In this document: one piece after another, positions 1-64,000 of the stretch | Layout of the letters: the number at the start of each line of letters is the position of its first letter | How positions within the stretch are numbered: position 1 is the first letter of the stretch | Position numbers and translations under genes: made by a program | Assembly (NCBI GenBank): GCA_019429305.1 | Contig: JAHYIR010000007.1 | Coordinates: 1 to 64,000, forward strand | From: Candidatus Cloacimonadota bacterium | GTDB lineage: Bacteria; Cloacimonadota; Cloacimonadia; Cloacimonadales; JAJBBL01 | Direction: 5' to 3' | DNA length: 64,000 bases | Notes under the pieces: model-generated | Database searches by the model: none | Seen by the model: the letters and a program-made list of their open reading frames with translations, nothing else | Told to the model about the DNA's origin: nothing

Positions 1-72
1 CCCAGAGCACCTAAATTGCTTGTTGAAGAGTAGGGGGTAGCAAGTCCATTAAAAGGGCAAAGCAGGGATTAG

Positions 73-100
73 ACCACAGAGACACAGAGAGCACAGAGAA
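73..100. repeat. Degenerate ACCACAGAGACACAGAG repeat, copy 1
   Basis: This tract reads as short tandem CACAGAG-type units. A second copy lies at 327-360 and a related ACCACGGATGCACACGG tract at 59095. Such tracts are common intergenic repeats in environmental bacterial genomes; their function is unknown to me. Confidence 0.6.
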
Positions 101-138
101 AAATTAAGATGCACAAGGTGAAGAAAAAGTCTTTTATC

Positions 139-287
139 ATGCCCCGCAGGGGTATGAAATATGATAGCCAGACACTTCAGTGTCTGGTTATGGATGATAT
201 TCTCAACGGATCTTTTCCCACCCACCAGCCAGCATGGGTCTTCGGCACTTACCTGCGAATAAAGTCGCAGGCTATCATATGGCATCC
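139..287. repeat. Hairpin-rich element with nested inverted repeats
   Basis: Nested pairing is visible directly. Arms at 159-169 and 270-280 are perfect inverted repeats (ATATGATAGCC / GGCTATCATAT). Inside them are a hairpin at 168-187 (CCAGACAC-TTCA-GTGTCTGG) and another at 252-271 (CCTGCGA / TCGCAGG). A CCCCGCAGGGG palindrome sits just outside at 142-152. The block lies between two copies of the CACAGAG repeat. It could be a small palindromic mobile element or a structured RNA; the sequence alone does not decide. Confidence 0.45.
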
Positions 288-326
288 ATAAAGGGTGCTT
301 TCGGAGACAAGCAAGGAAAAGAATTA

Positions 327-360
327 ACCACGGAGGCACAGAGGGCACAGAGAACACTGA
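327..360. repeat. Degenerate ACCACGGAGGCACAGAG repeat, copy 2
   Basis: This is a second copy of the repeat at 73-100, with the form ACCACGGAGGCACAGAGGGC followed by ACAGAGAACACTGAG. The two copies are direct repeats flanking the hairpin block at 139-287. Confidence 0.6.
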
Positions 361-454
361 GAAAAGACCGAGATGCTCCAGCGGAAGGAATAGCAGGAAG
401 AAATGGAACACGGATTTAACAGAAATATCAGATTAAACTGATGAAAAAACTATG

Positions 455-530
455 TAGGGACGGTTGACTTCGTCGAGCTCGGAAGCAGCCACGAAGATGA
501 TTATTCCTCGGTTCACGAACCGCCCTTTTT
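455..530. repeat. Decayed GTAGGG...GGTTC palindrome
   Basis: The left part reads GTAGGGACGGTTGAC and the right part holds a clean hairpin at 509-522 (CGGTTC-AC-GAACCG) followed by CCC and a T run. It resembles the unit at 59331. The T run lies on the plus strand, although the adjacent gene is on the minus strand, so a terminator role for that gene is not clear. Confidence 0.45.
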
Positions 531-545
531 TTATCTTGAATAATT

Positions 546-2540
546 TTATAGTAGTCCCCATTTTTTACGTAAAAATAGTTCGGTACAAAAAGCAAGCAGG
601 AATAGCGTAATGATCAGCCAATGCCGGTAGAGAGGGATTTCGCGTCTTATTCTCTCGGTTGAATGTACAGCTCTATCAAGATCAAAGTTTTGTAGATCTT
701 GTTCAAGTAGTATTGAGCCATTTGTTTGCCTCGAAATGTAAGCCAATAGTGGAAAGTTAAAGCCACGATTACGCCTTTCGGCATCGAGATCAGAAACTAT
801 GAAACTTCCCTCAGCACGATTACCTGTTATATCTTCTATAATTTCGTATCTAAAATTCCCTGCAGATAATTGTTCCAGAGTAAGGTAATAATAGCGATTA
901 TCAAAGGTAAGAAATTCTTCCAGAACAATATTATCATCTTCGTCATAAAGTAAGATTTTCGGATTTAAACCGTGATGAATAGAGAGAGTTTCATCATAAG
1001 CGGTCAATCTGATATTGATAGCTTCGCCCAGAAAATAGCTATTCTTATCAGACATAACTATGAAATTTGATTCGCTTGGGTTACTGAGCCAAGAGGTAAC
1101 ATTTAAGATAAAATCATTATACTTTTCACCTTCACCTCGTAGTTGCCAACGCCAGAGATTATAGAAGGTCAAACTAAGAACTCTTCCCTGTTTATAGTCG
1201 TTATAGATAACAGCAGCACTCTGTTCGTCATTATTGAGTTTTGCCAAGATAGTAGTCTGTAACAAAGGTTCGACGTAGAGATAATCAATTGTCGGGATCT
1301 GATTTGGTGTGATATCTGCAAAGGTTTGAAAACGCCTGGTTTCAGGAGTAAGGGAAAGAGTGCTACGGAAGGTCTGATTGATCGTAGTCCCTCTGACCCC
1401 GAGGATGTTTTCCAGTGAAGATAAGGGATTACCGATAAAAAGCAAGCCACCACCATTGCCAAGAAATCTATCCAGAAGCTCAATTTGAGCAGTAGTTAAG
1501 TTAAGGTTACCATTGTTTATGATAATCAGCATCTGTAAATGTTCAGGGAAAATATCTCCGAAGGGGACAGTATCTATACCACTATAAATTGTACCTCTAT
1601 GGTTATGAAAAACCTTAACATCCTTCCGTTCATCTCGACGCAGAGCATTATTAAGGAACTTGACTTCCCAATTTAGATTATCGGTCAGAATATAGACTCC
1701 GGAACGCTTATCAAGTACTCTGATAGCACCCGGATAGACATTATTGTCCTTATTGTGTTCTTCCTCTTTGGCTTCGATCTCAGCTCTTATCGGGAAAAGT
1801 CCGGCACTGTTGAAAACATGACTAAAACTTATCTGTTGCAGATTGTCATCGGCGAAGTTAACTACTTGTTTATCAACTAATCTATCATTGATATATAAAG
1901 ATAGATCAGCTTCACCATCGTAATTATCGGCAAAAATATCAACAATAATAATGTTCTCATCTTCGGTGTAGGCAGTCGGATTATAAAAGAGAGAATTAAT
2001 ACCGACATCAAATTCATCGTGCTCATAATCAGGATGAATTGTCCAGATTGGAACATTCAGGCGAGTTACAATATCGAGTTGCTGATCAGTAAACCAGCCA
2101 TCAGAAAGAAGAAATATTCTGTCTATATGTTGTAGATTTACCTGCTTCGCCATATCCTGTAGAGATTTAGTCAGATTAGTTGATGTTTTGCTACCATTGA
2201 TTCCATAGGCAAAATACAGATTCACAAGTTCATAATCATTGTTTTTTATTTCAGGTTCAAGAGTTTTCTGAAAACTCTGCATTAGTTCTGATTTTGTTAC
2301 TTTTCCTGCTGGTAGGCCCATACTGTATGAGTTATCAGTTAAAAAAATGACTTTGTTTCTGTTTGTTATCGATCTACTGAAATTGAGGATCGGATTAAAT
2401 AGTAGAATTAGTAGAATAACCACAGCAATTGTTCTGAGAGCAAATAAGAGGATCTTTCTTAATTTTGATATTTCAGGTATTGTTTGACGATAGTAGTAGT
2501 AAATGAGTAAAAGAGCAGGAATTAGAAGAAGAAATATCAT
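546..2540 (-). CDS. Membrane-anchored von Willebrand A domain protein
   Basis: A protein of about 664 residues when started at the ATG at 2540. That start is preceded by GGAG at a good distance, one base after the upstream stop; an ATG at 2570 would overlap the previous gene. It has two N-terminal membrane segments (about residues 1-17 and 28-51), then a VWA-like domain with a MIDAS motif DNSYS at 69-73. A later stretch (LLIIINNGNL...GNGGGLLFIGNP) resembles a glutamine-amidotransferase-like fold, and there is a C-terminal membrane helix. This layout is that of BatA-like or GATase-linked VWA proteins of the bacterial envelope. It is the last gene of a run with a barrel protein and a lipoprotein. 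The precise role is unknown. Confidence 0.75.
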   Translation of the reverse strand: MIFLLLIPALLLIYYYYRQTIPEISKLRKILLFALRTIAVVILLILLFNPILNFSRSITNRNKVIFLTDNSYSMGLPAGKVTKSELMQSFQKTLEPEIKNNDYELVNLYFAYGINGSKTSTNLTKSLQDMAKQVNLQHIDRIFLLSDGWFTDQQLDIVTRLNVPIWTIHPDYEHDEFDVGINSLFYNPTAYTEDENIIIVDIFADNYDGEADLSLYINDRLVDKQVVNFADDNLQQISFSHVFNSAGLFPIRAEIEAKEEEHNKDNNVYPGAIRVLDKRSGVYILTDNLNWEVKFLNNALRRDERKDVKVFHNHRGTIYSGIDTVPFGDIFPEHLQMLIIINNGNLNLTTAQIELLDRFLGNGGGLLFIGNPLSSLENILGVRGTTINQTFRSTLSLTPETRRFQTFADITPNQIPTIDYLYVEPLLQTTILAKLNNDEQSAAVIYNDYKQGRVLSLTFYNLWRWQLRGEGEKYNDFILNVTSWLSNPSESNFIVMSDKNSYFLGEAINIRLTAYDETLSIHHGLNPKILLYDEDDNIVLEEFLTFDNRYYYLTLEQLSAGNFRYEIIEDITGNRAEGSFIVSDLDAERRNRGFNFPLLAYISRQTNGSILLEQDLQNFDLDRAVHSTERIRREIPLYRHWLIITLFLLAFCTELFLRKKWGLL

Positions 2541-2541
2541 C

Positions 2542-3819
2542 TTAGAATCTCCATTTGGAAGAAATTGCAACTGCTATACCTTTGGAATAGGTGCTTGGTA
2601 TTAAGGCACCGATAGAATTTATTCCTAAGTTGAATTCAAAGCTCTTTGTTTCAAAACCTAATCCGTATGTCAGATTATAAGGTTCCGCACCTAGACCGGG
2701 TCTAAATCCCATTCTTAGAGGAATGTAAGGTGTTAGATAATATTCTGTACCCATAGATATTTCCGGTGTTTTACTTGTTAGAACGCTGTTAACATAGCCC
2801 TGTTTCCAATCAAGTGAAAGATCAACATTCTCTAAACGATATAAAACCGATATTCGCGTAAAGACGGGCAGATAGGTCTTAAAATGTCCGATCTCTTCTT
2901 TTATCTCGCTATGATCAAAGATATCTTCGTCAAGATCAATAATATAGAGACTATCAATAGAGGCAGAATAGTATCTTCTTTCTGTATTAGAAGTCCAGTT
3001 GATAAAACCGGCAAGATTGTCTATGGATAAGCCGATGCTAAGGTTTTCGTTGATGTCTGAACGGAATCCAATCATAGATTTGAATCCATAGCCCGACAAA
3101 CCATTTTTCATAGTAATATTCTGCTCCAGTTGGACCCCATCATCGGAAACATTGAGAATTCCTTCATAATCTTCGGTTGTTAATACTCCTAATCCTGTAA
3201 GATAACTCAAAGCAATCCCAGTATGTATTAGATAATCAATTAAGATAAAAGAATAGGGACTAAAACCGATAGTAAAATCAATATATCCTAATGCTTCCAG
3301 ATTATTTTTATCTTTACCAAAACTATATGAACGATCGTATTCATTTCCAAGTAGAAGTAGCTCAACATATTTTGCCGAGAGATTGCCTTGAGCAAAGAGG
3401 TTGATTTTAGAAGAGATGGCAAATCTATTGAAGGAAAATCCTAATAGATAATGAGAAAATGAAGAGTTGACCAATAGGCGATTTTGAAGACTATTAACAA
3501 TATCTTGTTTATCCTTGTCGGTAAGATAAGTGCCGTTGTAATCATTGTACTTGCCTATGGATAAAGCATTATTATTGAGAGAGATATATGAGTTAATTAG
3601 CATGATCTCAGTGTCATAAGTAGACGGATAGGCAAAATTTGCCGGATTCCAGTAATTAGCTTCACTACCCGAAGCCCTAAGAGAGTAGCTACCAGCCAGA
3701 GCGAGAGAACTACCTGAATAGGCAGAAAGGTTCAATGAAAGGCCAAGCAAAATTATCGCAATTAAGATGACTAATTGTACTTTTGTGGGATGAAGAAATC
3801 TCAGATATAATATATTCAT
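2542..3819 (-). CDS. Putative outer-membrane beta-barrel protein
   Basis: A 425-residue protein with an N-terminal hydrophobic signal segment (about 15-32), then a YWNPAN motif near residue 56 typical of PorV/UPF0164-like outer-membrane barrels in FCB bacteria. The remainder alternates polar and hydrophobic residues and ends in Phe (KWRF), the usual terminal signature of an outer-membrane barrel. It sits between a putative lipoprotein (8 bases upstream) and the VWA protein (1 base downstream), so the three are almost certainly co-transcribed. I do not recognise an exact family. A structural or export-accessory role in the outer membrane is inference. Confidence 0.65.
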   Translation of the reverse strand: MNILYLRFLHPTKVQLVILIAIILLGLSLNLSAYSGSSLALAGSYSLRASGSEANYWNPANFAYPSTYDTEIMLINSYISLNNNALSIGKYNDYNGTYLTDKDKQDIVNSLQNRLLVNSSFSHYLLGFSFNRFAISSKINLFAQGNLSAKYVELLLLGNEYDRSYSFGKDKNNLEALGYIDFTIGFSPYSFILIDYLIHTGIALSYLTGLGVLTTEDYEGILNVSDDGVQLEQNITMKNGLSGYGFKSMIGFRSDINENLSIGLSIDNLAGFINWTSNTERRYYSASIDSLYIIDLDEDIFDHSEIKEEIGHFKTYLPVFTRISVLYRLENVDLSLDWKQGYVNSVLTSKTPEISMGTEYYLTPYIPLRMGFRPGLGAEPYNLTYGLGFETKSFEFNLGINSIGALIPSTYSKGIAVAISSKWRF

Positions 3820-3827
3820 AGTATCAA

Positions 3828-5396
3828 TTACATATCCAGATCAACATTGAGATTAATACCCAATTTACTGATTAACCTTAAGTAGTTATCTGGAAGCACT
3901 GTAACAGTGCCAATACTCTCATCAAAAGTTATTTTGAAGGCATAATAGATGGTTTCGTTAAGAAAAAGTTCGATCTCTTGTCGTTCTAATAAGAAATCAA
4001 TTTCATTTTTTGTAGGTTCTGAGTCATTAACTGCTCCTGAAACGTAATTCTCTGCAAATTTTATAGAATGAATCTCTGGATAGATATCGGGGTTAAAAAT
4101 AAAAAGAGTATCTGAAACCTCACTGAAATAAATATCAATAGATAAACCCACAGGTATAGTGTTTTCTAAAGTTATATTGAGATATACCATTTCCGTATAT
4201 TTCTCAATATAATCTCGATTAGTTTCTGTAATTTCTAAAGTATAAATTGAGTCAGGTACAACAGTTTCATTGCTCACTGAAAAGATCGAGGGAGTTTTCA
4301 GAGTAAAACTACCACTGTTTTTGTCGGATGCTAAGGCAAATCCAGGCATCTGATCAGAATTACCTAATATGAAGTAAGATTCTTCGATTAACATCTCTTC
4401 TGGGAAGATATTGATCAGATCTGTTACTTCCGGTTTTGTGATACTGACAGTTGTTGTAGTTGGAGTATCAATACCTACTGCTCTGTAAAAAACAACCAGA
4501 TCTTCTTCAGTTATATAGAGTGCATAGATCTTTTGGTCTTTTTCATTCACACCGGTTATTGTGCCTATAAATTGAGTGTCAAAACCGAGTTCATTGCTGA
4601 AAGTCAACTCTAAAGTTCCTTCATCAAACTGGAAGGCATTCGAGATATTAATGGGGAAATTTATATCATTAGCAAGTATTGTATCATTTAGACGGATTCT
4701 TTTATTTTCCAGATAACCACGAAAATAGGAAAAATATAAAGGTTCATCAAAAAAAATACGCAGATAAAGCAAATCATAGAAAAATTCTTCAGAAGTAGTT
4801 TGTACAAAAAACTCCAGATAGTCAAGCACTTGATCATTCTCTACATCTCCGATCGAAAAGCCACTGAGGTCAAAGCTGTATACGGAGGTAGTAAAGTCAG
4901 TGATCCTCACCTGAAATGGTTGTCCTTCCTGGTCTAAGATATCGTAACATATTATCTCCATTTCTTCAATTTCAGGTCTGGGATCAATTATTTCTATCTT
5001 AAAAATACCCTCTTCTAATACTCCATGGATCAGTTCAATATCTTCCAGTTCGATGCCTGTTTCATCAATGTAAAGTGGTATAATATTTCCTGTTTCGAAA
5101 GAAGAGATTGGTGTAATATCGGTTGTTTTCGGATTTATACTGATCTCAGATGCAGCAATATCACTCTCCAGATCATCACAATAGACGAGAAACATTTCTT
5201 CACCATCCATTATGAAATGGGATTCGTCTTCTAATTCATAAACATGAAACATTCTGTTCATTAAGGGTACATTGAAGTCAACATTCCAAGAAAGCCCAGT
5301 AAACTCCTTTGGTAGAGCACAATGCATTAAAATCGCAGCGATAAAAATTAAACATATAAAGAAGACTATTTTCCGTATCATTTTGCATATTACCAT
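3828..5396 (-). CDS. Hypothetical secreted protein, possible lipoprotein
   Basis: About 522 residues. The N terminus has basic residues, a hydrophobic stretch and a cysteine (ILMHC), an imperfect lipobox. The rest is acidic and beta-rich, with no domain I recognise. The first ATG overlaps the stop codon of the radical SAM gene by a few bases, consistent with translational coupling. A second in-frame ATG at 5381 would give a tidier signal peptide. It precedes the barrel and VWA genes. It may be a periplasmic or outer-membrane partner of the barrel, which is inference from gene order only. Confidence 0.6.
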   Translation of the reverse strand: MVICKMIRKIVFFICLIFIAAILMHCALPKEFTGLSWNVDFNVPLMNRMFHVYELEDESHFIMDGEEMFLVYCDDLESDIAASEISINPKTTDITPISSFETGNIIPLYIDETGIELEDIELIHGVLEEGIFKIEIIDPRPEIEEMEIICYDILDQEGQPFQVRITDFTTSVYSFDLSGFSIGDVENDQVLDYLEFFVQTTSEEFFYDLLYLRIFFDEPLYFSYFRGYLENKRIRLNDTILANDINFPINISNAFQFDEGTLELTFSNELGFDTQFIGTITGVNEKDQKIYALYITEEDLVVFYRAVGIDTPTTTTVSITKPEVTDLINIFPEEMLIEESYFILGNSDQMPGFALASDKNSGSFTLKTPSIFSVSNETVVPDSIYTLEITETNRDYIEKYTEMVYLNITLENTIPVGLSIDIYFSEVSDTLFIFNPDIYPEIHSIKFAENYVSGAVNDSEPTKNEIDFLLERQEIELFLNETIYYAFKITFDESIGTVTVLPDNYLRLISKLGINLNVDLDM

Positions 5397-6448
5397 AGAA
5401 AATCGGGCTTACTTTCAATTAAGAAGGCCATTTCTTTTTCAATTTTGTCGTCTAAGATAACCGGTAGCTTATTAATAGGCAAGTTTTTTTTGATTTTTTT
5501 TAACAGATACTCATCATCCCTCTTAAAGAGGGAAATAGCTCGGGTTGAGATAAGATAAGATCTGTTTGGTTGATAAGAATTGATGATATTTTTATACAGT
5601 ATTTCCTGCGAGACAAGTTCTCCGAATGCAGGATGATAAGGTCCAGCAATAATGGTATCGGGTAAATCTGGAATCTTCAATGAGATAGGATTATTCTCTG
5701 TATGGTATTTAGTTGTTTGCGTCACTGAATCTGCAGATAGATCTGAATGTAATCCTATCTTGATTACTTTGATAGCAGCTTTTCTGAATTTAATGGTCAT
5801 TTCGGCAGAAATACGGATAGCTTCTTCCAAAGCTAATGGTGCATAAATATCTGCCTGATACATCTCTGCCATTTCTGTATCTTTGAGTACCAATGTAGGA
5901 TAAATACGGACAAAATTAGGTTGAAGTGATATTGTCTGTTTGATAGTATTCCGGATACTTTCTGCTGTCTCTCCTGGTAAACCGGGCATTAGTTGAATGC
6001 CTAATTTAATTCCTGCACTTTTTACTGCTCTGGAAGCCGCTATTGCTTCTGCTGAATTATAAGGTCTCTTTGTTTCAATTAATACATGATCATCGAAACT
6101 TTGTATTCCAAGTTCGATTGTAGTTATCCGGTTGTTCGCAGCGAAAGAGAGACTCTCCTTTGTAATACCATCAGGTCGGGTTGAAACTCTTATACCTTCA
6201 ACAAAGGGGATAAAAGGTTTAATCTCGTTGAGCAATTCTTTTTGTTGTTTGTGACTTAGCAAAGTAAACGAACCACCATAAAAAGCAATTTCTTTTGCTA
6301 TTTCTTGATATTTGACACAAAACTTGGATAGCTGCTCCCTAATCTTAATAAAATCGGGATTTACTGTCCGTGTAATAAGTTGTTGCTGACAATAAATACA
6401 TCTGTTTTTACAACCGGCAAAGGGGATAAAGATGGGAAAAATCTTCAT
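5390..6448 (-). CDS. Radical SAM protein, Elp3/HemN-like
   Basis: A 352-residue radical SAM enzyme. The cluster-binding motif CKNRCIYC (Cys13, 17, 20; CX3CX2C) lies at the very N terminus. It is followed by a GGSFT motif for SAM binding near residue 78 and IELGIQSFDD further on, a pattern shared by Elp3-like and HemN-like proteins. There is no acetyltransferase domain, so it is not a full Elp3. The start overlaps the end of rnc by four bases (ATGA), indicating coupling. The FCB gene pair rnc plus this radical SAM suggests a tRNA or RNA-related role, but the substrate is unknown. Confidence 0.8.
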   Translation of the reverse strand: MKIFPIFIPFAGCKNRCIYCQQQLITRTVNPDFIKIREQLSKFCVKYQEIAKEIAFYGGSFTLLSHKQQKELLNEIKPFIPFVEGIRVSTRPDGITKESLSFAANNRITTIELGIQSFDDHVLIETKRPYNSAEAIAASRAVKSAGIKLGIQLMPGLPGETAESIRNTIKQTISLQPNFVRIYPTLVLKDTEMAEMYQADIYAPLALEEAIRISAEMTIKFRKAAIKVIKIGLHSDLSADSVTQTTKYHTENNPISLKIPDLPDTIIAGPYHPAFGELVSQEILYKNIINSYQPNRSYLISTRAISLFKRDDEYLLKKIKKNLPINKLPVILDDKIEKEMAFLIESKPDFLW

Positions 6449-7218
6449 ATTCCCAGTTTATGACAAGCTTCCCGAGCAGCATTTTGTTCAGCAGCTTTTT
6501 TAGTCATTCCGATGCCATGCCCGAGCTTCTCATTACTGAGATATACTACAACGGTAAACGTTTTTTTATGGTCTGGTCCTTCTGCAGAGACGGTTTTGTA
6601 GTCAGGAAGTTTCTGGTATTTAGATTGGCAGTATTCTTGAAGAATACTCTTATAATTGATATGAATTTCACTTAAGAGCTCTTTTTCAAAACCTTTCAAT
6701 ATGAAGTTAGTTATAAAATCTCTTGCCGCTTCTAAGCCACCATCAAGATAAATTGAACAAATCAAAGACTCCATCATGTTTGCTAATATCGATTTCTTTT
6801 CATATCCTTTTGATTTGAATTCTTCTTCTCCTAATCTGATATAAGAACCGAGATTGATCGTCTTTGCCTTCACAGACAGATAGTTTTCGGAGACGATATT
6901 TGATTTTAACTTGGAGAGATCGCCTTCAGCTTTGTCGCTATATTTATGAAAGAGAAATTCAACGGTAACCAAACCCAAGATAGCATCTCCAAAAAATTCC
7001 ATCCTTTCATATTCAAATGGTTTAGAATGTCCGTTCTTATGTTTACTACAAGAACTGTGAGTCAAAGCGGTAGCTAAGAGTTGCGGATTTTTGAAAATAT
7101 AGGATATAGTTGACTGGAGTTTGTTAAGATCAGTTTTCCTTGATATAAATGACGATACTGTCTGATCTTTTTTTTTTCGCGTTAAAGAGTTTTTAAAAAA
7201 TGAGATTATTTTATTCAT
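6445..7218 (-). CDS. rnc: Ribonuclease III
   Basis: Cleaves double-stranded RNA in rRNA processing and decay. The nuclease domain has the signature ERMEFFGDAILG (residues 71-82). The second metal-binding helix reads ANMMESLICSIYLD, with Glu150 present. Asn147 stands where E. coli has Asp114, a substitution I recall in Bacteroidetes enzymes. A double-stranded RNA-binding domain fills residues about 180-257. The 257-residue length is slightly above average because of a basic N-terminal extension (RKKK). It follows fabF after a terminator-like hairpin, so it may have its own promoter or depend on readthrough. The association of rnc with acpP/fabF is conserved in many bacteria. Confidence 0.95.
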   Translation of the reverse strand: MNKIISFFKNSLTRKKKDQTVSSFISRKTDLNKLQSTISYIFKNPQLLATALTHSSCSKHKNGHSKPFEYERMEFFGDAILGLVTVEFLFHKYSDKAEGDLSKLKSNIVSENYLSVKAKTINLGSYIRLGEEEFKSKGYEKKSILANMMESLICSIYLDGGLEAARDFITNFILKGFEKELLSEIHINYKSILQEYCQSKYQKLPDYKTVSAEGPDHKKTFTVVVYLSNEKLGHGIGMTKKAAEQNAAREACHKLGI

Positions 7219-7234
7219 AGCTTCATCACTAAGG

Positions 7235-7260
7235 AAAAAAGGCGACTTGAGTCGCCCTAC
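7235..7260 (-). terminator. Terminator-like hairpin after fabF
   Basis: On the minus strand a GGCGAC-TCAA-GTCGCC hairpin is followed directly by six T residues. It lies between the end of fabF and the start of rnc. The flanking GTAGGG makes it resemble the dispersed palindromic repeats at 22089 and 59331, so a repeat may have been recruited as a terminator. Confidence 0.6.
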
Positions 7261-7342
7261 CTCAAAAAAGTTATTTTTACTTATTCAAAACATTTCGGTA
7301 TATTTCTATAACCTATTTAAAATATCGAAAAGATCCAGAAGT

Positions 7343-8581
7343 TTAATATCTTTTCAATACAAGTACACTATTATGTCCACCGAAACCTAGAGAATTACTG
7401 ATGGCGACATTTACAGTATGATTAATTGCTTTGTTGGGGACATAGTCAAGGTCACAGTCGGGATCAGGGAATTCGTAATTGATAGTAGGATGAATAACTC
7501 CTGTTTGAAAAGACATGATACAGGAAATTGCTTCTATACCTGCAGCAGCACCGAGAGTATGACCCAACATAGATTTAGTGGAATTTATTTTCAACTTATA
7601 AGCATGTTCACCAAAGACAGTTTTAATAGCAATTGTTTCGGTTTTATCATTTAATGGAGTAGAGGTACCATGGGCGCTGACAAAATCAACTTCTTCCGGT
7701 TTTAATCCTGCGTCATTAAGGGCATTCTCTATAGCAAGGACAGTACCACCACCATTTTCTTCGGGGGCAGTTATATGATAGGCATCTGAACTAGCACCAA
7801 ACCCAATTACTTCAGCATAGATCTTGGCATTTCTTTTTAGGGCATGCTCTAATTCTTCCATTATTAGTAATGCTGCTCCCTCGCCCATAATGAATCCATC
7901 TCGTTCTTTGTCAAAGGGACGGCAAGCTCTGTGAGGTTCATCATTACGGGTACTCAGAGCTTTCATTGAACAGAAGCCACCCAGAGACAGAGGTGTCACT
8001 GCTGCTTCACTACCACCAGTAACAATCATATCGGCATCTCCGTATTGGATAGCCCTAAAAGCAGCACCCATAGCATGATTTGCCGAAGCACAAGCTGATA
8101 CACAAGTATAGTTAACCCCTTTCAACCGATAGTCTATCGAAAGCTGTGCAGCAGCTATGTTGGATATCATTTTTGGTATAAAGAATGGGCTAATTCTTCT
8201 TGGACCGGCAGTAAACATCTTGTTTGCTTCTTCTTCGAAAGTTTGTATTCCGCCAATACCAGCACCAAGTATCACACCAAAACGATTAGCATCATATTGA
8301 GTATTTAAGATACCGCAATCTTCCATTGCCTGTCTACCGGCAATAAGAGCATATTGAGTATATAGGTCGAGTTTCTTAACACTCTTAGGTTCGAAATAAT
8401 TCAAGGGGTCATAATCTTTGATCTCAGCAGCTATCTTACTCGATAATTCTGTTGTATCTAACTTGGTTATTAAAGCGATGCCACTCTCACCATTGATCAG
8501 TTTTCGCCAAGTGTCATTAACATTGTTTGCTAATGCATTTATAGCGCCTATTCCGGTTATGACTACTCGTTTTTTATTCAT
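7343..8581 (-). CDS. fabF: 3-oxoacyl-ACP synthase II
   Basis: Condenses malonyl-ACP with acyl-ACP in fatty-acid elongation. The 412-residue length is standard for KAS II. The nucleophile is Cys164 in VSACASA. The two catalytic histidines lie in SAHGTSTPLND (near 304) and KSMLGHTLGA (near 341). It follows acpP after a hairpin and a 154-base gap, and has an AGAGG ribosome binding site. It is the last fatty-acid gene of the operon. Confidence 0.96.
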   Translation of the reverse strand: MNKKRVVITGIGAINALANNVNDTWRKLINGESGIALITKLDTTELSSKIAAEIKDYDPLNYFEPKSVKKLDLYTQYALIAGRQAMEDCGILNTQYDANRFGVILGAGIGGIQTFEEEANKMFTAGPRRISPFFIPKMISNIAAAQLSIDYRLKGVNYTCVSACASANHAMGAAFRAIQYGDADMIVTGGSEAAVTPLSLGGFCSMKALSTRNDEPHRACRPFDKERDGFIMGEGAALLIMEELEHALKRNAKIYAEVIGFGASSDAYHITAPEENGGGTVLAIENALNDAGLKPEEVDFVSAHGTSTPLNDKTETIAIKTVFGEHAYKLKINSTKSMLGHTLGAAAGIEAISCIMSFQTGVIHPTINYEFPDPDCDLDYVPNKAINHTVNVAISNSLGFGGHNSVLVLKRY

Positions 8582-8684
8582 TATCTACTACCTCTTTAAC
8601 ATTATTTACATTTACAGAGTTATTCATTAAAAATGTATCTTTCTCTCTACGGGATCATTAATATAACTGTAGAGAATGAATGGC

Positions 8685-8727
8685 AAAGAAAATAATTGCT
8701 CAGCTGCATCAAGCAGCTGAGCAATTA
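8685..8727 (-). terminator. Hairpin after acpP
   Basis: A 15-base-pair perfect stem (8693-8727, loop ATCAA) lies nine bases after the acpP stop. On the minus strand it is followed by ATTTTCTTT. It probably terminates part of the transcripts and stabilises an abundant acpP message. Confidence 0.6.
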
Positions 8728-8735
8728 ACAAATAA

Positions 8736-8969
8736 TTAACCCAATTTTCCTTTAAGATATTCGACAGCATCACCGACTGTCTTCATTTTTTCAGCATCTT
8801 CTTCCGGAATACTAATCTCAAATTCTTCTTCGAATTTCATGATCAGTTCAACGGTATCCAAAGAATCAGCACCTAAATCTTCAATAAATCTGGCTTCCTG
8901 AGTAATTTGTGCTTCGTCTACACTAAGTTCGTTAACAATTATCTCCTTAACTTTTGACAAAATGTCCAT
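8736..8969 (-). CDS. acpP: Acyl carrier protein
   Basis: A 77-residue acidic carrier protein that holds growing acyl chains on a phosphopantetheine arm. The attachment serine is Ser36 in [12 protein letters not shown] strong GAGGAGG ribosome binding site precedes the ATG. It sits between fabG (18 bases upstream) and fabF, with a hairpin right after it, consistent with the high expression usual for ACP. Confidence 0.97.
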
Positions 8970-8987
8970 TGATTCCTCCTCTTCGTT

Positions 8988-9728
8988 TTACATAATTAAG
9001 CCACCATCAACATTGATGGTTTGACCTGTTATATAACTGGCATCTTCAGAAGCCAGGAATATACATACGTTTGCTACATCATCAGCAGTACCTGCTTTTT
9101 TCAAAGGGATAGATTCCAGATAGTTGCTTACAACTGTTTCAGGTAAATTGGCTGTCATTTCCGTTTGAATAAAACCGGGCGCTACAGCATTAACTCTAAT
9201 ATTTCTGGATGCAAATTCTTTAGCTGCTGACTTTGTTAAGGCAATCACACCACCTTTTGAAGCGGCATAATTAGCTTGACCGGCATTTCCCGAGATACCA
9301 ATAACGGAGGAGATATTAATAATGACCCCTTCTCGTTGTTTCATCATAATGCGGCAGACTTTCTGGATACAATTAAAAGTTCCCTTCAGATTAACATTGA
9401 TAACACTATCCCAGTCGTTTTCACTCATTTTCATGATGAGCATATCTCTCGTTATCCCGGCATTATTAACCAGAATATCTATTCTTGAATACTGACTAAT
9501 AATCTCGGTAAAAACACTTTCAATACTTTGGGAGTCTGTAACATTAGCAGCAAAACCGACTGCTTTATATCCTTGGTCGTTTATTTTGCCAACGGCAGCA
9601 TCAACTGCATCCTGATAAAGATCAATTATGACCGATAGTGCACCTTGACGGGCAAAAGCAGAAGCAATGGCAAATCCAATTCCTCTGGCACTTCCCGTAA
9701 TAACAGCTACTTTATTCTCTAATCTCAT
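8988..9728 (-). CDS. fabG: 3-oxoacyl-ACP reductase
   Basis: An NADPH-dependent short-chain dehydrogenase of fatty-acid synthesis, 246 residues. It has the cofactor motif TGSARGIG (11-18), the NNAG motif (88-91) and the Ser-Tyr-Lys active site (Ser141, Tyr154, Lys158). I place the start at the ATG at 9728, whose A is shared with the fabD stop (TGATG), rather than at the TTG one codon earlier. Confidence 0.95.
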   Translation of the reverse strand: MRLENKVAVITGSARGIGFAIASAFARQGALSVIIDLYQDAVDAAVGKINDQGYKAVGFAANVTDSQSIESVFTEIISQYSRIDILVNNAGITRDMLIMKMSENDWDSVINVNLKGTFNCIQKVCRIMMKQREGVIINISSVIGISGNAGQANYAASKGGVIALTKSAAKEFASRNIRVNAVAPGFIQTEMTANLPETVVSNYLESIPLKKAGTADDVANVCIFLASEDASYITGQTINVDGGLIM

Positions 9729-10681
9729 CAATATTGCTCCAATGCATCCCTTACGTTTCTTAAATCCTGTATTGTATCTAAGCTTATAATTTCAACGTTT
9801 CTGTCAATCTTTTTAATCATTCCGGCAAGAACCTTCTTAGGTCCGAATTCTAAGAATAGATCAGTTCCCAAACTAATTAACTCATTTACACAATCTACCC
9901 ATAAAACTGAAGATGTCACTTGGCGAGTCAAATTCTCTTTGATCTGTTGAGGAGAAGTATGGGCTTTGGCATCTACATTAGAGATTACAGGTATATCGGT
10001 CTCATTGAAGGTTAATTTATCCATTTCTTGGGCAAGCCATTCACTTGCTTGTGCTATTAAAGGCGAGTGGAATGGACCACCAACAGGTAGCGGTAAAGCT
10101 CGTTTTGCACCCTTTTGGGTTGCTAATTCACATGCTCTTTTAACACCATTTTCTGTTCCAGAAATAACAGTCTGTTCCGGGCTATTATAATTTGCCACAA
10201 CTACCAATCCTTCAGAAGAAGCTTCTGTACAAATTTCATTTATGATTGAAGGTTCTAATCCTATGATAGCCGCCATTGCATAAGGGGTTCCCTGATTAGC
10301 TTTGATCATAAATTCACCACGTTTATGCACTAAATACAAAGCATCAGCAAAACTCAATACTCCATTTGCTACTAAAGCAGTTATCTCTCCTAATGAATGT
10401 CCGGCTACGAAATCGGGTTCAATTGATATGTATTTCTGTAATGCCTGTAGAGAAATTATGCTGTGAAATAGTATAGCCGGTTGGGTATATTTAGTCTGTC
10501 TAAGCTCTTCTTCAGGTCCTTCCTTGATAATCTTAGTTAAGTTTGTATTATTTTTTTTATCAAAATCTGTTAATACGTTGATTAATTCAGGAAACTGCTC
10601 AACAAAATCCATGCCCATTCCTATATATTGAGCACCCTGTCCCGGGAAAACAAAAGCAATTTTTTTATCTTTATAAGCCAA
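9728..10681 (-). CDS. fabD: Malonyl-CoA:ACP transacylase
   Basis: Transfers malonyl groups from CoA to ACP. Residues 11-17 read VFPGQGA, the nucleophile is Ser96 in GHSLGE, and a histidine in GGPFHSPL (near 206) completes the active site. Length is 317 residues. The start codon is TTG with a strong AAGGAGG five bases away. It overlaps fabG by one base and follows fabH after a 71-base gap. Confidence 0.96.
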   Translation of the reverse strand: MAYKDKKIAFVFPGQGAQYIGMGMDFVEQFPELINVLTDFDKKNNTNLTKIIKEGPEEELRQTKYTQPAILFHSIISLQALQKYISIEPDFVAGHSLGEITALVANGVLSFADALYLVHKRGEFMIKANQGTPYAMAAIIGLEPSIINEICTEASSEGLVVVANYNSPEQTVISGTENGVKRACELATQKGAKRALPLPVGGPFHSPLIAQASEWLAQEMDKLTFNETDIPVISNVDAKAHTSPQQIKENLTRQVTSSVLWVDCVNELISLGTDLFLEFGPKKVLAGMIKKIDRNVEIISLDTIQDLRNVRDALEQY

Positions 10682-10752
10682 AGAAACCTCCTTATCTATG
10701 TGTATTTAGAGATGTGAGAGTTGTCGAAAAAATTGAAAAGTTATGAGGTCAT

Positions 10753-11748
10753 CTAATAACGGAAAAGTATGCCACCCCAAGTTAATCCTGCACCAAAGGC
10801 AACTAATAGAACCAGGTCACCATGTCTGATCTTATTCGATCTTATGGCATCATCAAGAGCGATTGGGATCGTAGAAGAAGATGTATTGGCATATTTATCA
10901 ATAGTTACAATGACTTTTTCTAAATCGATATTGAGTTTTTTACCGAGTGATTCAATAATTCTTAAATTAGCTTGATGAGGTATGAGCCAGTCTATTGATC
11001 TTATATCCAATCTGTTACGATGTAAGAGCGTCTCAGCACTTTCTTGCATTGATCTGACAGCAAGCTTAAAGATTTTATTACCTTCCATATATAGAGTATG
11101 TTTATTATCTCTCACTGTTTCCATGGTAGGTGGCATTCTTGAACCACCAGCTTGTATGATCAGTAGATCACCAAACGTTCCATCAGCACTCATATCAAAG
11201 TCAATGATTTTTGAAATGCTAGTTGGCTCTGTACGTGAGATAACAGCTGCTCCAGATCCATCACCAAAGAGAACGGCAGTGCCTCTGTCATCCCAATTGG
11301 TAATCCTTGAGAGAATCTCAACACCAACAACCAGTACGTTTTTTGCTTTCCCTGTCACTACAAATTGATGTCCGATACTGGCAGCATAAACAAAACCTGT
11401 ACAACCGGCTGAGATATCAAAAGCCGGGCAGTTTTTTGTACCGAGTTTTTTTTGTAAAATGCATGCAGTTGATGGGAAAAGGTGGTCAGGGGAAATAGTG
11501 CCAACGATGATCATATCAATATCTTTCGGTTTGAGACCAGCAGCCTGAATGGCTATCTTTGAAGCCTCATAAGCCAAATCGGAAGAGGCTTCGCTTGGAT
11601 CAGCTATTCTTCTTTCAAACATGCCTGTTCTTGTCTTTATCCACTCGTCACTTGTGTCGAGCATTTTCTCCAGATCGTAATTGTTTAAAATCTTCTTCGG
11701 AACGTACTTACCGGTTCCGGTAAACCTTGCTTCATATATGGCAATCAT
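10753..11748 (-). CDS. fabH: 3-oxoacyl-ACP synthase III
   Basis: Initiates fatty-acid synthesis by condensing acetyl-CoA with malonyl-ACP. The nucleophile is Cys116 in DISAGCTGF. The histidine in IPHQANLRI and the asparagine in KYANTSSST complete the Cys-His-Asn triad. I chose the ATG at 11748 (331 residues) because an AGAGGT ribosome binding site lies just upstream and it starts two bases after the plsX stop. A longer frame would add a 22-residue tail read out of plsX. Confidence 0.96.
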   Translation of the reverse strand: MIAIYEARFTGTGKYVPKKILNNYDLEKMLDTSDEWIKTRTGMFERRIADPSEASSDLAYEASKIAIQAAGLKPKDIDMIIVGTISPDHLFPSTACILQKKLGTKNCPAFDISAGCTGFVYAASIGHQFVVTGKAKNVLVVGVEILSRITNWDDRGTAVLFGDGSGAAVISRTEPTSISKIIDFDMSADGTFGDLLIIQAGGSRMPPTMETVRDNKHTLYMEGNKIFKLAVRSMQESAETLLHRNRLDIRSIDWLIPHQANLRIIESLGKKLNIDLEKVIVTIDKYANTSSSTIPIALDDAIRSNKIRHGDLVLLVAFGAGLTWGGILFRY

Positions 11749-11749
11749 A

Positions 11750-12745
11750 TTATACCTCTTCAAAATATTGTTGCACTTTATGAACAAAACCTGAGTTTGA
11801 TATCTTGCAAGCAAATTTCAAGGCGTTCATTATTGCTTTTCCATTGGATCGTCCATGGGCGACAATAGGTAATCCATTAAGACCGACCAATAATGCTCCC
11901 CCATACTCTGTATGGTCAAGCTTTTTTTTAAGGTAACTATAGACAGGAAAAGATAAAAGAGCACCAATCTTAGCTACCCAATCTTTTTTAAACTGTTCTT
12001 TCATTATATCAAATATAGAGACAATTGCACCTTCAACGGTTTTTAATATTATGTTACCGACAAAACCATCACACACAACAACATCAGTAACTCCTTTTAG
12101 AAGATCTTTCCCTTCGATATTACCAATGAAATTAATCTTCTTCTCGGCAGCCAGTAGTGCATAAGTTGTTTTGATCAATTTACTTCCCTTAACGCTTTCT
12201 TCACCAATATTAAGTAGTGATACGCGAGGAGATTCGATATTTAACATCTCACGGGCATACAAACTACCAAGAATAGCAAAATGAACAAGATGCTCCGCTT
12301 CACAATCTACATTAGCGCCAACATCGAGTACAATTTCATAATTTTGTTGAGTAGGTAGTGGTAAAGCTATAGCAGGTCTATGGACATTTTTTACTCTGCC
12401 CAGTAGAAAAAGTGATGAAGCCATAACTGCCCCAGTATTGCCGGCACTGACAACAGCCTCGACTTCTCCATTTTTATGCAATTCCATTGCTCTTACTAAT
12501 GATGAATCGGGTTTGTTTTTAGAAGACAAAGCAGCCGAATCTTCCATAGTAATTACTTGTCTGGCATCAACGACCTTTATGCGGTTTTTATCATAAAAAT
12601 ACTTACTTAGTTCTTTATTGATAACTTCTTCTTTCCCTACTAAATAAACGAAGTCACAATAATTTTCATAGATAGCTTTTACAGCACCTTCAACTTCCGG
12701 TGCTGGTGAATTATCGCTACCGTGAGCATCTAAAGCGATTCGCAT
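11750..12745 (-). CDS. plsX: Phosphate acyltransferase PlsX
   Basis: Makes acyl-phosphate from acyl-ACP for phospholipid synthesis. The 331-residue sequence starts with the typical ALDAHGSDNSP and contains VVSAGNTGAVMASS and NIGNIEGKD-like segments of the family. The start codon overlaps the rpmF stop by one base (TAATG). The order rpmF-plsX-fabH-fabD-fabG-acpP-fabF is a classic arrangement in bacteria. Confidence 0.96.
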   Translation of the reverse strand: MRIALDAHGSDNSPAPEVEGAVKAIYENYCDFVYLVGKEEVINKELSKYFYDKNRIKVVDARQVITMEDSAALSSKNKPDSSLVRAMELHKNGEVEAVVSAGNTGAVMASSLFLLGRVKNVHRPAIALPLPTQQNYEIVLDVGANVDCEAEHLVHFAILGSLYAREMLNIESPRVSLLNIGEESVKGSKLIKTTYALLAAEKKINFIGNIEGKDLLKGVTDVVVCDGFVGNIILKTVEGAIVSIFDIMKEQFKKDWVAKIGALLSFPVYSYLKKKLDHTEYGGALLVGLNGLPIVAHGRSNGKAIMNALKFACKISNSGFVHKVQQYFEEV

Positions 12746-12927
12746 TATTCTTTGACGATATTGATAAACTTCTTTCCTTTATAGTGCCCACATTTTTCGC
12801 ATATATTATGAGGACGCATTGCTTCATTGCAATGAGGACAAGTAGTCCACACAGGCATTTCTGCCTTTTGATGAGTTCGACGCTTATTTCGTCTGGCTCT
12901 TGAAGTTTTCCTCTTTGGTACTGGCAT
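12745..12927 (-). CDS. rpmF: 50S ribosomal protein L32
   Basis: A 60-residue basic ribosomal protein. The N terminus MPVPKRKTSRARR is characteristic. Four cysteines (30, 33, 43, 46) form a zinc ribbon, so this is the zinc-binding form. An AAGGAG site precedes the ATG. It is the first gene of the fatty-acid operon. Confidence 0.97.
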   Translation of the reverse strand: MPVPKRKTSRARRNKRRTHQKAEMPVWTTCPHCNEAMRPHNICEKCGHYKGKKFINIVKE

Positions 12928-13002
12928 CCTAACTCCTTGTTATATTTTATCTTTAGGTTATTTTTTGTTCAATCTGACTATGTTTTTTATTACTGGTTTA
13001 GC

Positions 13003-13008
13003 TGTCAA
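13003..13008 (-). promoter_or_regulatory. Candidate -35 element for the rpmF-fab operon
   Basis: TTGACA on the minus strand, 81 bases upstream of the rpmF start. A weak CATAGT lies 20 bases downstream. The same hexamer recurs before many first genes in this window. Confidence 0.35.
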
Positions 13009-13066
13009 GGAAATAGAAGCTAACTGATTACTCATATATTTGCTATATCATTACTGGAGATTGTAG

Positions 13067-14248
13067 TTAGTTTTCTATTATAACTCGTGGAGAGATATGC
13101 AGTTGATTTTGTTTTGAGACTACTTCGAAGTGTTGAAGGTGTTGTGATTCCAGAGGATAAAATTGTCCTTTCTGAACAGTGATAAGATAGGCAGTATTAT
13201 TATCTGGAGCTAAAGTGAGAGTGATCTGGTTATTGAGTTCTGTGAATAATCCCTTTTGATAAATAAAGAGTTCTGTATAGGTAGTATCCTGACTAGTTCT
13301 AACATGCTTAGTATAATCTATTTTGCTACCGGGGAAACCAAATCCTTGTGCTTGATAAGTCAGATCAAGTGAATCTGATAACTCAAAGCTTATTGCTCCT
13401 CTTTCAACCTCAATCTTAACAAAATTAAAGTTTGTTTCTGATAACGATAAGTTAATTTGCTTAGTTTTATAATAAGGGGTTGCTAAAAGAAGCAAGTAAA
13501 CAGATATAGGGATTAAGGCAAGTAACAGTATAATGGCAGGTTTACTGATCTTGCTGTTTAACTCTTTTGTACTGTACAGGTTTGCTTCCATACCTAAGAG
13601 ATGATACAGTAGGAATGAAATCAAGTAAAGGAATCCGGCAGTCCACAAGACATCACTGGCAAAATGACCTCCCTGTGCAATACGGGCAAGACCTATTAGA
13701 GAGCCAAAAGCTAAGGCAAACAACAAAGATATGTTTGCGAGCTTCCGATTTTTTCCCCTGAAAATGAAATAGAAGACGAAGAAAAAATAGCCCATTGAAG
13801 CATGACCACAAGGAAATGAATTCCCAGTTCCACTGATCCCTTTATTCCATACCCTGAGATGTTGTTCGTTACCCCCGAATTCTGTAATATGTCGTGGTCT
13901 TGGTCTGCCCCAGTGTTCTTTATAAACGGCATTTACGACTAAACCAGGTCCGATTAGCATTGTCAGAATGATAAAAAAGTTAATCTTTCTGTAGATAGCG
14001 TATTTTTTGTTTTTAATCCCCACAACAAGAAAAACAATGGCTCCTATTACTGTAAGTATTGCTGGAATATTACCGTAATAGTATATAAGTCTGAATAAAA
14101 GTAGATTGTAGAGAAACCAACCCTCAGTTTGGGAAAAGAAGAGACGTTGAATTCTAATATCAAGGTCTGTAGTGCGGAAAATGTAAGTCCCAACAAAGAG
14201 AATAACCAATAGAATAGCCAGTTCCCTAATAGCCAGTTTTCTATTCAT
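13067..14248 (-). CDS. PAP2-family membrane phosphatase
   Basis: A 393-residue integral membrane protein. All three PAP2 motifs are present: KEHWGRPRP, PCGHAS (in place of the usual PSGH) and RIAQGGHFASD. Catalytic histidines are therefore retained. Several membrane segments precede and follow these, and a roughly 150-residue C-terminal extracytoplasmic region rich in beta structure is an addition to the basic family. Such enzymes remove phosphate from lipid carriers, phosphatidate or lipid A; the substrate here cannot be told. The gene follows a deacetylase lipoprotein gene on the same strand. Confidence 0.85.
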   Translation of the reverse strand: MNRKLAIRELAILLVILFVGTYIFRTTDLDIRIQRLFFSQTEGWFLYNLLLFRLIYYYGNIPAILTVIGAIVFLVVGIKNKKYAIYRKINFFIILTMLIGPGLVVNAVYKEHWGRPRPRHITEFGGNEQHLRVWNKGISGTGNSFPCGHASMGYFFFVFYFIFRGKNRKLANISLLFALAFGSLIGLARIAQGGHFASDVLWTAGFLYLISFLLYHLLGMEANLYSTKELNSKISKPAIILLLALIPISVYLLLLATPYYKTKQINLSLSETNFNFVKIEVERGAISFELSDSLDLTYQAQGFGFPGSKIDYTKHVRTSQDTTYTELFIYQKGLFTELNNQITLTLAPDNNTAYLITVQKGQFYPLESQHLQHFEVVSKQNQLHISPRVIIEN

Positions 14249-14310
14249 ACATTTCCTTAGAATGATTTATCATTTTCAAAGCAAAGTTAGATATACGAGT
14301 TCTGGTTAAT

Positions 14311-14316
14311 CGTCAA
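14311..14316 (-). promoter_or_regulatory. Candidate -35 element for the PAP2 gene
   Basis: TTGACG on the minus strand, 68 bases upstream of the ATG. TATATC follows at a 15-base spacing and TATCTA at 17. Confidence 0.35.
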
Positions 14317-14342
14317 GCAAATATATCTGTGAGCTTTATACC

Positions 14343-15080
14343 TTATCTCAATAATTCTGCTGCCTCTTTCAATGTTATCAGTGTTAGACCTTGATCCTTG
14401 ATAAAGTGCATGATCTGGATAAAGTCTTCTTCAGCACAACTGTGAGTATGTTCAGGATCATTGAAACGATGAAAACCTATGACAATTAGAGCTTCTTTAT
14501 TAAGTATTCCTTCTGAGATCCTCGTTATGGCATCTTGGGCAGTGAAATGTGTTAAATAGGGGAAATAGCCAATATGCCATCTATCAATAGGGTAACGCAT
14601 TCTGGAATCAATGCTGTTTCGGATATTCTTATAAAACCGTTTAATAATTTGATAATCTCGCTCTGTAGCATGCCCTCGGGGTAAAACAAAAGTATCGTGA
14701 CTTAATCCCCTTTCTTTAAGATTTAACCAATCCTGTTCAATTTCATAAAGTGCTTCATCATCATCACAATCAGGTAAATTGGCATGATTAAGAGTATGAC
14801 CAGCAGTTTCCCAGCCCATAGAAAACTCCAATTCCTCAACCTGTTGCCAAGTCAAATTACCTGTTCTTCCTATCCTGTTTGTATTGATAGCATTGGTAGC
14901 CTTAAAACCGTGCTGTTGCATAATAGGTAGGGCAATATCGTAGATGCTTGAATGCTGATCATCAAAAGTGATAACGATATATGTCTTTGCTAATCTTCTT
15001 TCTTCATCCCATGAGCAAGAGAGAAGAGTTAACATAATGACAGCAATAAGCAGAATAGACCTAAAAAGGATACTTTTCAT
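14343..15080 (-). CDS. Polysaccharide deacetylase-like lipoprotein
   Basis: A 245-residue protein with a lipoprotein signal (Cys22 in LLSC). The mature part has the NodB-type motifs TFDD (Asp40, Asp41) and HTLNH (His95, His99), which bind the metal in carbohydrate esterase family 4. The family removes N- or O-acetyl groups from peptidoglycan or other glycans. It overlaps the upstream barrel gene by 20 bases. No other start keeps the signal peptide, so the overlap is probably real. Confidence 0.85.
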   Translation of the reverse strand: MKSILFRSILLIAVIMLTLLSCSWDEERRLAKTYIVITFDDQHSSIYDIALPIMQQHGFKATNAINTNRIGRTGNLTWQQVEELEFSMGWETAGHTLNHANLPDCDDDEALYEIEQDWLNLKERGLSHDTFVLPRGHATERDYQIIKRFYKNIRNSIDSRMRYPIDRWHIGYFPYLTHFTAQDAITRISEGILNKEALIVIGFHRFNDPEHTHSCAEEDFIQIMHFIKDQGLTLITLKEAAELLR

Positions 15081-16065
15081 TTATTTTGACTTGAAACCCC
15101 AAAGAGTAGTAATTCCTATTTGTTTTAGGTAGATGAGTTGCACCATTTATCCCTAAAGAAAAACTTTCTGTAAAACTATAAGAAATGATAGCTGTCAGCT
15201 TGCTTTTTCTAAGATCATTAGCTGAAGTGTGGCTGAAAATCAGTGTGTTATTTAAACTTTTTAATTGATATGTTGTTAAAAGCGAATAATCTTGCCATGA
15301 AGAAAAACCACGATATTCTTTAGCATAGAAGAAATTGCCTCCGGCGATTAACTCCGGTGTGAAGGAGAAGAGCAACTCAGAATAAGTAAGATAGTTAGTT
15401 TTTTTAAATACTGAGTTCAAGTGTTGCCATGACTGGGAATGAAAAAATTCAACATAGGTTGTCTGTAATTCTGTTTCGAAGCCGATAGAATGCATTGTTT
15501 TATTAAAGTTATTGTCTCTTCCTGTATGTAAATAGAACAGTTTGATTGATAATGGATTCAAATTCCATTTTAAAGCAGAAGTACCGATAACAGTATTATG
15601 TTTGTTACCCCCCAAAAAATGAGCTGCAGTAATGTGATATAATAGTTTATGTTCTAAATTAATGCCGGAAAATCTATAATCTCCCAACCTATGAAGTCGA
15701 TAATCAGGATTGGTCAAATCCTGTTCAAAATATTCGGATGCCTTTCCATAACCTAAGTTGTCAATAAGATAAGCTAACTGCCAATTATTAAACCCCTCGT
15801 AGGATACTTGCAGTTTCTTCAATCCGATTGTGTAATCAGTTAAATTTTCAGAATAGTTCAAGGTTACAGCTAGATTTAGATTATCCACACTGATATTCTT
15901 TAAGCCAAACCTTACATCTTGAACATCATAATAGTTGAATTCTTTATCTGTGCGCTCCGGATAATAGTAGCTACCAATAAACGAATTAATATCAACAAAG
16001 AAAACCGCTGAACAATTAAGTGATATCACATAGCTGAGCAGTAACAGAATAACAATCCTTTTCAT
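15061..16065 (-). CDS. Hypothetical outer-membrane protein
   Basis: About 334 residues from the ATG at 16065, which has AAGGAG nine bases upstream; an earlier ATG at 16083 lacks one. A signal peptide (MKRIVILLLLSYVIS) is followed by a tyrosine-rich, alternating sequence ending in Phe, as expected for a barrel. No family recognised. It precedes and overlaps the deacetylase gene, so the two may be expressed together. Confidence 0.6.
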   Translation of the reverse strand: MKRIVILLLLSYVISLNCSAVFFVDINSFIGSYYYPERTDKEFNYYDVQDVRFGLKNISVDNLNLAVTLNYSENLTDYTIGLKKLQVSYEGFNNWQLAYLIDNLGYGKASEYFEQDLTNPDYRLHRLGDYRFSGINLEHKLLYHITAAHFLGGNKHNTVIGTSALKWNLNPLSIKLFYLHTGRDNNFNKTMHSIGFETELQTTYVEFFHSQSWQHLNSVFKKTNYLTYSELLFSFTPELIAGGNFFYAKEYRGFSSWQDYSLLTTYQLKSLNNTLIFSHTSANDLRKSKLTAIISYSFTESFSLGINGATHLPKTNRNYYSLGFQVKINEKYPF

Positions 16066-16105
16066 TGTTTGACTCCTTATCAAGCTCTCCGGTTAGAGAG
16101 AAAAT

Positions 16106-16111
16106 TGTCAA
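16106..16111 (-). promoter_or_regulatory. Candidate -35 element for the 15061-16065 gene
   Basis: TTGACA on the minus strand, 46 bases upstream of the ATG at 16065. No clear -10 box. Confidence 0.35.
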
Positions 16112-16373
16112 TAAACTTAACAGGGTTAACTAATGAGTAGATCGTAAAGATTAGTCTTTCTTTGAGAAACAGAGTCTATTATTTCAATCAACAAAGAGCA
16201 AGATATCATCATAGAGAATATCTAGCTACCGGTCTAAGTATATATAGAGATTTTTTATTGACACGAGAAAAAGGATTATTATCTATAAGAATAGATAATT
16301 ACTCTCCGGAATGCACCAATATTTTAGTGATAAATTATACTGAAGGGAGTAATACAAATCTCCGGAGGTATTT

Positions 16374-17027
16374 ATGAAAAAAACTATTCTCTTAATCATT
16401 CTAATGATTCCTTTGCTTTCCTATGCTAATACTTACAGAGTGGGTGATCATGATTTATTGCTGATGCCCACTGCTTATACTATGCCGCAGCATGATTCCT
16501 ATTTTACTGTGTATGAGGTATTCTTTTTGAATTATGTTTACGGGATAACCAACAGTACTCATTTAGGTGCCTTTACCTTGTTTCCGATCGTTAAAGAGGC
16601 TTTCGAGACCATAACAATTGGAGCAAAACAAAACTATTTAAGTACTGACTATCTGGAATCAGCTCTCTTTACATCATATACATTTAAAACATCGACATAT
16701 TCGTTGGGCAATGTGTTTAGTCTCAGTAAAAATCGTGGAAACAGCCTTCATGTGGCATTAATGTTTTTCGTGCCTGAAAAAGATATTACAGGACAATTTG
16801 TAGTAATGGGAGGTTACCGTTTTGATCCTTCCGATAAAATCTCATTAATAGTTGAATATGCTAATATGACTCGTTTGTTTGAAGAAGATTTTAACGGACT
16901 GATCTCCTTTGGTGTCAGATTTCGTTCGACGAATATGTCATGGGAGCTTGGTGGGATCAGACCTTTAGAGGATACAGGTGATTTCATTATGTTTCCGTTA
17001 CTGAAAGCTACATATCATTTTCATTAG
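16374..17027 (+). CDS. Hypothetical outer-membrane protein
   Basis: A 217-residue protein with a signal peptide (MKKTILLIILMIPLLSYA) and a GGAGG site seven bases before the ATG. The mature part is aromatic and glycine-rich, with alternating strands. It starts YRVGDHDLLLMPTAYTMP and ends FH. It looks like a small outer-membrane barrel of no family I can name. A TTGACA element at 16258-16263 lies 116 bases upstream, with TATAAG 20 bases on. The next gene, 48 bases downstream, is also a barrel-like protein. Confidence 0.6.
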   Translation: MKKTILLIILMIPLLSYANTYRVGDHDLLLMPTAYTMPQHDSYFTVYEVFFLNYVYGITNSTHLGAFTLFPIVKEAFETITIGAKQNYLSTDYLESALFTSYTFKTSTYSLGNVFSLSKNRGNSLHVALMFFVPEKDITGQFVVMGGYRFDPSDKISLIVEYANMTRLFEEDFNGLISFGVRFRSTNMSWELGGIRPLEDTGDFIMFPLLKATYHFH

Positions 17028-17075
17028 AACAAAAATGTATTATATTGAAAGGTAATAAAACTAAGCGAGGTTGCT

Positions 17076-17816
17076 TTGAAAAAGACTATATTGCTGACTT
17101 GGTTGTTCTTGATAACTTTTGCTACAGCTGGTTACGCCTTTCTATCAGCTGATATTGAAAGTGGAATCTTTATTCCTGGATACAATGATGTTCGCATTCC
17201 GGGAAAAGGAGATGCCACAAAATTCTCACTGACTGAAGAATTGGATGCAGGCATTGGCTTTTATTATAGATTAAATCTGCATTATAGATTTAAAGAAAGG
17301 CATCGTTTTTCATTACTCTATGCACCACTAACGATAGAACCGGAAGGTGAATTAGATAGAGATATTAGTTTTCAGGGAGAGGTCTTTGAAGCAGGTGAAA
17401 AGCTTTCTGCAATTTATCGGTTTGATTCTTATCGTTTGCAATATCGCTATTATTTTCGTAATCAAGATCGCATTATCAAAGGTGTTGGACTAACCTTAAA
17501 GGTTCGAGATGCTGAGATCTCGATTCAATCTGAGGAGCAATCAGCAACAAAACTTGATACTGGGGTAGTACCATTGATAAATTTTCATTTAGGATACACT
17601 ATAACACCCCGAATTACTTTGGATATGGACGGTGAAGCCCTCTTCTCTCCTTATGGTAGAGCAGCCGATGTTCTGCTGGCTTTGATTTACGAGATCAACA
17701 GAAAATCTTATGTCAGAGTTGGATACAGGGTTCTTGAAGGTGGTTCTGACGTTGATGAGGTTTATACATTTGCTCTATTCAACTATCTGGCGGTGGGATT
17801 GAGAATCAATTTCTAG
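17076..17816 (+). CDS. Hypothetical outer-membrane protein
   Basis: A 246-residue protein starting at TTG, with GAGG upstream. The signal peptide ends near AGYAF. The mature sequence has repeated amphipathic strands (LHYRFKERHRFSLLY, RLQYRYYFR) and ends NF. This is the pattern of an OmpA/OmpW-sized barrel of about 10-12 strands. It forms a probable pair with the preceding gene. Confidence 0.6.
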   Translation: MKKTILLTWLFLITFATAGYAFLSADIESGIFIPGYNDVRIPGKGDATKFSLTEELDAGIGFYYRLNLHYRFKERHRFSLLYAPLTIEPEGELDRDISFQGEVFEAGEKLSAIYRFDSYRLQYRYYFRNQDRIIKGVGLTLKVRDAEISIQSEEQSATKLDTGVVPLINFHLGYTITPRITLDMDGEALFSPYGRAADVLLALIYEINRKSYVRVGYRVLEGGSDVDEVYTFALFNYLAVGLRINF

Positions 17817-18167
17817 TTGAACAACCTCTTCTTGAAATAACTCATCGGAATACATATAAAGTAATTAGCCCTAAAGACAATAATAGTCCACCTAATTCAG
17901 CAACACTTAGTTAACAAAGAAAGTATTTTGTATATAATTAATAATCGATAAATAGATTGGAAACAGTATTATTAAAAATTATCTGTAATTCTGAAGCACA
18001 AGTGACGTTAACTATATAGATAATATATAAGTTAAGGATGGAGGTTATCTTTGTTGGGAGAATTAATTTAAGTTCTATCATCTCTACAATTGGGTTAGTT
18101 TTTAGCTTGTATAACTCTAATTCTAATACTATTCGAAAGAACGATTAACTAATACTAAGGAGGTTTT
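17817..18167. other. Gene-free stretch before the PfpI-like gene
   Basis: About 350 bases, very AT-rich, with no credible reading frame, tRNA or strong hairpin. The only clear element is AAGGAGGT just before 18168. It may hold a long leader or regulatory sites for the downstream gene. Confidence 0.5.
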
Positions 18168-18815
18168 ATGAAAGCATTAAAAACATTGAAGGGAATAATT
18201 ATCTCGATCGCAGCTATTGCAACATTTGCCTTAGTCTCCTGTGCCCCGGAGATTGAAGAGCCGGTAGAAGTATCAGCCAATTATGTACCGGAAAACCCTC
18301 ATCTGGATGCTAAAGGGAGAATATTGATCATTACAGAGAACAATTTTAATGATCTGGAATTGTTCTACCCATTGTATCGGTTTATAGAAGAGGGATACGC
18401 TGTTACGGTAGCTTCACTGGAAGGGACAGCAGTAGTTGGTTACAATTCTGCTCCATTGCCTTCAACAACTCCTATAGAACAGATAGAGCCCGAGTTCTAT
18501 CAGGCACTATATCTACCCGGTGGAAGAGCTCCTCAGCTTTTACGCCGTGATGAGCGAGTGTTAGAAGTTGTTCGACATTTTGTAGAAACAAATAAGCCAA
18601 TAGGTGCTATTTGTCATGGTCCCCAGATATTGATCTCAGCCGGTGTAGTTGAAGGAAAACGGATTGCTGCTTGGCCAGGTATAGCAGAAGAAGTAACGGA
18701 TGCGAGTGCTCAGTTTATTAATGAGGCAACGGTAGTTGATGGTCAGTTCGTTACTGCTCGTAAGCCGGGCGACCTTCCAACACATCTCTATCACTTCATG
18801 AATTTAATACGCTGA
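18168..18815 (+). CDS. DJ-1/PfpI family lipoprotein
   Basis: A 215-residue protein with a lipoprotein signal ending at Cys25 (LVSC) and a DJ-1/PfpI domain from about residue 50. The nucleophile elbow is AICHGPQ (Cys149, His150). An acidic residue in NDLELF (Glu64) matches the conserved Glu of the family. Members are deglycases, glyoxalases or small proteases, and nearly all are cytoplasmic. A lipid-anchored form suggests a role in the periplasm or outer membrane. The gene is monocistronic, with a hairpin terminator just after it. Confidence 0.85.
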   Translation: MKALKTLKGIIISIAAIATFALVSCAPEIEEPVEVSANYVPENPHLDAKGRILIITENNFNDLELFYPLYRFIEEGYAVTVASLEGTAVVGYNSAPLPSTTPIEQIEPEFYQALYLPGGRAPQLLRRDERVLEVVRHFVETNKPIGAICHGPQILISAGVVEGKRIAAWPGIAEEVTDASAQFINEATVVDGQFVTARKPGDLPTHLYHFMNLIR

Positions 18816-18822
18816 CCACATT

Positions 18823-18862
18823 AGCATCAGGTAGGAAGTTCATATTCCTACCTGATGCTTTT
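18823..18862 (+). terminator. Rho-independent terminator between convergent genes
   Basis: Stem AGCATCAGGTAGGAA with its complement (15 base pairs, 7-base loop), followed by TTTT on the plus strand. It serves the PfpI-like gene ending at 18815 and may also slow transcripts from the minus-strand peptidase gene. Confidence 0.75.
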
Positions 18863-18874
18863 GAATCCTTTAAA

Positions 18875-20080
18875 TTAGATCTTTCTAATTATTAAAGCGA
18901 GTGCTCTTGCTGTTTCTGCTAGAATTTTATGATCAACTTTATCGATAGTATCTTTCTCTGTATGAGCAATCTCGGTCAGTATGTAAGAAAGATTATCAGA
19001 GGTTATGGTTAATGCCGGTACTCCTTGCATAAAGAAGATCATATGATCACCCTGATACCAGGGCTCAATTTCCTTAAAAACGGGATTAGTTCTTAATGGT
19101 TCTATGATTTGCTCCATTGAGGTCGGATTATCACACATTAGTGAATAACCTGTTTTAGCTCCTTTATAAGCTGCCCCATCGATATTGATGTTAAGCATGA
19201 TATTAGAGAATTTACCCTCGTTTTCTGCCAAGTACTTCATTTCACCCGAAGCTGCATAGTAATCTTCCCCGTTCATTGCTAAAAACTCTATACAATGTTC
19301 ACCATGATAATCTTTTAACAACTCCATCATTGAGAGCATGATGACAACACCGGTCGCATTATCAAGAGCACCGGGTGTATGCAGCTTGGTATCAATATGA
19401 GCAGAAATTACTATCTTTTTAGCGTTTTTATTACCCTTACGAGCTATCACATTAAAACCTGATGCCGGAATACGGATCGTCTTAAATTTGAGATGAACAG
19501 ATCTTCCTACTTGCTCTAACAGCTTAGAACCCTCTTCAGCAGTCATATATACTGATGGTATATTAAAATCGCCATCTTCGAATAGTGGGAACGGATAAAC
19601 TGCCCCTACCAGTTCGGGATTTTTCTCAGTTGCCGTTATGATAGCTTTGGGATGCTTTTGCTCTAAAAGTTTGATAATTTCTTGATGCTCTTCAGGGTTA
19701 TAAAAGATAAAATTCTTAGGCATTAATTGTTCTTTGGCTATTTCTCCGCGTAAAAGGACAATTTTGTCTTGAATATTCTCTTCTTTGAGCTCTTTTAAAT
19801 TACTGATAGAGATAAGCTCTGCTTTACTATCAGTACCTAAAGACCAAGGGGATGGAGATGCCTGATAGCTTAAACCTCTTGAAGTCAGTAAAACCTCGCC
19901 TGAATACCAATCAATACAATCAAAGTCTTGAGTTGTAACTTCAAAACCGAGTTCTTTAGCCCTTTCCAGAAAATAGGTCGCAGCGTAATTATTTCCTATA
20001 CTCCCTGTACAACGGTGAGGATAGTGATTACATAGTTCCTGTAAATAATTTTTGATTCTATTTGCATTTAAATCAGTCAT
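18875..20080 (-). CDS. M28-family aminopeptidase
   Basis: A 401-residue zinc aminopeptidase without a signal peptide. Zinc ligands are visible in ISAHIDTK and GALDNATG, the catalytic and metal acidic residues in MNGEDYYAASGE, and a final histidine in the last 25 residues (EIAHTEKDTID). An insert of about 100 residues before the catalytic domain resembles the PA domain common in M28 proteins. It probably cleaves N-terminal residues from peptides. Confidence 0.85.
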   Translation of the reverse strand: MTDLNANRIKNYLQELCNHYPHRCTGSIGNNYAATYFLERAKELGFEVTTQDFDCIDWYSGEVLLTSRGLSYQASPSPWSLGTDSKAELISISNLKELKEENIQDKIVLLRGEIAKEQLMPKNFIFYNPEEHQEIIKLLEQKHPKAIITATEKNPELVGAVYPFPLFEDGDFNIPSVYMTAEEGSKLLEQVGRSVHLKFKTIRIPASGFNVIARKGNKNAKKIVISAHIDTKLHTPGALDNATGVVIMLSMMELLKDYHGEHCIEFLAMNGEDYYAASGEMKYLAENEGKFSNIMLNINIDGAAYKGAKTGYSLMCDNPTSMEQIIEPLRTNPVFKEIEPWYQGDHMIFFMQGVPALTITSDNLSYILTEIAHTEKDTIDKVDHKILAETARALALIIRKI

Positions 20081-20214
20081 ATAGTCCCCTTTGACGTATC
20101 AATGTTTTAAAAAGATTTTTATTATGAAAAGAAGCCAGATAAAGATAGAGTCTCATATCGTCAATTCTTAATTGATCTAGGCAAGTGAAGTTATCTCAGA
20201 ATTTTTATTTAATG

Positions 20215-20220
20215 TTGACT
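20215..20220 (+). promoter_or_regulatory. Candidate -35 element for the YgjP-like gene
   Basis: TTGACT, 54 bases upstream of the ATG at 20269. TATAAT follows only a few bases later, so the -10 assignment is unclear. Confidence 0.35.
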
Positions 20221-20268
20221 TGTATATAATAGGGCATATTAGTAGTAAAAATAAATGGAAGCTGACTC

Positions 20269-20952
20269 ATGACCAAAGATGATAAAAAGGATCAAATACA
20301 AGGTGTTATTATCAGATCTAACAGGAAAACGCTTTCTTTAACGGTAACCCCTGATGCGGAGTTGATAATTAGAGCACCTTATCATCTCTCAGAAGCTAGA
20401 ATAATTGAATTTGTCCAGCATAAGAATGACTGGATCAGAAAAAGAATCGGAATAGCCCTTGAGACCAGACCAAAAGAAAGAAGATTTGATGAGGGTGCAT
20501 CGATTCTTTATCTGGGTGAGGAATACCCTATAAGCTATAGAGAGCATACAGAACAGATAATAGAATTAGGGGATAAACTATTTTTCAATTCAAAAGCCCA
20601 ACCCAAAATCAGAGAAATTCTGGTTGCTTGGTACATTTATCAGGGGTATCAAATCATCCCACAACGAGTAAAAGAGTTATCTGAAAAGTTCAACTACCGT
20701 CCTAATGATGTTAAGATCACTAAAGCTGAACGGAGATGGGGTTCTTGCAGTAGTAAAGGTTCTCTATGTTTCAGTTGGCGACTGATGATGGCACCATTAG
20801 AAGTTATTGACTATGTTATCGTTCACGAATTGGTGCATCTTGAAGTAAGGGATCATTCTTCTCGTTTCTGGAAGAGGGTAGAGAGTTTCATGCCCGATTT
20901 CAGGCAGAGAAAAAAATGGCTGCGGGAAAACGACAGAAGAATGAGATTATAG
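20269..20952 (+). CDS. YgjP-like metallopeptidase (DUF45)
   Basis: A 227-residue cytoplasmic protein. It has the family signature RRWGSCSSKG (about 155-164) and the zinc motif HELVH (186-190), with a further ligand His196. This matches the YgjP/WLM-like DUF45 family, about 230 residues, often found next to restriction or DNA-repair genes. The substrate is unknown. A 40-base palindrome begins at its stop codon. Confidence 0.9.
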   Translation: MTKDDKKDQIQGVIIRSNRKTLSLTVTPDAELIIRAPYHLSEARIIEFVQHKNDWIRKRIGIALETRPKERRFDEGASILYLGEEYPISYREHTEQIIELGDKLFFNSKAQPKIREILVAWYIYQGYQIIPQRVKELSEKFNYRPNDVKITKAERRWGSCSSKGSLCFSWRLMMAPLEVIDYVIVHELVHLEVRDHSSRFWKRVESFMPDFRQRKKWLRENDRRMRL

Positions 20953-20991
20953 AAGAAATTGTGAGGACTAATTAGTCCTCACAATTTCTTC
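20952..20991. terminator. 40-base perfect palindrome between convergent genes
   Basis: Arms of 19 bases (GAAGAAATTGTGAGGACTA and its complement) surround AT. There is no T run on either side. The position at the end of one gene and before the end of the opposing gene fits a bidirectional terminator or a repeat unit. Confidence 0.5.
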
Positions 20992-21030
20992 ACTTAAAAT
21001 AACAATCAGTTTTTATCAGAGATAATCTGG

Positions 21031-21477
21031 TTAAAAGATATAGAATCTTATCCCTATCGCTGCTCCGAATGAGAAGGATATTTCCGGGATAACGTCTAAT
21101 CCGGGTGCTACCTCCAAAAAGATATCAGCAGGGAATGTTTCAAACATATGATAAATACCTAAAGGAATTCTTCCAGCAACCCTTACTTTATCTTTAGCTG
21201 CTTCTCGGTAGCGGATATTGCCACCGATACCCCAAAACCATGGTAGTTTGGTTTCTCCTAAATCAATAGTACTATGCCAGAGGTGATTAACATGCACATA
21301 GAAATGCTCTTTGTCGGCAAATGAATAAGCTAAAGCAGCATCAAAAGCAGTAGTTTCACTCGTCCACATCTTAAAAGAAATGCCAGTAGGTTCACCAAGA
21401 ATTATACCAATACCGGATTTAGACAGTAGAAGCACTGGTAATATCAGGATTACCAATAGAATCATACTTCGTTTCAT
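21031..21477 (-). CDS. Small secreted beta-barrel-like protein
   Basis: 148 residues, with a signal peptide (MKRSMILLVILILPVLLLS) and a GGAG site. The mature protein starts with GIGIILGEPTGISFKMW, a motif seen in a group of small outer-membrane proteins in FCB bacteria, and ends in an aromatic-rich strand (RFYIF). Probably an 8-stranded barrel. Function unknown. Confidence 0.65.
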   Translation of the reverse strand: MKRSMILLVILILPVLLLSKSGIGIILGEPTGISFKMWTSETTAFDAALAYSFADKEHFYVHVNHLWHSTIDLGETKLPWFWGIGGNIRYREAAKDKVRVAGRIPLGIYHMFETFPADIFLEVAPGLDVIPEISFSFGAAIGIRFYIF

Positions 21478-21529
21478 AATTACACTCCTTTATAGAATAT
21501 ATGTTTTAAATTAGTAGATATGCATGAAA

Positions 21530-21535
21530 AGTCAA
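21530..21535 (-). promoter_or_regulatory. Candidate -35 element for the 21031-21477 gene
   Basis: TTGACT on the minus strand, 58 bases upstream of the ATG. A TAATTT follows at a 16-base spacing. Confidence 0.35.
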
Positions 21536-21595
21536 GTAGTTTTAATAATATTGGTTTTGTTAAGTTATCGCAAGGATATTATTGACAGATAAAAC

Positions 21596-21601
21596 TTGAC
21601 A
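21596..21601 (+). promoter_or_regulatory. Candidate -35 element for the TPR gene
   Basis: TTGACA, 62 bases upstream of the ATG at 21658. A second TTGACA lies 14 bases further upstream (21582-21587), with TAAGAT shortly after the downstream copy. Confidence 0.35.
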
Positions 21602-21657
21602 TAAGATAGAAGTACTTTTGAAAATGATCAAAATAAATGACTTCTTGAGGAGAGATA

Positions 21658-22062
21658 ATGAACCCAATTGTAACTATCTTCCCGATATTATTCATAATAG
21701 TTCTTGTTTTTATTCTCTTAAGGTTCCTGATATTGGGAAGAGTGGCTAAGAAAGAATATAAGAGGATGCAGACTCTTTTTGGTAGTTCTAAAGATAAATT
21801 AACTCAAGAAGATCTGATTCTCGAAATGGCTAAGAGTTATGAAGCTGCAGAAAATAAAGAAAAAGCGATTGAACATTACGAACTTTATCTCTTCAAGAAA
21901 AGGTCTTCTGATCCCGAAATACTCTACAAAATCGGTAAACTCTATGGTATAGATAATATCAATAAAGCTAAAGAATATTGGGAAAAAGCTTCTCAAGCCG
22001 GTCATCAAGAGGCAACAGAATTGTTAAACACAGTTAATCAATCTGAAAAATCACTTAGCTAG
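21658..22062 (+). CDS. Membrane-anchored TPR protein
   Basis: 134 residues: an N-terminal membrane helix (about 4-28), a short basic linker, then two helical repeats resembling TPR (ILEMAKSYEAAENKEKAIEHYELYL and a following unit). It ends in a polar tail. Likely a scaffold at the inner membrane; partner unknown. A GAGGAG site precedes the ATG. A perfect palindrome lies 27 bases after the stop. Confidence 0.7.
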   Translation: MNPIVTIFPILFIIVLVFILLRFLILGRVAKKEYKRMQTLFGSSKDKLTQEDLILEMAKSYEAAENKEKAIEHYELYLFKKRSSDPEILYKIGKLYGIDNINKAKEYWEKASQAGHQEATELLNTVNQSEKSLS

Positions 22063-22088
22063 AGCTTCATTGTTTTTTTAGATTACCT

Positions 22089-22134
22089 ATAGTCACCCTA
22101 CGAGTCGGCTAGGGCCGACTCGTAGGGTGACTAT
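22089..22134. repeat. Perfect 21-bp inverted repeat
   Basis: Arms ATAGTCACCCTACGAGTCGGC and complement, loop TAGG. There is no following T run. The CCCTA...TAGGG ends and the GTCGG core link it to the palindromes at 7241, 51517 and 59331. Confidence 0.75.
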
Positions 22135-22265
22135 TGATTCAGCAGAAGATAATGTCAATAATTCAGTGTGTGTTTTACGTTAGTATTTTTGGACACGAAA
22201 AAACTATAACTTATTGCAGTAAATCATGTTGGGCATAGAAACATAAAAGAAGAATGTTCAAATGA

Positions 22266-23177
22266 TCATCTAAGTTGAACTCCTTGGGCTATCAATTCTG
22301 CTCTTAGTTTTTTGATGGCAACTTCCTTGGATTTGGCTTCAATTTCAATAGTTAAATCGAGTGTTTTCCAGTAGTCGGGGAAGTCGTTGATGTCTATAAA
22401 GTCGTGATGAAATTGCGGATTTGGTTTATTCCAACCATCTCGAGGACTTGATAAATGAAAAAGCGGTTCTCTATTCCATGTTTGAATGGCCAGATCGGTT
22501 GCTTTTTCCACAGACAGTTTATCTGGTAAACAGCGGTGATGATGAACATCATAGACAAGAGGAATAGCAAGTGCTTTACAGACTGGGATAAGATCTTCTG
22601 GTGTATAACTACGATCATCATTTTCCAGAGTAAGTCTGGTGAGTAGCTTTTCCGGCAATTTTTCTATTTCCTTAGATAAGCGCCCAAGAGTTTCTTTTTT
22701 CTTTCCATAAACACCACCACCATGAACATTGATGACATCGGCTCCGATGAATTCGGCTATTTCTGCTTGGTATGCTAGTTCAGCCAATGATGATTGCAGA
22801 ACATTCGGATGTGGAGTTGATAAGACAATGAATTGGTCGGGGTGAAAAGATGTACGAATATTCTTTTTTTTATTGAAATTACGACATTCTCTGTAATATT
22901 TTAATATCTCATCGACTTGCGGCAGGTCATGTAGTTTATAACCAACATCGGGATGAGTTCTTAGAGGGTTGATCTGGCTGAGAATCCTAAAATCGCCAAT
23001 ACCGTTATTTGCGCAGTATTGTAGCGCAATTTTCAAAGTTTTAGCATTATGGAGACAAAGCTCACCTAAAATTCGCAGATGTTCTTGTTGCTCGTAACTA
23101 TTCAGTCTTTTGGCAGTCGTAACATGGAACTTGATAGGTTCTTCTTTAAAGATACAACAAAGACCGAGTCGGATCAT
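22266..23177 (-). CDS. uvsE: UV damage endonuclease UvsE/UVDE
   Basis: Nicks DNA 5' to UV photoproducts in an alternative excision repair path. The 303-residue protein begins MIRLGLCCIF and carries the UVDE segments FRILSQINP, RTSFHPDQFIVLSTP, DVINVHGGGVYG and LENDDRSYTPED, whose His/Glu/Asp residues bind metals. A VYDVHHH motif follows. Length is typical. Its start overlaps the xdhC-like stop by four bases (ATGA), so it is translated as the last gene of the purine operon. That is an odd place for a repair enzyme. Confidence 0.93.
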   Translation of the reverse strand: MIRLGLCCIFKEEPIKFHVTTAKRLNSYEQQEHLRILGELCLHNAKTLKIALQYCANNGIGDFRILSQINPLRTHPDVGYKLHDLPQVDEILKYYRECRNFNKKKNIRTSFHPDQFIVLSTPHPNVLQSSLAELAYQAEIAEFIGADVINVHGGGVYGKKKETLGRLSKEIEKLPEKLLTRLTLENDDRSYTPEDLIPVCKALAIPLVYDVHHHRCLPDKLSVEKATDLAIQTWNREPLFHLSSPRDGWNKPNPQFHHDFIDINDFPDYWKTLDLTIEIEAKSKEVAIKKLRAELIAQGVQLR

Positions 23178-23974
23178 TTAAGAAGATTTCGCTCTCTTAT
23201 AAGTTCTGCCGTTATACTGACAGCAATTTCCCAGGGAGTTTGGGAACCGATTGTAAGTCCAACAGGAGCATGCACTTTTTGTAGATCTTCTTGTGAAAAA
23301 CCTTGAGCTCTTAACTTATCGAATGTTTCGGCAACTTTCTTTTCACTACCGATCATGCCGAGATAAAAAAATGGCTTTCTCAAACAATATTCGAGTACCT
23401 GTTTATCATGAACATGACCGTATGTCATGATGACAATAAAGCAATTTTTATCGAATTTGATCGCTTTTTCGATGTCATTGTAGTCATTATAGATAAGAGT
23501 ACAGCTATCATGATACTCTTCTTTGATCAGCAAATCTTGACGGTTATCGATAAGAGTGACTTGGAAGTTAACTCTGGAAGCTAGTTGAGCTAACGCTTTA
23601 CCACAATGACCTGCACCAATTACATAGAGTTTATGGGCAAAAAAAAGGGGTTCAACAAATACGTCAACTCTGCCACCACAGATCATGCTGGTTGAAATAG
23701 TATTCTCGTCAATTGGCAGTCCTTGTTCATCGAGATTGAATTTCCAAAGAACCGGTGTTGATGGTTGTTGTTCACGGATCATGTTAATAACCCTGTATTC
23801 AAGGTTACCACCACCGAGATTACCCAAAGGGTTTCCTGTTAAAGGAATTGCTATATGCATACCTGGTTTGGCTGGTGTAGATCCATCAGTTTGAACAACT
23901 ATTGCTTGCCAGAGTGATTCACTTTGTTCCAATAATTGTTTGAGTTTTTGGTAATAATCGAGAAAATCAAACAT
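23174..23974 (-). CDS. xdhC: XdhC/CoxI-family molybdenum hydroxylase maturation protein
   Basis: About 266 residues. XdhC proteins bind molybdenum cofactor, help its sulfuration and insert it into xanthine dehydrogenases. The N-terminal XdhC domain has DGSTPAKPG and LGGGNLE; the C-terminal Rossmann domain has VIGAGHCGKAL. GSEKKV and an LTIGSQTPWEIAVS-like end are typical. I place the start at the ATG at 23974, which overlaps the mocA stop (ATGTTTGA), because GAGGA lies upstream; an ATG at 23992 is less likely. Confidence 0.9.
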   Translation of the reverse strand: MFDFLDYYQKLKQLLEQSESLWQAIVVQTDGSTPAKPGMHIAIPLTGNPLGNLGGGNLEYRVINMIREQQPSTPVLWKFNLDEQGLPIDENTISTSMICGGRVDVFVEPLFFAHKLYVIGAGHCGKALAQLASRVNFQVTLIDNRQDLLIKEEYHDSCTLIYNDYNDIEKAIKFDKNCFIVIMTYGHVHDKQVLEYCLRKPFFYLGMIGSEKKVAETFDKLRAQGFSQEDLQKVHAPVGLTIGSQTPWEIAVSITAELIRERNLLK

Positions 23975-24509
23975 CTTGAAGTATATCCTCATAGTGATTG
24001 ATGTTCTGAATCACAGCAGAGTCGGGTACTTCAACGTCAATTCTCTCAAAAGCAGAATCGGCAATAACTTGTCTTAAGCCACCTGATAGATTACTGTCCG
24101 GTATAATTAGATCAACCGGGATAACAATTGGATGACCTCGTTGCTCATTATATAACGGATTGACAATCTTATCGGGGTTCCGGTAAAAGGTAGTTAAGAG
24201 AGTCATAACAGTTTTTTTGCTAATCAAAGGATGGTCAACAGGCCATATTAACCAACCAAGAGCATTCCAGCCATCGTTGTGAGCCAACTTAATCCCGAGT
24301 TTTATTGAGTCCAGCATATCAACGGTTTCGACATCTCTGACGATCTTTACTCCAGCTATAGGAGTTTGCGATAAAGTATCAAGAATTTGTTTGATAAAGG
24401 TTTTGTCTCCGATGGACGCATCAACTTTAGGTTCTCCATATCTTTCTCCCTTGCCTGCTGCAGGAATGATTGCATATATCTGCTTGAAAGACAATATTGA
24501 ACTCTTCAT
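23967..24509 (-). CDS. mocA: MobA/MocA-like molybdenum cofactor cytidylyltransferase
   Basis: 180 residues with the nucleotidyltransferase N-terminal motif IIPAAGKGERYG followed by EPKVDA. Further on are WPVDHPLI (metal-binding Asp) and NEQRGHPIVIP. Homologues (MocA/YgfJ) attach CMP to molybdopterin for enzymes of the xanthine dehydrogenase family. It lies between the PLP enzyme gene (16 bases) and xdhC (overlap), matching the yqeB-ygfJ neighbourhood of the E. coli purine cluster. Confidence 0.88.
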   Translation of the reverse strand: MKSSILSFKQIYAIIPAAGKGERYGEPKVDASIGDKTFIKQILDTLSQTPIAGVKIVRDVETVDMLDSIKLGIKLAHNDGWNALGWLIWPVDHPLISKKTVMTLLTTFYRNPDKIVNPLYNEQRGHPIVIPVDLIIPDSNLSGGLRQVIADSAFERIDVEVPDSAVIQNINHYEDILQDV

Positions 24510-24525
24510 TTACAAGATCACTTAC

Positions 24526-25983
24526 TTATATGCTTGCGACTATTTTATTGAATTCGACTATCAATTGTTCAATTCTTTCCACATCATCCTCATATATTTC
24601 AGTCCAGTACTCCTCAGACCATTGAGCATTTAGCTCATCGAGTTCCATACCTTGTTGTTCGATCCAAGTATAGTACTTAAGGTTATGGATTCGCTTCTTA
24701 TCCCAGTAACTCAATTCTAAAAGATTATCATAAACCTGACTCTTCAGACATCCTTCGAAATCAATATTAGCTTGTAGTTTCGAGTAATCTCCTTTTTGGT
24801 TCTGTTGTTCGAGAAGACGTGATTGATATAATTCTGCCGAATCGGTGAACATAGTGAAGATGACATCATTATTATCCAGCTCAAAGTATTTAGCCAACTT
24901 AATGGTTGCCAGTAAGTTACAGATAGAAGAGATGCCGAGTAGAGATAGTCTGTAAATAGTTTTCTGAGAAACACCTTGATCAAGAAGACATAATCTTCCC
25001 TCATCTTCATTGAACAATCTGAGCAATCTCATACAGTCTTCATCTTTTATAGCTGCTACCAGATCAGTGCTTCGCACATTATGTACCCAAGGAACATGTT
25101 TATCTCCTATCCCTTCGATCCGATGTCCCCCGAAACCGTTATATAGTAGTGTCGGGCATTCCCATGCTTCAACGGCAACGGTTTTTAGAAGAGGATGGAT
25201 CTTCTTTAAATAATCGGCAGCAGCAATTGTACCGGCAGAGCCAGTAGAGGAAACGAAGGCAGTCAGACGGGACTTATCATTGGCAATACTTTGGAAAACT
25301 TCTTGAACGGCAGGTGCTGTCACGTGATAATGGAAGTAGGGGTTACCAAACTCAGAAAATTGGTTAAAGATCATGTTTTGCGGATCTTTTCTCAATTCAT
25401 GGCATTTATCGTATATTTCTTTAACATTAGATTCACACCCGGGAGTAGCAATAACTTGGGCTCCGATTTCATGTAGCCAGTCAAAGCGTTCTTGAGACAT
25501 TTCTTCGGGTAAAATAGCAATGGAATCACAGGCGAGTAATGCACAGTCAAACGCACCCCCACGGCAGTAATTACCAGTTGATGGCCAGACTGCCTTGTGA
25601 TAAGTAGGGTCGAATTCTCCACTGATCATTCTCGGTACAAGACAACCAAAAGCTGCACCGACTTTATGGGAACCGGTAGGAAAATATTTCCCCACTAAAC
25701 CGATAATGCGAGCTTTGACTCCACTCAATTCAGAAGGGATCTCTAAATAATTGGCAGCACCAAAAAGTCCCGTTTGAGTATTATTTTTCCAAGTGATACG
25801 GAAAAGATTAAGCGGATCAACGTCCCAAAGTCCTATATTAGCCAACTTATTCTTGATATCAGCTGGAATCGTCTCGGGATCTCTCAGTTGGGTAAAAGTA
25901 GGGATAATTATATTTCTCTCTTTACAGCGTTGGGCTGTCTTAAGTCGAATTTCTTCATTCAGTTTAGGTAAAATTTTAGACAT
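24526..25983 (-). CDS. Fold-type-II PLP enzyme in the purine cluster
   Basis: A 485-residue enzyme of the cysteine synthase/threonine synthase superfamily. The PLP lysine lies in TGSHKVGAAF, and glycine-rich phosphate loops follow (STGNYCRGGA, SSTGSAGT). It is longer than YgeX (about 398 residues) and lacks the FGLNAFK motif of diaminopropionate ammonia-lyase. It lies between ygeW and mocA with gaps of 17 and 16 bases. The location suggests it deals with 2,3-diaminopropionate or another amino-acid product of purine breakdown, but the substrate is inferred from context only. Confidence 0.75.
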   Translation of the reverse strand: MSKILPKLNEEIRLKTAQRCKERNIIIPTFTQLRDPETIPADIKNKLANIGLWDVDPLNLFRITWKNNTQTGLFGAANYLEIPSELSGVKARIIGLVGKYFPTGSHKVGAAFGCLVPRMISGEFDPTYHKAVWPSTGNYCRGGAFDCALLACDSIAILPEEMSQERFDWLHEIGAQVIATPGCESNVKEIYDKCHELRKDPQNMIFNQFSEFGNPYFHYHVTAPAVQEVFQSIANDKSRLTAFVSSTGSAGTIAAADYLKKIHPLLKTVAVEAWECPTLLYNGFGGHRIEGIGDKHVPWVHNVRSTDLVAAIKDEDCMRLLRLFNEDEGRLCLLDQGVSQKTIYRLSLLGISSICNLLATIKLAKYFELDNNDVIFTMFTDSAELYQSRLLEQQNQKGDYSKLQANIDFEGCLKSQVYDNLLELSYWDKKRIHNLKYYTWIEQQGMELDELNAQWSEEYWTEIYEDDVERIEQLIVEFNKIVASI

Positions 25984-26000
25984 TAATATTACTCCCGTAA

Positions 26001-27185
26001 TTAGTGTTTTAATATTGATGACAACCTTGAGCAGGGGTCATTAATTTTTGTTAAAAGGATCATTGCAGCTATGACGAACGGCTTGAAGCCGGCTTCTTGA
26101 TAGGTATGATATCGATATCGATCGAATACAGAGGCGGCAACCTCTCCTCTTTCACAACTAACACCGCTGATATCTGCCGGTAGGCAATGTGCATAGAGGG
26201 CGTTACCGTACTTGGTTAGCTTCATCATTTCTTCAGTACATTCCCAGCCCTTATACATTGCATTATTTGCCAGACAACTTTTCTCTAACTCTCTCAAACC
26301 GTCCATATCTTTAATTTGCAGCAGCTTAGTTCTCTGCTGCATGACCGACATAGGAGCCCATGATTTAGGGTAGACAATATCAGCATTTTCAAAGGCATCT
26401 TCCATGCTATGACTAATGCGGAAAGAACCTGAGGACTCTTGAGCGAATCCTTGTGCCGCTTGTATTGTATCCGGCAGAAGATCATATCCTTCGGGATAGG
26501 CCAGGACAACCTCCATGCCAAAACGGGTCATTAAAGTGATGACTCCTTGTGGTACCGAAAGTGGTTTGCCATAACTTGGTGAATAAGCCCAACTCATGGC
26601 TATCTTTTTACCGGCTAATTTATCCAGACCACCAAAGTAGTCTTTTAATTTCAGTAAATCAGAGAGCGATTGTGTAGGATGATCAAGATCACATTGCAGA
26701 TTGATAATAGAAGGTCTTTGGGCTAATATTCCTGCCTTAAAACCATCTTCCACTGCCTCTGCTACTTCTTTCATATAGGTATGACCATAACCCAAGAACA
26801 TGTCATCTCTGATGCCAATCGTTTCAGTCATAAAAGAGATCATATTGGCAGTTTCTCGCACAGTTTCACCATGAGCAACTTGCGATTTGACTTCGTCGAG
26901 CTCTGATAAGGCAAGTCCAAGCGAATTGACAGCAGACGCAAAGCTAAATCTGGTGCGGGTTGATTGATCACGAAAGATAGAGATTGCTAAACCATAATCA
27001 AAAACCTTAAACGGCTTCTTAATTCTATGTAGAGCTTGCAGGATTTCTGCGACAGTCATGACTGCAATTAAATCATCTCTGCTTTTTTGCCAGGTAAGGA
27101 GAAAATCTTTATTATATAGATCAAAGTTTAAATCCTTTAGTTTTTCCAGTAAAAGCTCGGGATTCTTAGGTAGATCTTGTTCCAT
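26001..27185 (-). CDS. ygeW: YgeW-type carbamoyltransferase
   Basis: A 394-residue member of the aspartate/ornithine carbamoyltransferase superfamily. It has the carbamoyl-phosphate motif STRTRF (75-80), HPTQSLSD (169-176) and HCLPADI near the C terminus. Length and sequence fit YgeW, which differs from ornithine carbamoyltransferase by its knotted fold and longer loops. In anaerobic purine degradation YgeW is proposed to release carbamoyl phosphate from a ureido intermediate, giving ATP. An AGAGGT site precedes the ATG. It follows the FeS subunit gene by about 40 bases. Confidence 0.9.
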   Translation of the reverse strand: MEQDLPKNPELLLEKLKDLNFDLYNKDFLLTWQKSRDDLIAVMTVAEILQALHRIKKPFKVFDYGLAISIFRDQSTRTRFSFASAVNSLGLALSELDEVKSQVAHGETVRETANMISFMTETIGIRDDMFLGYGHTYMKEVAEAVEDGFKAGILAQRPSIINLQCDLDHPTQSLSDLLKLKDYFGGLDKLAGKKIAMSWAYSPSYGKPLSVPQGVITLMTRFGMEVVLAYPEGYDLLPDTIQAAQGFAQESSGSFRISHSMEDAFENADIVYPKSWAPMSVMQQRTKLLQIKDMDGLRELEKSCLANNAMYKGWECTEEMMKLTKYGNALYAHCLPADISGVSCERGEVAASVFDRYRYHTYQEAGFKPFVIAAMILLTKINDPCSRLSSILKH

Positions 27186-27225
27186 TTTTACCTCTTTATC
27201 ATTTTGACATTATGCACTTAACTGT

Positions 27226-27705
27226 TTATTTTGACCTTGAATAACTTTTAGCTGCTAACATTACTGCATCGATGATCTGTTGATAACCGGTACAGCGACA
27301 GATATTGGCTGCTAAAGCCTTTCTGATGTTATCTCTGTTAATTTTCTTATTATGCAAAAGGAAAGCATGGGCAGTCAATATCATCCCCGGAGTACAAAAA
27401 CCGCACTGGATGGCTCCGGCATCAATAAATGCCTGCTGTAAAGGGTGAAGCGAACCATCCGGATAAGCTAATCCTTCAATTGTTAATATTTCTTTATCGA
27501 TGATTTTTTCAACCTTTGTAATACAAGACCTGACAGGTTGCCTGTTGAGTAAGACAGTACAAGTACCACACACTCCAATACCACAGCCGTTTTTAGTTCC
27601 CGTCAGATCGAGATCTTCTCTTAACCAATCTATTAATTTTCGCTGTAGATCTTGCTTTTTCAGGCGAATTTTTTTACCGTTAACGGTTGTATAATTTATT
27701 TTCAT
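27226..27705 (-). CDS. 2Fe-2S subunit of a molybdenum hydroxylase
   Basis: 159 residues from the ATG at 27705, which has GAGG upstream. It holds two [2Fe-2S] sites: the plant-ferredoxin-like CGIGVCGTC with a later Cys61, and the helical pair QCGFCTPG and CRCTGY. It is the small electron-transfer subunit for the large subunit encoded 29 bases upstream. No FAD-binding middle subunit is encoded next to it. Confidence 0.92.
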   Translation of the reverse strand: MKINYTTVNGKKIRLKKQDLQRKLIDWLREDLDLTGTKNGCGIGVCGTCTVLLNRQPVRSCITKVEKIIDKEILTIEGLAYPDGSLHPLQQAFIDAGAIQCGFCTPGMILTAHAFLLHNKKINRDNIRKALAANICRCTGYQQIIDAVMLAAKSYSRSK

Positions 27706-27734
27706 CTCTTTATTCCTCAACACAGATAATAACG

Positions 27735-30002
27735 CTAACTCCTTAACTTCAGCGGTTGTTTAGTGAATCTCTTCCCGGTGGCTGCATAGAGAGCGTTAGC
27801 AATAGCAGGAGCCATTAATTCGTTAGTCGGTTCTCCTATCCCCTTTGCTCCGGAAGGTGAGAGTGGGTCTCTATTTTCAATAATGATAGCTGTCATTTCA
27901 GGCATATCAATGCTTCTGGGAACCCTGTATTGATTAAAATTAGCAGGGTACTGATTATCTTTGAGTGTCTTCCATTCCTCGAATAGTCCATAACCGGCCC
28001 CCATAGTCATTCCGCCGTAAAATTGTCCCTTTAAAAGATGAATATCAACAGCTTTGCCAATATCGTGAGCAGCTACCATATTGAGGAGAATAATCTTGTT
28101 GGATGCGGGAATTACCTTCAATTCTACTGCCTGACAACCATATACCCAAGTGAAGTAAGCATTACCTTGTCCTGTTTTCTCGTTCCAAGAGACGCTAGGT
28201 CCCTGAAACTGGCCAAAGCTGTAGGGATATTCCTGACGATTGAACATGATCTTGATTGCTTCATCGAAACTGATCTTTTTCTTTTTATCTTTACTAATAA
28301 GGGTTTCATTTTTGAATATTATGTCTTGTGGAGAAGAGCTAAGGTCGGAAGCCAGAACTTTAGCCATTTTGGCTTTCAAGTTTTTGGCAGCTAAAACTAC
28401 AGCACCTCCACCCATTAATGTTCCACGTGATGCTACTGTAGTTCCACCATCGGGAATATTTGATGTAGAAGGTTGCCGGTAACGGATCCGTTTGATATCA
28501 ATACCTAATTCTTCCGCTAAAATTCTCATCATTGTGGTCTCGGCACCTTGCCCATTTTCATGAACAGCGGTTTCCAGAAGTACCGAGCCATCATTTTGAA
28601 TATTGATGATAGCACTGTTAAAATCTATCCCTTCAGCACCGAGACTCATCCCCCGATAACTCATAGCTAAACCGATGCCATACCATTCTTTCTGGTTTTT
28701 ATTACCGAAGCTGCATTTTTTTCTTTTCTTGTGATAATCTATTTCCGCTATAACTCTGTCTAAGACCTCTTCTAAACTTACCTTATGGGTATCTAACCTC
28801 TGTCCTGTAATTGTTTCGGAACCTTGTCTAAGCATATTTATACGACGCATCTCAATTTCCGAAATACCTAACCTTTCGGCTGCTATTTCAATCAGTTGTT
28901 CACTGGAGAAACAAACCTGAGGAGAGCCAAAACCGCGCATAGCTCCACAAAAGATATTATTGGTATATACTCCGTAAGTATCACATTTGACATGAGGAAC
29001 GAAATAGGGGCCACAACATTGGACAGTAGAGCGCCATGTCACCCAAGGTGTTACAGAGCAATATGCTCCACCGTCGGCAATAAGACGGCATTCTACAAAG
29101 CTAATTTTACCATTTTTTTTCAAGCCCATACGATACTGCATTTTGTAGGGATGGCGCTTATAACTCTCGCGAAAAGACCATTCACGGTCATAAGTTATCT
29201 TGACCGGTCTGCCGGTAATCTTAGCAACTAAAGCAGCTCGGGCACAATTGATGGCAGCAAGATCATCTTTGCCGCCAAAACCACCACCCATCGGGACAGA
29301 CCTAACTTCTACTTCTGAGAGTGAGACACCAAGTGTAGATGCCACAAAACGACGAGTGCTGAAGGGGTGCTGCATACTGCCATATACTTCCATTACACCG
29401 TCTGAACGTAACCAACAAAGAGCTGTTTCAGGTTCCAAATAGCTGTGTTCTATTCTACTCGTTTCAAAGTCTTGCTCGATAATTAGATCACTATCTTTTT
29501 CACCTTTGGAAAGATCACCCCTCCGAATACAATGATGATTTACAATGTTATTGCCAAACTCTTCATGAACCAGTACGGATTTTGGATCTAATGCCTTTTC
29601 CGGATCAAAGACAGGGGGTAGCTTTTTCGTTCTAACTTTGACAAATGGAACAGCAGCTTTTGCCTGCTCTCGTGTTTTAGCAATAATCACAGCTACAACA
29701 TCACCTGTGGAGCAGATTTTATCTTTAACTAATATCGGGTAATCGCGAATGATCTGACCATATTTGATCTCACCGGGAATATCGTCTGCAGTTATAACAG
29801 CAACAACACCAGATTTTGTGCTGGCTTCTGAAGTATTGATACTGATTATCTTACCATGAATCTCGTTTGTATAAACGGGTACACCGTGCAGCATACCATT
29901 CATTTTCATGTCATCAGTGTATTTAGCTGATCCCGTGACCTTAGCATAGGCATCATTTCTCCACGCTTTTGCATCCTGACGGTTATCTTTTATACTATTC
30001 AT
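27735..30002 (-). CDS. Molybdenum-binding subunit of an XDH-family hydroxylase
   Basis: A 755-residue catalytic subunit binding molybdopterin. Signature segments are GGGFGGKDD, AMRGFGSPQ, VHENGQGAETT and the active-site glutamate in AKGIGEPTN. It belongs to the xanthine dehydrogenase/XdhD-like family, but the VHENGQG motif differs from the GGxEMGQG of true xanthine dehydrogenases such as the one at 54115. Substrate is a heterocycle, probably a purine, given its neighbours. It is the first gene of the operon running to uvsE, with AAGGA before the ATG and a TTGACG element 49 bases upstream. Confidence 0.88.
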   Translation of the reverse strand: MNSIKDNRQDAKAWRNDAYAKVTGSAKYTDDMKMNGMLHGVPVYTNEIHGKIISINTSEASTKSGVVAVITADDIPGEIKYGQIIRDYPILVKDKICSTGDVVAVIIAKTREQAKAAVPFVKVRTKKLPPVFDPEKALDPKSVLVHEEFGNNIVNHHCIRRGDLSKGEKDSDLIIEQDFETSRIEHSYLEPETALCWLRSDGVMEVYGSMQHPFSTRRFVASTLGVSLSEVEVRSVPMGGGFGGKDDLAAINCARAALVAKITGRPVKITYDREWSFRESYKRHPYKMQYRMGLKKNGKISFVECRLIADGGAYCSVTPWVTWRSTVQCCGPYFVPHVKCDTYGVYTNNIFCGAMRGFGSPQVCFSSEQLIEIAAERLGISEIEMRRINMLRQGSETITGQRLDTHKVSLEEVLDRVIAEIDYHKKRKKCSFGNKNQKEWYGIGLAMSYRGMSLGAEGIDFNSAIINIQNDGSVLLETAVHENGQGAETTMMRILAEELGIDIKRIRYRQPSTSNIPDGGTTVASRGTLMGGGAVVLAAKNLKAKMAKVLASDLSSSPQDIIFKNETLISKDKKKKISFDEAIKIMFNRQEYPYSFGQFQGPSVSWNEKTGQGNAYFTWVYGCQAVELKVIPASNKIILLNMVAAHDIGKAVDIHLLKGQFYGGMTMGAGYGLFEEWKTLKDNQYPANFNQYRVPRSIDMPEMTAIIIENRDPLSPSGAKGIGEPTNELMAPAIANALYAATGKRFTKQPLKLRS

Positions 30003-30045
30003 AGCAGATCCTTCTTGTTACTAAGAATTATATTGTATTGGCTTG

Positions 30046-30051
30046 CGTCAA
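30046..30051 (-). promoter_or_regulatory. Candidate -35 element for the xdh-ygeW-uvsE operon
   Basis: TTGACG on the minus strand, 49 bases before the ATG at 30002. TATAAT lies 13 bases downstream, a short spacing. Confidence 0.35.
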
Positions 30052-30225
30052 GAATAAAGATGTTCGTCTAATTGAATGTTTTTGGTAAGATTCATTGAGA
30101 TGAAAGTGACTATTTTCGGTGGTTAAACGTGAATCTCAAGAATGCGTTGTAAATATTTGCAGGGATTTTTTGCTTTACTTATATACCCTTTTTATATATA
30201 TTGATAGTAGATAGAAGAGGTGCTT

Positions 30226-32490
30226 ATGAAATACTTTTTTTTAATACTGATCCTGACTCTCTTGATTTATACGTTAATAGCTGAATCAACCGAGTATTTT
30301 CAGGGTGAATTGATCGTGCAGATCAAGGGTGATTTTCGCAACACAACGACTATTGAAGCAGATTTACAGAGATTAGAAGCAGATTTTTCAAACTATGGGT
30401 TGCGAGTCGAAAGAGTTTTATCGCGAAGATTAAGGATCTATCTAATATCTTTCAACGATGAAAGTATTACTACAGGTGAATTCTTGCAGACACTTAAACA
30501 ATATCCCCTGATTGAAGAAGCTCAATTCAATCATAAAGTATCACTACGTGCTACACCCAATGATCCCTTATTCAATCAACAATGGGCATTGTTAAACACC
30601 GGTCAGAGCGGAGGAGTACCCGGAGCTGATATAGATGCGACACTGGCATGGGATATAACAACAGGTGGGATTACTGCTAACGGGCGAGAAATAGTTGTTG
30701 CTGTAATAGATGATGGGTTTTCTTTAACTCACTCTGATATCAATTTTTGGAAGAATATCAATGAAATACCCGGTAATGGTATTGATGACGATGGAAATGG
30801 GTATATTGATGATTATGAAGGCTGGAATGCCTATAATAATACAGGTAACATACCGAGTGCCTCACATGGAACACATGTATCCGGCATAGTAGGGGCATTT
30901 GGTAATAATAATCTTGGTGTCTCGGGAGTGAATTGGAATGTCAAAATAATGCCGATTGCTGGTTCTTCATCTAACGAAGCAACAGTTGTAGCTGCCTATG
31001 GGTATGTTTATGAAATGAGGTCTCTTTATAACGAGACCAATGGTGATTTAGGTGCCTATGTAGTTGCTACCAATTCTTCTTTTGGTGTCAATTATGGACA
31101 ACCGGAGAATTATCCTCTCTGGGGGGCAATGTACGATGCGATGGGTGAAATTGGCATTTTAAGCGCTGCAGCCACTATGAATATCAATGCAAATGTTGAT
31201 AATGTAGGTGATGTTCCGACAGCTTTTCCCAGTCCCTATTTGATTAGTGTAACAAATACAACGAGAACTGATCAAAAAAGCACAAGTGCTGGCTATGGAC
31301 CTACTACTATAGATCTGGGAGCACCCGGTTCACAAATTCTCTCGACAGTACCGGGGAATAATTACAATAATATGTCGGGTACCTCTATGGCTTCTCCTCA
31401 TGTTGCCGGTGCGGTAGCTATGATGTATGCTGCAGCTCCTGTAGAATTGATTGACTTTTATGATGATTATCCGGGCGAGTTAGCATTACTCTTGAAAGAT
31501 ATGCTTTTAGAGAGTGTTGATGTTATTCCGGCTTTAGAGGGTATTACAGTCAGCGGAGGTAGATTAAATCTCAACAATGCTCTGCAGATGGTATTGGATT
31601 ATAATTCTGAAGATTTTACTCCGGCTCCTTTTAATCTGACCGCTGAATATACGGGAAATGAAGTTTTACTGAATTGGGAGGTTTATCAGTATAGAATTCC
31701 TCATTATTTCTTGATCTATCGAAATGGAGAAATCATTGCCTACCATGAATGTGATGATAATTGTTTTACTGATATCACAATTAGTAGTGGCTGGACTTAT
31801 GATTATTATGTGGTAGCCGGGTTTGAAGACCCTCCCGGAAATTCCAACCCTTCCAATTCGGCATTAGTTACTATTCCGCCAGCAGCTCCGATATTAATCT
31901 TTCCTGAGAATGGTGCAACTAGTACCGACACTGAATTAGTGTTTCAGTGGCAAGAGATGTATGGCAGTGAGAGTTATCTTTTAGAACTTGCTTTAGATTC
32001 GGATTTTGAGAACTTTTTTATTGAACCGGTAAGGATTGAAAATCCTTATTATCCAATTTCACAACTTCCAGAGAATACTACTTATTATTGGAGAGTACTC
32101 GCTATTAATATGGGTGGGAATAGTGAATGGTCACAAACATTCAATTTTACTACCGGATCCTCATCTTCTACTGACGATGAGTATATTGTATATCATACTT
32201 TATTACACAAAGTATTTCCCAATCCTTTTAACCTAAATAGCAACTCAAGAAACCAGAACCTGCAGATAACTTTCTCTATTCAAAACACAGGTTTTACAGT
32301 ATTAGATGTTTTCAACATTAAAGGTCAGTTGGTAATAAATATCGTTTCAGAAGTGCTTTCTTCCGGTCATCATTCTTTCTATTGGGATGGAAAAGATATG
32401 AGAGGGGATGCGGTCAGCAGCGGTGTTTATCTGGTAGTTATGACTAGTTCAGGTTACAAAGGGGTTATAAAGTTTCTATTGGTTAAATGA
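30226..32490 (+). CDS. Secreted subtilisin-like protease with FlgD-type sorting domain
   Basis: A 754-residue secreted S8 peptidase. It has a signal peptide, a roughly 90-residue N-terminal inhibitor-like region, then a catalytic domain with Asp162 (VIDDG), His217 (HGTHVSG) and Ser387 (GTSMASPH). One or two fibronectin III-like domains follow (from about residue 470). The C-terminal 80 residues read FPNPFN ... YNIKG-like ... GVYLVVM and end KFLLVK. That is a FlgD-like / T9SS type A sorting domain. It is a plus-strand gene inserted between two minus-strand halves of the purine cluster. I start it at the ATG at 30226 with GAAGAGG upstream. Confidence 0.88.
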   Translation: MKYFFLILILTLLIYTLIAESTEYFQGELIVQIKGDFRNTTTIEADLQRLEADFSNYGLRVERVLSRRLRIYLISFNDESITTGEFLQTLKQYPLIEEAQFNHKVSLRATPNDPLFNQQWALLNTGQSGGVPGADIDATLAWDITTGGITANGREIVVAVIDDGFSLTHSDINFWKNINEIPGNGIDDDGNGYIDDYEGWNAYNNTGNIPSASHGTHVSGIVGAFGNNNLGVSGVNWNVKIMPIAGSSSNEATVVAAYGYVYEMRSLYNETNGDLGAYVVATNSSFGVNYGQPENYPLWGAMYDAMGEIGILSAAATMNINANVDNVGDVPTAFPSPYLISVTNTTRTDQKSTSAGYGPTTIDLGAPGSQILSTVPGNNYNNMSGTSMASPHVAGAVAMMYAAAPVELIDFYDDYPGELALLLKDMLLESVDVIPALEGITVSGGRLNLNNALQMVLDYNSEDFTPAPFNLTAEYTGNEVLLNWEVYQYRIPHYFLIYRNGEIIAYHECDDNCFTDITISSGWTYDYYVVAGFEDPPGNSNPSNSALVTIPPAAPILIFPENGATSTDTELVFQWQEMYGSESYLLELALDSDFENFFIEPVRIENPYYPISQLPENTTYYWRVLAINMGGNSEWSQTFNFTTGSSSSTDDEYIVYHTLLHKVFPNPFNLNSNSRNQNLQITFSIQNTGFTVLDVFNIKGQLVINIVSEVLSSGHHSFYWDGKDMRGDAVSSGVYLVVMTSSGYKGVIKFLLVK

Positions 32491-32521
32491 AATTCCCGTT
32501 CGTATATTTTGTTGTATTAGA

Positions 32522-33829
32522 TTAGAGATCAACCATTAGTTTCCCTTTCACAAGGACTTTCTTTATTGATAACGAAGTCTGTCTATCTGCCCAGGGGTTA
32601 TGAGCTATTGCTACTGTTGGTTGAACTTGTGCACTTTTTTCTTCCTCAATAATTTTAAAGATCACTAAATCAGCATCCGAGTTTTCTTGAATTATCCCCT
32701 TTTCTGGATAGATATTCAAAATTCTGGCAGGATTAGTTGTTAAATGCGTGATCAATGTTGAAAGACTCATCTTACCGCTGGCGACAAGACCTTCATACAA
32801 TAGAGGGAGTAGAGCACCAACTCCTGGCAATCCCATCGGAACCTTGTCTGGTTCTGAAGCATATCTGTCTTTGTCATAGACAGCAAAAGGGCAATGATCT
32901 GATGCGAAAGCATCAAATATACCTTCCTGAGCTAATTCAACCATCTTTCCGCGAGATCTTTCTGATCGTAAAGGAGGGGTACAAAGCCAACGATGACCAT
33001 TTTTTTTAAGCAATATTTCTTCATTTAGGAAGAGATATTGTGGTGCAGTTTCACAGGTAACTGGAGCTGATTTTTTAGCTTCTTTGATCAATAAAGCAGA
33101 TTCTGGAGAGGAGACGTGAACTATATGTAGAGGGTAATTATGCTTTACAGCTAAATTTAGAACCTCATCAACAGCTTTTATCTCAGCTATTTCAGGACGT
33201 CTCAATGTATAGGTAAAGGGCTTGTCAAAGGGAATACTCTGTCGTTTTTCTTCTATGATCGTATTATCTTCACAATGGATTAATATCCTGACAGGTTCTC
33301 TTTTCATACGCAAACCAAGTCCTTTCAGGTAAATCATCATCTCAGAAATTCTTTTATATGATGAATATATACCGGCTTCTTTATATGTCGTATATAGTTT
33401 AATATCACAATCTTGTATTAAAAGGTCCTTCAGTTGACTCAACTTAGTTACAACAGGTGTTAAATGCCATCTTGTTGTAATTGGTAAACGATAGAATCGT
33501 TTTTTTCTGTTTGGATAAGATTCTTTTATGGAATCTTTTACGGTTTCGGTAATAAAAGTACCAATTGATGTTACTCCCCCTTTTAAACTACTAATAGTAG
33601 TAATTGATTCTTCTTCTGCCAACAACAGGTCCTTAATTGGTTCTCCTGTATGAACATGCAGATCAATAACCCCCGGTATCACATAACAATCTGTACAATC
33701 AATCTCTTGAGTATAAAGTGAATTAATATTGTCTGATATCTCTACTATCTTTTGATTTTCTATTAAGATATCTTGTTTTCTAAAACCTGATTTAAACCAT
33801 ATTAAACCATTTTTTAACAGAAACTTCAT
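32522..33829 (-). CDS. hyuA: Dihydropyrimidinase/hydantoinase-like cyclic amidohydrolase
   Basis: A 435-residue amidohydrolase of the dihydroorotase/hydantoinase family. Metal ligands are visible: DLHVH near residue 57, the carbamylated lysine in DIKLYTTY, IHCED, HIVHVSS and ASDHCPF. It opens cyclic amides. In the E. coli cluster the corresponding protein is YgeZ/HyuA. It lies downstream of the threonine-synthase-like gene and ssnA on the same strand, matching the role of opening a reduced purine-ring intermediate. The exact substrate is inferred. Confidence 0.87.
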   Translation of the reverse strand: MKFLLKNGLIWFKSGFRKQDILIENQKIVEISDNINSLYTQEIDCTDCYVIPGVIDLHVHTGEPIKDLLLAEEESITTISSLKGGVTSIGTFITETVKDSIKESYPNRKKRFYRLPITTRWHLTPVVTKLSQLKDLLIQDCDIKLYTTYKEAGIYSSYKRISEMMIYLKGLGLRMKREPVRILIHCEDNTIIEEKRQSIPFDKPFTYTLRRPEIAEIKAVDEVLNLAVKHNYPLHIVHVSSPESALLIKEAKKSAPVTCETAPQYLFLNEEILLKKNGHRWLCTPPLRSERSRGKMVELAQEGIFDAFASDHCPFAVYDKDRYASEPDKVPMGLPGVGALLPLLYEGLVASGKMSLSTLITHLTTNPARILNIYPEKGIIQENSDADLVIFKIIEEEKSAQVQPTVAIAHNPWADRQTSLSIKKVLVKGKLMVDL

Positions 33830-33870
33830 ATAATTTGTTACTCGCTTTGAATTGTTATAATATTATTTTT

Positions 33871-35037
33871 TCATTGCTTTTCAATTCTTTCGAAAAATCT
33901 GCTTTTTAATCCGTGACCGGTAATTAAGAGGACTATCTGGTCATCCGGAGTAAAGAGATTTATCTCAAGTCCTTTAATCAATCCCGCCATAGTTGCAGAT
34001 GCTGCTGGCTCTGCATAAACCCCTGTGGTCTCTGCCAGTTTCTTCTGGCTATTGAGAATCTCTTCATCCGTAACAGTGGTACCATAACCATTACTGTCAA
34101 TGAGACATTGTCTTGCCCAATACGCATTACTCGGGGCTTTAACGGAGATAGAATCGGCGATGGTCTCTGGACTTACAGCATTTTCATACTCACCTGTCTG
34201 CCAATAATTTACTATAGCAGCAGATGAGTTTGATTGAACTGCTAATAATTTCGGTATTCTATCAATGATCTTGGCTCTTTGTAGATCAATAAATGCTTTA
34301 TAAATTCCTGCCAAAATAACTCCATCTCCCACTGGGATTATTATCCAGTCAGGTACTTTACATCCGTTTTGAACGAATATCTCTAATCCGGCAGATTTCT
34401 TCCCTTCAACAGTGAAAGGATGGTAAGCGGTATTTCTATTCAGACCATCCTGTTGGGCTGTATATTCCAATGATTGAAAAAATGCTTCATCATAATCACC
34501 GTTAACTTCTATCAATTGGGCATTATGGATTTTGATCTGGGCAATTTTCGCTTGAGGTGCATTAGCTGGAACAAAAATAACTGCTTTAATACCTTGAGCT
34601 GCTGCCATTGCAGCTAAAGCACTGGCTGCGTTTCCTGTTGAGGCAGTAACTATCGTATCATACCCTAATCGTTTGGCTTCTGCAACCATGAGATAAGAAG
34701 CTCTATCTTTCAGTGAACCGCTAGGATTAAGGGCATCATTTTTGATCCAGATATTAGATCTCTGGAGATATTTTTCTAATCTTATAGTGCGATAAAAGGG
34801 GGTATTACCTACCGGGATTTCCGGATAATATCGCTTCTCTATAGGAGAGAAGAGCTCTATGTTAGGTTTTATACGCCATTGTTCTGCGATCTTTTGATAG
34901 TCAAATAAAACTTCTAATACACCCTTTAAAGGGGTTCCTTTCTTATTGTCTTTGCTACAATCAGGGCAGAGATATTGGACTTCCGATCTCTGATATTCTG
35001 CCTGACAGAGGGTACAACGATATGATAGAAAATACAT
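33871..35037 (-). CDS. Threonine-synthase-like PLP enzyme with zinc ribbon
   Basis: 388 residues. The N terminus has a CxxC...CxxC zinc-ribbon-like segment (CTLC, CPDC). The PLP lysine is in NPSGSLKDRAS, and TASTGNAASALA is the phosphate-binding loop. This is the threonine synthase type of fold-II enzyme, but its location between ygeY and hyuA does not fit threonine synthesis. It may act on a small amino-acid intermediate such as diaminopropionate or serine. It lacks the YgeX motif. Spacing to neighbours is about 30-40 bases. Confidence 0.78.
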   Translation of the reverse strand: MYFLSYRCTLCQAEYQRSEVQYLCPDCSKDNKKGTPLKGVLEVLFDYQKIAEQWRIKPNIELFSPIEKRYYPEIPVGNTPFYRTIRLEKYLQRSNIWIKNDALNPSGSLKDRASYLMVAEAKRLGYDTIVTASTGNAASALAAMAAAQGIKAVIFVPANAPQAKIAQIKIHNAQLIEVNGDYDEAFFQSLEYTAQQDGLNRNTAYHPFTVEGKKSAGLEIFVQNGCKVPDWIIIPVGDGVILAGIYKAFIDLQRAKIIDRIPKLLAVQSNSSAAIVNYWQTGEYENAVSPETIADSISVKAPSNAYWARQCLIDSNGYGTTVTDEEILNSQKKLAETTGVYAEPAASATMAGLIKGLEINLFTPDDQIVLLITGHGLKSRFFERIEKQ

Positions 35038-35068
35038 TGATTAACCTTTCTGATAACCTGTTAGGGGT

Positions 35069-36271
35069 TTACTCATTGTCCTGATTCAAACGATATACTA
35101 AAGCAGCATAAAAAGCAGCTGCTTCATTAAGATGAGTTATTGGGCATGCTTCATTGGGAGCATGTGCTTGAACTTCATTACCGGGTCCGAGACCCAAACA
35201 GGGAATACCATACATTCCGGAAATTGCAACACCATTTGTGCTAAAAGTCCATTTATCAATAAAGGGTTTTCTATCTAAGGTTTGCTGATAGCTTTCACTC
35301 GCTTTGACTAACCAAGGAGAGTCTGCCGGTAGTACCCATGCCGGATAGTACTTTTCGGTCGGGTAAGTAATACCTGTAAAAGCAGGTTCATTGTAGTTTA
35401 GTACTTCAATCACGGCTTCCGGATAACCGGCTAAACTGCAAGCTTCTGCTATTTCAGCCAGCGCAGTTTCTTTCGTTTCTCCCCATGTCAGTCTTCTGTC
35501 GAGCTGGATACTTGCTGAATCAGGAACTGCACATTGAGAAGGAGAAGTAAAGAAAACCTGAGTAACCGTGACACTCCCCTTTCCTAAAAAAGGGTCACTT
35601 CTTAATCTTTGATGTAATTTTTCTATCTCCAGAGCAATACGACTGATTTTATAAATAGCGTTATCTCCTCTTTCAGGTGCCGAACCATGACAAGAGAGTC
35701 CTTTTGCATGGATCATGATCTCCATTCTGCCACGATGTCCACGATATATATTGAGATTTGTTGGTTCCGTAATTACCACTAATTCTGGTTTTATCTGCTC
35801 TTCTTTGATAATATATTGCCAACATAAACCATCGCAGTCTTCTTCCATTACTGTACCGGTAAAATATATCGTAAATTGACTATTTAAGCCAAGATCTTTA
35901 ATTATTCGAGCAGCAGTTAGCATAGATGCCATACCACTCTTTTGGTCCACACTACCTCTTCCAATAATCATTCCGTCCTTCACGACCGGTGCAAAAGGAT
36001 CAGAGAGCCATAGATCAAGATTTCCCGCATATACTGTGTCAATATGGGCATCAAAAGCAATTGAACGGGAACCATTGCCGATCTTACCGATCACATTACC
36101 CAAGCCATCAACTCGCACATCATCAAATTGTAACGATTCCATGACCTGTCGGATATACGAAATTACTTCTGCTTCTTTTGTTGAATAGGAGGGAATACTG
36201 ATCATATCAGCAAGATAGCCTACCGTATCAGCTTCGTATTGAAACGCCTTATCCCGTATTTCCTTATACAA
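35069..36271 (-). CDS. ygeY: YgeY-type M20 peptidase
   Basis: About 400 residues. Metal ligands are visible in DAHIDTV and GSVDQKSGMAS, and the catalytic/metal Glu pair in VMEEDCDGL. The unusual SCHGSAPERGDNA stretch and TWGETKE match E. coli YgeY closely. In purine breakdown it hydrolyses an amide of an imidazole-derived intermediate. I place the start at a TTG at 36271 because GAGGAGG lies seven bases before it. A TTG at 36304 has no ribosome binding site. Confidence 0.9.
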   Translation of the reverse strand: MYKEIRDKAFQYEADTVGYLADMISIPSYSTKEAEVISYIRQVMESLQFDDVRVDGLGNVIGKIGNGSRSIAFDAHIDTVYAGNLDLWLSDPFAPVVKDGMIIGRGSVDQKSGMASMLTAARIIKDLGLNSQFTIYFTGTVMEEDCDGLCWQYIIKEEQIKPELVVITEPTNLNIYRGHRGRMEIMIHAKGLSCHGSAPERGDNAIYKISRIALEIEKLHQRLRSDPFLGKGSVTVTQVFFTSPSQCAVPDSASIQLDRRLTWGETKETALAEIAEACSLAGYPEAVIEVLNYNEPAFTGITYPTEKYYPAWVLPADSPWLVKASESYQQTLDRKPFIDKWTFSTNGVAISGMYGIPCLGLGPGNEVQAHAPNEACPITHLNEAAAFYAALVYRLNQDNE

Positions 36272-36372
36272 TTTAACCTCCTCTAATATCTTATCAACGG
36301 ACAAAATCAGCTATATCTGGGTCTATCCCTTATTTTGAATGATCTATATTATGGTAAATTAAGCAAAGTTCA

Positions 36373-37704
36373 TTAAAATCTATTCCAGAGTTTTTGAGCT
36401 ATTTCTTGAGATTTTCTTGTCGTTTCTTCCTCTTCTATGTCAAGAAATAATTGTTTATTCCAAAACAGTACTTTACCGTTTATTATTGTAGTGTCAACTG
36501 CAGATTGTGATATACCATAGATGAGATGTCCAAGCCAGTTCTGTTCTGTTAATGGGGTCGGGGGTAGATAGTCAAGAGCAATAATATCAGCGGCATAACC
36601 TTCTTTAATTATCCCGAGTGGTTTTTGCCAATATCTATTGGCGATTAAAGGATTATTTATGGTCAAGGTGGAACCAATTTCTCCAAAACCAACTGAAGGA
36701 TTTTCTTGTCTCCAATGTTGAGCCCAGAGTGCTACTCTGATCTCTTCTAACATATTGTTGGTCATGGCATCGGTTCCTAATCCAACTATCAATCCCTTAT
36801 TGACCATTTTTATCACGTTAGCGATTCCAACTGCATTGTTAAGATTAGATTGTGGATTATGCACTACTCCTACTCCTTTATCAGCTAAGATTTCCATCTC
36901 TTTGTCGTTTATGTGAACGCAGTGAGCAGCAATTGATTTGTCATTCAGTAATCCAAAATATGCCAATCTCTCAACTACTCTTTTATTAAAATGACGGATA
37001 CTATAATCCTCATCTGATTGAGCTTCAGCAACATGAAGATGAAAACCACAATCAAGGTCTCTGCTGACTTCGGAGATCTTTTCTAATGTCTTGTCACTCA
37101 GTGTAAAGGCAGCATGCATACCAAACAGTCCTTTAAGAAACTGATTATCCTCTTTAGATACTCTCTTCAACCAGTCAATGTTTTCATTAATACCGTCTGA
37201 TGTAACTTTTTCACCGTCTCTATCAGATACCTCATAACAGAGACATGCACGAATCCCAGATTCTTCTACTGCTTTAGAAATAGTTTTCAGAGAACCTTTT
37301 ACATTGCCGGGACTGGCATGATGGTCAATAATAGTAGTAGTTCCATGTTTAATTGCTTCGATAATAGATAATAGAGTGCTGAAATAGATATCTTCTTCTT
37401 GCAGTTTGATATCTAAACGCCACCAGAGATTTTTTAGAACTTCGTTGAAATTAACGGCTGGTTCTGCTTTAGTTAAACCTTTAACAAGAGTGCTATAAAA
37501 ATGATGATGGGCATTAATCAAACCGGGCATGACGATCTTTCCGGAAAAATCAAGACTTTCGCCGGAATAATCTTTGAATTCGTTTATTGATGCTATTTTT
37601 GATATCTCTCCATTCTGTATAAGAATAGAACTCTTTTCAATTAAGGGTTTCTCTGGACTAAAAGTTAAAATCGTACAATTTGATAACAATAAATGATTCA
37701 TCAT
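36373..37704 (-). CDS. ssnA: SsnA-type amidohydrolase
   Basis: 443 residues, like E. coli SsnA (442). Metal-binding residues are in NAHHHFYS, HLHVAE, AAHCVH and LGTDAM. The segments NLWWRLD and IDHHASPG are shared with SsnA, which is proposed to deaminate or open an early purine-derived ring. It heads a minus-strand unit ssnA-ygeY-PLP enzyme-hyuA and has TTGACA 51 bases upstream. Confidence 0.9.
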   Translation of the reverse strand: MMNHLLLSNCTILTFSPEKPLIEKSSILIQNGEISKIASINEFKDYSGESLDFSGKIVMPGLINAHHHFYSTLVKGLTKAEPAVNFNEVLKNLWWRLDIKLQEEDIYFSTLLSIIEAIKHGTTTIIDHHASPGNVKGSLKTISKAVEESGIRACLCYEVSDRDGEKVTSDGINENIDWLKRVSKEDNQFLKGLFGMHAAFTLSDKTLEKISEVSRDLDCGFHLHVAEAQSDEDYSIRHFNKRVVERLAYFGLLNDKSIAAHCVHINDKEMEILADKGVGVVHNPQSNLNNAVGIANVIKMVNKGLIVGLGTDAMTNNMLEEIRVALWAQHWRQENPSVGFGEIGSTLTINNPLIANRYWQKPLGIIKEGYAADIIALDYLPPTPLTEQNWLGHLIYGISQSAVDTTIINGKVLFWNKQLFLDIEEEETTRKSQEIAQKLWNRF

Positions 37705-37749
37705 TCCATCCTTTTAATTGATACTAATATCCTTAACTCTTAGGATTTT

Positions 37750-37755
37750 TGTCAA
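37750..37755 (-). promoter_or_regulatory. Candidate -35 element for the ssnA unit
   Basis: TTGACA on the minus strand, 51 bases upstream of the start at 37704. TATTAG lies 20 bases downstream. Confidence 0.35.
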
Positions 37756-37899
37756 TCTAATACTTGGAGAGATGTTAATGAAAAATCACTTTGTGGGAAT
37801 AAGAGTGTAGGGTTACTAATTCTCAGTCATAGCAGACTAAAAAGAGATTTCATAGAGTGTAATATGTTGTTTATATCAACAATTCGAGACATAAATTAC

Positions 37900-37905
37900 T
37901 TGACA
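37900..37905 (+). promoter_or_regulatory. Candidate -35 element for the first subtilisin
   Basis: TTGACA, 54 bases upstream of the ATG at 37954. No clear -10 box. Confidence 0.35.
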
Positions 37906-37953
37906 CTATTTTTCAAATTAGTTTTTTTCAGGGAAAAGAATAAGGATAGTGTT

Positions 37954-40461
37954 ATGAAAAGAAATGTTTTATTTATTTCGTTAGTCATCATTATTAGTTC
38001 TGTTTTGGCTTTATATGCTGTAGATAATAATGTTAGTTTTGGAGAACGCCCTTTCATCGATATTTATCAAGTCCCTGATGAGGCGATGGAACCGGGTAGA
38101 GTTTGGTTACAATTTCAGAGAGTTTATACCGAGTATCTTGATCAAGCTGAATTAACAAGAGACCAAAATGGTATTTTAATATTCGGTCTACCTGAAATAG
38201 ATGAACTGAACAGCTTATTTGAAGTCCATACAATAACGAAACTTTTTGATAGTCCTGCCTTGAAAAATGAATTTGCAGCTCGTCATCGTTTATGGGGCTT
38301 TCATCTCTGGTATGAATTACGCTTTGATTCAGAAGAGGATATCAGAGATATAGTTATGGCTTATCGAAAGCTAAAAGAGATTATTAGCTGGGTCGGACCG
38401 GAATACAAAAAGCAGCTGGTTTTTGACGAAGCTGAGCGTGTAAGTCGTTGGATACCAGACGATCCACAGTTTAGTAATCAATGGCATTATCATAATACCG
38501 GTCAGGCAGGAGGAACTCCCGGAGCTGATATCAGTTTGGTTGATGCTTGGGATATAGAAAAAGGAGATCCTAATGTTGTTGTTGCTATAATAGATGACGG
38601 TATACAGATTAATCATCCCGATCTTGCAGCTAATATATGGGATGGTGTGGGCTATAATTTCGTCAATAATAGTCCTAATATTTCTCCCGGAAATCATGGA
38701 ACCCATGTAGCTGGGACAGTGGCAGCCGTTAATAACAACGCTGTTGGTGTTTCAGGAGTGGCAGGTGGATCAGAAGCAGGTGATGGTATAAGTCTGATGT
38801 CTTGTCAAGTCTTCAGTGGCAGTAGTAGTGGTGGTTTTCATCTTGCTCCGATCTATGCAGCAGATAACGGTGCCAGTATTTCTCAGAATAGCTGGGGCTA
38901 TAGTGTTGCAGGAGCCTATGATCAGGCAGTACTTGATGCGATTGATTATTTCAATGCCAATGGTGGAGGTGATGCGCTTATCGGCGGAATTACAATTTTC
39001 GCAGCCGGCAATAGTAATTCTAGCGGAGCATGGTATCCAGGATACTATTCAGGCGCATTTTCTGTAGCGGCAACCAATAATCAGGACATACGATCATCAT
39101 ATTCAACTTACGGCACTTGGGTAGATATATCGGCACCGGGTGGTCAAACCAGTCCTCAGACACAAGGTGGTGTTCTCAGCACAATAACCGATAGCAGTTA
39201 TGCCTATTATCAAGGTACTTCCATGGCGTGTCCTCATGCTTCAGGAGTAGCAGCACTGATAGTATCTTTAGCATTTGGTCAATTGACAGCTCAAGAAGTA
39301 GCAGATATTTTGCGTGACACTACAGATGATCATTATCATCTCAATCCCAATTTTATTGGACAATTAGGAACAGGACGACTGAATGCTTATTCTGCTTTAC
39401 AAGAGACACAAGATTATATTGGAGGGGTTCTTAATCCACGAAGTTTCAATATCACATCGGTTACAACAGATCAAATAGATCTTTCTTGGGTTCGAAATGA
39501 TAATAACGACGAAGTTTTATTGGTTTGGTCAGATGATGGAGAGTTTGGTTTTCCCGAAGAAGGGGCTTTATATCAGGTTGGGCAACCCTTAGAGAATGGT
39601 GGTATTGTGCTTTATAGTGGGGGTAATACTTCCTATAACCATACAGAATTAGAACAAGCTACCAGATATTATTACAAAGTATTTTCATACAATTTTGAGT
39701 ATGAATATTCCAGAGGAAGAACAGTTTCAGCTTTGACCGATTATTTCCCTTTTACTTTACCATTTGTTGAAGATTTCGATGAGACGGCAATGCTACCGGA
39801 TTTTTGGTCAACGATCAGTACTGGTAATTCCTGGCAGGTTGGAACTTTCTCAGGAGGACTCACAGGAACTACAGGGAATTATGCATATGTTACCAGCCCT
39901 ACTTTTGGTTCTATAAACAGTGATTTAATAACTCCCAGATTCGATTTCTCTGATTTTTCCGAAGTAAATCTGACTTTCACTCATTATTTTACTAAAGGAT
40001 GGCTCTTTGCTGCTTCAGCTACAATATCTTACAGTATCGATAATGGTAATACATGGACATCACTACAATCATGGTCTTCTTCAATAAGTAATCCTTCATA
40101 TTTTAATCAGAGTATTCCTGCCTTAACAGGTGAATCTCATGTCAAATTTAGATGGAATTTTACTACCTCGTTGGTGAATGGTAGTTGGTCAATTGACGAT
40201 ATCCAAATCAACGGCAACTTATTGGCTATAAATGAACCAACAAATGTTCAGATCATTATAGAAGAAAGTAACATTGTTATTAGCTGGGATAGAGTTGAGT
40301 ATGCTACAGGTTATATTGTAGAAACCGCCAATGCCCCTGACTCTGTTTTTGAAGATTCAACGGAATCTGGTTTCTTTACTGAAGAGGGAAATACGATTTA
40401 CTGGCAAACAGAAGTAATTGATCCTATAAAACTATTTCGTGTTAGAGCAGTATCGGAATAA
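37954..40461 (+). CDS. Secreted subtilisin-like protease 1 with shared C-terminal module
   Basis: 835 residues. I start it at the ATG at 37954 with AAGGA upstream. After the signal peptide comes a roughly 140-residue N-terminal region shared with the next gene (FGERPFIDIYQ ... HRLWGFHLWYELRF). The S8 catalytic domain has Asp214 (IIDDG), His251 (HGTHVAG), an oxyanion Asn in FAAGNSN and Ser423 (GTSMACPH). A fibronectin-like region and a jelly-roll/MAM-like domain follow (DFDETAMLPDFW to IDDIQINGN). The last roughly 80 residues, from INEPTNVQIII to FRVRAVSE, form a module shared with four downstream secreted proteins. A terminator follows. Confidence 0.88.
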   Translation: MKRNVLFISLVIIISSVLALYAVDNNVSFGERPFIDIYQVPDEAMEPGRVWLQFQRVYTEYLDQAELTRDQNGILIFGLPEIDELNSLFEVHTITKLFDSPALKNEFAARHRLWGFHLWYELRFDSEEDIRDIVMAYRKLKEIISWVGPEYKKQLVFDEAERVSRWIPDDPQFSNQWHYHNTGQAGGTPGADISLVDAWDIEKGDPNVVVAIIDDGIQINHPDLAANIWDGVGYNFVNNSPNISPGNHGTHVAGTVAAVNNNAVGVSGVAGGSEAGDGISLMSCQVFSGSSSGGFHLAPIYAADNGASISQNSWGYSVAGAYDQAVLDAIDYFNANGGGDALIGGITIFAAGNSNSSGAWYPGYYSGAFSVAATNNQDIRSSYSTYGTWVDISAPGGQTSPQTQGGVLSTITDSSYAYYQGTSMACPHASGVAALIVSLAFGQLTAQEVADILRDTTDDHYHLNPNFIGQLGTGRLNAYSALQETQDYIGGVLNPRSFNITSVTTDQIDLSWVRNDNNDEVLLVWSDDGEFGFPEEGALYQVGQPLENGGIVLYSGGNTSYNHTELEQATRYYYKVFSYNFEYEYSRGRTVSALTDYFPFTLPFVEDFDETAMLPDFWSTISTGNSWQVGTFSGGLTGTTGNYAYVTSPTFGSINSDLITPRFDFSDFSEVNLTFTHYFTKGWLFAASATISYSIDNGNTWTSLQSWSSSISNPSYFNQSIPALTGESHVKFRWNFTTSLVNGSWSIDDIQINGNLLAINEPTNVQIIIEESNIVISWDRVEYATGYIVETANAPDSVFEDSTESGFFTEEGNTIYWQTEVIDPIKLFRVRAVSE

Positions 40462-40487
40462 GTAATAGACACCAACATTTTTATATT

Positions 40488-40520
40488 AAGAGACCAATTA
40501 ACTCCTGGTCTCTTTTTTTT
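40488..40520 (+). terminator. Rho-independent terminator
   Basis: Stem AAGAGACCA with TGGTCTCTT (9 bp) and a run of eight T residues. It ends the first subtilisin gene and separates it from the next. Confidence 0.85.
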
Positions 40521-40553
40521 AACAGCCCTTTAATAAAGCTCTTGAGATATTTC

Positions 40554-40559
40554 TTGACA
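40554..40559 (+). promoter_or_regulatory. Candidate -35 element for the second subtilisin
   Basis: TTGACA, 55 bases upstream of the ATG at 40609. TAAGAT lies 20 bases downstream (40580-40585). Confidence 0.4.
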
Positions 40560-40608
40560 ACTTTTTTCAGAAATAGCCATAAGATATAAAAAATAATAGG
40601 ATTATGTT

Positions 40609-43600
40609 ATGAGAAATTTGTTTTTATTTGTCTTAGCAATGCTCATCGTGTGTATTATATCAGATATTTACTCAATAGACAGTGAGGTTAGATTTGGAGA
40701 ACGTCCATATATTGATTTGTATCAAATTCCTACTGAAGCAATGGAGCAGGGCTGGATCAGAATACAGTTTAAAGAAGAATTGTCTGATTATCTAGATATA
40801 ATGAAATTAAGTAGAGAATCATCAGGAAATATTGTGTTTGGTATATCTGATTTTGATGAACTCAATAGATATTATGAAGTACAATCAGTAGTAAAGCTAT
40901 TTGATAGTTCTGTTTTGAAAGGAAAGTTTGAGGAACGGCATCGTTTATGGGGTTTTCACCTGTGGTATGAATTGCACTTTAACTCAACAGAAGACATCAG
41001 GGATATTGTGATGGCTTACCGCCAGTTGAGTGATATAATAAAATGGGCAGAACCGGAATACAAAAAACAGTTGAATAGCGAATTACTTTATACTCAAATG
41101 GATAATGAAGATTTGTTACGTTGGACACCAAATGACCCCCAGCTCAGTAATCAATGGCATTATCATAACACGGGGCAACAAAACGGTACCCCGGGAGCAG
41201 ATATTAGTCTCTTATCTGCTTGGGATATTGAGAAAGGTCATACCAGCGTTATTGTTGCCATCATAGATGATGGAATACAAACTAATCATCCAGATTTATC
41301 AGGAAACATTTGGAGTGGTGTTGGCTATAATTTTGTTGATGGTAATAGTAATATTATTCCCGGTAATCATGGAACTCATGTAGCGGGGACAGTATCGGCG
41401 GTAAATAACAATAACGTTGGTGTTGCAGGTGTTGCCGGTGGTTCAGGTACAGGTAATGGTGTGAGATTGATGAGTTGTCAGGTTTTTCGAGGAGGGAGCA
41501 ATGGTGGTTTTCATTTAGCACCCATCTACGCAGCAGATAATGGAGCCGCGATATCTCAAAACAGCTGGAGCTATACACAGGTAGGTGCTTATGACGTTTC
41601 TGTTCTGAATGCTATAGATTACTTTAATGCCAATGGTGGTGGCAATGTTCTCAATGGGGGTATCACTATCTTTGCAGCCAGTAATAACAATACCACCGGA
41701 CAATGGTATCCTGCTTGTTATACGGGTACTTTTTCAGTTGCTGCGACTAATAATCAAGATCAAAAAGCATGGTATTCAACATATGAATCTTGGGTAGATA
41801 TATCTGCACCGGGTGGAGAAACAAATCAAGTAACTGCTCGCGGAGTTCTAAGCACTGTTACCGGAAGTAGTTATTCATATTATCAGGGAACTTCTATGGC
41901 GTGTCCACATGCTTCAGGAGTTGCTGCTCTTGTAATTTCCTATGCTTATCGTAACGGTTTGGTTTTGAATAATTCCGAAGTTGCAGGTATTTTGAGAGAC
42001 ACGACAGATGATCATTACTCAGTTAATCCGAATTATATCGGACAATTAGGATCAGGAAGACTTAATGCACATACTGCTCTGATAGAAACAGGTAATCTGT
42101 TGATTGAAATAGAAAACCCAACCGATCTAGCAACAAATACTGTCGGATTAGCTCAGATTGATCTATCTTGGATTAATAACGAAGAAAACAATAACGTGTT
42201 GTTAGTATGGTCACCGACCGGAATATTTGGCAATCCCATTAGCGGAACTGCTTATAGTGTTGGACAGCAAATTCCCGGTGGTGGAACAGTTCTTTATCGA
42301 GGAAATGCAACAACATATAGTCATACTTTGCTTGAACCAGCAACTGTATATCACTACAAAGCTTTTTCATATAATTATCAAAATAGATATTCTTCTGGTG
42401 TGTCAACAACAGGTATAACAGATTACATTTCAATACCACTACCTATAAGTGAAGTTTTTGATGAAATTGATACGAAACCGTATTTTTGGGAAATAATTGA
42501 TCATCAAGGAAACGGGCAGGTTTGGGATTTTGGCACTATTAGTAACGGATTGACTGGAACGACAGGTAATTATGCCTTTTTAAATAGTAATGCTTATGGT
42601 TCGGGGAGCAGTCAAAATAGTGATCTGATAACCCCTATATTAGATCTGACCAATTACTATGATTTGATTGTTTCATTTACTCATTATTTTCGCCATTCCA
42701 CAAATTCAACAGCCACATTTTCGTATAGTATTGATAATGGTAATACTTGGTCAACTATCTCAACATGGACTGGTAGTTCATCCCCTAATCCTGCATATTT
42801 TTCTCAAGCGGTTTTGCAGGTACTCGGTCATTCAGAGGTTAGATTTAAGTGGAATTACACAGGAACTGGTGGCTGGTACTGGTGTGTTGATGATATTGAG
42901 ATTAGTGGATTAGCTTACGAATTTGCCGAGCCAAGAAACCTTGTTGCGATACCTAGTGATACAGAGGTTAATCTATTTTGGTCCTCACCATTAGATGACA
43001 CGCCATTGGGATATAACATCTATCGTAATCATCTTATAATAAATCCCGAATTGATTCTCAATTCATACTATGTTGATTATGAAGTAACAAATGGAATTTC
43101 TTATCATTATTATGTTACTGCACAATATGAACAAGGAATATCTGAACCATCAAATAATACAGTAGTAACACCATATATTACATTTCCCGTTTTACCTAAA
43201 CCAAATAACTTATCTGCAGGTGTTTTTAGTAATGCTATACTTCTGAGTTGGGAAGCCCCAGAGCTTGGTATATGGTTAAATTGGGATAAAGGAATCAATT
43301 ATTCATCAATTGGCAATGGTGGTCCCATTCAGTTTAAAGCAGCGATAAGATATTCATCTGCAATATTGGATATTTTGGATTTAAATGGTTTCTATCTTAC
43401 TAAGATAAAATTCTTTCCCAGAGAACAGAGTGCATCTTATACATTAAATGTATGGAAAGGTGGTAGTGAGACAGAGCCGGGCTATTTGATTTTAGAGCAA
43501 CCAGTTACTGTCTTCCAAGCTAATACCTGGAATACAATAGAATTGCAAACACCTGTCGATATCGATGCTGAGCAAGAAATTTGGTTCGGTTATTCTGTAG

Positions 43601-44697
43601 ATACGCAAACAGGATTTCCTGCCGGCTGTGACAGTGGTCCTGCTAATAACGGATATGGTAACATGCTCTGGTATAGTGGTGAGTGGACTACATTAACTGA
43701 AATGGGGGCTTCATTAAATTATAACTGGAATATCAAAGGGTATTTTGAATACTTAGATGATAATGAACTATATTCTTCTTTGCAGGGTGATGGAACTGAT
43801 GTTAATCTTCTCTTGGAAAATTCAAAGCAACTAAGGAGAATTAGTTTAAACGAAATTAATAATCATTCTAATAAAAGTAGTCACATTACCCGTAACTTAA
43901 TCCCCGAGATACTGGGTTATAATGTTTATCGGAATGGGTTGAACATTACTCCAGAGCCCATAACCTCCAGAGAGTACTATGATTATGATGTTGTTAGTGG
44001 GCTTAGCTATGATTATTATGTGACGACAATTTATACAAATGGTGAATCGGAACCATCAAACATAGTAGAAACTACTGCTCCGTTTTTTCCGATAATTATT
44101 GTTACACCTCAACAAATTGAGAAAGAACTATTTGTAGGAGAAATCGGTGAAGAAACGATAACAATTCGTAATGAAGGAGAGGGTAATCTGGAATTTACTA
44201 TCAGCATAGATGACAATCAAATACGAAGCGAATTAACTTTGTTAAACCGTGAAGATCCAACTTGGTTATCGATCTCACCTTTGGAAGGAGATATAAGTCC
44301 GGAAGATTCACTTTTAGTTTTTCTCGAATTTGATTCTACTAATTTATCAGGTGGTCTTTATGAGGCAGTACTAACAATTTCTTCTAATGACCCTCAAACA
44401 CCACAAATTGAGTTACCAATTAGTTGTACAGTTTTCTCACCCGATCTACCTTCTCCTCAGAATATTGATATTATTATTGATAACAATATGATTATCTTAT
44501 CATGGGACATAGTAACAGGAGCAGATTATTATATTGTTGAGATGACCGATGATATTAATTCTCAGTTTGTAAACATCAGTTCCGAACTAGGTTTATTTTC
44601 TCAGAATGAGAATAGAATTAACTGGTCGATGCCATTTGACAGTAGTCAACCACGTCTTTTCTTTAGAGTTAGGGCAAGTCATTTTATTGCAAGATGA
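40609..44697 (+). CDS. Secreted subtilisin-like protease 2, multidomain
   Basis: 1362 residues, a paralogue of the preceding gene with extra domains. It shares the N-terminal region and catalytic domain (Asp220, His257, Ser429 in GTSMACPH). Then come a fibronectin-like region, a MAM/jelly-roll-like domain (about residues 600-770), further Fn3-like segments (one with GYNIYRNHL, another GYNVYRNGL), a second jelly-roll region, and a BACON/ASPM-like Ig domain (PQQIEKELFVGE to PISCTV). It ends in the shared roughly 80-residue module (PSPQNIDIII to FFRVRAS). The size suggests an extracellular, possibly cell-attached protease. Confidence 0.87.
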   Translation: MRNLFLFVLAMLIVCIISDIYSIDSEVRFGERPYIDLYQIPTEAMEQGWIRIQFKEELSDYLDIMKLSRESSGNIVFGISDFDELNRYYEVQSVVKLFDSSVLKGKFEERHRLWGFHLWYELHFNSTEDIRDIVMAYRQLSDIIKWAEPEYKKQLNSELLYTQMDNEDLLRWTPNDPQLSNQWHYHNTGQQNGTPGADISLLSAWDIEKGHTSVIVAIIDDGIQTNHPDLSGNIWSGVGYNFVDGNSNIIPGNHGTHVAGTVSAVNNNNVGVAGVAGGSGTGNGVRLMSCQVFRGGSNGGFHLAPIYAADNGAAISQNSWSYTQVGAYDVSVLNAIDYFNANGGGNVLNGGITIFAASNNNTTGQWYPACYTGTFSVAATNNQDQKAWYSTYESWVDISAPGGETNQVTARGVLSTVTGSSYSYYQGTSMACPHASGVAALVISYAYRNGLVLNNSEVAGILRDTTDDHYSVNPNYIGQLGSGRLNAHTALIETGNLLIEIENPTDLATNTVGLAQIDLSWINNEENNNVLLVWSPTGIFGNPISGTAYSVGQQIPGGGTVLYRGNATTYSHTLLEPATVYHYKAFSYNYQNRYSSGVSTTGITDYISIPLPISEVFDEIDTKPYFWEIIDHQGNGQVWDFGTISNGLTGTTGNYAFLNSNAYGSGSSQNSDLITPILDLTNYYDLIVSFTHYFRHSTNSTATFSYSIDNGNTWSTISTWTGSSSPNPAYFSQAVLQVLGHSEVRFKWNYTGTGGWYWCVDDIEISGLAYEFAEPRNLVAIPSDTEVNLFWSSPLDDTPLGYNIYRNHLIINPELILNSYYVDYEVTNGISYHYYVTAQYEQGISEPSNNTVVTPYITFPVLPKPNNLSAGVFSNAILLSWEAPELGIWLNWDKGINYSSIGNGGPIQFKAAIRYSSAILDILDLNGFYLTKIKFFPREQSASYTLNVWKGGSETEPGYLILEQPVTVFQANTWNTIELQTPVDIDAEQEIWFGYSVDTQTGFPAGCDSGPANNGYGNMLWYSGEWTTLTEMGASLNYNWNIKGYFEYLDDNELYSSLQGDGTDVNLLLENSKQLRRISLNEINNHSNKSSHITRNLIPEILGYNVYRNGLNITPEPITSREYYDYDVVSGLSYDYYVTTIYTNGESEPSNIVETTAPFFPIIIVTPQQIEKELFVGEIGEETITIRNEGEGNLEFTISIDDNQIRSELTLLNREDPTWLSISPLEGDISPEDSLLVFLEFDSTNLSGGLYEAVLTISSNDPQTPQIELPISCTVFSPDLPSPQNIDIIIDNNMIILSWDIVTGADYYIVEMTDDINSQFVNISSELGLFSQNENRINWSMPFDSSQPRLFFRVRASHFIAR

Positions 44698-44779
44698 TAG
44701 AGATTTATTGTTAAAGGCATTTTAAATGATTGATACTCATACAGTTATTGGTTAGGCATATTTGCACTAAGGAGTGATT

Positions 44780-47700
44780 ATGTTAAGAAAACTTTCTATT
44801 ATGACTTTTTTTATCTTTTTTTGTTTTATAGTGATCCAACAAGCTTTTGCAGCTTATTTGGAATTTGTTCCTACAGAGATAATTCAACCAGAGGGAGAGA
44901 TTATTAGTTGTTATGCTTCTGGGGATGAGTTCTTTAACTGGTTGCATGATGTAAATGGATTCACAATAATTGTCGGGATAGATGGTTATTACTATTATGG
45001 CATCACTGATGGTGATGATGTTGTACCAACGAGTTACAGAGTTAACAGTGTTGATCCTGCTAGTGTTGGGCTATCACCATGGGTTAAGATATCAGAAAGA
45101 GCTTATCAAGAACGACGGGCAATTTTTAATGATCCAATTGAAAGATCAACAGTAAGGGCACCACACACCGGAACGATGAATAACCTTGTTGTCTACATCA
45201 GATTTGCTGATGATACTGAATTTACTATTCCCCGCAGCACTTATGATGCCAATTTTAATGATCTGAGTGGCAGTTCCGTGAGAAGTTATTTTCAGGAAGT
45301 ATCCTATGATCAATTGGATATTGTTAGTCATCATTATCCGATATGTGATCTAACTACTAATCTTTCTTATCAGGACAGTAATCCTCGCGGCTATTATCAA
45401 CCATACCATGAAGTAAATAATCCGATAGGATATACAGGTGGAGACAATGGTTACGAACGAAGAATCAGAGAGCATACACTTCTACAAAATGCTATACTTG
45501 CCATAAGAAGTCAGGTTCCTACAGATCTAAATATCGATGGCGACAATGATGGTTATGTAGATAACGTCAGTTTCATTATCAGAGGCAATTCAGGTGGCTG
45601 GGCAGAACTTCTTTGGGCACACCGTTGGGTTTTATATACTTATGATGTGAGAATCAATAATAAACGAGTCTGGGACTATACTTTTCAACCTGAGAATCAA
45701 TGTGATGTTTATGTACTTTGTCACGAGCTTTTTCATGCATTAGGAGCTCCGGATCTATATCATTACAGTTATGATGGTTTTGTGCCGGCTGGTCCTTGGG
45801 ATTTGATGCATTCAGGGTTTGTTCATATGGGTGCTTGGATGAAATATAAATATGCAAATCAAGCATGGATCTCGAATATTCCTGAGCTTACAACATCAGG
45901 TACTTATACACTAAATCCACTATCCTCGGCAACTAATAATGCCTATAGAATTGCTTCTCCATTTTCTGCAACGGAGTTTTTTGTAGTGGAATATAGAAAA
46001 CAGATGGGATTATTCGAATCTAATCTTCCCGGTTCAGGTCTACTTGTATATAGAATTGATTCGACTCTCAATGGTAATGCCCAAGGTCCTCCCGACGAAG
46101 TATATATATACCGACCTAATGGTACACCCACTGAAAATGGCTTAATTAATTCAGCGCACTATAACAGTAGTGTAGGTAGAACAGAAATCAATGACTATAC
46201 AACCAATCCGATAAGTTTTCTTTATAATGGTGGTCCGGGTGGATTAAATATACATTCTATCGGTATAGCTGGTGAAACTATATCTTTTACCATTAACATA
46301 GGACTACCGGAAATACCAATTAATCCGCAACCGGAAGATGAAGCATTCTTTGTTTATCTGAACAATCCTCTTAGTTGGACTAATGGCGGAGGGGCTACCG
46401 GTTATTATTTATCAGTTTGGAAGAATTCACCGTTTGAGTACTTATTAGAGAATCACTATTTAGAAGATACGACTTACCTTTTGTCATCACCCTTCGAAAC
46501 TTTAACAACATATTATTGGCGAGTGGATGCTGTCAATATGTACGGAACAGAAATAGGTGATGTATGGTCATTTACCACTGGTACAGAGCTTGAACCTCTG
46601 GCCGTTAATATAGGTACAGGAAGTACTCTGGCAAACTACATTCCCTTGAATATGTACTGGAAAAATAGTCTTACTCAAACGATCTATTATGCAAGTGATA
46701 TAGGAACTGAAGGTCTATTGACTCAAATCACATATTATAACAATTTCGTGACCAATTTGCCAGGTAAACCGGTGAAGATTTGGGTTGGTGAGACCTCATT
46801 GTCTAATCTGAGTAGTGGTTGGATTCCATCTACATCGCTCAATCTCGTTTTTGATGGATTAGTTGATTTTCCTGCAGGTGTTAATAACATCAATATACCA
46901 TTACAGATACCTTACCAGTATAATGGTCAAAATCTTGTCGTAATGGTCAACAGACCGATGGACAACCAGTATTATAATTCTAATGACAGATTCTATGTTA
47001 CTTCAACTGCGGTTTCTAATCGAACTCGTTATCAGTATTCGGATAGCACTACCTATGACCCAGCAAACCCATCCGGTGGCACGCTTACTAATCAAGTACC
47101 CAACACTACATTATTACTCCAAACAGAAGCAACTGATCAACCAGAAATTTTAATCAGTCCGGATATGATAAATAAGCTAATGATGATGAACTCTCAAAGT
47201 AGTGAGGTATTCGTCATTGATAATCAAGGTTCAGGAGAATTAGAATATCGCATAACCATAACTTCCGGCGACAGAAGAGATTCTCTGGATAGGAGTATAA
47301 TTGGTTCCACCTTAACCTGTAGCGAAGAAACTTTTTTACCGGGAACGACAGAAGATTGGGTTTTCACCGTATTTAATGCCAGCACAGATAACGAATGGTT
47401 AAAGGATGTCTATATCACTTTTCCCACTGGTGTAGTAGTTAACTCTGCTACTCCTTTTGTAGGGGGTACAGGTGGAAATATGAATCCTGATACAACAAGT
47501 GGTCATAATATACAAATTCATTGGCATGGTAGCGGTTCTTCGGGATGGGGGGTTGTCTATCCAAACCAGTCGGCAGTTGCTACTGTTAATGTTACTATTT
47601 TATCACCTTTTGTTGGAGATATTGAACTTCCCTTTCAGATAAATGGTGATGAGTATGGCTCTCAACCACATACACTTAATGGAATTATTACTTTAGAGAA

Positions 47701-48157
47701 TGTTCAAGATGAAATTAATTGGTTAAGTGTAACACCAGTATCGGGAACTATTCTACCAACTGGATCACAAGAAATTTTAGTGGAATTCGATTCTAATGAA
47801 CTAACGTTAGGCAATTACAGTAAAACAATCGTAGTTACAAATACTGATCCCAACTCACCACAGATAATAATTCCGGTTAACTTGAATGTAACAGATCTGA
47901 TTCTAGATCCTCCACAGAATGTATCCATTTCTATTGAAAATGGCTGGATAGAATTATCATGGGATATAGTTGTTGGAGCAGATCAGTATATTGTTGAAGT
48001 AACTGATGATATCAACAGCGAATTCTCTGATATTAGTTCTTCACAAGGGGAGTTTGCTGATAACGAAAACCGAATAACATGGTCTATGGAAGTTAATGAG
48101 AACGAAAGCATACTCTTGTTTAGGGTTAAAGCAGTACATGATTTTCAGCGCAAGTAG
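44780..48157 (+). CDS. Secreted M6-family metalloprotease with shared C-terminal module
   Basis: About 1125 residues from the ATG at 44780, which has AAGGAG upstream. It has a signal peptide, an M6 (immune inhibitor A-like) propeptide and catalytic domain with the zinc motif HELFH (His315, Glu316, His319) followed by ALGAPD. A fibronectin-like region (about 510-610), a jelly-roll-like stretch, and an Ig/BACON-like region with SGELEYRI...NWLSVTP follow. The final roughly 80 residues (DPPQNVSISI to FRVKAVHD) are the shared module. It follows the two subtilisins on the same strand. Confidence 0.88.
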   Translation: MLRKLSIMTFFIFFCFIVIQQAFAAYLEFVPTEIIQPEGEIISCYASGDEFFNWLHDVNGFTIIVGIDGYYYYGITDGDDVVPTSYRVNSVDPASVGLSPWVKISERAYQERRAIFNDPIERSTVRAPHTGTMNNLVVYIRFADDTEFTIPRSTYDANFNDLSGSSVRSYFQEVSYDQLDIVSHHYPICDLTTNLSYQDSNPRGYYQPYHEVNNPIGYTGGDNGYERRIREHTLLQNAILAIRSQVPTDLNIDGDNDGYVDNVSFIIRGNSGGWAELLWAHRWVLYTYDVRINNKRVWDYTFQPENQCDVYVLCHELFHALGAPDLYHYSYDGFVPAGPWDLMHSGFVHMGAWMKYKYANQAWISNIPELTTSGTYTLNPLSSATNNAYRIASPFSATEFFVVEYRKQMGLFESNLPGSGLLVYRIDSTLNGNAQGPPDEVYIYRPNGTPTENGLINSAHYNSSVGRTEINDYTTNPISFLYNGGPGGLNIHSIGIAGETISFTINIGLPEIPINPQPEDEAFFVYLNNPLSWTNGGGATGYYLSVWKNSPFEYLLENHYLEDTTYLLSSPFETLTTYYWRVDAVNMYGTEIGDVWSFTTGTELEPLAVNIGTGSTLANYIPLNMYWKNSLTQTIYYASDIGTEGLLTQITYYNNFVTNLPGKPVKIWVGETSLSNLSSGWIPSTSLNLVFDGLVDFPAGVNNINIPLQIPYQYNGQNLVVMVNRPMDNQYYNSNDRFYVTSTAVSNRTRYQYSDSTTYDPANPSGGTLTNQVPNTTLLLQTEATDQPEILISPDMINKLMMMNSQSSEVFVIDNQGSGELEYRITITSGDRRDSLDRSIIGSTLTCSEETFLPGTTEDWVFTVFNASTDNEWLKDVYITFPTGVVVNSATPFVGGTGGNMNPDTTSGHNIQIHWHGSGSSGWGVVYPNQSAVATVNVTILSPFVGDIELPFQINGDEYGSQPHTLNGIITLENVQDEINWLSVTPVSGTILPTGSQEILVEFDSNELTLGNYSKTIVVTNTDPNSPQIIIPVNLNVTDLILDPPQNVSISIENGWIELSWDIVVGADQYIVEVTDDINSEFSDISSSQGEFADNENRITWSMEVNENESILLFRVKAVHDFQRK

Positions 48158-48209
48158 GAAGTTATTGTTTTTAAGTATTTAAGATAGATTGATTAAATTA
48201 TAAAATATC

Positions 48210-48215
48210 TTGACA
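48210..48215 (+). promoter_or_regulatory. Candidate -35 element for the first alpha/beta hydrolase
   Basis: TTGACA, 61 bases upstream of the TTG start at 48271. TTAATT follows at 17 bases. Confidence 0.4.
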
Positions 48216-48270
48216 AATAATAACTTTCAGATTTAATTATCTTGTTAATTTTATGTCCAAGGAGGCATAA

Positions 48271-49356
48271 TTGAACAAGAAGTTTTTTTTATTTATCTTA
48301 TTAACTTGCATTGCAGTAAGTCTTTTTTCTTATGCGATAGAGCAGTTTGCTATAACTTTTATTGATCCGAGTCGCAATAACAGGCAAATACTGACCCAGA
48401 TCTTTATACCTGTTGATAATGATTCAAGGACTGAAGACGAATCATTTCCCTTCATAGTTTTCGGTCATGGATATACAACTTCTTACTCTAATTATAACAG
48501 CGTCTGGGAAGCTTTGGTACCACTCGGTTGGATCATGGCATTTCCCACAACTGAAGGGGGAGTTTTTGCTAACACTGAACAATTTGCCCTTGATCTGGCA
48601 TTCCTCAGTTTTGCTATTCCCGCAGCTGGTGAAAACCCATCATCACTACTTTATGATTTAGTAAAACCCATATCTGTTGTCATTGCTCATTCCATGGGTG
48701 GAGGTTGTTCAGTTCTGGCGGCAAGTTATGCTAATAGTTTTGATTCACTTGTAACCTTAGCTGCTTGGCGTCTCTTTGATTCGTCTCCAATTGATGCAGC
48801 TTTTAACGTCTATCTCCCCTCATTGACTTTTGCCGGAGCAGATGATGATTTCATACCACCTGAAAATAATCAACTTCTGATCTATCAAAATCTCAATTCT
48901 ATCTATAAGGTATATTTGTTAATGGACGGAGTAAATCATTCTCAAATCTATAATAATGATGATGTTTTTTATCTGATAAGTCAGTGGTTGGATTTTATAG
49001 TAACAGAAGAGACAGACTATCTTGCTTTATTTGAGAACACATTAGAGAGTTATGAAACAGAGACTATACTTACTTATATGATTCAAAACCGGTATCCTCC
49101 TCAGAACCTTACCATAGCAGTCGATAGTGGTTGGATCGTATTAACATGGGACAAAGCATTAGGAGCAGATTATTATATTGTGGAAGCGACAAATGATCTA
49201 TTGAACCCATTTTTTGATATTAGTACAGGGCAAGGATCATTTTCGGAGACAGAAGATAGTGTAAGCTGGACTTTTTTGCCGATATCAGAACAAAATATTC
49301 TCTTCTTTAGGGTAAGAGTTGAACGCAATACAGATCAAAGAAACAGTACTTTTTAG
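48271..49356 (+). CDS. Secreted alpha/beta hydrolase with shared C-terminal module
   Basis: 361 residues starting at TTG with GGAGG upstream. After the signal peptide it has an alpha/beta hydrolase domain. The nucleophile is Ser141 in AHSMGGG, the acid lies in AGADDDFIPP, and the histidine in GVNHSQIY. The fold resembles chlorophyllase/dienelactone-hydrolase-like esterases (FPFIVFGHGY). The last roughly 80 residues (PPQNLTIAV to FFRVRVE) are the shared module. It is a tandem paralogue of the next gene. Confidence 0.85.
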   Translation: MNKKFFLFILLTCIAVSLFSYAIEQFAITFIDPSRNNRQILTQIFIPVDNDSRTEDESFPFIVFGHGYTTSYSNYNSVWEALVPLGWIMAFPTTEGGVFANTEQFALDLAFLSFAIPAAGENPSSLLYDLVKPISVVIAHSMGGGCSVLAASYANSFDSLVTLAAWRLFDSSPIDAAFNVYLPSLTFAGADDDFIPPENNQLLIYQNLNSIYKVYLLMDGVNHSQIYNNDDVFYLISQWLDFIVTEETDYLALFENTLESYETETILTYMIQNRYPPQNLTIAVDSGWIVLTWDKALGADYYIVEATNDLLNPFFDISTGQGSFSETEDSVSWTFLPISEQNILFFRVRVERNTDQRNSTF

Positions 49357-49430
49357 TTTGATTTTTCCTTTCTCTATATTATATTTTTATTCATAGAGTA
49401 CTGAACAGTGTATTAACAGTGGAGGAAATT

Positions 49431-50516
49431 ATGAGAAAAAGGATCATATTTGTTTTTATATTTAGTTTTATTCTTTTGAATCTATTTTCATACTCGATCC
49501 ATCAGGTGAGCATTTCTTTTATTGATCCCGACCGTAATAACAGACAGATACCTACTCAGGTTTTCATTCCGGTTGATATTGAATCCAACCGACAAAGTGA
49601 ACAGGAATTCCCGTTTATCGTATTTGGACATGGCTTCCTGCAATCTTATACCGTTTATCAGTCAGTTTGGCAAGCTATCGTTCCTTTGGGTTGGATAATG
49701 GCATTTCCCACAACTGAAGGAGGGTTTTCACCCAGTCATCAAAATTTTGCCCTTGATATTGCCTTTCTCAGTTTTGCCATCTTAGAAGCTAGTGAAGACC
49801 CGGCTTCACCTCTCTATAACAAAGTGAAACCAATATCAGTTGCTATGGGGCATTCTATGGGTGGGGGAGCAAGTGTCCTGGCAGCCAGCGGAACCCATGA
49901 CTTTTCGGCTTTAGCTACATTTGCTGCTGCTGATACTAATCCTTCAGCCATTAATGCCGCTCTGAATGTTAATGTACCATCTCTGACTTTTTCGGGAACG
50001 GCTGATTGGGTTACTCCACCTTCATCACATCAAATTCCCATCTATAACAATCTAGCTTCTATTTACAAAAGTTTTATCTCTCTTAATGGAGTTGGACATG
50101 CAGGAATTTATTCTAACAATATTGCATTAACGCTCTTAGCAGAATGGCTCTATTTTATTGAAAGCAAAGAAATTGCTTATCTAGTATCATTCGAAGATCT
50201 TTTAGATGGTTTTTTCAATAATGGTAATATCACCTACGCTATCGAAAACTATTATCCTCCGGAGAATATCGCTATTTCAATAGAAAATGAGGTATTAACC
50301 ATTTCTTGGGATAAGGCATTAGGAGCAGATCACTATATAGTTGAGGCAACGGATGATATCAACGGTGTTTTCAACAATATCAGTTCCGATCAAGGGAATT
50401 TCACAGAAATAGACGAGATAGTATTTTGGAGTTTTCCTATTGATTACAGTGAGTCACGATTATTCTTCAGAGTAAAAACAATGCGAAGTACCCTCAATAA
50501 TACTAATATCCAGTGA
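49431..50516 (+). CDS. Secreted alpha/beta hydrolase, tandem paralogue
   Basis: About 361 residues from the ATG at 49431 with GGAGG upstream. Same architecture as its upstream neighbour: a signal peptide, a hydrolase domain with Ser142 in GHSMGGG, an acid in GTADWVTPP, a histidine in GVGHAGIY, and the shared C-terminal module (YPPENIAISI to FFRVKTM). Substrate unknown; an extracellular esterase or lipase is likely. Confidence 0.85.
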   Translation: MRKRIIFVFIFSFILLNLFSYSIHQVSISFIDPDRNNRQIPTQVFIPVDIESNRQSEQEFPFIVFGHGFLQSYTVYQSVWQAIVPLGWIMAFPTTEGGFSPSHQNFALDIAFLSFAILEASEDPASPLYNKVKPISVAMGHSMGGGASVLAASGTHDFSALATFAAADTNPSAINAALNVNVPSLTFSGTADWVTPPSSHQIPIYNNLASIYKSFISLNGVGHAGIYSNNIALTLLAEWLYFIESKEIAYLVSFEDLLDGFFNNGNITYAIENYYPPENIAISIENEVLTISWDKALGADHYIVEATDDINGVFNNISSDQGNFTEIDEIVFWSFPIDYSESRLFFRVKTMRSTLNNTNIQ

Positions 50517-50589
50517 GTTAACAGTTATTAGATAAATATTTCTTTTCGCTCCTGTATAATCAGCTAATTTTTATGATCCTTCAATTAAA

Positions 50590-50595
50590 TTGACA
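50590..50595 (+). promoter_or_regulatory. Candidate -35 element for the 50651 lipoprotein
   Basis: TTGACA, 61 bases upstream of the ATG at 50651. Confidence 0.35.
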
Positions 50596-50650
50596 AATTA
50601 CAACACCTTATTTTTAATTAACTTACAATATCTATCTTACGGAGGTTAAT

Positions 50651-51490
50651 ATGAGAAAGCTGATTTTAATAATAGTTTTGTCTGTGACAATCTTATTTGT
50701 TGTCAGTTGTGAAGTAAAACTACCCGATAGGGTTTATGAAGAAGGTAGTTACTGGATTGACGGTTACTTTCAACAACAGGGGATCGTAACTCCTCAACCG
50801 GGTGTTAAGACTATTGAAGCTCTTGTAGAGGGTACATGGCGAGAATTTGAACTGCAAGATTTTCCTGAATCTTTTATGGAATGGAACATAAACAAAAGAA
50901 TTGATACTTTAGGTCGTTTTCGTAATATGCAGCCACCTGAACTGGCAGGACCGCATAATGGGGTCGTAGCAACGTATGGTATTAGACGCGGTGATACGGA
51001 GTTTAAGCTCAATAATGCTGTCAAAGGGATGGGTTTTTTGCCTAAATACGAAAAATTATTGGAAACAATAGAGCTTTTAGAGAACACCAAAAATGAAGAA
51101 TTTGCTAAAAAATTGAATATCCTCGAAGAGTTATATGAGAATGCAGAAGAGATATTTGATAAAGATAAACAGGTCTCTTTGGAGTTATACTCAACACCCG
51201 AATTTGAAACTCAAACTTTTCTTAATCAGATGACCAATCCTATCTCAACGATCGTATTCCTTGATATTCCTACTTTTAAATTAAAAACTATCGTTCGACT
51301 TCTACATCCGGATGATCCTGATCTCACTGAATATGAGCAACTGATTATCAGATATGTAAATGAGGTCTATAGATTCTTTCATGGTGGAAGAGATACATAT
51401 ATACCGACTGTAGTTTATTATGTTGTCGAGGTTTATGACAGTTCACCAGGGAGACCTGATGCCCGTGGTTTAAGAGTAGATTCGGAATAG
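50651..51490 (+). CDS. Hypothetical lipoprotein
   Basis: 279 residues with a lipoprotein signal (VVSC, Cys near residue 20) and a GGAGG site. The mature protein has no family I recognise. Visible features are YWIDGYFQQQG near the start and a helical, acidic central stretch (LEELYENAEEIFDKDK). It does not carry the shared C-terminal module of the preceding genes. A large palindrome follows 26 bases after the stop. Confidence 0.6.
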   Translation: MRKLILIIVLSVTILFVVSCEVKLPDRVYEEGSYWIDGYFQQQGIVTPQPGVKTIEALVEGTWREFELQDFPESFMEWNINKRIDTLGRFRNMQPPELAGPHNGVVATYGIRRGDTEFKLNNAVKGMGFLPKYEKLLETIELLENTKNEEFAKKLNILEELYENAEEIFDKDKQVSLELYSTPEFETQTFLNQMTNPISTIVFLDIPTFKLKTIVRLLHPDDPDLTEYEQLIIRYVNEVYRFFHGGRDTYIPTVVYYVVEVYDSSPGRPDARGLRVDSE

Positions 51491-51516
51491 CATCCTGTAA
51501 ACAACAATCTTACAAT

Positions 51517-51573
51517 TACCCTAAGGGAGGACCGTAGTCGGATGGGTGCCGACTACGGTCCTCCCTTAGGGTA
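51517..51573. repeat. Perfect 25-bp inverted repeat
   Basis: Arms begin TACCCTAAGGGAGGACCG and are separated by a seven-base loop (ATGGGTG). No T run follows. It belongs with the CCCTA/TAGGG-ended palindromes at 7241, 22089 and 59331. Confidence 0.75.
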
Positions 51574-51697
51574 GATCTAAGTATATTGAGATCAGTAGAG
51601 GGTATTATGTAAATTTCAAGAACTGTTCTGACAAAAACAATATATAACTTACTAATTGAAGGCAATTTAGAAGAACAGCAAAAAGGATAGATACGAG

Positions 51698-52399
51698 ATG
51701 GATGAGAAAAGTTTATTGAGAAAGATAAAAGTGATACAGGTCATTAACATTATTGGTTTTTTGGGGATGTTGATAATAAATGCTCTGGCAAATATTTTAC
51801 CGATCGGAGGGAAAGGTACAGGTGAATTATCTGCTCAATATCCGAATCTTTTTGTACCTGCCGGTTATACATTTTCGATCTGGGGTTTGATATACTTGAT
51901 GTTACTCTGTTTTACTATTTATCAGGCACGTGATCTTTTCAGTAATTCCAGGAAAAGTGAAGAATTGCATAACAAAGTTGGGTTGTTTTTTTTCATAACC
52001 TGTCTCTTAAACATCGGGTGGATTTTTGCATGGCATTATGAATTGGTTCTCTTTTCTGTGATAATAATGCTACTACTTCTTGATTCTCTAATCTCTTTGT
52101 ATTTAAAATTGGGAATAGGTAAGAATGATTTCACTTTGATAGAGAGACTATTTGTCCAAATTCCATTTAGCTTATATCTCGGCTGGATAACAATAGCTAT
52201 AGTTGCTAATATAACAGCTTTTTTGGTTAATATTGGCTGGAGTCGTTTTGGTCTAAGCGAATGGTTCTGGTTTTGGTTAGTAATATTAGTCTGCGTGATA
52301 ATAGAGATCATTGTCTTCATCAAACGGAAAGATGTAGTCTTTAATTTGGTAGCCATCTGGGCTTTTATTGGCATTCTGGTAGCAAATCTGCCATCTTGA
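51698..52399 (+). CDS. TspO/MBR-related membrane protein
   Basis: 233 residues with about six membrane segments. Near the N terminus, NALANILPIGGKGTGELS and PAGYTFSIWGLIY match the tryptophan-rich TspO-like family found in bacteria; aromatic residues are frequent. TspO proteins bind porphyrins or other hydrophobic ligands. It precedes the xanthine dehydrogenase genes by 180 bases and may not be in their operon. Confidence 0.75.
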   Translation: MDEKSLLRKIKVIQVINIIGFLGMLIINALANILPIGGKGTGELSAQYPNLFVPAGYTFSIWGLIYLMLLCFTIYQARDLFSNSRKSEELHNKVGLFFFITCLLNIGWIFAWHYELVLFSVIIMLLLLDSLISLYLKLGIGKNDFTLIERLFVQIPFSLYLGWITIAIVANITAFLVNIGWSRFGLSEWFWFWLVILVCVIIEIIVFIKRKDVVFNLVAIWAFIGILVANLPS

Positions 52400-52579
52400 T
52401 CAGGCACAGGGTATAATTATAGTGAGAGTTTTCAATAAGAACAATTGTCATTCACTCTTAAGAAGAGAAGAAATATCTGAAAACAGAGCTTTGTATCGTC
52501 AAAGTTGAGATATTTATCCTAAAAAAACCTTTACAAGCAAACTCTCTATCTTTAATTCAACAAACTAAAATAGTACGAG

Positions 52580-54112
52580 ATGATTATGAAAATTCAAAAC
52601 CCTAATCCCGGATCCAATGAGCATATTAACAGTAAAAGGATCAAATTCATTCTCAATGGAGTAGAGAAGTCAATAATAGTCCCTCCGGGAATAACCCTGT
52701 TGGATATGCTGCATAATAAACTCAATCTCTACGGTACCAAATCAACCTGTAATGAGGGTGATTGTGGATCGTGTACTGTGATCATTGGGAAACGAGAAGA
52801 TGATAAGATAATCTATCAGGCAGTCAATTCCTGTCTCTATCCGGCAGTTCGTATCCACAATAAACATCTGATAACGATAGAAGGAATAGGAACACCGGAT
52901 AAACTTCATCCGATACAAGAAGCTCTTTTGGATCACCACGGAACCCAATGCGGATACTGTACCCCCGGTTTTGTGATGGCACTTTTAGCTCTCTTCATGC
53001 ATAACCAGAATCCTGAAAGATCTGACATATTCAAGGCATTGGAAGGGAATCTTTGCCGATGTACCGGTTATGATGCTATCTTTCAAGCTACTATGCACTT
53101 GAGGGGAAAGTTGGAAACCGGAAATTCACTCTTACCAGCCAAGCTAAGTGGTGCAGAAGAAAAAATTGGGAAGCTGGATGAAACAGTAGAAGAGATAGTT
53201 CAAGAGAATAGAGAACTACTGGGCACAATAGGTTATTTACAACCCAAGACGATCAATGAATTATTACAATTTTTACAGAAATTTCACTCAACTGAAGAAT
53301 ATGGTTTGATCAATGGAGCGACTGATTTGCTTGTCCAGGCAAATGTCAACCGGATGTATCGACCTTGGTTGATTGATATAACAGAGATCCCGGAGCTACG
53401 TTCAATAAAGAATGAAGGGGATAAAATAGCTATTGGAGCAACCGTCGTTCTGTCAGAGATAGCAAAATCTCAGATCATCCAGGAACACTTGCCTGTTTTT
53501 ATCAAGACGATAACTTTGATAGCTTCAGAGCAGATCCGGAATTTAGCGACTTTAGCAGGAAATATAGGTAATGCTTCCCCTGTGGCAGATACCCCTCCAG
53601 TGTTGATGGTTCTCGATGCCGAATTAGAATTGACCTCTGCTGACGGTAAGCGGCTTGTCAAATTGGGTGATTATTATCTCGATTATAAAAAAACGGCCTT
53701 AAAACAGGGTGAGTTTATCTCTCGCATAATAATTCCTAAATCCCAAAATGGTTTCTATTATCACGATATGCAGAAAGCAGCTAAGAGGCGAGCGGTAGAT
53801 ATATCGTCAGTAAATTCAGCGATCTCAATACTAATCATAGATGAAAGAATTGAGAATGTAGGGATCGCTTTTGGTGGAGTAGCCCCCTATCCTGCACTGG
53901 CAAAGAAGACAATGTCTCTGATAGAAGGGAGGCAGCTGGAACCTGAGTGGTTTGCTGAGGCAGCAGAAACTGCAGTGTCGGAGTTCACTCCTATCAGTGA
54001 CGTGCGGGGAAGAGAGGATTACCGAAGAGTATTGATTCGTAATCAAATGATGAATTACCTGATCAATTGTTATGAACAATATCAGAAATCGTTGAAAAGT
54101 GAGAAGAGGTAA
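52580..54112 (+). CDS. Xanthine dehydrogenase small subunit (2Fe-2S plus FAD)
   Basis: 510 residues fusing two units. Residues about 20-180 hold two [2Fe-2S] sites (CNEGDCGSC with a later Cys; TQCGYCTPG; LCRCTGYD). Residues about 215-500 are a molybdopterin-dehydrogenase FAD domain (GYLQPKTINEL, NGATDLL, TLAGNIGNASP). It delivers electrons from the Mo subunit encoded two bases downstream to NAD or another acceptor. The start may be at 52580 or the ATG two codons later; the ribosome binding site is weak. Confidence 0.92.
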   Translation: MIMKIQNPNPGSNEHINSKRIKFILNGVEKSIIVPPGITLLDMLHNKLNLYGTKSTCNEGDCGSCTVIIGKREDDKIIYQAVNSCLYPAVRIHNKHLITIEGIGTPDKLHPIQEALLDHHGTQCGYCTPGFVMALLALFMHNQNPERSDIFKALEGNLCRCTGYDAIFQATMHLRGKLETGNSLLPAKLSGAEEKIGKLDETVEEIVQENRELLGTIGYLQPKTINELLQFLQKFHSTEEYGLINGATDLLVQANVNRMYRPWLIDITEIPELRSIKNEGDKIAIGATVVLSEIAKSQIIQEHLPVFIKTITLIASEQIRNLATLAGNIGNASPVADTPPVLMVLDAELELTSADGKRLVKLGDYYLDYKKTALKQGEFISRIIIPKSQNGFYYHDMQKAAKRRAVDISSVNSAISILIIDERIENVGIAFGGVAPYPALAKKTMSLIEGRQLEPEWFAEAAETAVSEFTPISDVRGREDYRRVLIRNQMMNYLINCYEQYQKSLKSEKR

Positions 54113-54114
54113 TT

Positions 54115-56505
54115 ATGGCAAAGAGACCTTGGCATATCAGCGGTAAACTACACATAACAGGAAACTCGCGTTTTATTGGAGAAGAGCCCAAACCGGAAGG
54201 AATTCTCTCTGCGAAATTACTCTTCAGCCCGGTTGCTCATGCCCAGATAAACAAATTAGACATCTCACCGGCATTAGCCATGAAAGATATCACTACTGTC
54301 CTGACAGCAAAGGACATCCCCGGTAAGAATAAACTGGGACATTTGTTCGATGATGAACCTCTATTAACTGTAGAAGAGATAACCTATGTAGGTCAACCTT
54401 TGGCAATTGTACTCTCTTCTTATCCCAACGTAGCTGCTGAGGGGACAAAGCAGATCATTCTTAAGTATAAAGAGCTTAAACCGCTCCTCAGCATCAGAGA
54501 TGCAGAAGAAAACAAATCTTGGTATGTTCCGGAAAGAGTATTCGAAAACGGTGATCTGAATAAAGGATTCAAAGATTCTGCCTTTATATTAGAAGGGGAG
54601 ACAGAAACTTCAACCCATGAACATTTTTATTTTGAGACGCAACGATGTATAGCAGTTCCCGGAGAAGGTGAACAAATGACGGTCTATTCTGCAACTCAGA
54701 GTACTATGGAAGTACAGGAAGCTGTTGCCAAAGTATTAGGAACAGCAGTGCATAATGTGATTGTTGATGTGATGCGTCTCGGTGGGGCTTTTGGAGGAAA
54801 GGAGAGCAGGGCGACAATCTTTGCCTGTTTAACAGCATTAGCAGCAAAGATAACCGGTAAACCGGTAGAACTTAAGTTAAGCAGGAAAGAGGATTTTCTC
54901 TATACAGGTAAACGACACCCTTTCTGGAGCAGATACAAAGTCGGCTTTGATGAATTGGGTTGTATCAATTCCTATGATGTAGAACTGGTTTCCAATGGTG
55001 GTGCTTATACAGATCTATCGATAGCCATCTTACAGAGAGCTATGTTTCATGCCGAAAATGCTTATTATATCCCTAATGTAAGGATCAGAGGGAGAGCATG
55101 CAGGACAAATCTACCTCCAAATACAGCATTTAGAGGTTTCGGCGCACCTCAGGGAATTTATGTAATTGAGAGCGTAATCGAACGGATTGCCTATACCCTG
55201 AAAAAGGATCCGATGGAGATCCGCCGTCTCAATTCCTATCAATCAGGACAAATAACCCCTTATGGACAAGAAGTGCAAGAATCCGATATGGTAAAACTCT
55301 TCGACAGATTGATAGAAAAGAGTAATTATGAACAACTAAAGAAAGAAACAATAGATTTCAATAAAAAGAATGATCGTAAAAAAAGAGGGCTGGCTGTAGT
55401 TCCCGTTAAATTTGGTATTTCATTCACCTCACCTGTACTTAATCAAGGTTCAGCACTGGTCTGGATCTATATCGATGGAACGGTTTCGGTAACTACCGGT
55501 GGTGTTGAGATGGGGCAGGAGGTAAATACTAAAGTTGCAGCAGTAGTTTCCAGAGTTTTGGGCATATCTCGCGATAATATCCGTGTAGAGAGTAGCAATA
55601 CTCAGCGAGTTGGTAATGCCTCTCCGACGGCTGCATCTACAGGTAGTGATATCAATGGTAACGCTGCCCGAATTGCTTGTGAAGAATTGCTTTCCAGATT
55701 GCTTCCTCTCGCGGCGGAATTGTTAGAAGCAAAGAACAGCGTTAAACCTGCTCCCGGTTCGATTGTATTCGAAGATGATAAAGTATTTGATAAAAAATTT
55801 CCACTCTTTGTACTTTCTTTCCCTGAGCTTATCCAACAAGCATACGACAGACGAATTGCCTTAGGTGCTTACGGTTATTATAAAACACCGGGTATCTGGT
55901 TTGATAAAGACAAAAACAAAGGGAATCCCTTCTATTACTATGTCTATGGGTGTGCTTTGGTTAGAGTAGAGATTGATCTGATGACAGGAGAGAACAAGTT
56001 ACTGGAAGTCTATATTATACATCAGAACGGGAAATCACTCCATATTGATGTAGATAGAGGTCAGACAATCGGGGCTTTTATGCAATCATACGGCTGGTGC
56101 ACTATCGAAGAGATGCCTTGGGACGATAAGGGGCATTATCTCGCTTCGACAGTATCTACTTATAAGATCCCCTGTATTCGTGACTTGCCGGAAAAACTGG
56201 AAGTTGAACTGATCGAATCTGAGAATGAATATGCCAGTGTATTAGGTAGTAAAGCGGTTGGTGAGCCACCCTATATATATGGAGAGGCAGCACATTTTGC
56301 AATTAAAAATGCTCTGCAATCAATGTCTGAAGAGGAGATCTCATTACCTTTCCCGGCAACTCCTGAAGCAGTTCTGATGACAATAGAGAAGATCAAGAAA
56401 AAGAATCCAACAAAAGTAAAAATAGCAGAAAATCTGATAAAAAAGACAACAAAACCGAAACCGAAAATCAAATCAATAATTTCAGGGATCGAGCCTGAAT
56501 TATAA
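54115..56505 (+). CDS. Xanthine dehydrogenase molybdenum-binding subunit
   Basis: 796 residues. It has the XDH hallmarks GGAFGGKE, AFRGFGAPQ, GGVEMGQEVN (Glu equivalent to the substrate-binding Glu), ASPTAASTGSDINGNA, and the catalytic glutamate in GSKAVGEPP. These match true xanthine dehydrogenases. The C-terminal tail (last 35 residues) is lysine-rich and extends beyond usual homologues. An AGAGGT site lies in the end of the small-subunit gene. The two subunits together oxidise hypoxanthine/xanthine or work in the reverse direction on urate. Confidence 0.93.
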   Translation: MAKRPWHISGKLHITGNSRFIGEEPKPEGILSAKLLFSPVAHAQINKLDISPALAMKDITTVLTAKDIPGKNKLGHLFDDEPLLTVEEITYVGQPLAIVLSSYPNVAAEGTKQIILKYKELKPLLSIRDAEENKSWYVPERVFENGDLNKGFKDSAFILEGETETSTHEHFYFETQRCIAVPGEGEQMTVYSATQSTMEVQEAVAKVLGTAVHNVIVDVMRLGGAFGGKESRATIFACLTALAAKITGKPVELKLSRKEDFLYTGKRHPFWSRYKVGFDELGCINSYDVELVSNGGAYTDLSIAILQRAMFHAENAYYIPNVRIRGRACRTNLPPNTAFRGFGAPQGIYVIESVIERIAYTLKKDPMEIRRLNSYQSGQITPYGQEVQESDMVKLFDRLIEKSNYEQLKKETIDFNKKNDRKKRGLAVVPVKFGISFTSPVLNQGSALVWIYIDGTVSVTTGGVEMGQEVNTKVAAVVSRVLGISRDNIRVESSNTQRVGNASPTAASTGSDINGNAARIACEELLSRLLPLAAELLEAKNSVKPAPGSIVFEDDKVFDKKFPLFVLSFPELIQQAYDRRIALGAYGYYKTPGIWFDKDKNKGNPFYYYVYGCALVRVEIDLMTGENKLLEVYIIHQNGKSLHIDVDRGQTIGAFMQSYGWCTIEEMPWDDKGHYLASTVSTYKIPCIRDLPEKLEVELIESENEYASVLGSKAVGEPPYIYGEAAHFAIKNALQSMSEEEISLPFPATPEAVLMTIEKIKKKNPTKVKIAENLIKKTTKPKPKIKSIISGIEPEL

Positions 56506-56539
56506 ACTTATGAAAATATTCTTAAAGGGGTATAAGTAA

Positions 56540-59032
56540 TTGGAAAATAATATCTTTCTGACCGAAGCTCAATTTAAAAATGAGATAGCCCGGTGTATTT
56601 ATTGTGCAGAAAAACCGTGTAAAGCTGCCTGCCCTTCAGATTGCTCACCGGCAGATTTTATCATGGCAGTAGCTGCCGGATATCCTCAGGACTTTGAGCG
56701 GGCAGCTCAAATGATAATAGGGAAAAACCCGCTTGGTGGAGTTTGTGGCGCTGCCTGTCCGGATTATCACTGTATGCAGGGTTGTGTGAAAGAGGGGTTT
56801 GACCGACCACTCGATATACCTGCAATACAGGGTTATATAATCCAAAAAGCTAAAGAATTAAACCGACTTCCCAAATTTAAGAGAGAAAAACCGAACGGCA
56901 AAAAAGTCGCCGTAGTAGGTGCAGGACCTGCAGGAATAGGGGCTGCAGTAACATTAGCACAAAAGGGATATCAGGTAGATATTCTCGATGAGAATGAATC
57001 GTACGGTGGTGCCTGTCTTCTTATCCCAGAATGGCGACTAAATAAGAATGTCCTGCTGACAGATATAGATTTCCTTCAGAAAAGCTTCGGTTTGAACTTC
57101 CACTTCGCAAAACCGGTAGATGATCCACAAAAGCTCTTGGAAGAAGGCTTTGACGGCGTAGTTTTGGCTGTAGGGCTCACTGAACCGATAAGATTGAATA
57201 TACCCGGAGATGAGTATGCTGTTTATGGGACTGAATACTTGAAAAATCCCATCTCAATAGAAGTAAAAGACAAACGGATCGCTCTCGTAGGTGGAGCTAT
57301 TGCTGCCGATATTGCTCTTCTGGCTAAGATGATGGGAGCTGCTCATTGTGAAATGATCGTATTGGAAAGTATCGCTGAAATGCCGTTAACGAACAAGGAA
57401 AGAGAAGATTTGTTGAAGGGAGGGGTACACATCACTCCCCGTACAAGACTAACTGAAATTCTTCATGATGAGGGTATAGTTAAGGGAGTTAAGACAAAAC
57501 CGGTTATGTTGCCTCTTGGTGAGGATTTTCATCCCTCAAAGATTATTGATGAACCGGGCAGCGGTGATACTATCCGTCTCTTTGATCTGGTTTTTATAGC
57601 TATCGGTAACAAACCCTCACTCATAGAAAAGCATAACTTCATGCCTGATGTGAAGTTAGTAATAACCGGTGACATGGCTTTTGGACCTACAACAGTGGTA
57701 GAAGCAGTAGCAACAGGGAAGAATAGTGCTCTTCAGTTACATGCCTATCTTCAAGGGGATAATCAACCTGATATAGCTGAACCATTAAAGAGCTATCATT
57801 CTCTGAGGAACGAAAAAGAAATACCTATATCCTTGCAAACCTCTTTCTTTGGTAGAACTATCAGATCTCCCTTCCTACTTTCAGCTGCTCCTCCCACAGA
57901 CGGTTATGAACAGATGAAAATGGCATACGAAGCCGGTTGGGCTGGTGGGATAATGAAGACAGCATTTGATAATTTACCTATCCATATTCCCGGTGAATAC
58001 ATGATTGTCTTTAATAATAAGACTTACGGAAACTGCGATAATGTTTCCGATCACCCCTTAGACCTGGTTTGTGAGGAGATAACAAAGCTTATCAAGGAAT
58101 ATCCGGACAGATTGACAATGGCATCAACAGGAGGATCTGTAACGGGTAACGATGAAGCTGATAAGCAAGTATGGCAGAACAATACCCGAAAACTTGAAGA
58201 AGCAGGTGCTATGGGTATCGAGTATAGTCTGTCCTGCCCACAAGGGGGAGATGGCACTCATGGGGATATCGTGTCTCAAAACGCTGAACTAACTGCTAAG
58301 ATAATTGACTGGGTAATGGAAGCTGGGCGAGGAGATATCCCTAAACTCTTTAAACTAACCGGAGCAGTAACTGCCATTCAGCCGATTATTGATGCCATCA
58401 AAGAGGTTTTTGACAGATATCCGGAAAAGAAAGCTGGTGTAACTCTGGCTAATACCTTTCCTGTTTTAGCTTTGAGAGAGGGTTTCTCGGAGAAATGGGA
58501 GAAGGGTATAGTTGTTGGGATGTCCGGTGAAGGAGTATTGCCTATAAGCTATCTGACATTAGCAAAAGCAGCTAACAGAGGAGTTTCTATTTCGGGTAAT
58601 GGCGGTCCAATGGATTATAAAGGGGCTGCAGATTTTCTTGCGCTGGGGGCTGAAACGGTACAATTCTGTACGATCGTCGAAAAGTATGGTTATGGGATCA
58701 TAGACGAACTGGAAAACGGTTTGAGCTACCTTCTCAAAGAGAGAAATATTAGTTCGGTTAATGAACTTATCGGCATTGCTCTCCCTGATCCGATCATTGA
58801 CTTTATGGATTTACCGGAAAAGAGTAAAGTACCGGAAGTCGATCCCGATCTCTGTCAGCATTGTGGCAACTGTACAAGATGTCCCTATCTGGCAATTGAA
58901 CTGGATGATGATAAAGTACCGGTCATTGATGAGGATAAGTGTGTAGGATGTTCACTCTGTACTTTGAGATGCTTCTCCGGAGCACTCAGGATGATATTGA
59001 GAGAGAGCGAGAGGGAGAAGGAGCGAGGTTAA
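56540..59032 (+). CDS. Dihydropyrimidine-dehydrogenase-like PreT-PreA fusion
   Basis: 830 residues in the domain order of mammalian DPD. An N-terminal iron-sulfur domain has Cys19, 22, 27, 31, 35 and Cys69, 73, 78, 82. A GltD-like flavin/NAD(P)H domain starts near 123 (VVGAGPAGIG). A DHOD-like TIM barrel starts near 430 (QTSFFGRTIRSP, LSCPQGG). A C-terminal ferredoxin domain closes it. E. coli splits these as PreT and PreA. The start is TTG with AAGGGG. It follows the XDH genes by 34 bases, so it probably reduces a purine or pyrimidine ring in the same pathway, in place of YgfK. Confidence 0.88.
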   Translation: MENNIFLTEAQFKNEIARCIYCAEKPCKAACPSDCSPADFIMAVAAGYPQDFERAAQMIIGKNPLGGVCGAACPDYHCMQGCVKEGFDRPLDIPAIQGYIIQKAKELNRLPKFKREKPNGKKVAVVGAGPAGIGAAVTLAQKGYQVDILDENESYGGACLLIPEWRLNKNVLLTDIDFLQKSFGLNFHFAKPVDDPQKLLEEGFDGVVLAVGLTEPIRLNIPGDEYAVYGTEYLKNPISIEVKDKRIALVGGAIAADIALLAKMMGAAHCEMIVLESIAEMPLTNKEREDLLKGGVHITPRTRLTEILHDEGIVKGVKTKPVMLPLGEDFHPSKIIDEPGSGDTIRLFDLVFIAIGNKPSLIEKHNFMPDVKLVITGDMAFGPTTVVEAVATGKNSALQLHAYLQGDNQPDIAEPLKSYHSLRNEKEIPISLQTSFFGRTIRSPFLLSAAPPTDGYEQMKMAYEAGWAGGIMKTAFDNLPIHIPGEYMIVFNNKTYGNCDNVSDHPLDLVCEEITKLIKEYPDRLTMASTGGSVTGNDEADKQVWQNNTRKLEEAGAMGIEYSLSCPQGGDGTHGDIVSQNAELTAKIIDWVMEAGRGDIPKLFKLTGAVTAIQPIIDAIKEVFDRYPEKKAGVTLANTFPVLALREGFSEKWEKGIVVGMSGEGVLPISYLTLAKAANRGVSISGNGGPMDYKGAADFLALGAETVQFCTIVEKYGYGIIDELENGLSYLLKERNISSVNELIGIALPDPIIDFMDLPEKSKVPEVDPDLCQHCGNCTRCPYLAIELDDDKVPVIDEDKCVGCSLCTLRCFSGALRMILRESEREKERG

Positions 59033-59060
59033 AAGTAAGTAGTAAAAATCACTTGGGTAG

Positions 59061-59140
59061 AAGCAAGTCCATTGGAAGGATTAGCAAGCATTGGACCACG
59101 GATGCACACGGATGAAAAAATGATCAACACGGATTAAAAA
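59061..59140. repeat. AGCAAGTCC / ACCACGGATGCACACGG repeat
   Basis: AAGCAAGTCCATTGGAAGG followed by GGACCACGGATGCACACGG resembles the segment at 39-100 (AGCAAGTCCATT, then ACCACAGAGACACAGAG). The two are similar in order and spacing. Confidence 0.5.
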
Positions 59141-59330
59141 TGATAAACAAAAAAAAATTATCAAAATGATGTCATCCTGAGTGTTTGATCACTTGTTTTG
59201 GAGTGGTCAACTGTATCGAAGGAGGAAGGGAGATCAAGCCCATTGGAAGGATAGCTTCGAAGAGAGAATGAACTACTGAGAGTAAGGTAATATAAGAGAG
59301 TGAAAACAGATGAAAGTTAAATTGAAGTGT

Positions 59331-59354
59331 AGGGGCGGTTCAAGAACCGCCCTC
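59331..59354. repeat. AGGGGCGGTTC/GAACCGCCCTC palindrome
   Basis: Perfect stem GGGCGGTTC with GAACCGCCC around a two-base loop. It belongs to the same family as the palindrome relic at 455-530. Confidence 0.65.
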
Positions 59355-59421
59355 ATAAAGACTTAAAGAGTGAAGAATTGTTTCCAACAAAAGAAGATAT
59401 TGTTAAAAACAGGGCATATAA

Positions 59422-60480
59422 ATGAAAATTGAAAGAATAAAGACAAGAGCAACAAAGCTGGGTAATTTGGTAATTGGAGATGGCAATCCTATCAGAGTTC
59501 AGTCAATGACCAATACTCTAACCCAGGATATTAATGCTACTACAAAACAGGTCAGACAATTGATTTCCTCCGGTTGTGAGATAGTCCGGATTGCTGTTCC
59601 TGATATGAAAGCGGCGAAAGCTATTCGGGAAATCAAAAAAAACTGCACAGTGCCGTTAATTGCTGACATACACTTTGATTATAAGCTCGCTCTGGCTGCA
59701 ATTGAGAGTGGTGTTGACGGTTTACGACTTAATCCGGGTAATATTGGTAGTGTACTTAATGTAGAAAAGGTTGTAGAAAGGGCAAAAGAAAAACAAATAT
59801 CTATCCGTATCGGAGTCAATAGCGGATCTTTAGCAAAAGATAAGCTTGAGAAGTACGGAGTAACTGCTAACGGATTAGTTGAGTCGGCATTGGAGCATAT
59901 TGCCATTCTGGAAAGATTAGGGTATTATGAAATCAAGGTTTCGGTAAAGGCAGCTTCTGTAATGATGACTATTGATGCTTATAGATTACTGAGTGAAAAA
60001 GTACCTTATCCGTTACATTTAGGGGTTACTGAAGCTGGTACAGAATTAAGAGGAACTGCAAAATCATCGGTAGCTCTCGCTATTCTTCTCTCGGAAGGGA
60101 TAGGAGATACAATCAGAGTATCATTGACTGCTGATCCGGTCAAAGAAGTCATTGTCGGTCTGGAAATACTTAAGTCGCTTGGATTGAAAAAGGGACTTAA
60201 TGTAGTATCTTGTCCTACTTGTGGAAGAACAGAGATAGACCTAATAGCTCTTACCCAAGAAGTAGAAAAACGGTTGGTTGAATATCAGGCAGAAGATATG
60301 ATTGTAGCAGTGATGGGATGTATTGTTAACGGACCGGGAGAAGCAGGTATGGCTGACTTTGGCATAGCCGGAGGAAAGAAAGAGGGGTTAGTTTTCAGCA
60401 AAGGACATATAGTTAAAAAAGTTCCTGAACATCTTCTTTTAGAAGAACTTATGAAATTGATCGAAGATAGTATCAAATAG
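59422..60480 (+). CDS. ispG: 4-hydroxy-3-methylbut-2-enyl diphosphate synthase
   Basis: 352 residues, the IspG/GcpE enzyme of the non-mevalonate isoprenoid pathway. The N-terminal barrel has RVQSMTNT, and the 4Fe-4S cysteines are in SCPTCGRTE and MGCIVNGPGEA. Length matches the short bacterial form without an insert domain. It is followed directly by an Omp85-like gene. Confidence 0.95.
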   Translation: MKIERIKTRATKLGNLVIGDGNPIRVQSMTNTLTQDINATTKQVRQLISSGCEIVRIAVPDMKAAKAIREIKKNCTVPLIADIHFDYKLALAAIESGVDGLRLNPGNIGSVLNVEKVVERAKEKQISIRIGVNSGSLAKDKLEKYGVTANGLVESALEHIAILERLGYYEIKVSVKAASVMMTIDAYRLLSEKVPYPLHLGVTEAGTELRGTAKSSVALAILLSEGIGDTIRVSLTADPVKEVIVGLEILKSLGLKKGLNVVSCPTCGRTEIDLIALTQEVEKRLVEYQAEDMIVAVMGCIVNGPGEAGMADFGIAGGKKEGLVFSKGHIVKKVPEHLLLEELMKLIEDSIK

Positions 60481-60588
60481 ATCATGTCATGTACAAATAT
60501 CAATCAAGGAAAGGATGAATCTAAAGATAAATCATGTATTGTCTCTCTTAAAGGACTCTCAGAAAAAGAGCTAATCCAAAAAAGAACT

Positions 60589-62289
60589 ATGACAGTTGAA
60601 AAAATAGCCATCTTATTGATATTTTTATGGTTAGTGTCATTCTTGTCGGCAGAGACTGATCTATTTGTCAGAGAAGTGATTTTTACGGGTAACAGTCTTA
60701 TTCCCAACAGAGAATTGCAGGGGACCATTTTAACACAGAGTGGTAATTATTACAGTCCGCAAACAGCTCAAGAAGATTGCATCAGAATAGCCAATTTCTA
60801 TCATAGTCGTGGATTTCTCAATATACGAGTTTATTATCCGGAAGCTATCCCAATCAGTGCACGTCAGTTAGATGTTCATTTCATAATTGAAGAGGGTGAA
60901 TTATTTCAGATAGAAGAGATCGTTCTTAAAGGTAACAGTTATTTTTCAGCAGAACGCATTGCTCAGTTAACAGGGATATCTTTGACAGGTAATTACCCAT
61001 TCAGTGTGATCAATAACCTTCTTTTTCAGATAGTTGACCTGTATGCATCTCGAGGTTTTCTTTTTGCCAGAGCTGAGTTGAAAGATATAGTAGTTGAAAA
61101 TGACAAAGTAAAAACGTTTATAACAATTGATGAAGGACGATTTGCCCGATTCGAACAATTTGTCTTTGAAGGTAATGACACAACACGAGAAAGTACTCTG
61201 TTGAGAATATCGGGTGTAAATCAAATGGAAACATTTAGTTTCTATAGTCTCCATCAGGCAGAAGAGAATGTAAGGCGAAAAGAGTATATTCGTGATTTTT
61301 CGCTTATCCCGGTAAATCATCAGACTCTACTCTTCAGGGTTGAAGAAGACAGAATGACCAAAATATCAGGTATACTCGGTTATGATAGTTCACAAGAGCA
61401 ATCCGGAAGTCGGATAACCGGTTTTGTAAATCTGAAATTTCTCAATCTTTACGGTACAGACAGGGATCTTGTTTTTTCTTGGAGAAGATTAAGATCAGAC
61501 AGGCAATCGATTGAATTTCGTTATCATGAATCAGGACCTTTTGCTTTACCTATTGCCGGTGATTTTCTAATTTTCAGAGAGACAGTAGATTCGACATATA
61601 TCAAGACCACCTTTGATTCGGAAGTTTACTACTATACTCTGAGAAATAAGTATGGAGTTTATTTAGGTTCTGACGATTTCTTTCCGGGAACGAGAAGACC
61701 TAAATTAGTTGAAAAGTCATCTCAGAAAAAGATTGGTGCCTTCTGGCACTATAATTCCGAAGACTTTTATCTCAATCCGACTAAAGGAATGCGTCTGGAA
61801 ATCAAGCATTATTATATATTCAAGAAGGATGAGGGCAATTGGATTGACAGGCAGGCAACAGAAGTGAAATGGAATAATTATATCACTTTGACTCCGAGAG
61901 TTGTTTTGATGTCATCTTTGAACGGTAAACAGGTACAAAATCGGAATCTGAAAGATTACGAACTATATGATTTGGGTGGTACAAATGATCTGCGAGGATT
62001 TAGAGAAAAGCAATTCAGTGGCTATCGGGTTGGTTGGTCCAATCTAGAATTAAGATATCTTCTAACCAGAAAATCGAGGGTTTTTCTCTTTACTGATTAT
62101 GGCATTGTTCAATATCCGGTTCAGGAAACAACTCGAACCTTAAAAGATTTAATAGGGGTAGGTTTTGGAATGAGAATTGATACTCGGCTTGGTCTAATAG
62201 GTGTAGATTACGGGATAAGTCATAGTGAGGGGAAGTGGTTGCATCCCTTAGATGGAATGATACACTTTGGATTGGAGACCGGATTGTAA
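60589..62289 (+). CDS. Omp85/BamA-family outer-membrane protein
   Basis: About 567 residues from the ATG at 60589, which gives a clean signal peptide (MTVEKIAILLIFLWLVSFLS). An in-frame ATG at 60484 four bases after ispG would add 35 polar residues and is less likely. POTRA-type repeats occupy roughly the first 260 residues (VREVIFTGNSLIPNREL, IEEIVLKGNSYF, FEQFVFEGND). A C-terminal 16-stranded barrel follows, with LRGFREKQFSGYRVGW, and it ends in a phenylalanine-containing strand. Its role is outer-membrane protein insertion or secretion. It is shorter than BamA (about 800), with three POTRA domains, so a TamA-like or accessory role is possible. Confidence 0.85.
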   Translation: MTVEKIAILLIFLWLVSFLSAETDLFVREVIFTGNSLIPNRELQGTILTQSGNYYSPQTAQEDCIRIANFYHSRGFLNIRVYYPEAIPISARQLDVHFIIEEGELFQIEEIVLKGNSYFSAERIAQLTGISLTGNYPFSVINNLLFQIVDLYASRGFLFARAELKDIVVENDKVKTFITIDEGRFARFEQFVFEGNDTTRESTLLRISGVNQMETFSFYSLHQAEENVRRKEYIRDFSLIPVNHQTLLFRVEEDRMTKISGILGYDSSQEQSGSRITGFVNLKFLNLYGTDRDLVFSWRRLRSDRQSIEFRYHESGPFALPIAGDFLIFRETVDSTYIKTTFDSEVYYYTLRNKYGVYLGSDDFFPGTRRPKLVEKSSQKKIGAFWHYNSEDFYLNPTKGMRLEIKHYYIFKKDEGNWIDRQATEVKWNNYITLTPRVVLMSSLNGKQVQNRNLKDYELYDLGGTNDLRGFREKQFSGYRVGWSNLELRYLLTRKSRVFLFTDYGIVQYPVQETTRTLKDLIGVGFGMRIDTRLGLIGVDYGISHSEGKWLHPLDGMIHFGLETGL

Positions 62290-62378
62290 AGTAATTTCAA
62301 ATCTAGAGTGGACTTGGTGAGGGTTTGAATGAAAGCTATGATGAAAAAAAACAAGAAAAAACAAAATGAGGTATAAAA

Positions 62379-63221
62379 ATGGATAGTACACAGTTAAAAA
62401 AAGTTGGAGTTTATGTTGATGTATCCAATGTCGCAATGAATGGCGGATATGGAATGCATTATGATGTTTTGAGAGAATTTGCCTGCCGCAGTAATGGGAT
62501 TGCTATGCGTCTTAATGCTTATGTTCCTTACGATGAAGAGCGGGGAAGAAAAGATAATGATTACTACCAAAAATCTAATAATTTTCAGTCTCTGCTCAGA
62601 GATTTTGGTTACAAAGTAATAGTAAAACAGGTTCGCTGGTTTGTTGATGAAGATGGTCACCAATATAGTAAATCAAATGCAGATCTTGATATGGCAGTGG
62701 ATGCTCTTTTACAATCGGAAAAATTTGATTACGTAATTATGGTAACGGGTGACGGTGATTTTGTTCAGGTTGTGAGAGCTCTGCAGAATAAAGGCTGCCG
62801 GGTTGAAGTGATCGGGTTTAAAAACGTAGCCCATATTCTGAAAAAAGAAGCGGATAGCTATGTTTCAGGTTATCTAATACCAGATCTTTTACCGATTGAA
62901 GATAATAGTGAAAATGAAACGAAAAAATGGGGAGACACCGGCAGTAGAGTAAGAGGAGTCTGTTATAATTATAATAGTGCTAAAAAATTTGGATTCATGA
63001 GATATATCCGGTCACTCGGTGACGGATTATGGATCACCGATTCCAGAAAGACAGAATCTCCCTATCAAACGGCTTTCTTTCATAAATCCGAATTGCCTGA
63101 GAATTTCGATGTGAATCAACTGCCCAATAGAGATATCATATTTGAATTTGATTTATCACCAAGTGGAAAGAAAGATAAAGGATTATTAGCTACCAAGATA
63201 AATTTAATACATGGTATCTAA
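62379..63221 (+). CDS. NYN-domain (LabA/DUF88) protein with C-terminal OB-like domain
   Basis: 280 residues. The N-terminal NYN domain has its acidic residues in VYVDVSNVAMN, ADLDMAVDALL and VTGDGDF. This is a PIN-like RNase fold. A C-terminal domain from about residue 190 (GVCYNYNSAKKFGFMRYI, FFHKSELP) resembles a cold-shock/OB fold that would bind RNA or single-stranded DNA. A GAGGT site precedes the ATG. The RNA target is unknown. Confidence 0.85.
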   Translation: MDSTQLKKVGVYVDVSNVAMNGGYGMHYDVLREFACRSNGIAMRLNAYVPYDEERGRKDNDYYQKSNNFQSLLRDFGYKVIVKQVRWFVDEDGHQYSKSNADLDMAVDALLQSEKFDYVIMVTGDGDFVQVVRALQNKGCRVEVIGFKNVAHILKKEADSYVSGYLIPDLLPIEDNSENETKKWGDTGSRVRGVCYNYNSAKKFGFMRYIRSLGDGLWITDSRKTESPYQTAFFHKSELPENFDVNQLPNRDIIFEFDLSPSGKKDKGLLATKINLIHGI

Positions 63222-63238
63222 AACTCAGCAATACTGCC

Positions 63239-64000
63239 ATGCTTCTCAAGATTAGTTTCTATCTAACTACCGAAAATAATAGTCAACAAGGAAAGACAAT
63301 AGACTTTATAAGTGAATTAGTCAAAATTCATGCCAGATGTTATGTCTTATCTAAGTATTATATACCTGAATTAGAAGAATTTGATCCTCAATATTGCATT
63401 ATTAGAGATAACCTGTTATTCAATCATTCATCAAATATACCAGATAACGATTCTTTCTATAAATCGGAAAGAGAATTTTTAACCAAGAAAAAAATCAGGA
63501 TAATCATCTCAGATAATCCCAATCTATTCCGGAAGATAAGCAAGGATCACAATATAATTAACATTGATCTCCATAAAATACTTGATTCTCAAAAAGCTAT
63601 TCTCAAAGCTACCGGAAAGATTGTACAAAAGTATGTGTCAACTTACAATGCAGAAATAAGTTATGCAGTCTTTGATGTGGGTACAAACAATGTTCAACTC
63701 GTCTGGGCTATGATAGATAAAGATAGAATTGAGATCATTCATCGTGCTTCTCAGATTTCAGCCATGGGCAAAAACATGCAAAATGGGTTGCTGACTAAAG
63801 CCGGTATAGAGAGAACAAAGAAAATACTCAAAGAGTTTTTGAGAATATCTACCCTCTTTACAAACAATATCATTTTAATTGGAACAAGTTGTTCCCGTGA
63901 GAGCAAGAATATCAATCTTTTAATAGATTGGCTGAAAAAGAAATATGATCTGGCTTATCAGATCATATCTGATCAGGAAGAGGCAGAACTAGTTGGCTTA
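63239..64000 (+). CDS. Ppx/GppA-family phosphatase, 3' end beyond window
   Basis: 254 codons are visible, and the frame is still open at the window end. Residues from about 138 carry the Ppx/GppA/actin-like ATPase start FDVGTNNVQLVWAMI and, near the edge, SDQEEAELVGL. Before this is an unusual N-terminal region of about 130 residues (MLLKISFYLTTENN...) with no recognised domain. Family members hydrolyse polyphosphate or pppGpp. It starts 17 bases after the NYN gene. Confidence 0.8.
   Translation, partial: MLLKISFYLTTENNSQQGKTIDFISELVKIHARCYVLSKYYIPELEEFDPQYCIIRDNLLFNHSSNIPDNDSFYKSEREFLTKKKIRIIISDNPNLFRKISKDHNIINIDLHKILDSQKAILKATGKIVQKYVSTYNAEISYAVFDVGTNNVQLVWAMIDKDRIEIIHRASQISAMGKNMQNGLLTKAGIERTKKILKEFLRISTLFTNNIILIGTSCSRESKNINLLIDWLKKKYDLAYQIISDQEEAELVGL

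Follow-up and report, generated by a model that had tools for sequence, protein, structure and literature searches.

Five secreted enzymes encoded in the window (the whole stretch of DNA analysed here, 64,000 nucleotides from a Candidatus Cloacimonadota genome) end in a common domain which, on sequence grounds, we take to be a new class of C-terminal sorting signal derived from an FN3 domain and probably used by the T9SS as an alternative to the type A tail. We place the probability of this reading at roughly 0.6. The module is probably an undescribed address label that sends proteins to the cell surface or to the outside.

A shared C-terminal module on five enzymes

The sequence-only reading had described a C-terminal pattern common to five unrelated secreted enzymes. 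The pattern is present in all five proteins (Table 1), but they represent only three families: the two S8 proteases (57% identity over 794 residues) and the two alpha/beta hydrolases (about 52% identity) are pairs of paralogues, and the M6 protease is the third family. A five-way alignment of the modules contains 18 invariant columns and gives a domain length of ~75 residues. When profiles were trained without the family of the left-out protein, each left-out copy was recovered at its C-terminus, with E = 2e-12, 6e-31, 1e-32, 4e-23 and 1e-27 for the proteins W1 to W5 in the order of Table 1, whereas 0 of 2000 composition-shuffled controls scored at E ≤ 10 with the same profiles. The module of the first S8 protease is the most divergent of the five copies; the real start of this protein is probably the internal MKRNVLF. 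No Pfam or NCBIfam model matches the module segment above its cut-off in any of the five proteins. A further S8 protease of the window, included as comparator, scores 28.0 bits with TIGR04183 (above cut-off, genome search) and is not matched by the module profile.

Table 1. Positions of the module-bearing genes, the comparator and the PorV-family paralogues. Positions are those of the window unless a contig of the source genome (G000) is given.
Feature	Gene	Strand	C-terminal domain	Evidence
S8 protease, first	37864-40461	+	module 40222..40458 (last ORF residues)	A1/A2 profile matches
S8 protease, second	40609-44697	+	module 44437..44694	profile matches
M6 protease	44774-48157	+	module 47894..48154	profile matches and AlphaFold2 model
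alpha/beta hydrolase, first (PETase-like by Pfam)	48271-49356	+	module 49084..49341	profile matches
alpha/beta hydrolase, second (PETase-like by Pfam)	49419-50516	+	module 50244..50498	profile matches
S8 protease, comparator without module copy	30220-32490	+	type A T9SS tail 32212..32478	TIGR04183
PorV-family paralogues	G000:C3:112110, C3:96568, C6:105114, C25:11017, C23:6724			

The second S8 protease and the M6 protease have their 187 C-terminal residues in common (43% identity). This block consists of a BACON/HYDIN-like Ig domain and the module that directly follows it, as if both had moved as one block. Elsewhere in the window, the regions 27735-30002 (- strand) and 52580-56505 (+ strand) resemble molybdenum enzymes of the xanthine/aldehyde dehydrogenase type; the former matches MoCo-binding domains and 52580-54112 shows, by eye, likeness to an FeS/FAD subunit.

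Copies in the source genome

The window originates from an assembly of 2.39 Mb that is 99.9% complete (labelled G000). The five-protein profile picked up further, more diverged copies in this genome, and a profile rebuilt from 24 copies detects 26 copies with strong scores (E < 1e-12) plus two weaker copies that are also C-terminal, with the wider consensus P-x-N-V-x-I ... L-S-W-D-x-V-x-G-A-x-S-Y-K-V-Y-S-S-x-D-P-Y ... K-K-F-Y-x-V-x-A. All 26 strong copies are located at the extreme C-terminus of their protein, either with or without a tail of about 20 residues. The carriers include S8, C25, M6, M12-like and M14 peptidases, endonuclease I, hydrolases, FG-GAP and GLUG proteins, and some short proteins with little besides the module. 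An obvious Sec-type signal was found with a simple hydrophobicity scan in 21 of the 25 module proteins checked in this genome; of the other four, two are cut off at their start by a contig edge, and two are short frames whose start is not visible. Just past the end of the window (G000:C7:65030-71600, L106) lies a gene for a 2192-residue protein that combines a C25 peptidase, a PAD_porph (peptidyl-arginine deiminase family) domain and a module.

Distribution across genomes and position in the protein

Of 125 Cloacimonadota genomes, 112 have module matches (E ≤ 1e-3), as do 67 of the 71 good ones, with up to 43 per genome, although weak matches among these counts may be ordinary fn3. The narrow alignment A4 was used to scan 84,980 species genomes, the broad alignment A3 being too diverse, and gave 73 loci: 49 in Cloacimonadota, 19 in Delongbacteria, two in UBP11, two in further bacteria and one in Gracilibacteria. 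The last was rejected as an ordinary internal fn3. The domain is thus found throughout Cloacimonadota and also in Delongbacteria and UBP11, as the profile search proposed earlier was meant to establish. Its absence from Bacteroidota is only suggestive, because the collection scan requires exact motifs. Nine genomes from Delongbacteria, UBP11 and the further bacteria hold 18 to 72 profile matches each. If the sorting reading is true, these numbers, together with the 26 strong copies of the present genome, give the scale of a large enzyme set that secretome predictions miss across whole phyla of uncultured degraders.

When all loci are pooled, 164 distinct copies have a visible end, and 160 of them are C-terminal (≤ 60 residues from the stop); the sample comprises the best matches and is no census. 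The four exceptions come from three loci and have the module at the N-terminus, straight after the signal peptide: residues 57-124 of 1384 in L185, 46-109 of 375 in L207, and 21-93 and 40-111 in two ORFs of L136. Downstream of these copies, FGE/SUMF1-like or DUF3494-like sequence was recognised by eye, and no type A tail was found in these proteins. In L186, at least 98 residues extend beyond the module up to the contig end. The sequence-only reading proposed to check whether the domain is always at the C-terminus of signal-peptide proteins and regarded equally frequent internal hits as evidence against a sorting function. Such an even distribution was not found among the 164 copies, and in the source genome a Sec-type signal is present wherever the N-terminus is visible; 'always', however, does not survive the four N-terminal copies. 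For a T9SS tail the expected position is the C-terminus, and the N-terminal copies count against a strict C-terminal signal.

The same N-terminal placements favour the main rival explanation, in which the proteins would be exported by some route, be it the T9SS acting without a recognised tail or a different one, and the FN3-like domain at their end would bind a surface or scaffold partner in the manner of a dockerin. FN3 domains commonly bind proteins or glycans, which fits such a role. There is also a precedent in another genus of the phylum, Ca. Stygibacter, whose cellulosome-like system includes S8 and C25 peptidases that end in dockerins (PMC8542988), like the module a C-terminal domain on secreted enzymes of these two families. 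The modules differ from these domains in having an FN3 fold and no dockerin match (Pfam; none among 43 module members). Docking would moreover leave the module proteins without a recognised outer-membrane export signal, none of them having a type A tail too, and a partner gene was not found. We regard surface docking as a possible but minority explanation.

Predicted fold and comparison with described families

AlphaFold2 modelled the module of the M6 protease, with 60 relatives, at a pLDDT of 91 as six strands, the last of which spans residues 76-82 of 88. The model of a tailed relative has the same core, with strands A, B, C, C', E and F (labels based on the order of the strands and on the FN3 matches), followed by a low-confidence, unstructured tail. 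Foldseek searches against the PDB gave weak Ig-like matches and no more for the first model, and FN3 domains as best matches for the second (5g56 and 3mpc; 1.8 A over 74 columns). At the profile level the module likewise matches FN3 domains in the PDB, whereas a profile of the type A tails of this genome matches FlgD, PorU and T9SS CTDs. The module is hence predicted to be a fibronectin-III fold that ends at strand F, without strand G, which bears out its earlier description as Fn3-like. Among the copies from all loci, K or R is the last residue in 40 of 60 tailed modules (tail ≥ 8 residues) and in 38 of 100 short ones, and the 60 tails are basic (K+R 24%, D+E 13%). That these basic tails supply strand G was considered as well, but AlphaFold2 gives no support for it.

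The module shares with FN3 domains (PF00041; PDB 3mpc and 5g56) the fold, the tryptophan of strand B, the tyrosine of strand C and the YxVxA of strand F. It differs in the missing strand G of the models, in its restriction to the C-terminus and in its scores, with 11 of 43 members matching PF00041 weakly (best E 8.3e-5) and 0 of 43 exceeding the gathering cut-off. An ordinary accessory FN3 domain, for instance a glycan-binding one, that is last in modular enzymes by chance would account for the fold and for the further fn3 domains that are frequent in module proteins. It fits poorly with the position, as the other fn3 domains of this genome are internal, ahead of type A tails, whereas the module is almost always terminal, and with the carriers, whose unrelated types include proteases, a nuclease and short proteins that contain hardly anything besides the module. 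We consider this explanation unlikely.

Three tail classes of T9SS cargo (A, B and C) are currently recognised, as listed in a 2023 review (PMC10202324). Type C (NF033708, ChiA) comprises C-terminal cargo tails outside A and B (PMC10202324) and resembles the module in being such a tail; NF033708, however, matches none of the module sites, its best match in the genome having an E of 0.036. Type B (TIGR04131 / PF13585) is, like the module, an alternative tail class in genomes that use type A, but the type B model does not match the modules. Type B genes usually lie in a cluster with genes for PorP/SprF shuttles (PMC10202324); no such clustering of module genes was seen with the PorV family, which the gene search covered. 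Weak NCBIfam matches of the module to unrelated families (E 0.02-0.1) were dismissed as chance.

The type A tail (TIGR04183 / PF18962) is a close counterpart of the module. Both are terminal, about 75-80 residues long and shaped as an Ig-like sandwich, both occur on Sec-signal proteins of the same enzyme families in the same genomes, and they are swapped among paralogues. Nevertheless, no sequence relation was found: the modules do not match TIGR04183 / PF18962, and in hhalign the module and the type A tails of this genome do not align (probability 0.8%). The type A tail is a seven-stranded 3+4 sandwich whose last strand, beta7, carries a conserved Lys motif essential for secretion (PMC11285876). 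This strand is missing from both module models, as predicted by AlphaFold2, and the terminal basic residue seen in 105 of 109 type A tails is a rule that the modules follow only partly. Given the missing beta7 strand and the non-aligning profiles, the module would not be a type A tail, despite occupying the same slot, and the earlier statement that it differs from the FlgD-like sorting domain of the comparator S8 protease (seen at 30226-32490) stands. A diverged type A, B or C tail would explain the shared terminal slot, the similar length, the Ig-like sandwich and the aromatic FYR strand near which both module and type A tail finish; against it stand the missing matches to TIGR04183, TIGR04131/PF13585 and NF033708, the profile comparison and the different PDB matches, which make it very improbable. 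No curated model of an Fn3 or CTD family covers the module, nor did we find a description of an FN3-like T9SS tail or of a Cloacimonadota sorting domain in the openly licensed literature. The most fitting classification of the module is as a proposed new class of C-terminal sorting domain rather than under A, B or C.

Exclusion of and exchange with type A tails

No open frame of this genome or of the pooled loci combines a strong module with a type A tail; three type A-tailed proteins hold internal fn3 domains with weak module scores. Both kinds of C-terminus occur on close paralogues. Four S8 paralogues of this genome end in the module and a fifth, 68% identical (G000:C31), in a type A tail, of which the first half alone is visible before the contig end. 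The tail type was read on a tree of 33 phylum-wide homologues of the first S8 protease of the window, in which L327, L328 and L332 were scored as module from a partly visible domain. It switches at least four times, all four switches being forced by well-supported branches and some of them falling within this genome and within genome G041, where both types are present.

Three tandem gingipain-like C25 genes (G000:C12:22633-35471, L367) carry, in order, two type A tails and one module. The module-ended protein (C12:31155-35471) and its type A neighbour (C12:26745-30971) share 82% identity in the catalytic domain; counted from the signal peptide, they share 69% over about 1060 residues, and beyond that they diverge. 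A second pair consists of the module-ended C25 peptidase at G000:C7, which lies just beyond the window, and a type A-tailed C25; their catalytic domains are 78% identical. In these exchanged pairs the region ahead of the tail differs too, so more than the module was exchanged. Judged from these trees and alignments, module and type A tail appear to have replaced one another repeatedly in evolution, as expected if both serve the same step. Close paralogues that differ in their tail, above all the tandem C25 genes, make T9SS recognition directly testable by tail swaps. Tails can be specific to a species (PMC11285876).

Secretion machinery and possible recognition of the module

Co-occurrence with export genes, a check proposed in the sequence-only reading, was observed: SprA (TIGR04189) is present in every good Cloacimonadota genome (71 of 71) and in each of the nine module-rich genomes from other groups that have terminal modules. 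The Gracilibacteria genome with the ordinary fn3 locus gave no SprA match. SprA was also unmatched in thirteen less complete genomes, some of them with modules, as expected because these assemblies are incomplete. TIGR04183 tails occur in 123 of 123 Cloacimonadota genomes; since the T9SS is universal in this phylum, co-occurrence with the module within it is not discriminating. The suggestion that the module could be an undescribed sorting domain draws its support from several features together, namely the Sec-type signals, the terminal position, the exclusion of and interchange with type A tails, the SprA-carrying genomes and the lack of a curated family.

In the proposed mechanism, the protein would be exported by Sec, and the folded module would be recognised by T9SS components (SprA and a PorV-family shuttle), which would hand the protein on to the surface or the medium. 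As the models lack strand G, the site of the beta7 motif of type A, the module would have to be read via another surface. A candidate is the free edge of strand F with its conserved KKFYxVxA, an open edge that might speculatively be completed by a strand of the receptor. We also entertain, with considerable doubt, the more specific proposal of a fourth T9SS signal class that arose from a strand-losing FN3 domain, operates parallel to type A in Cloacimonadota, Delongbacteria and UBP11, and receives its missing strand from a PorV-family paralogue or SprA. We know of no report of strand donation by a receptor for T9SS cargo.

Type A cargo uses a shared shuttle and type B cargo a dedicated, linked one (PMC12618676). 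For the module a shared shuttle of the type A kind seems likelier than a dedicated one encoded nearby, given that the module genes of this genome have no PorV-family gene within about 4 kb. The genome encodes about 90 type A tails, 13 C25 peptidases and several PorV-family genes above cut-off. Some of the PorV-family paralogues adjoin type A-tailed genes, and the one at C23:6724 adjoins a C25/PorU-like gene with a weak type A tail.
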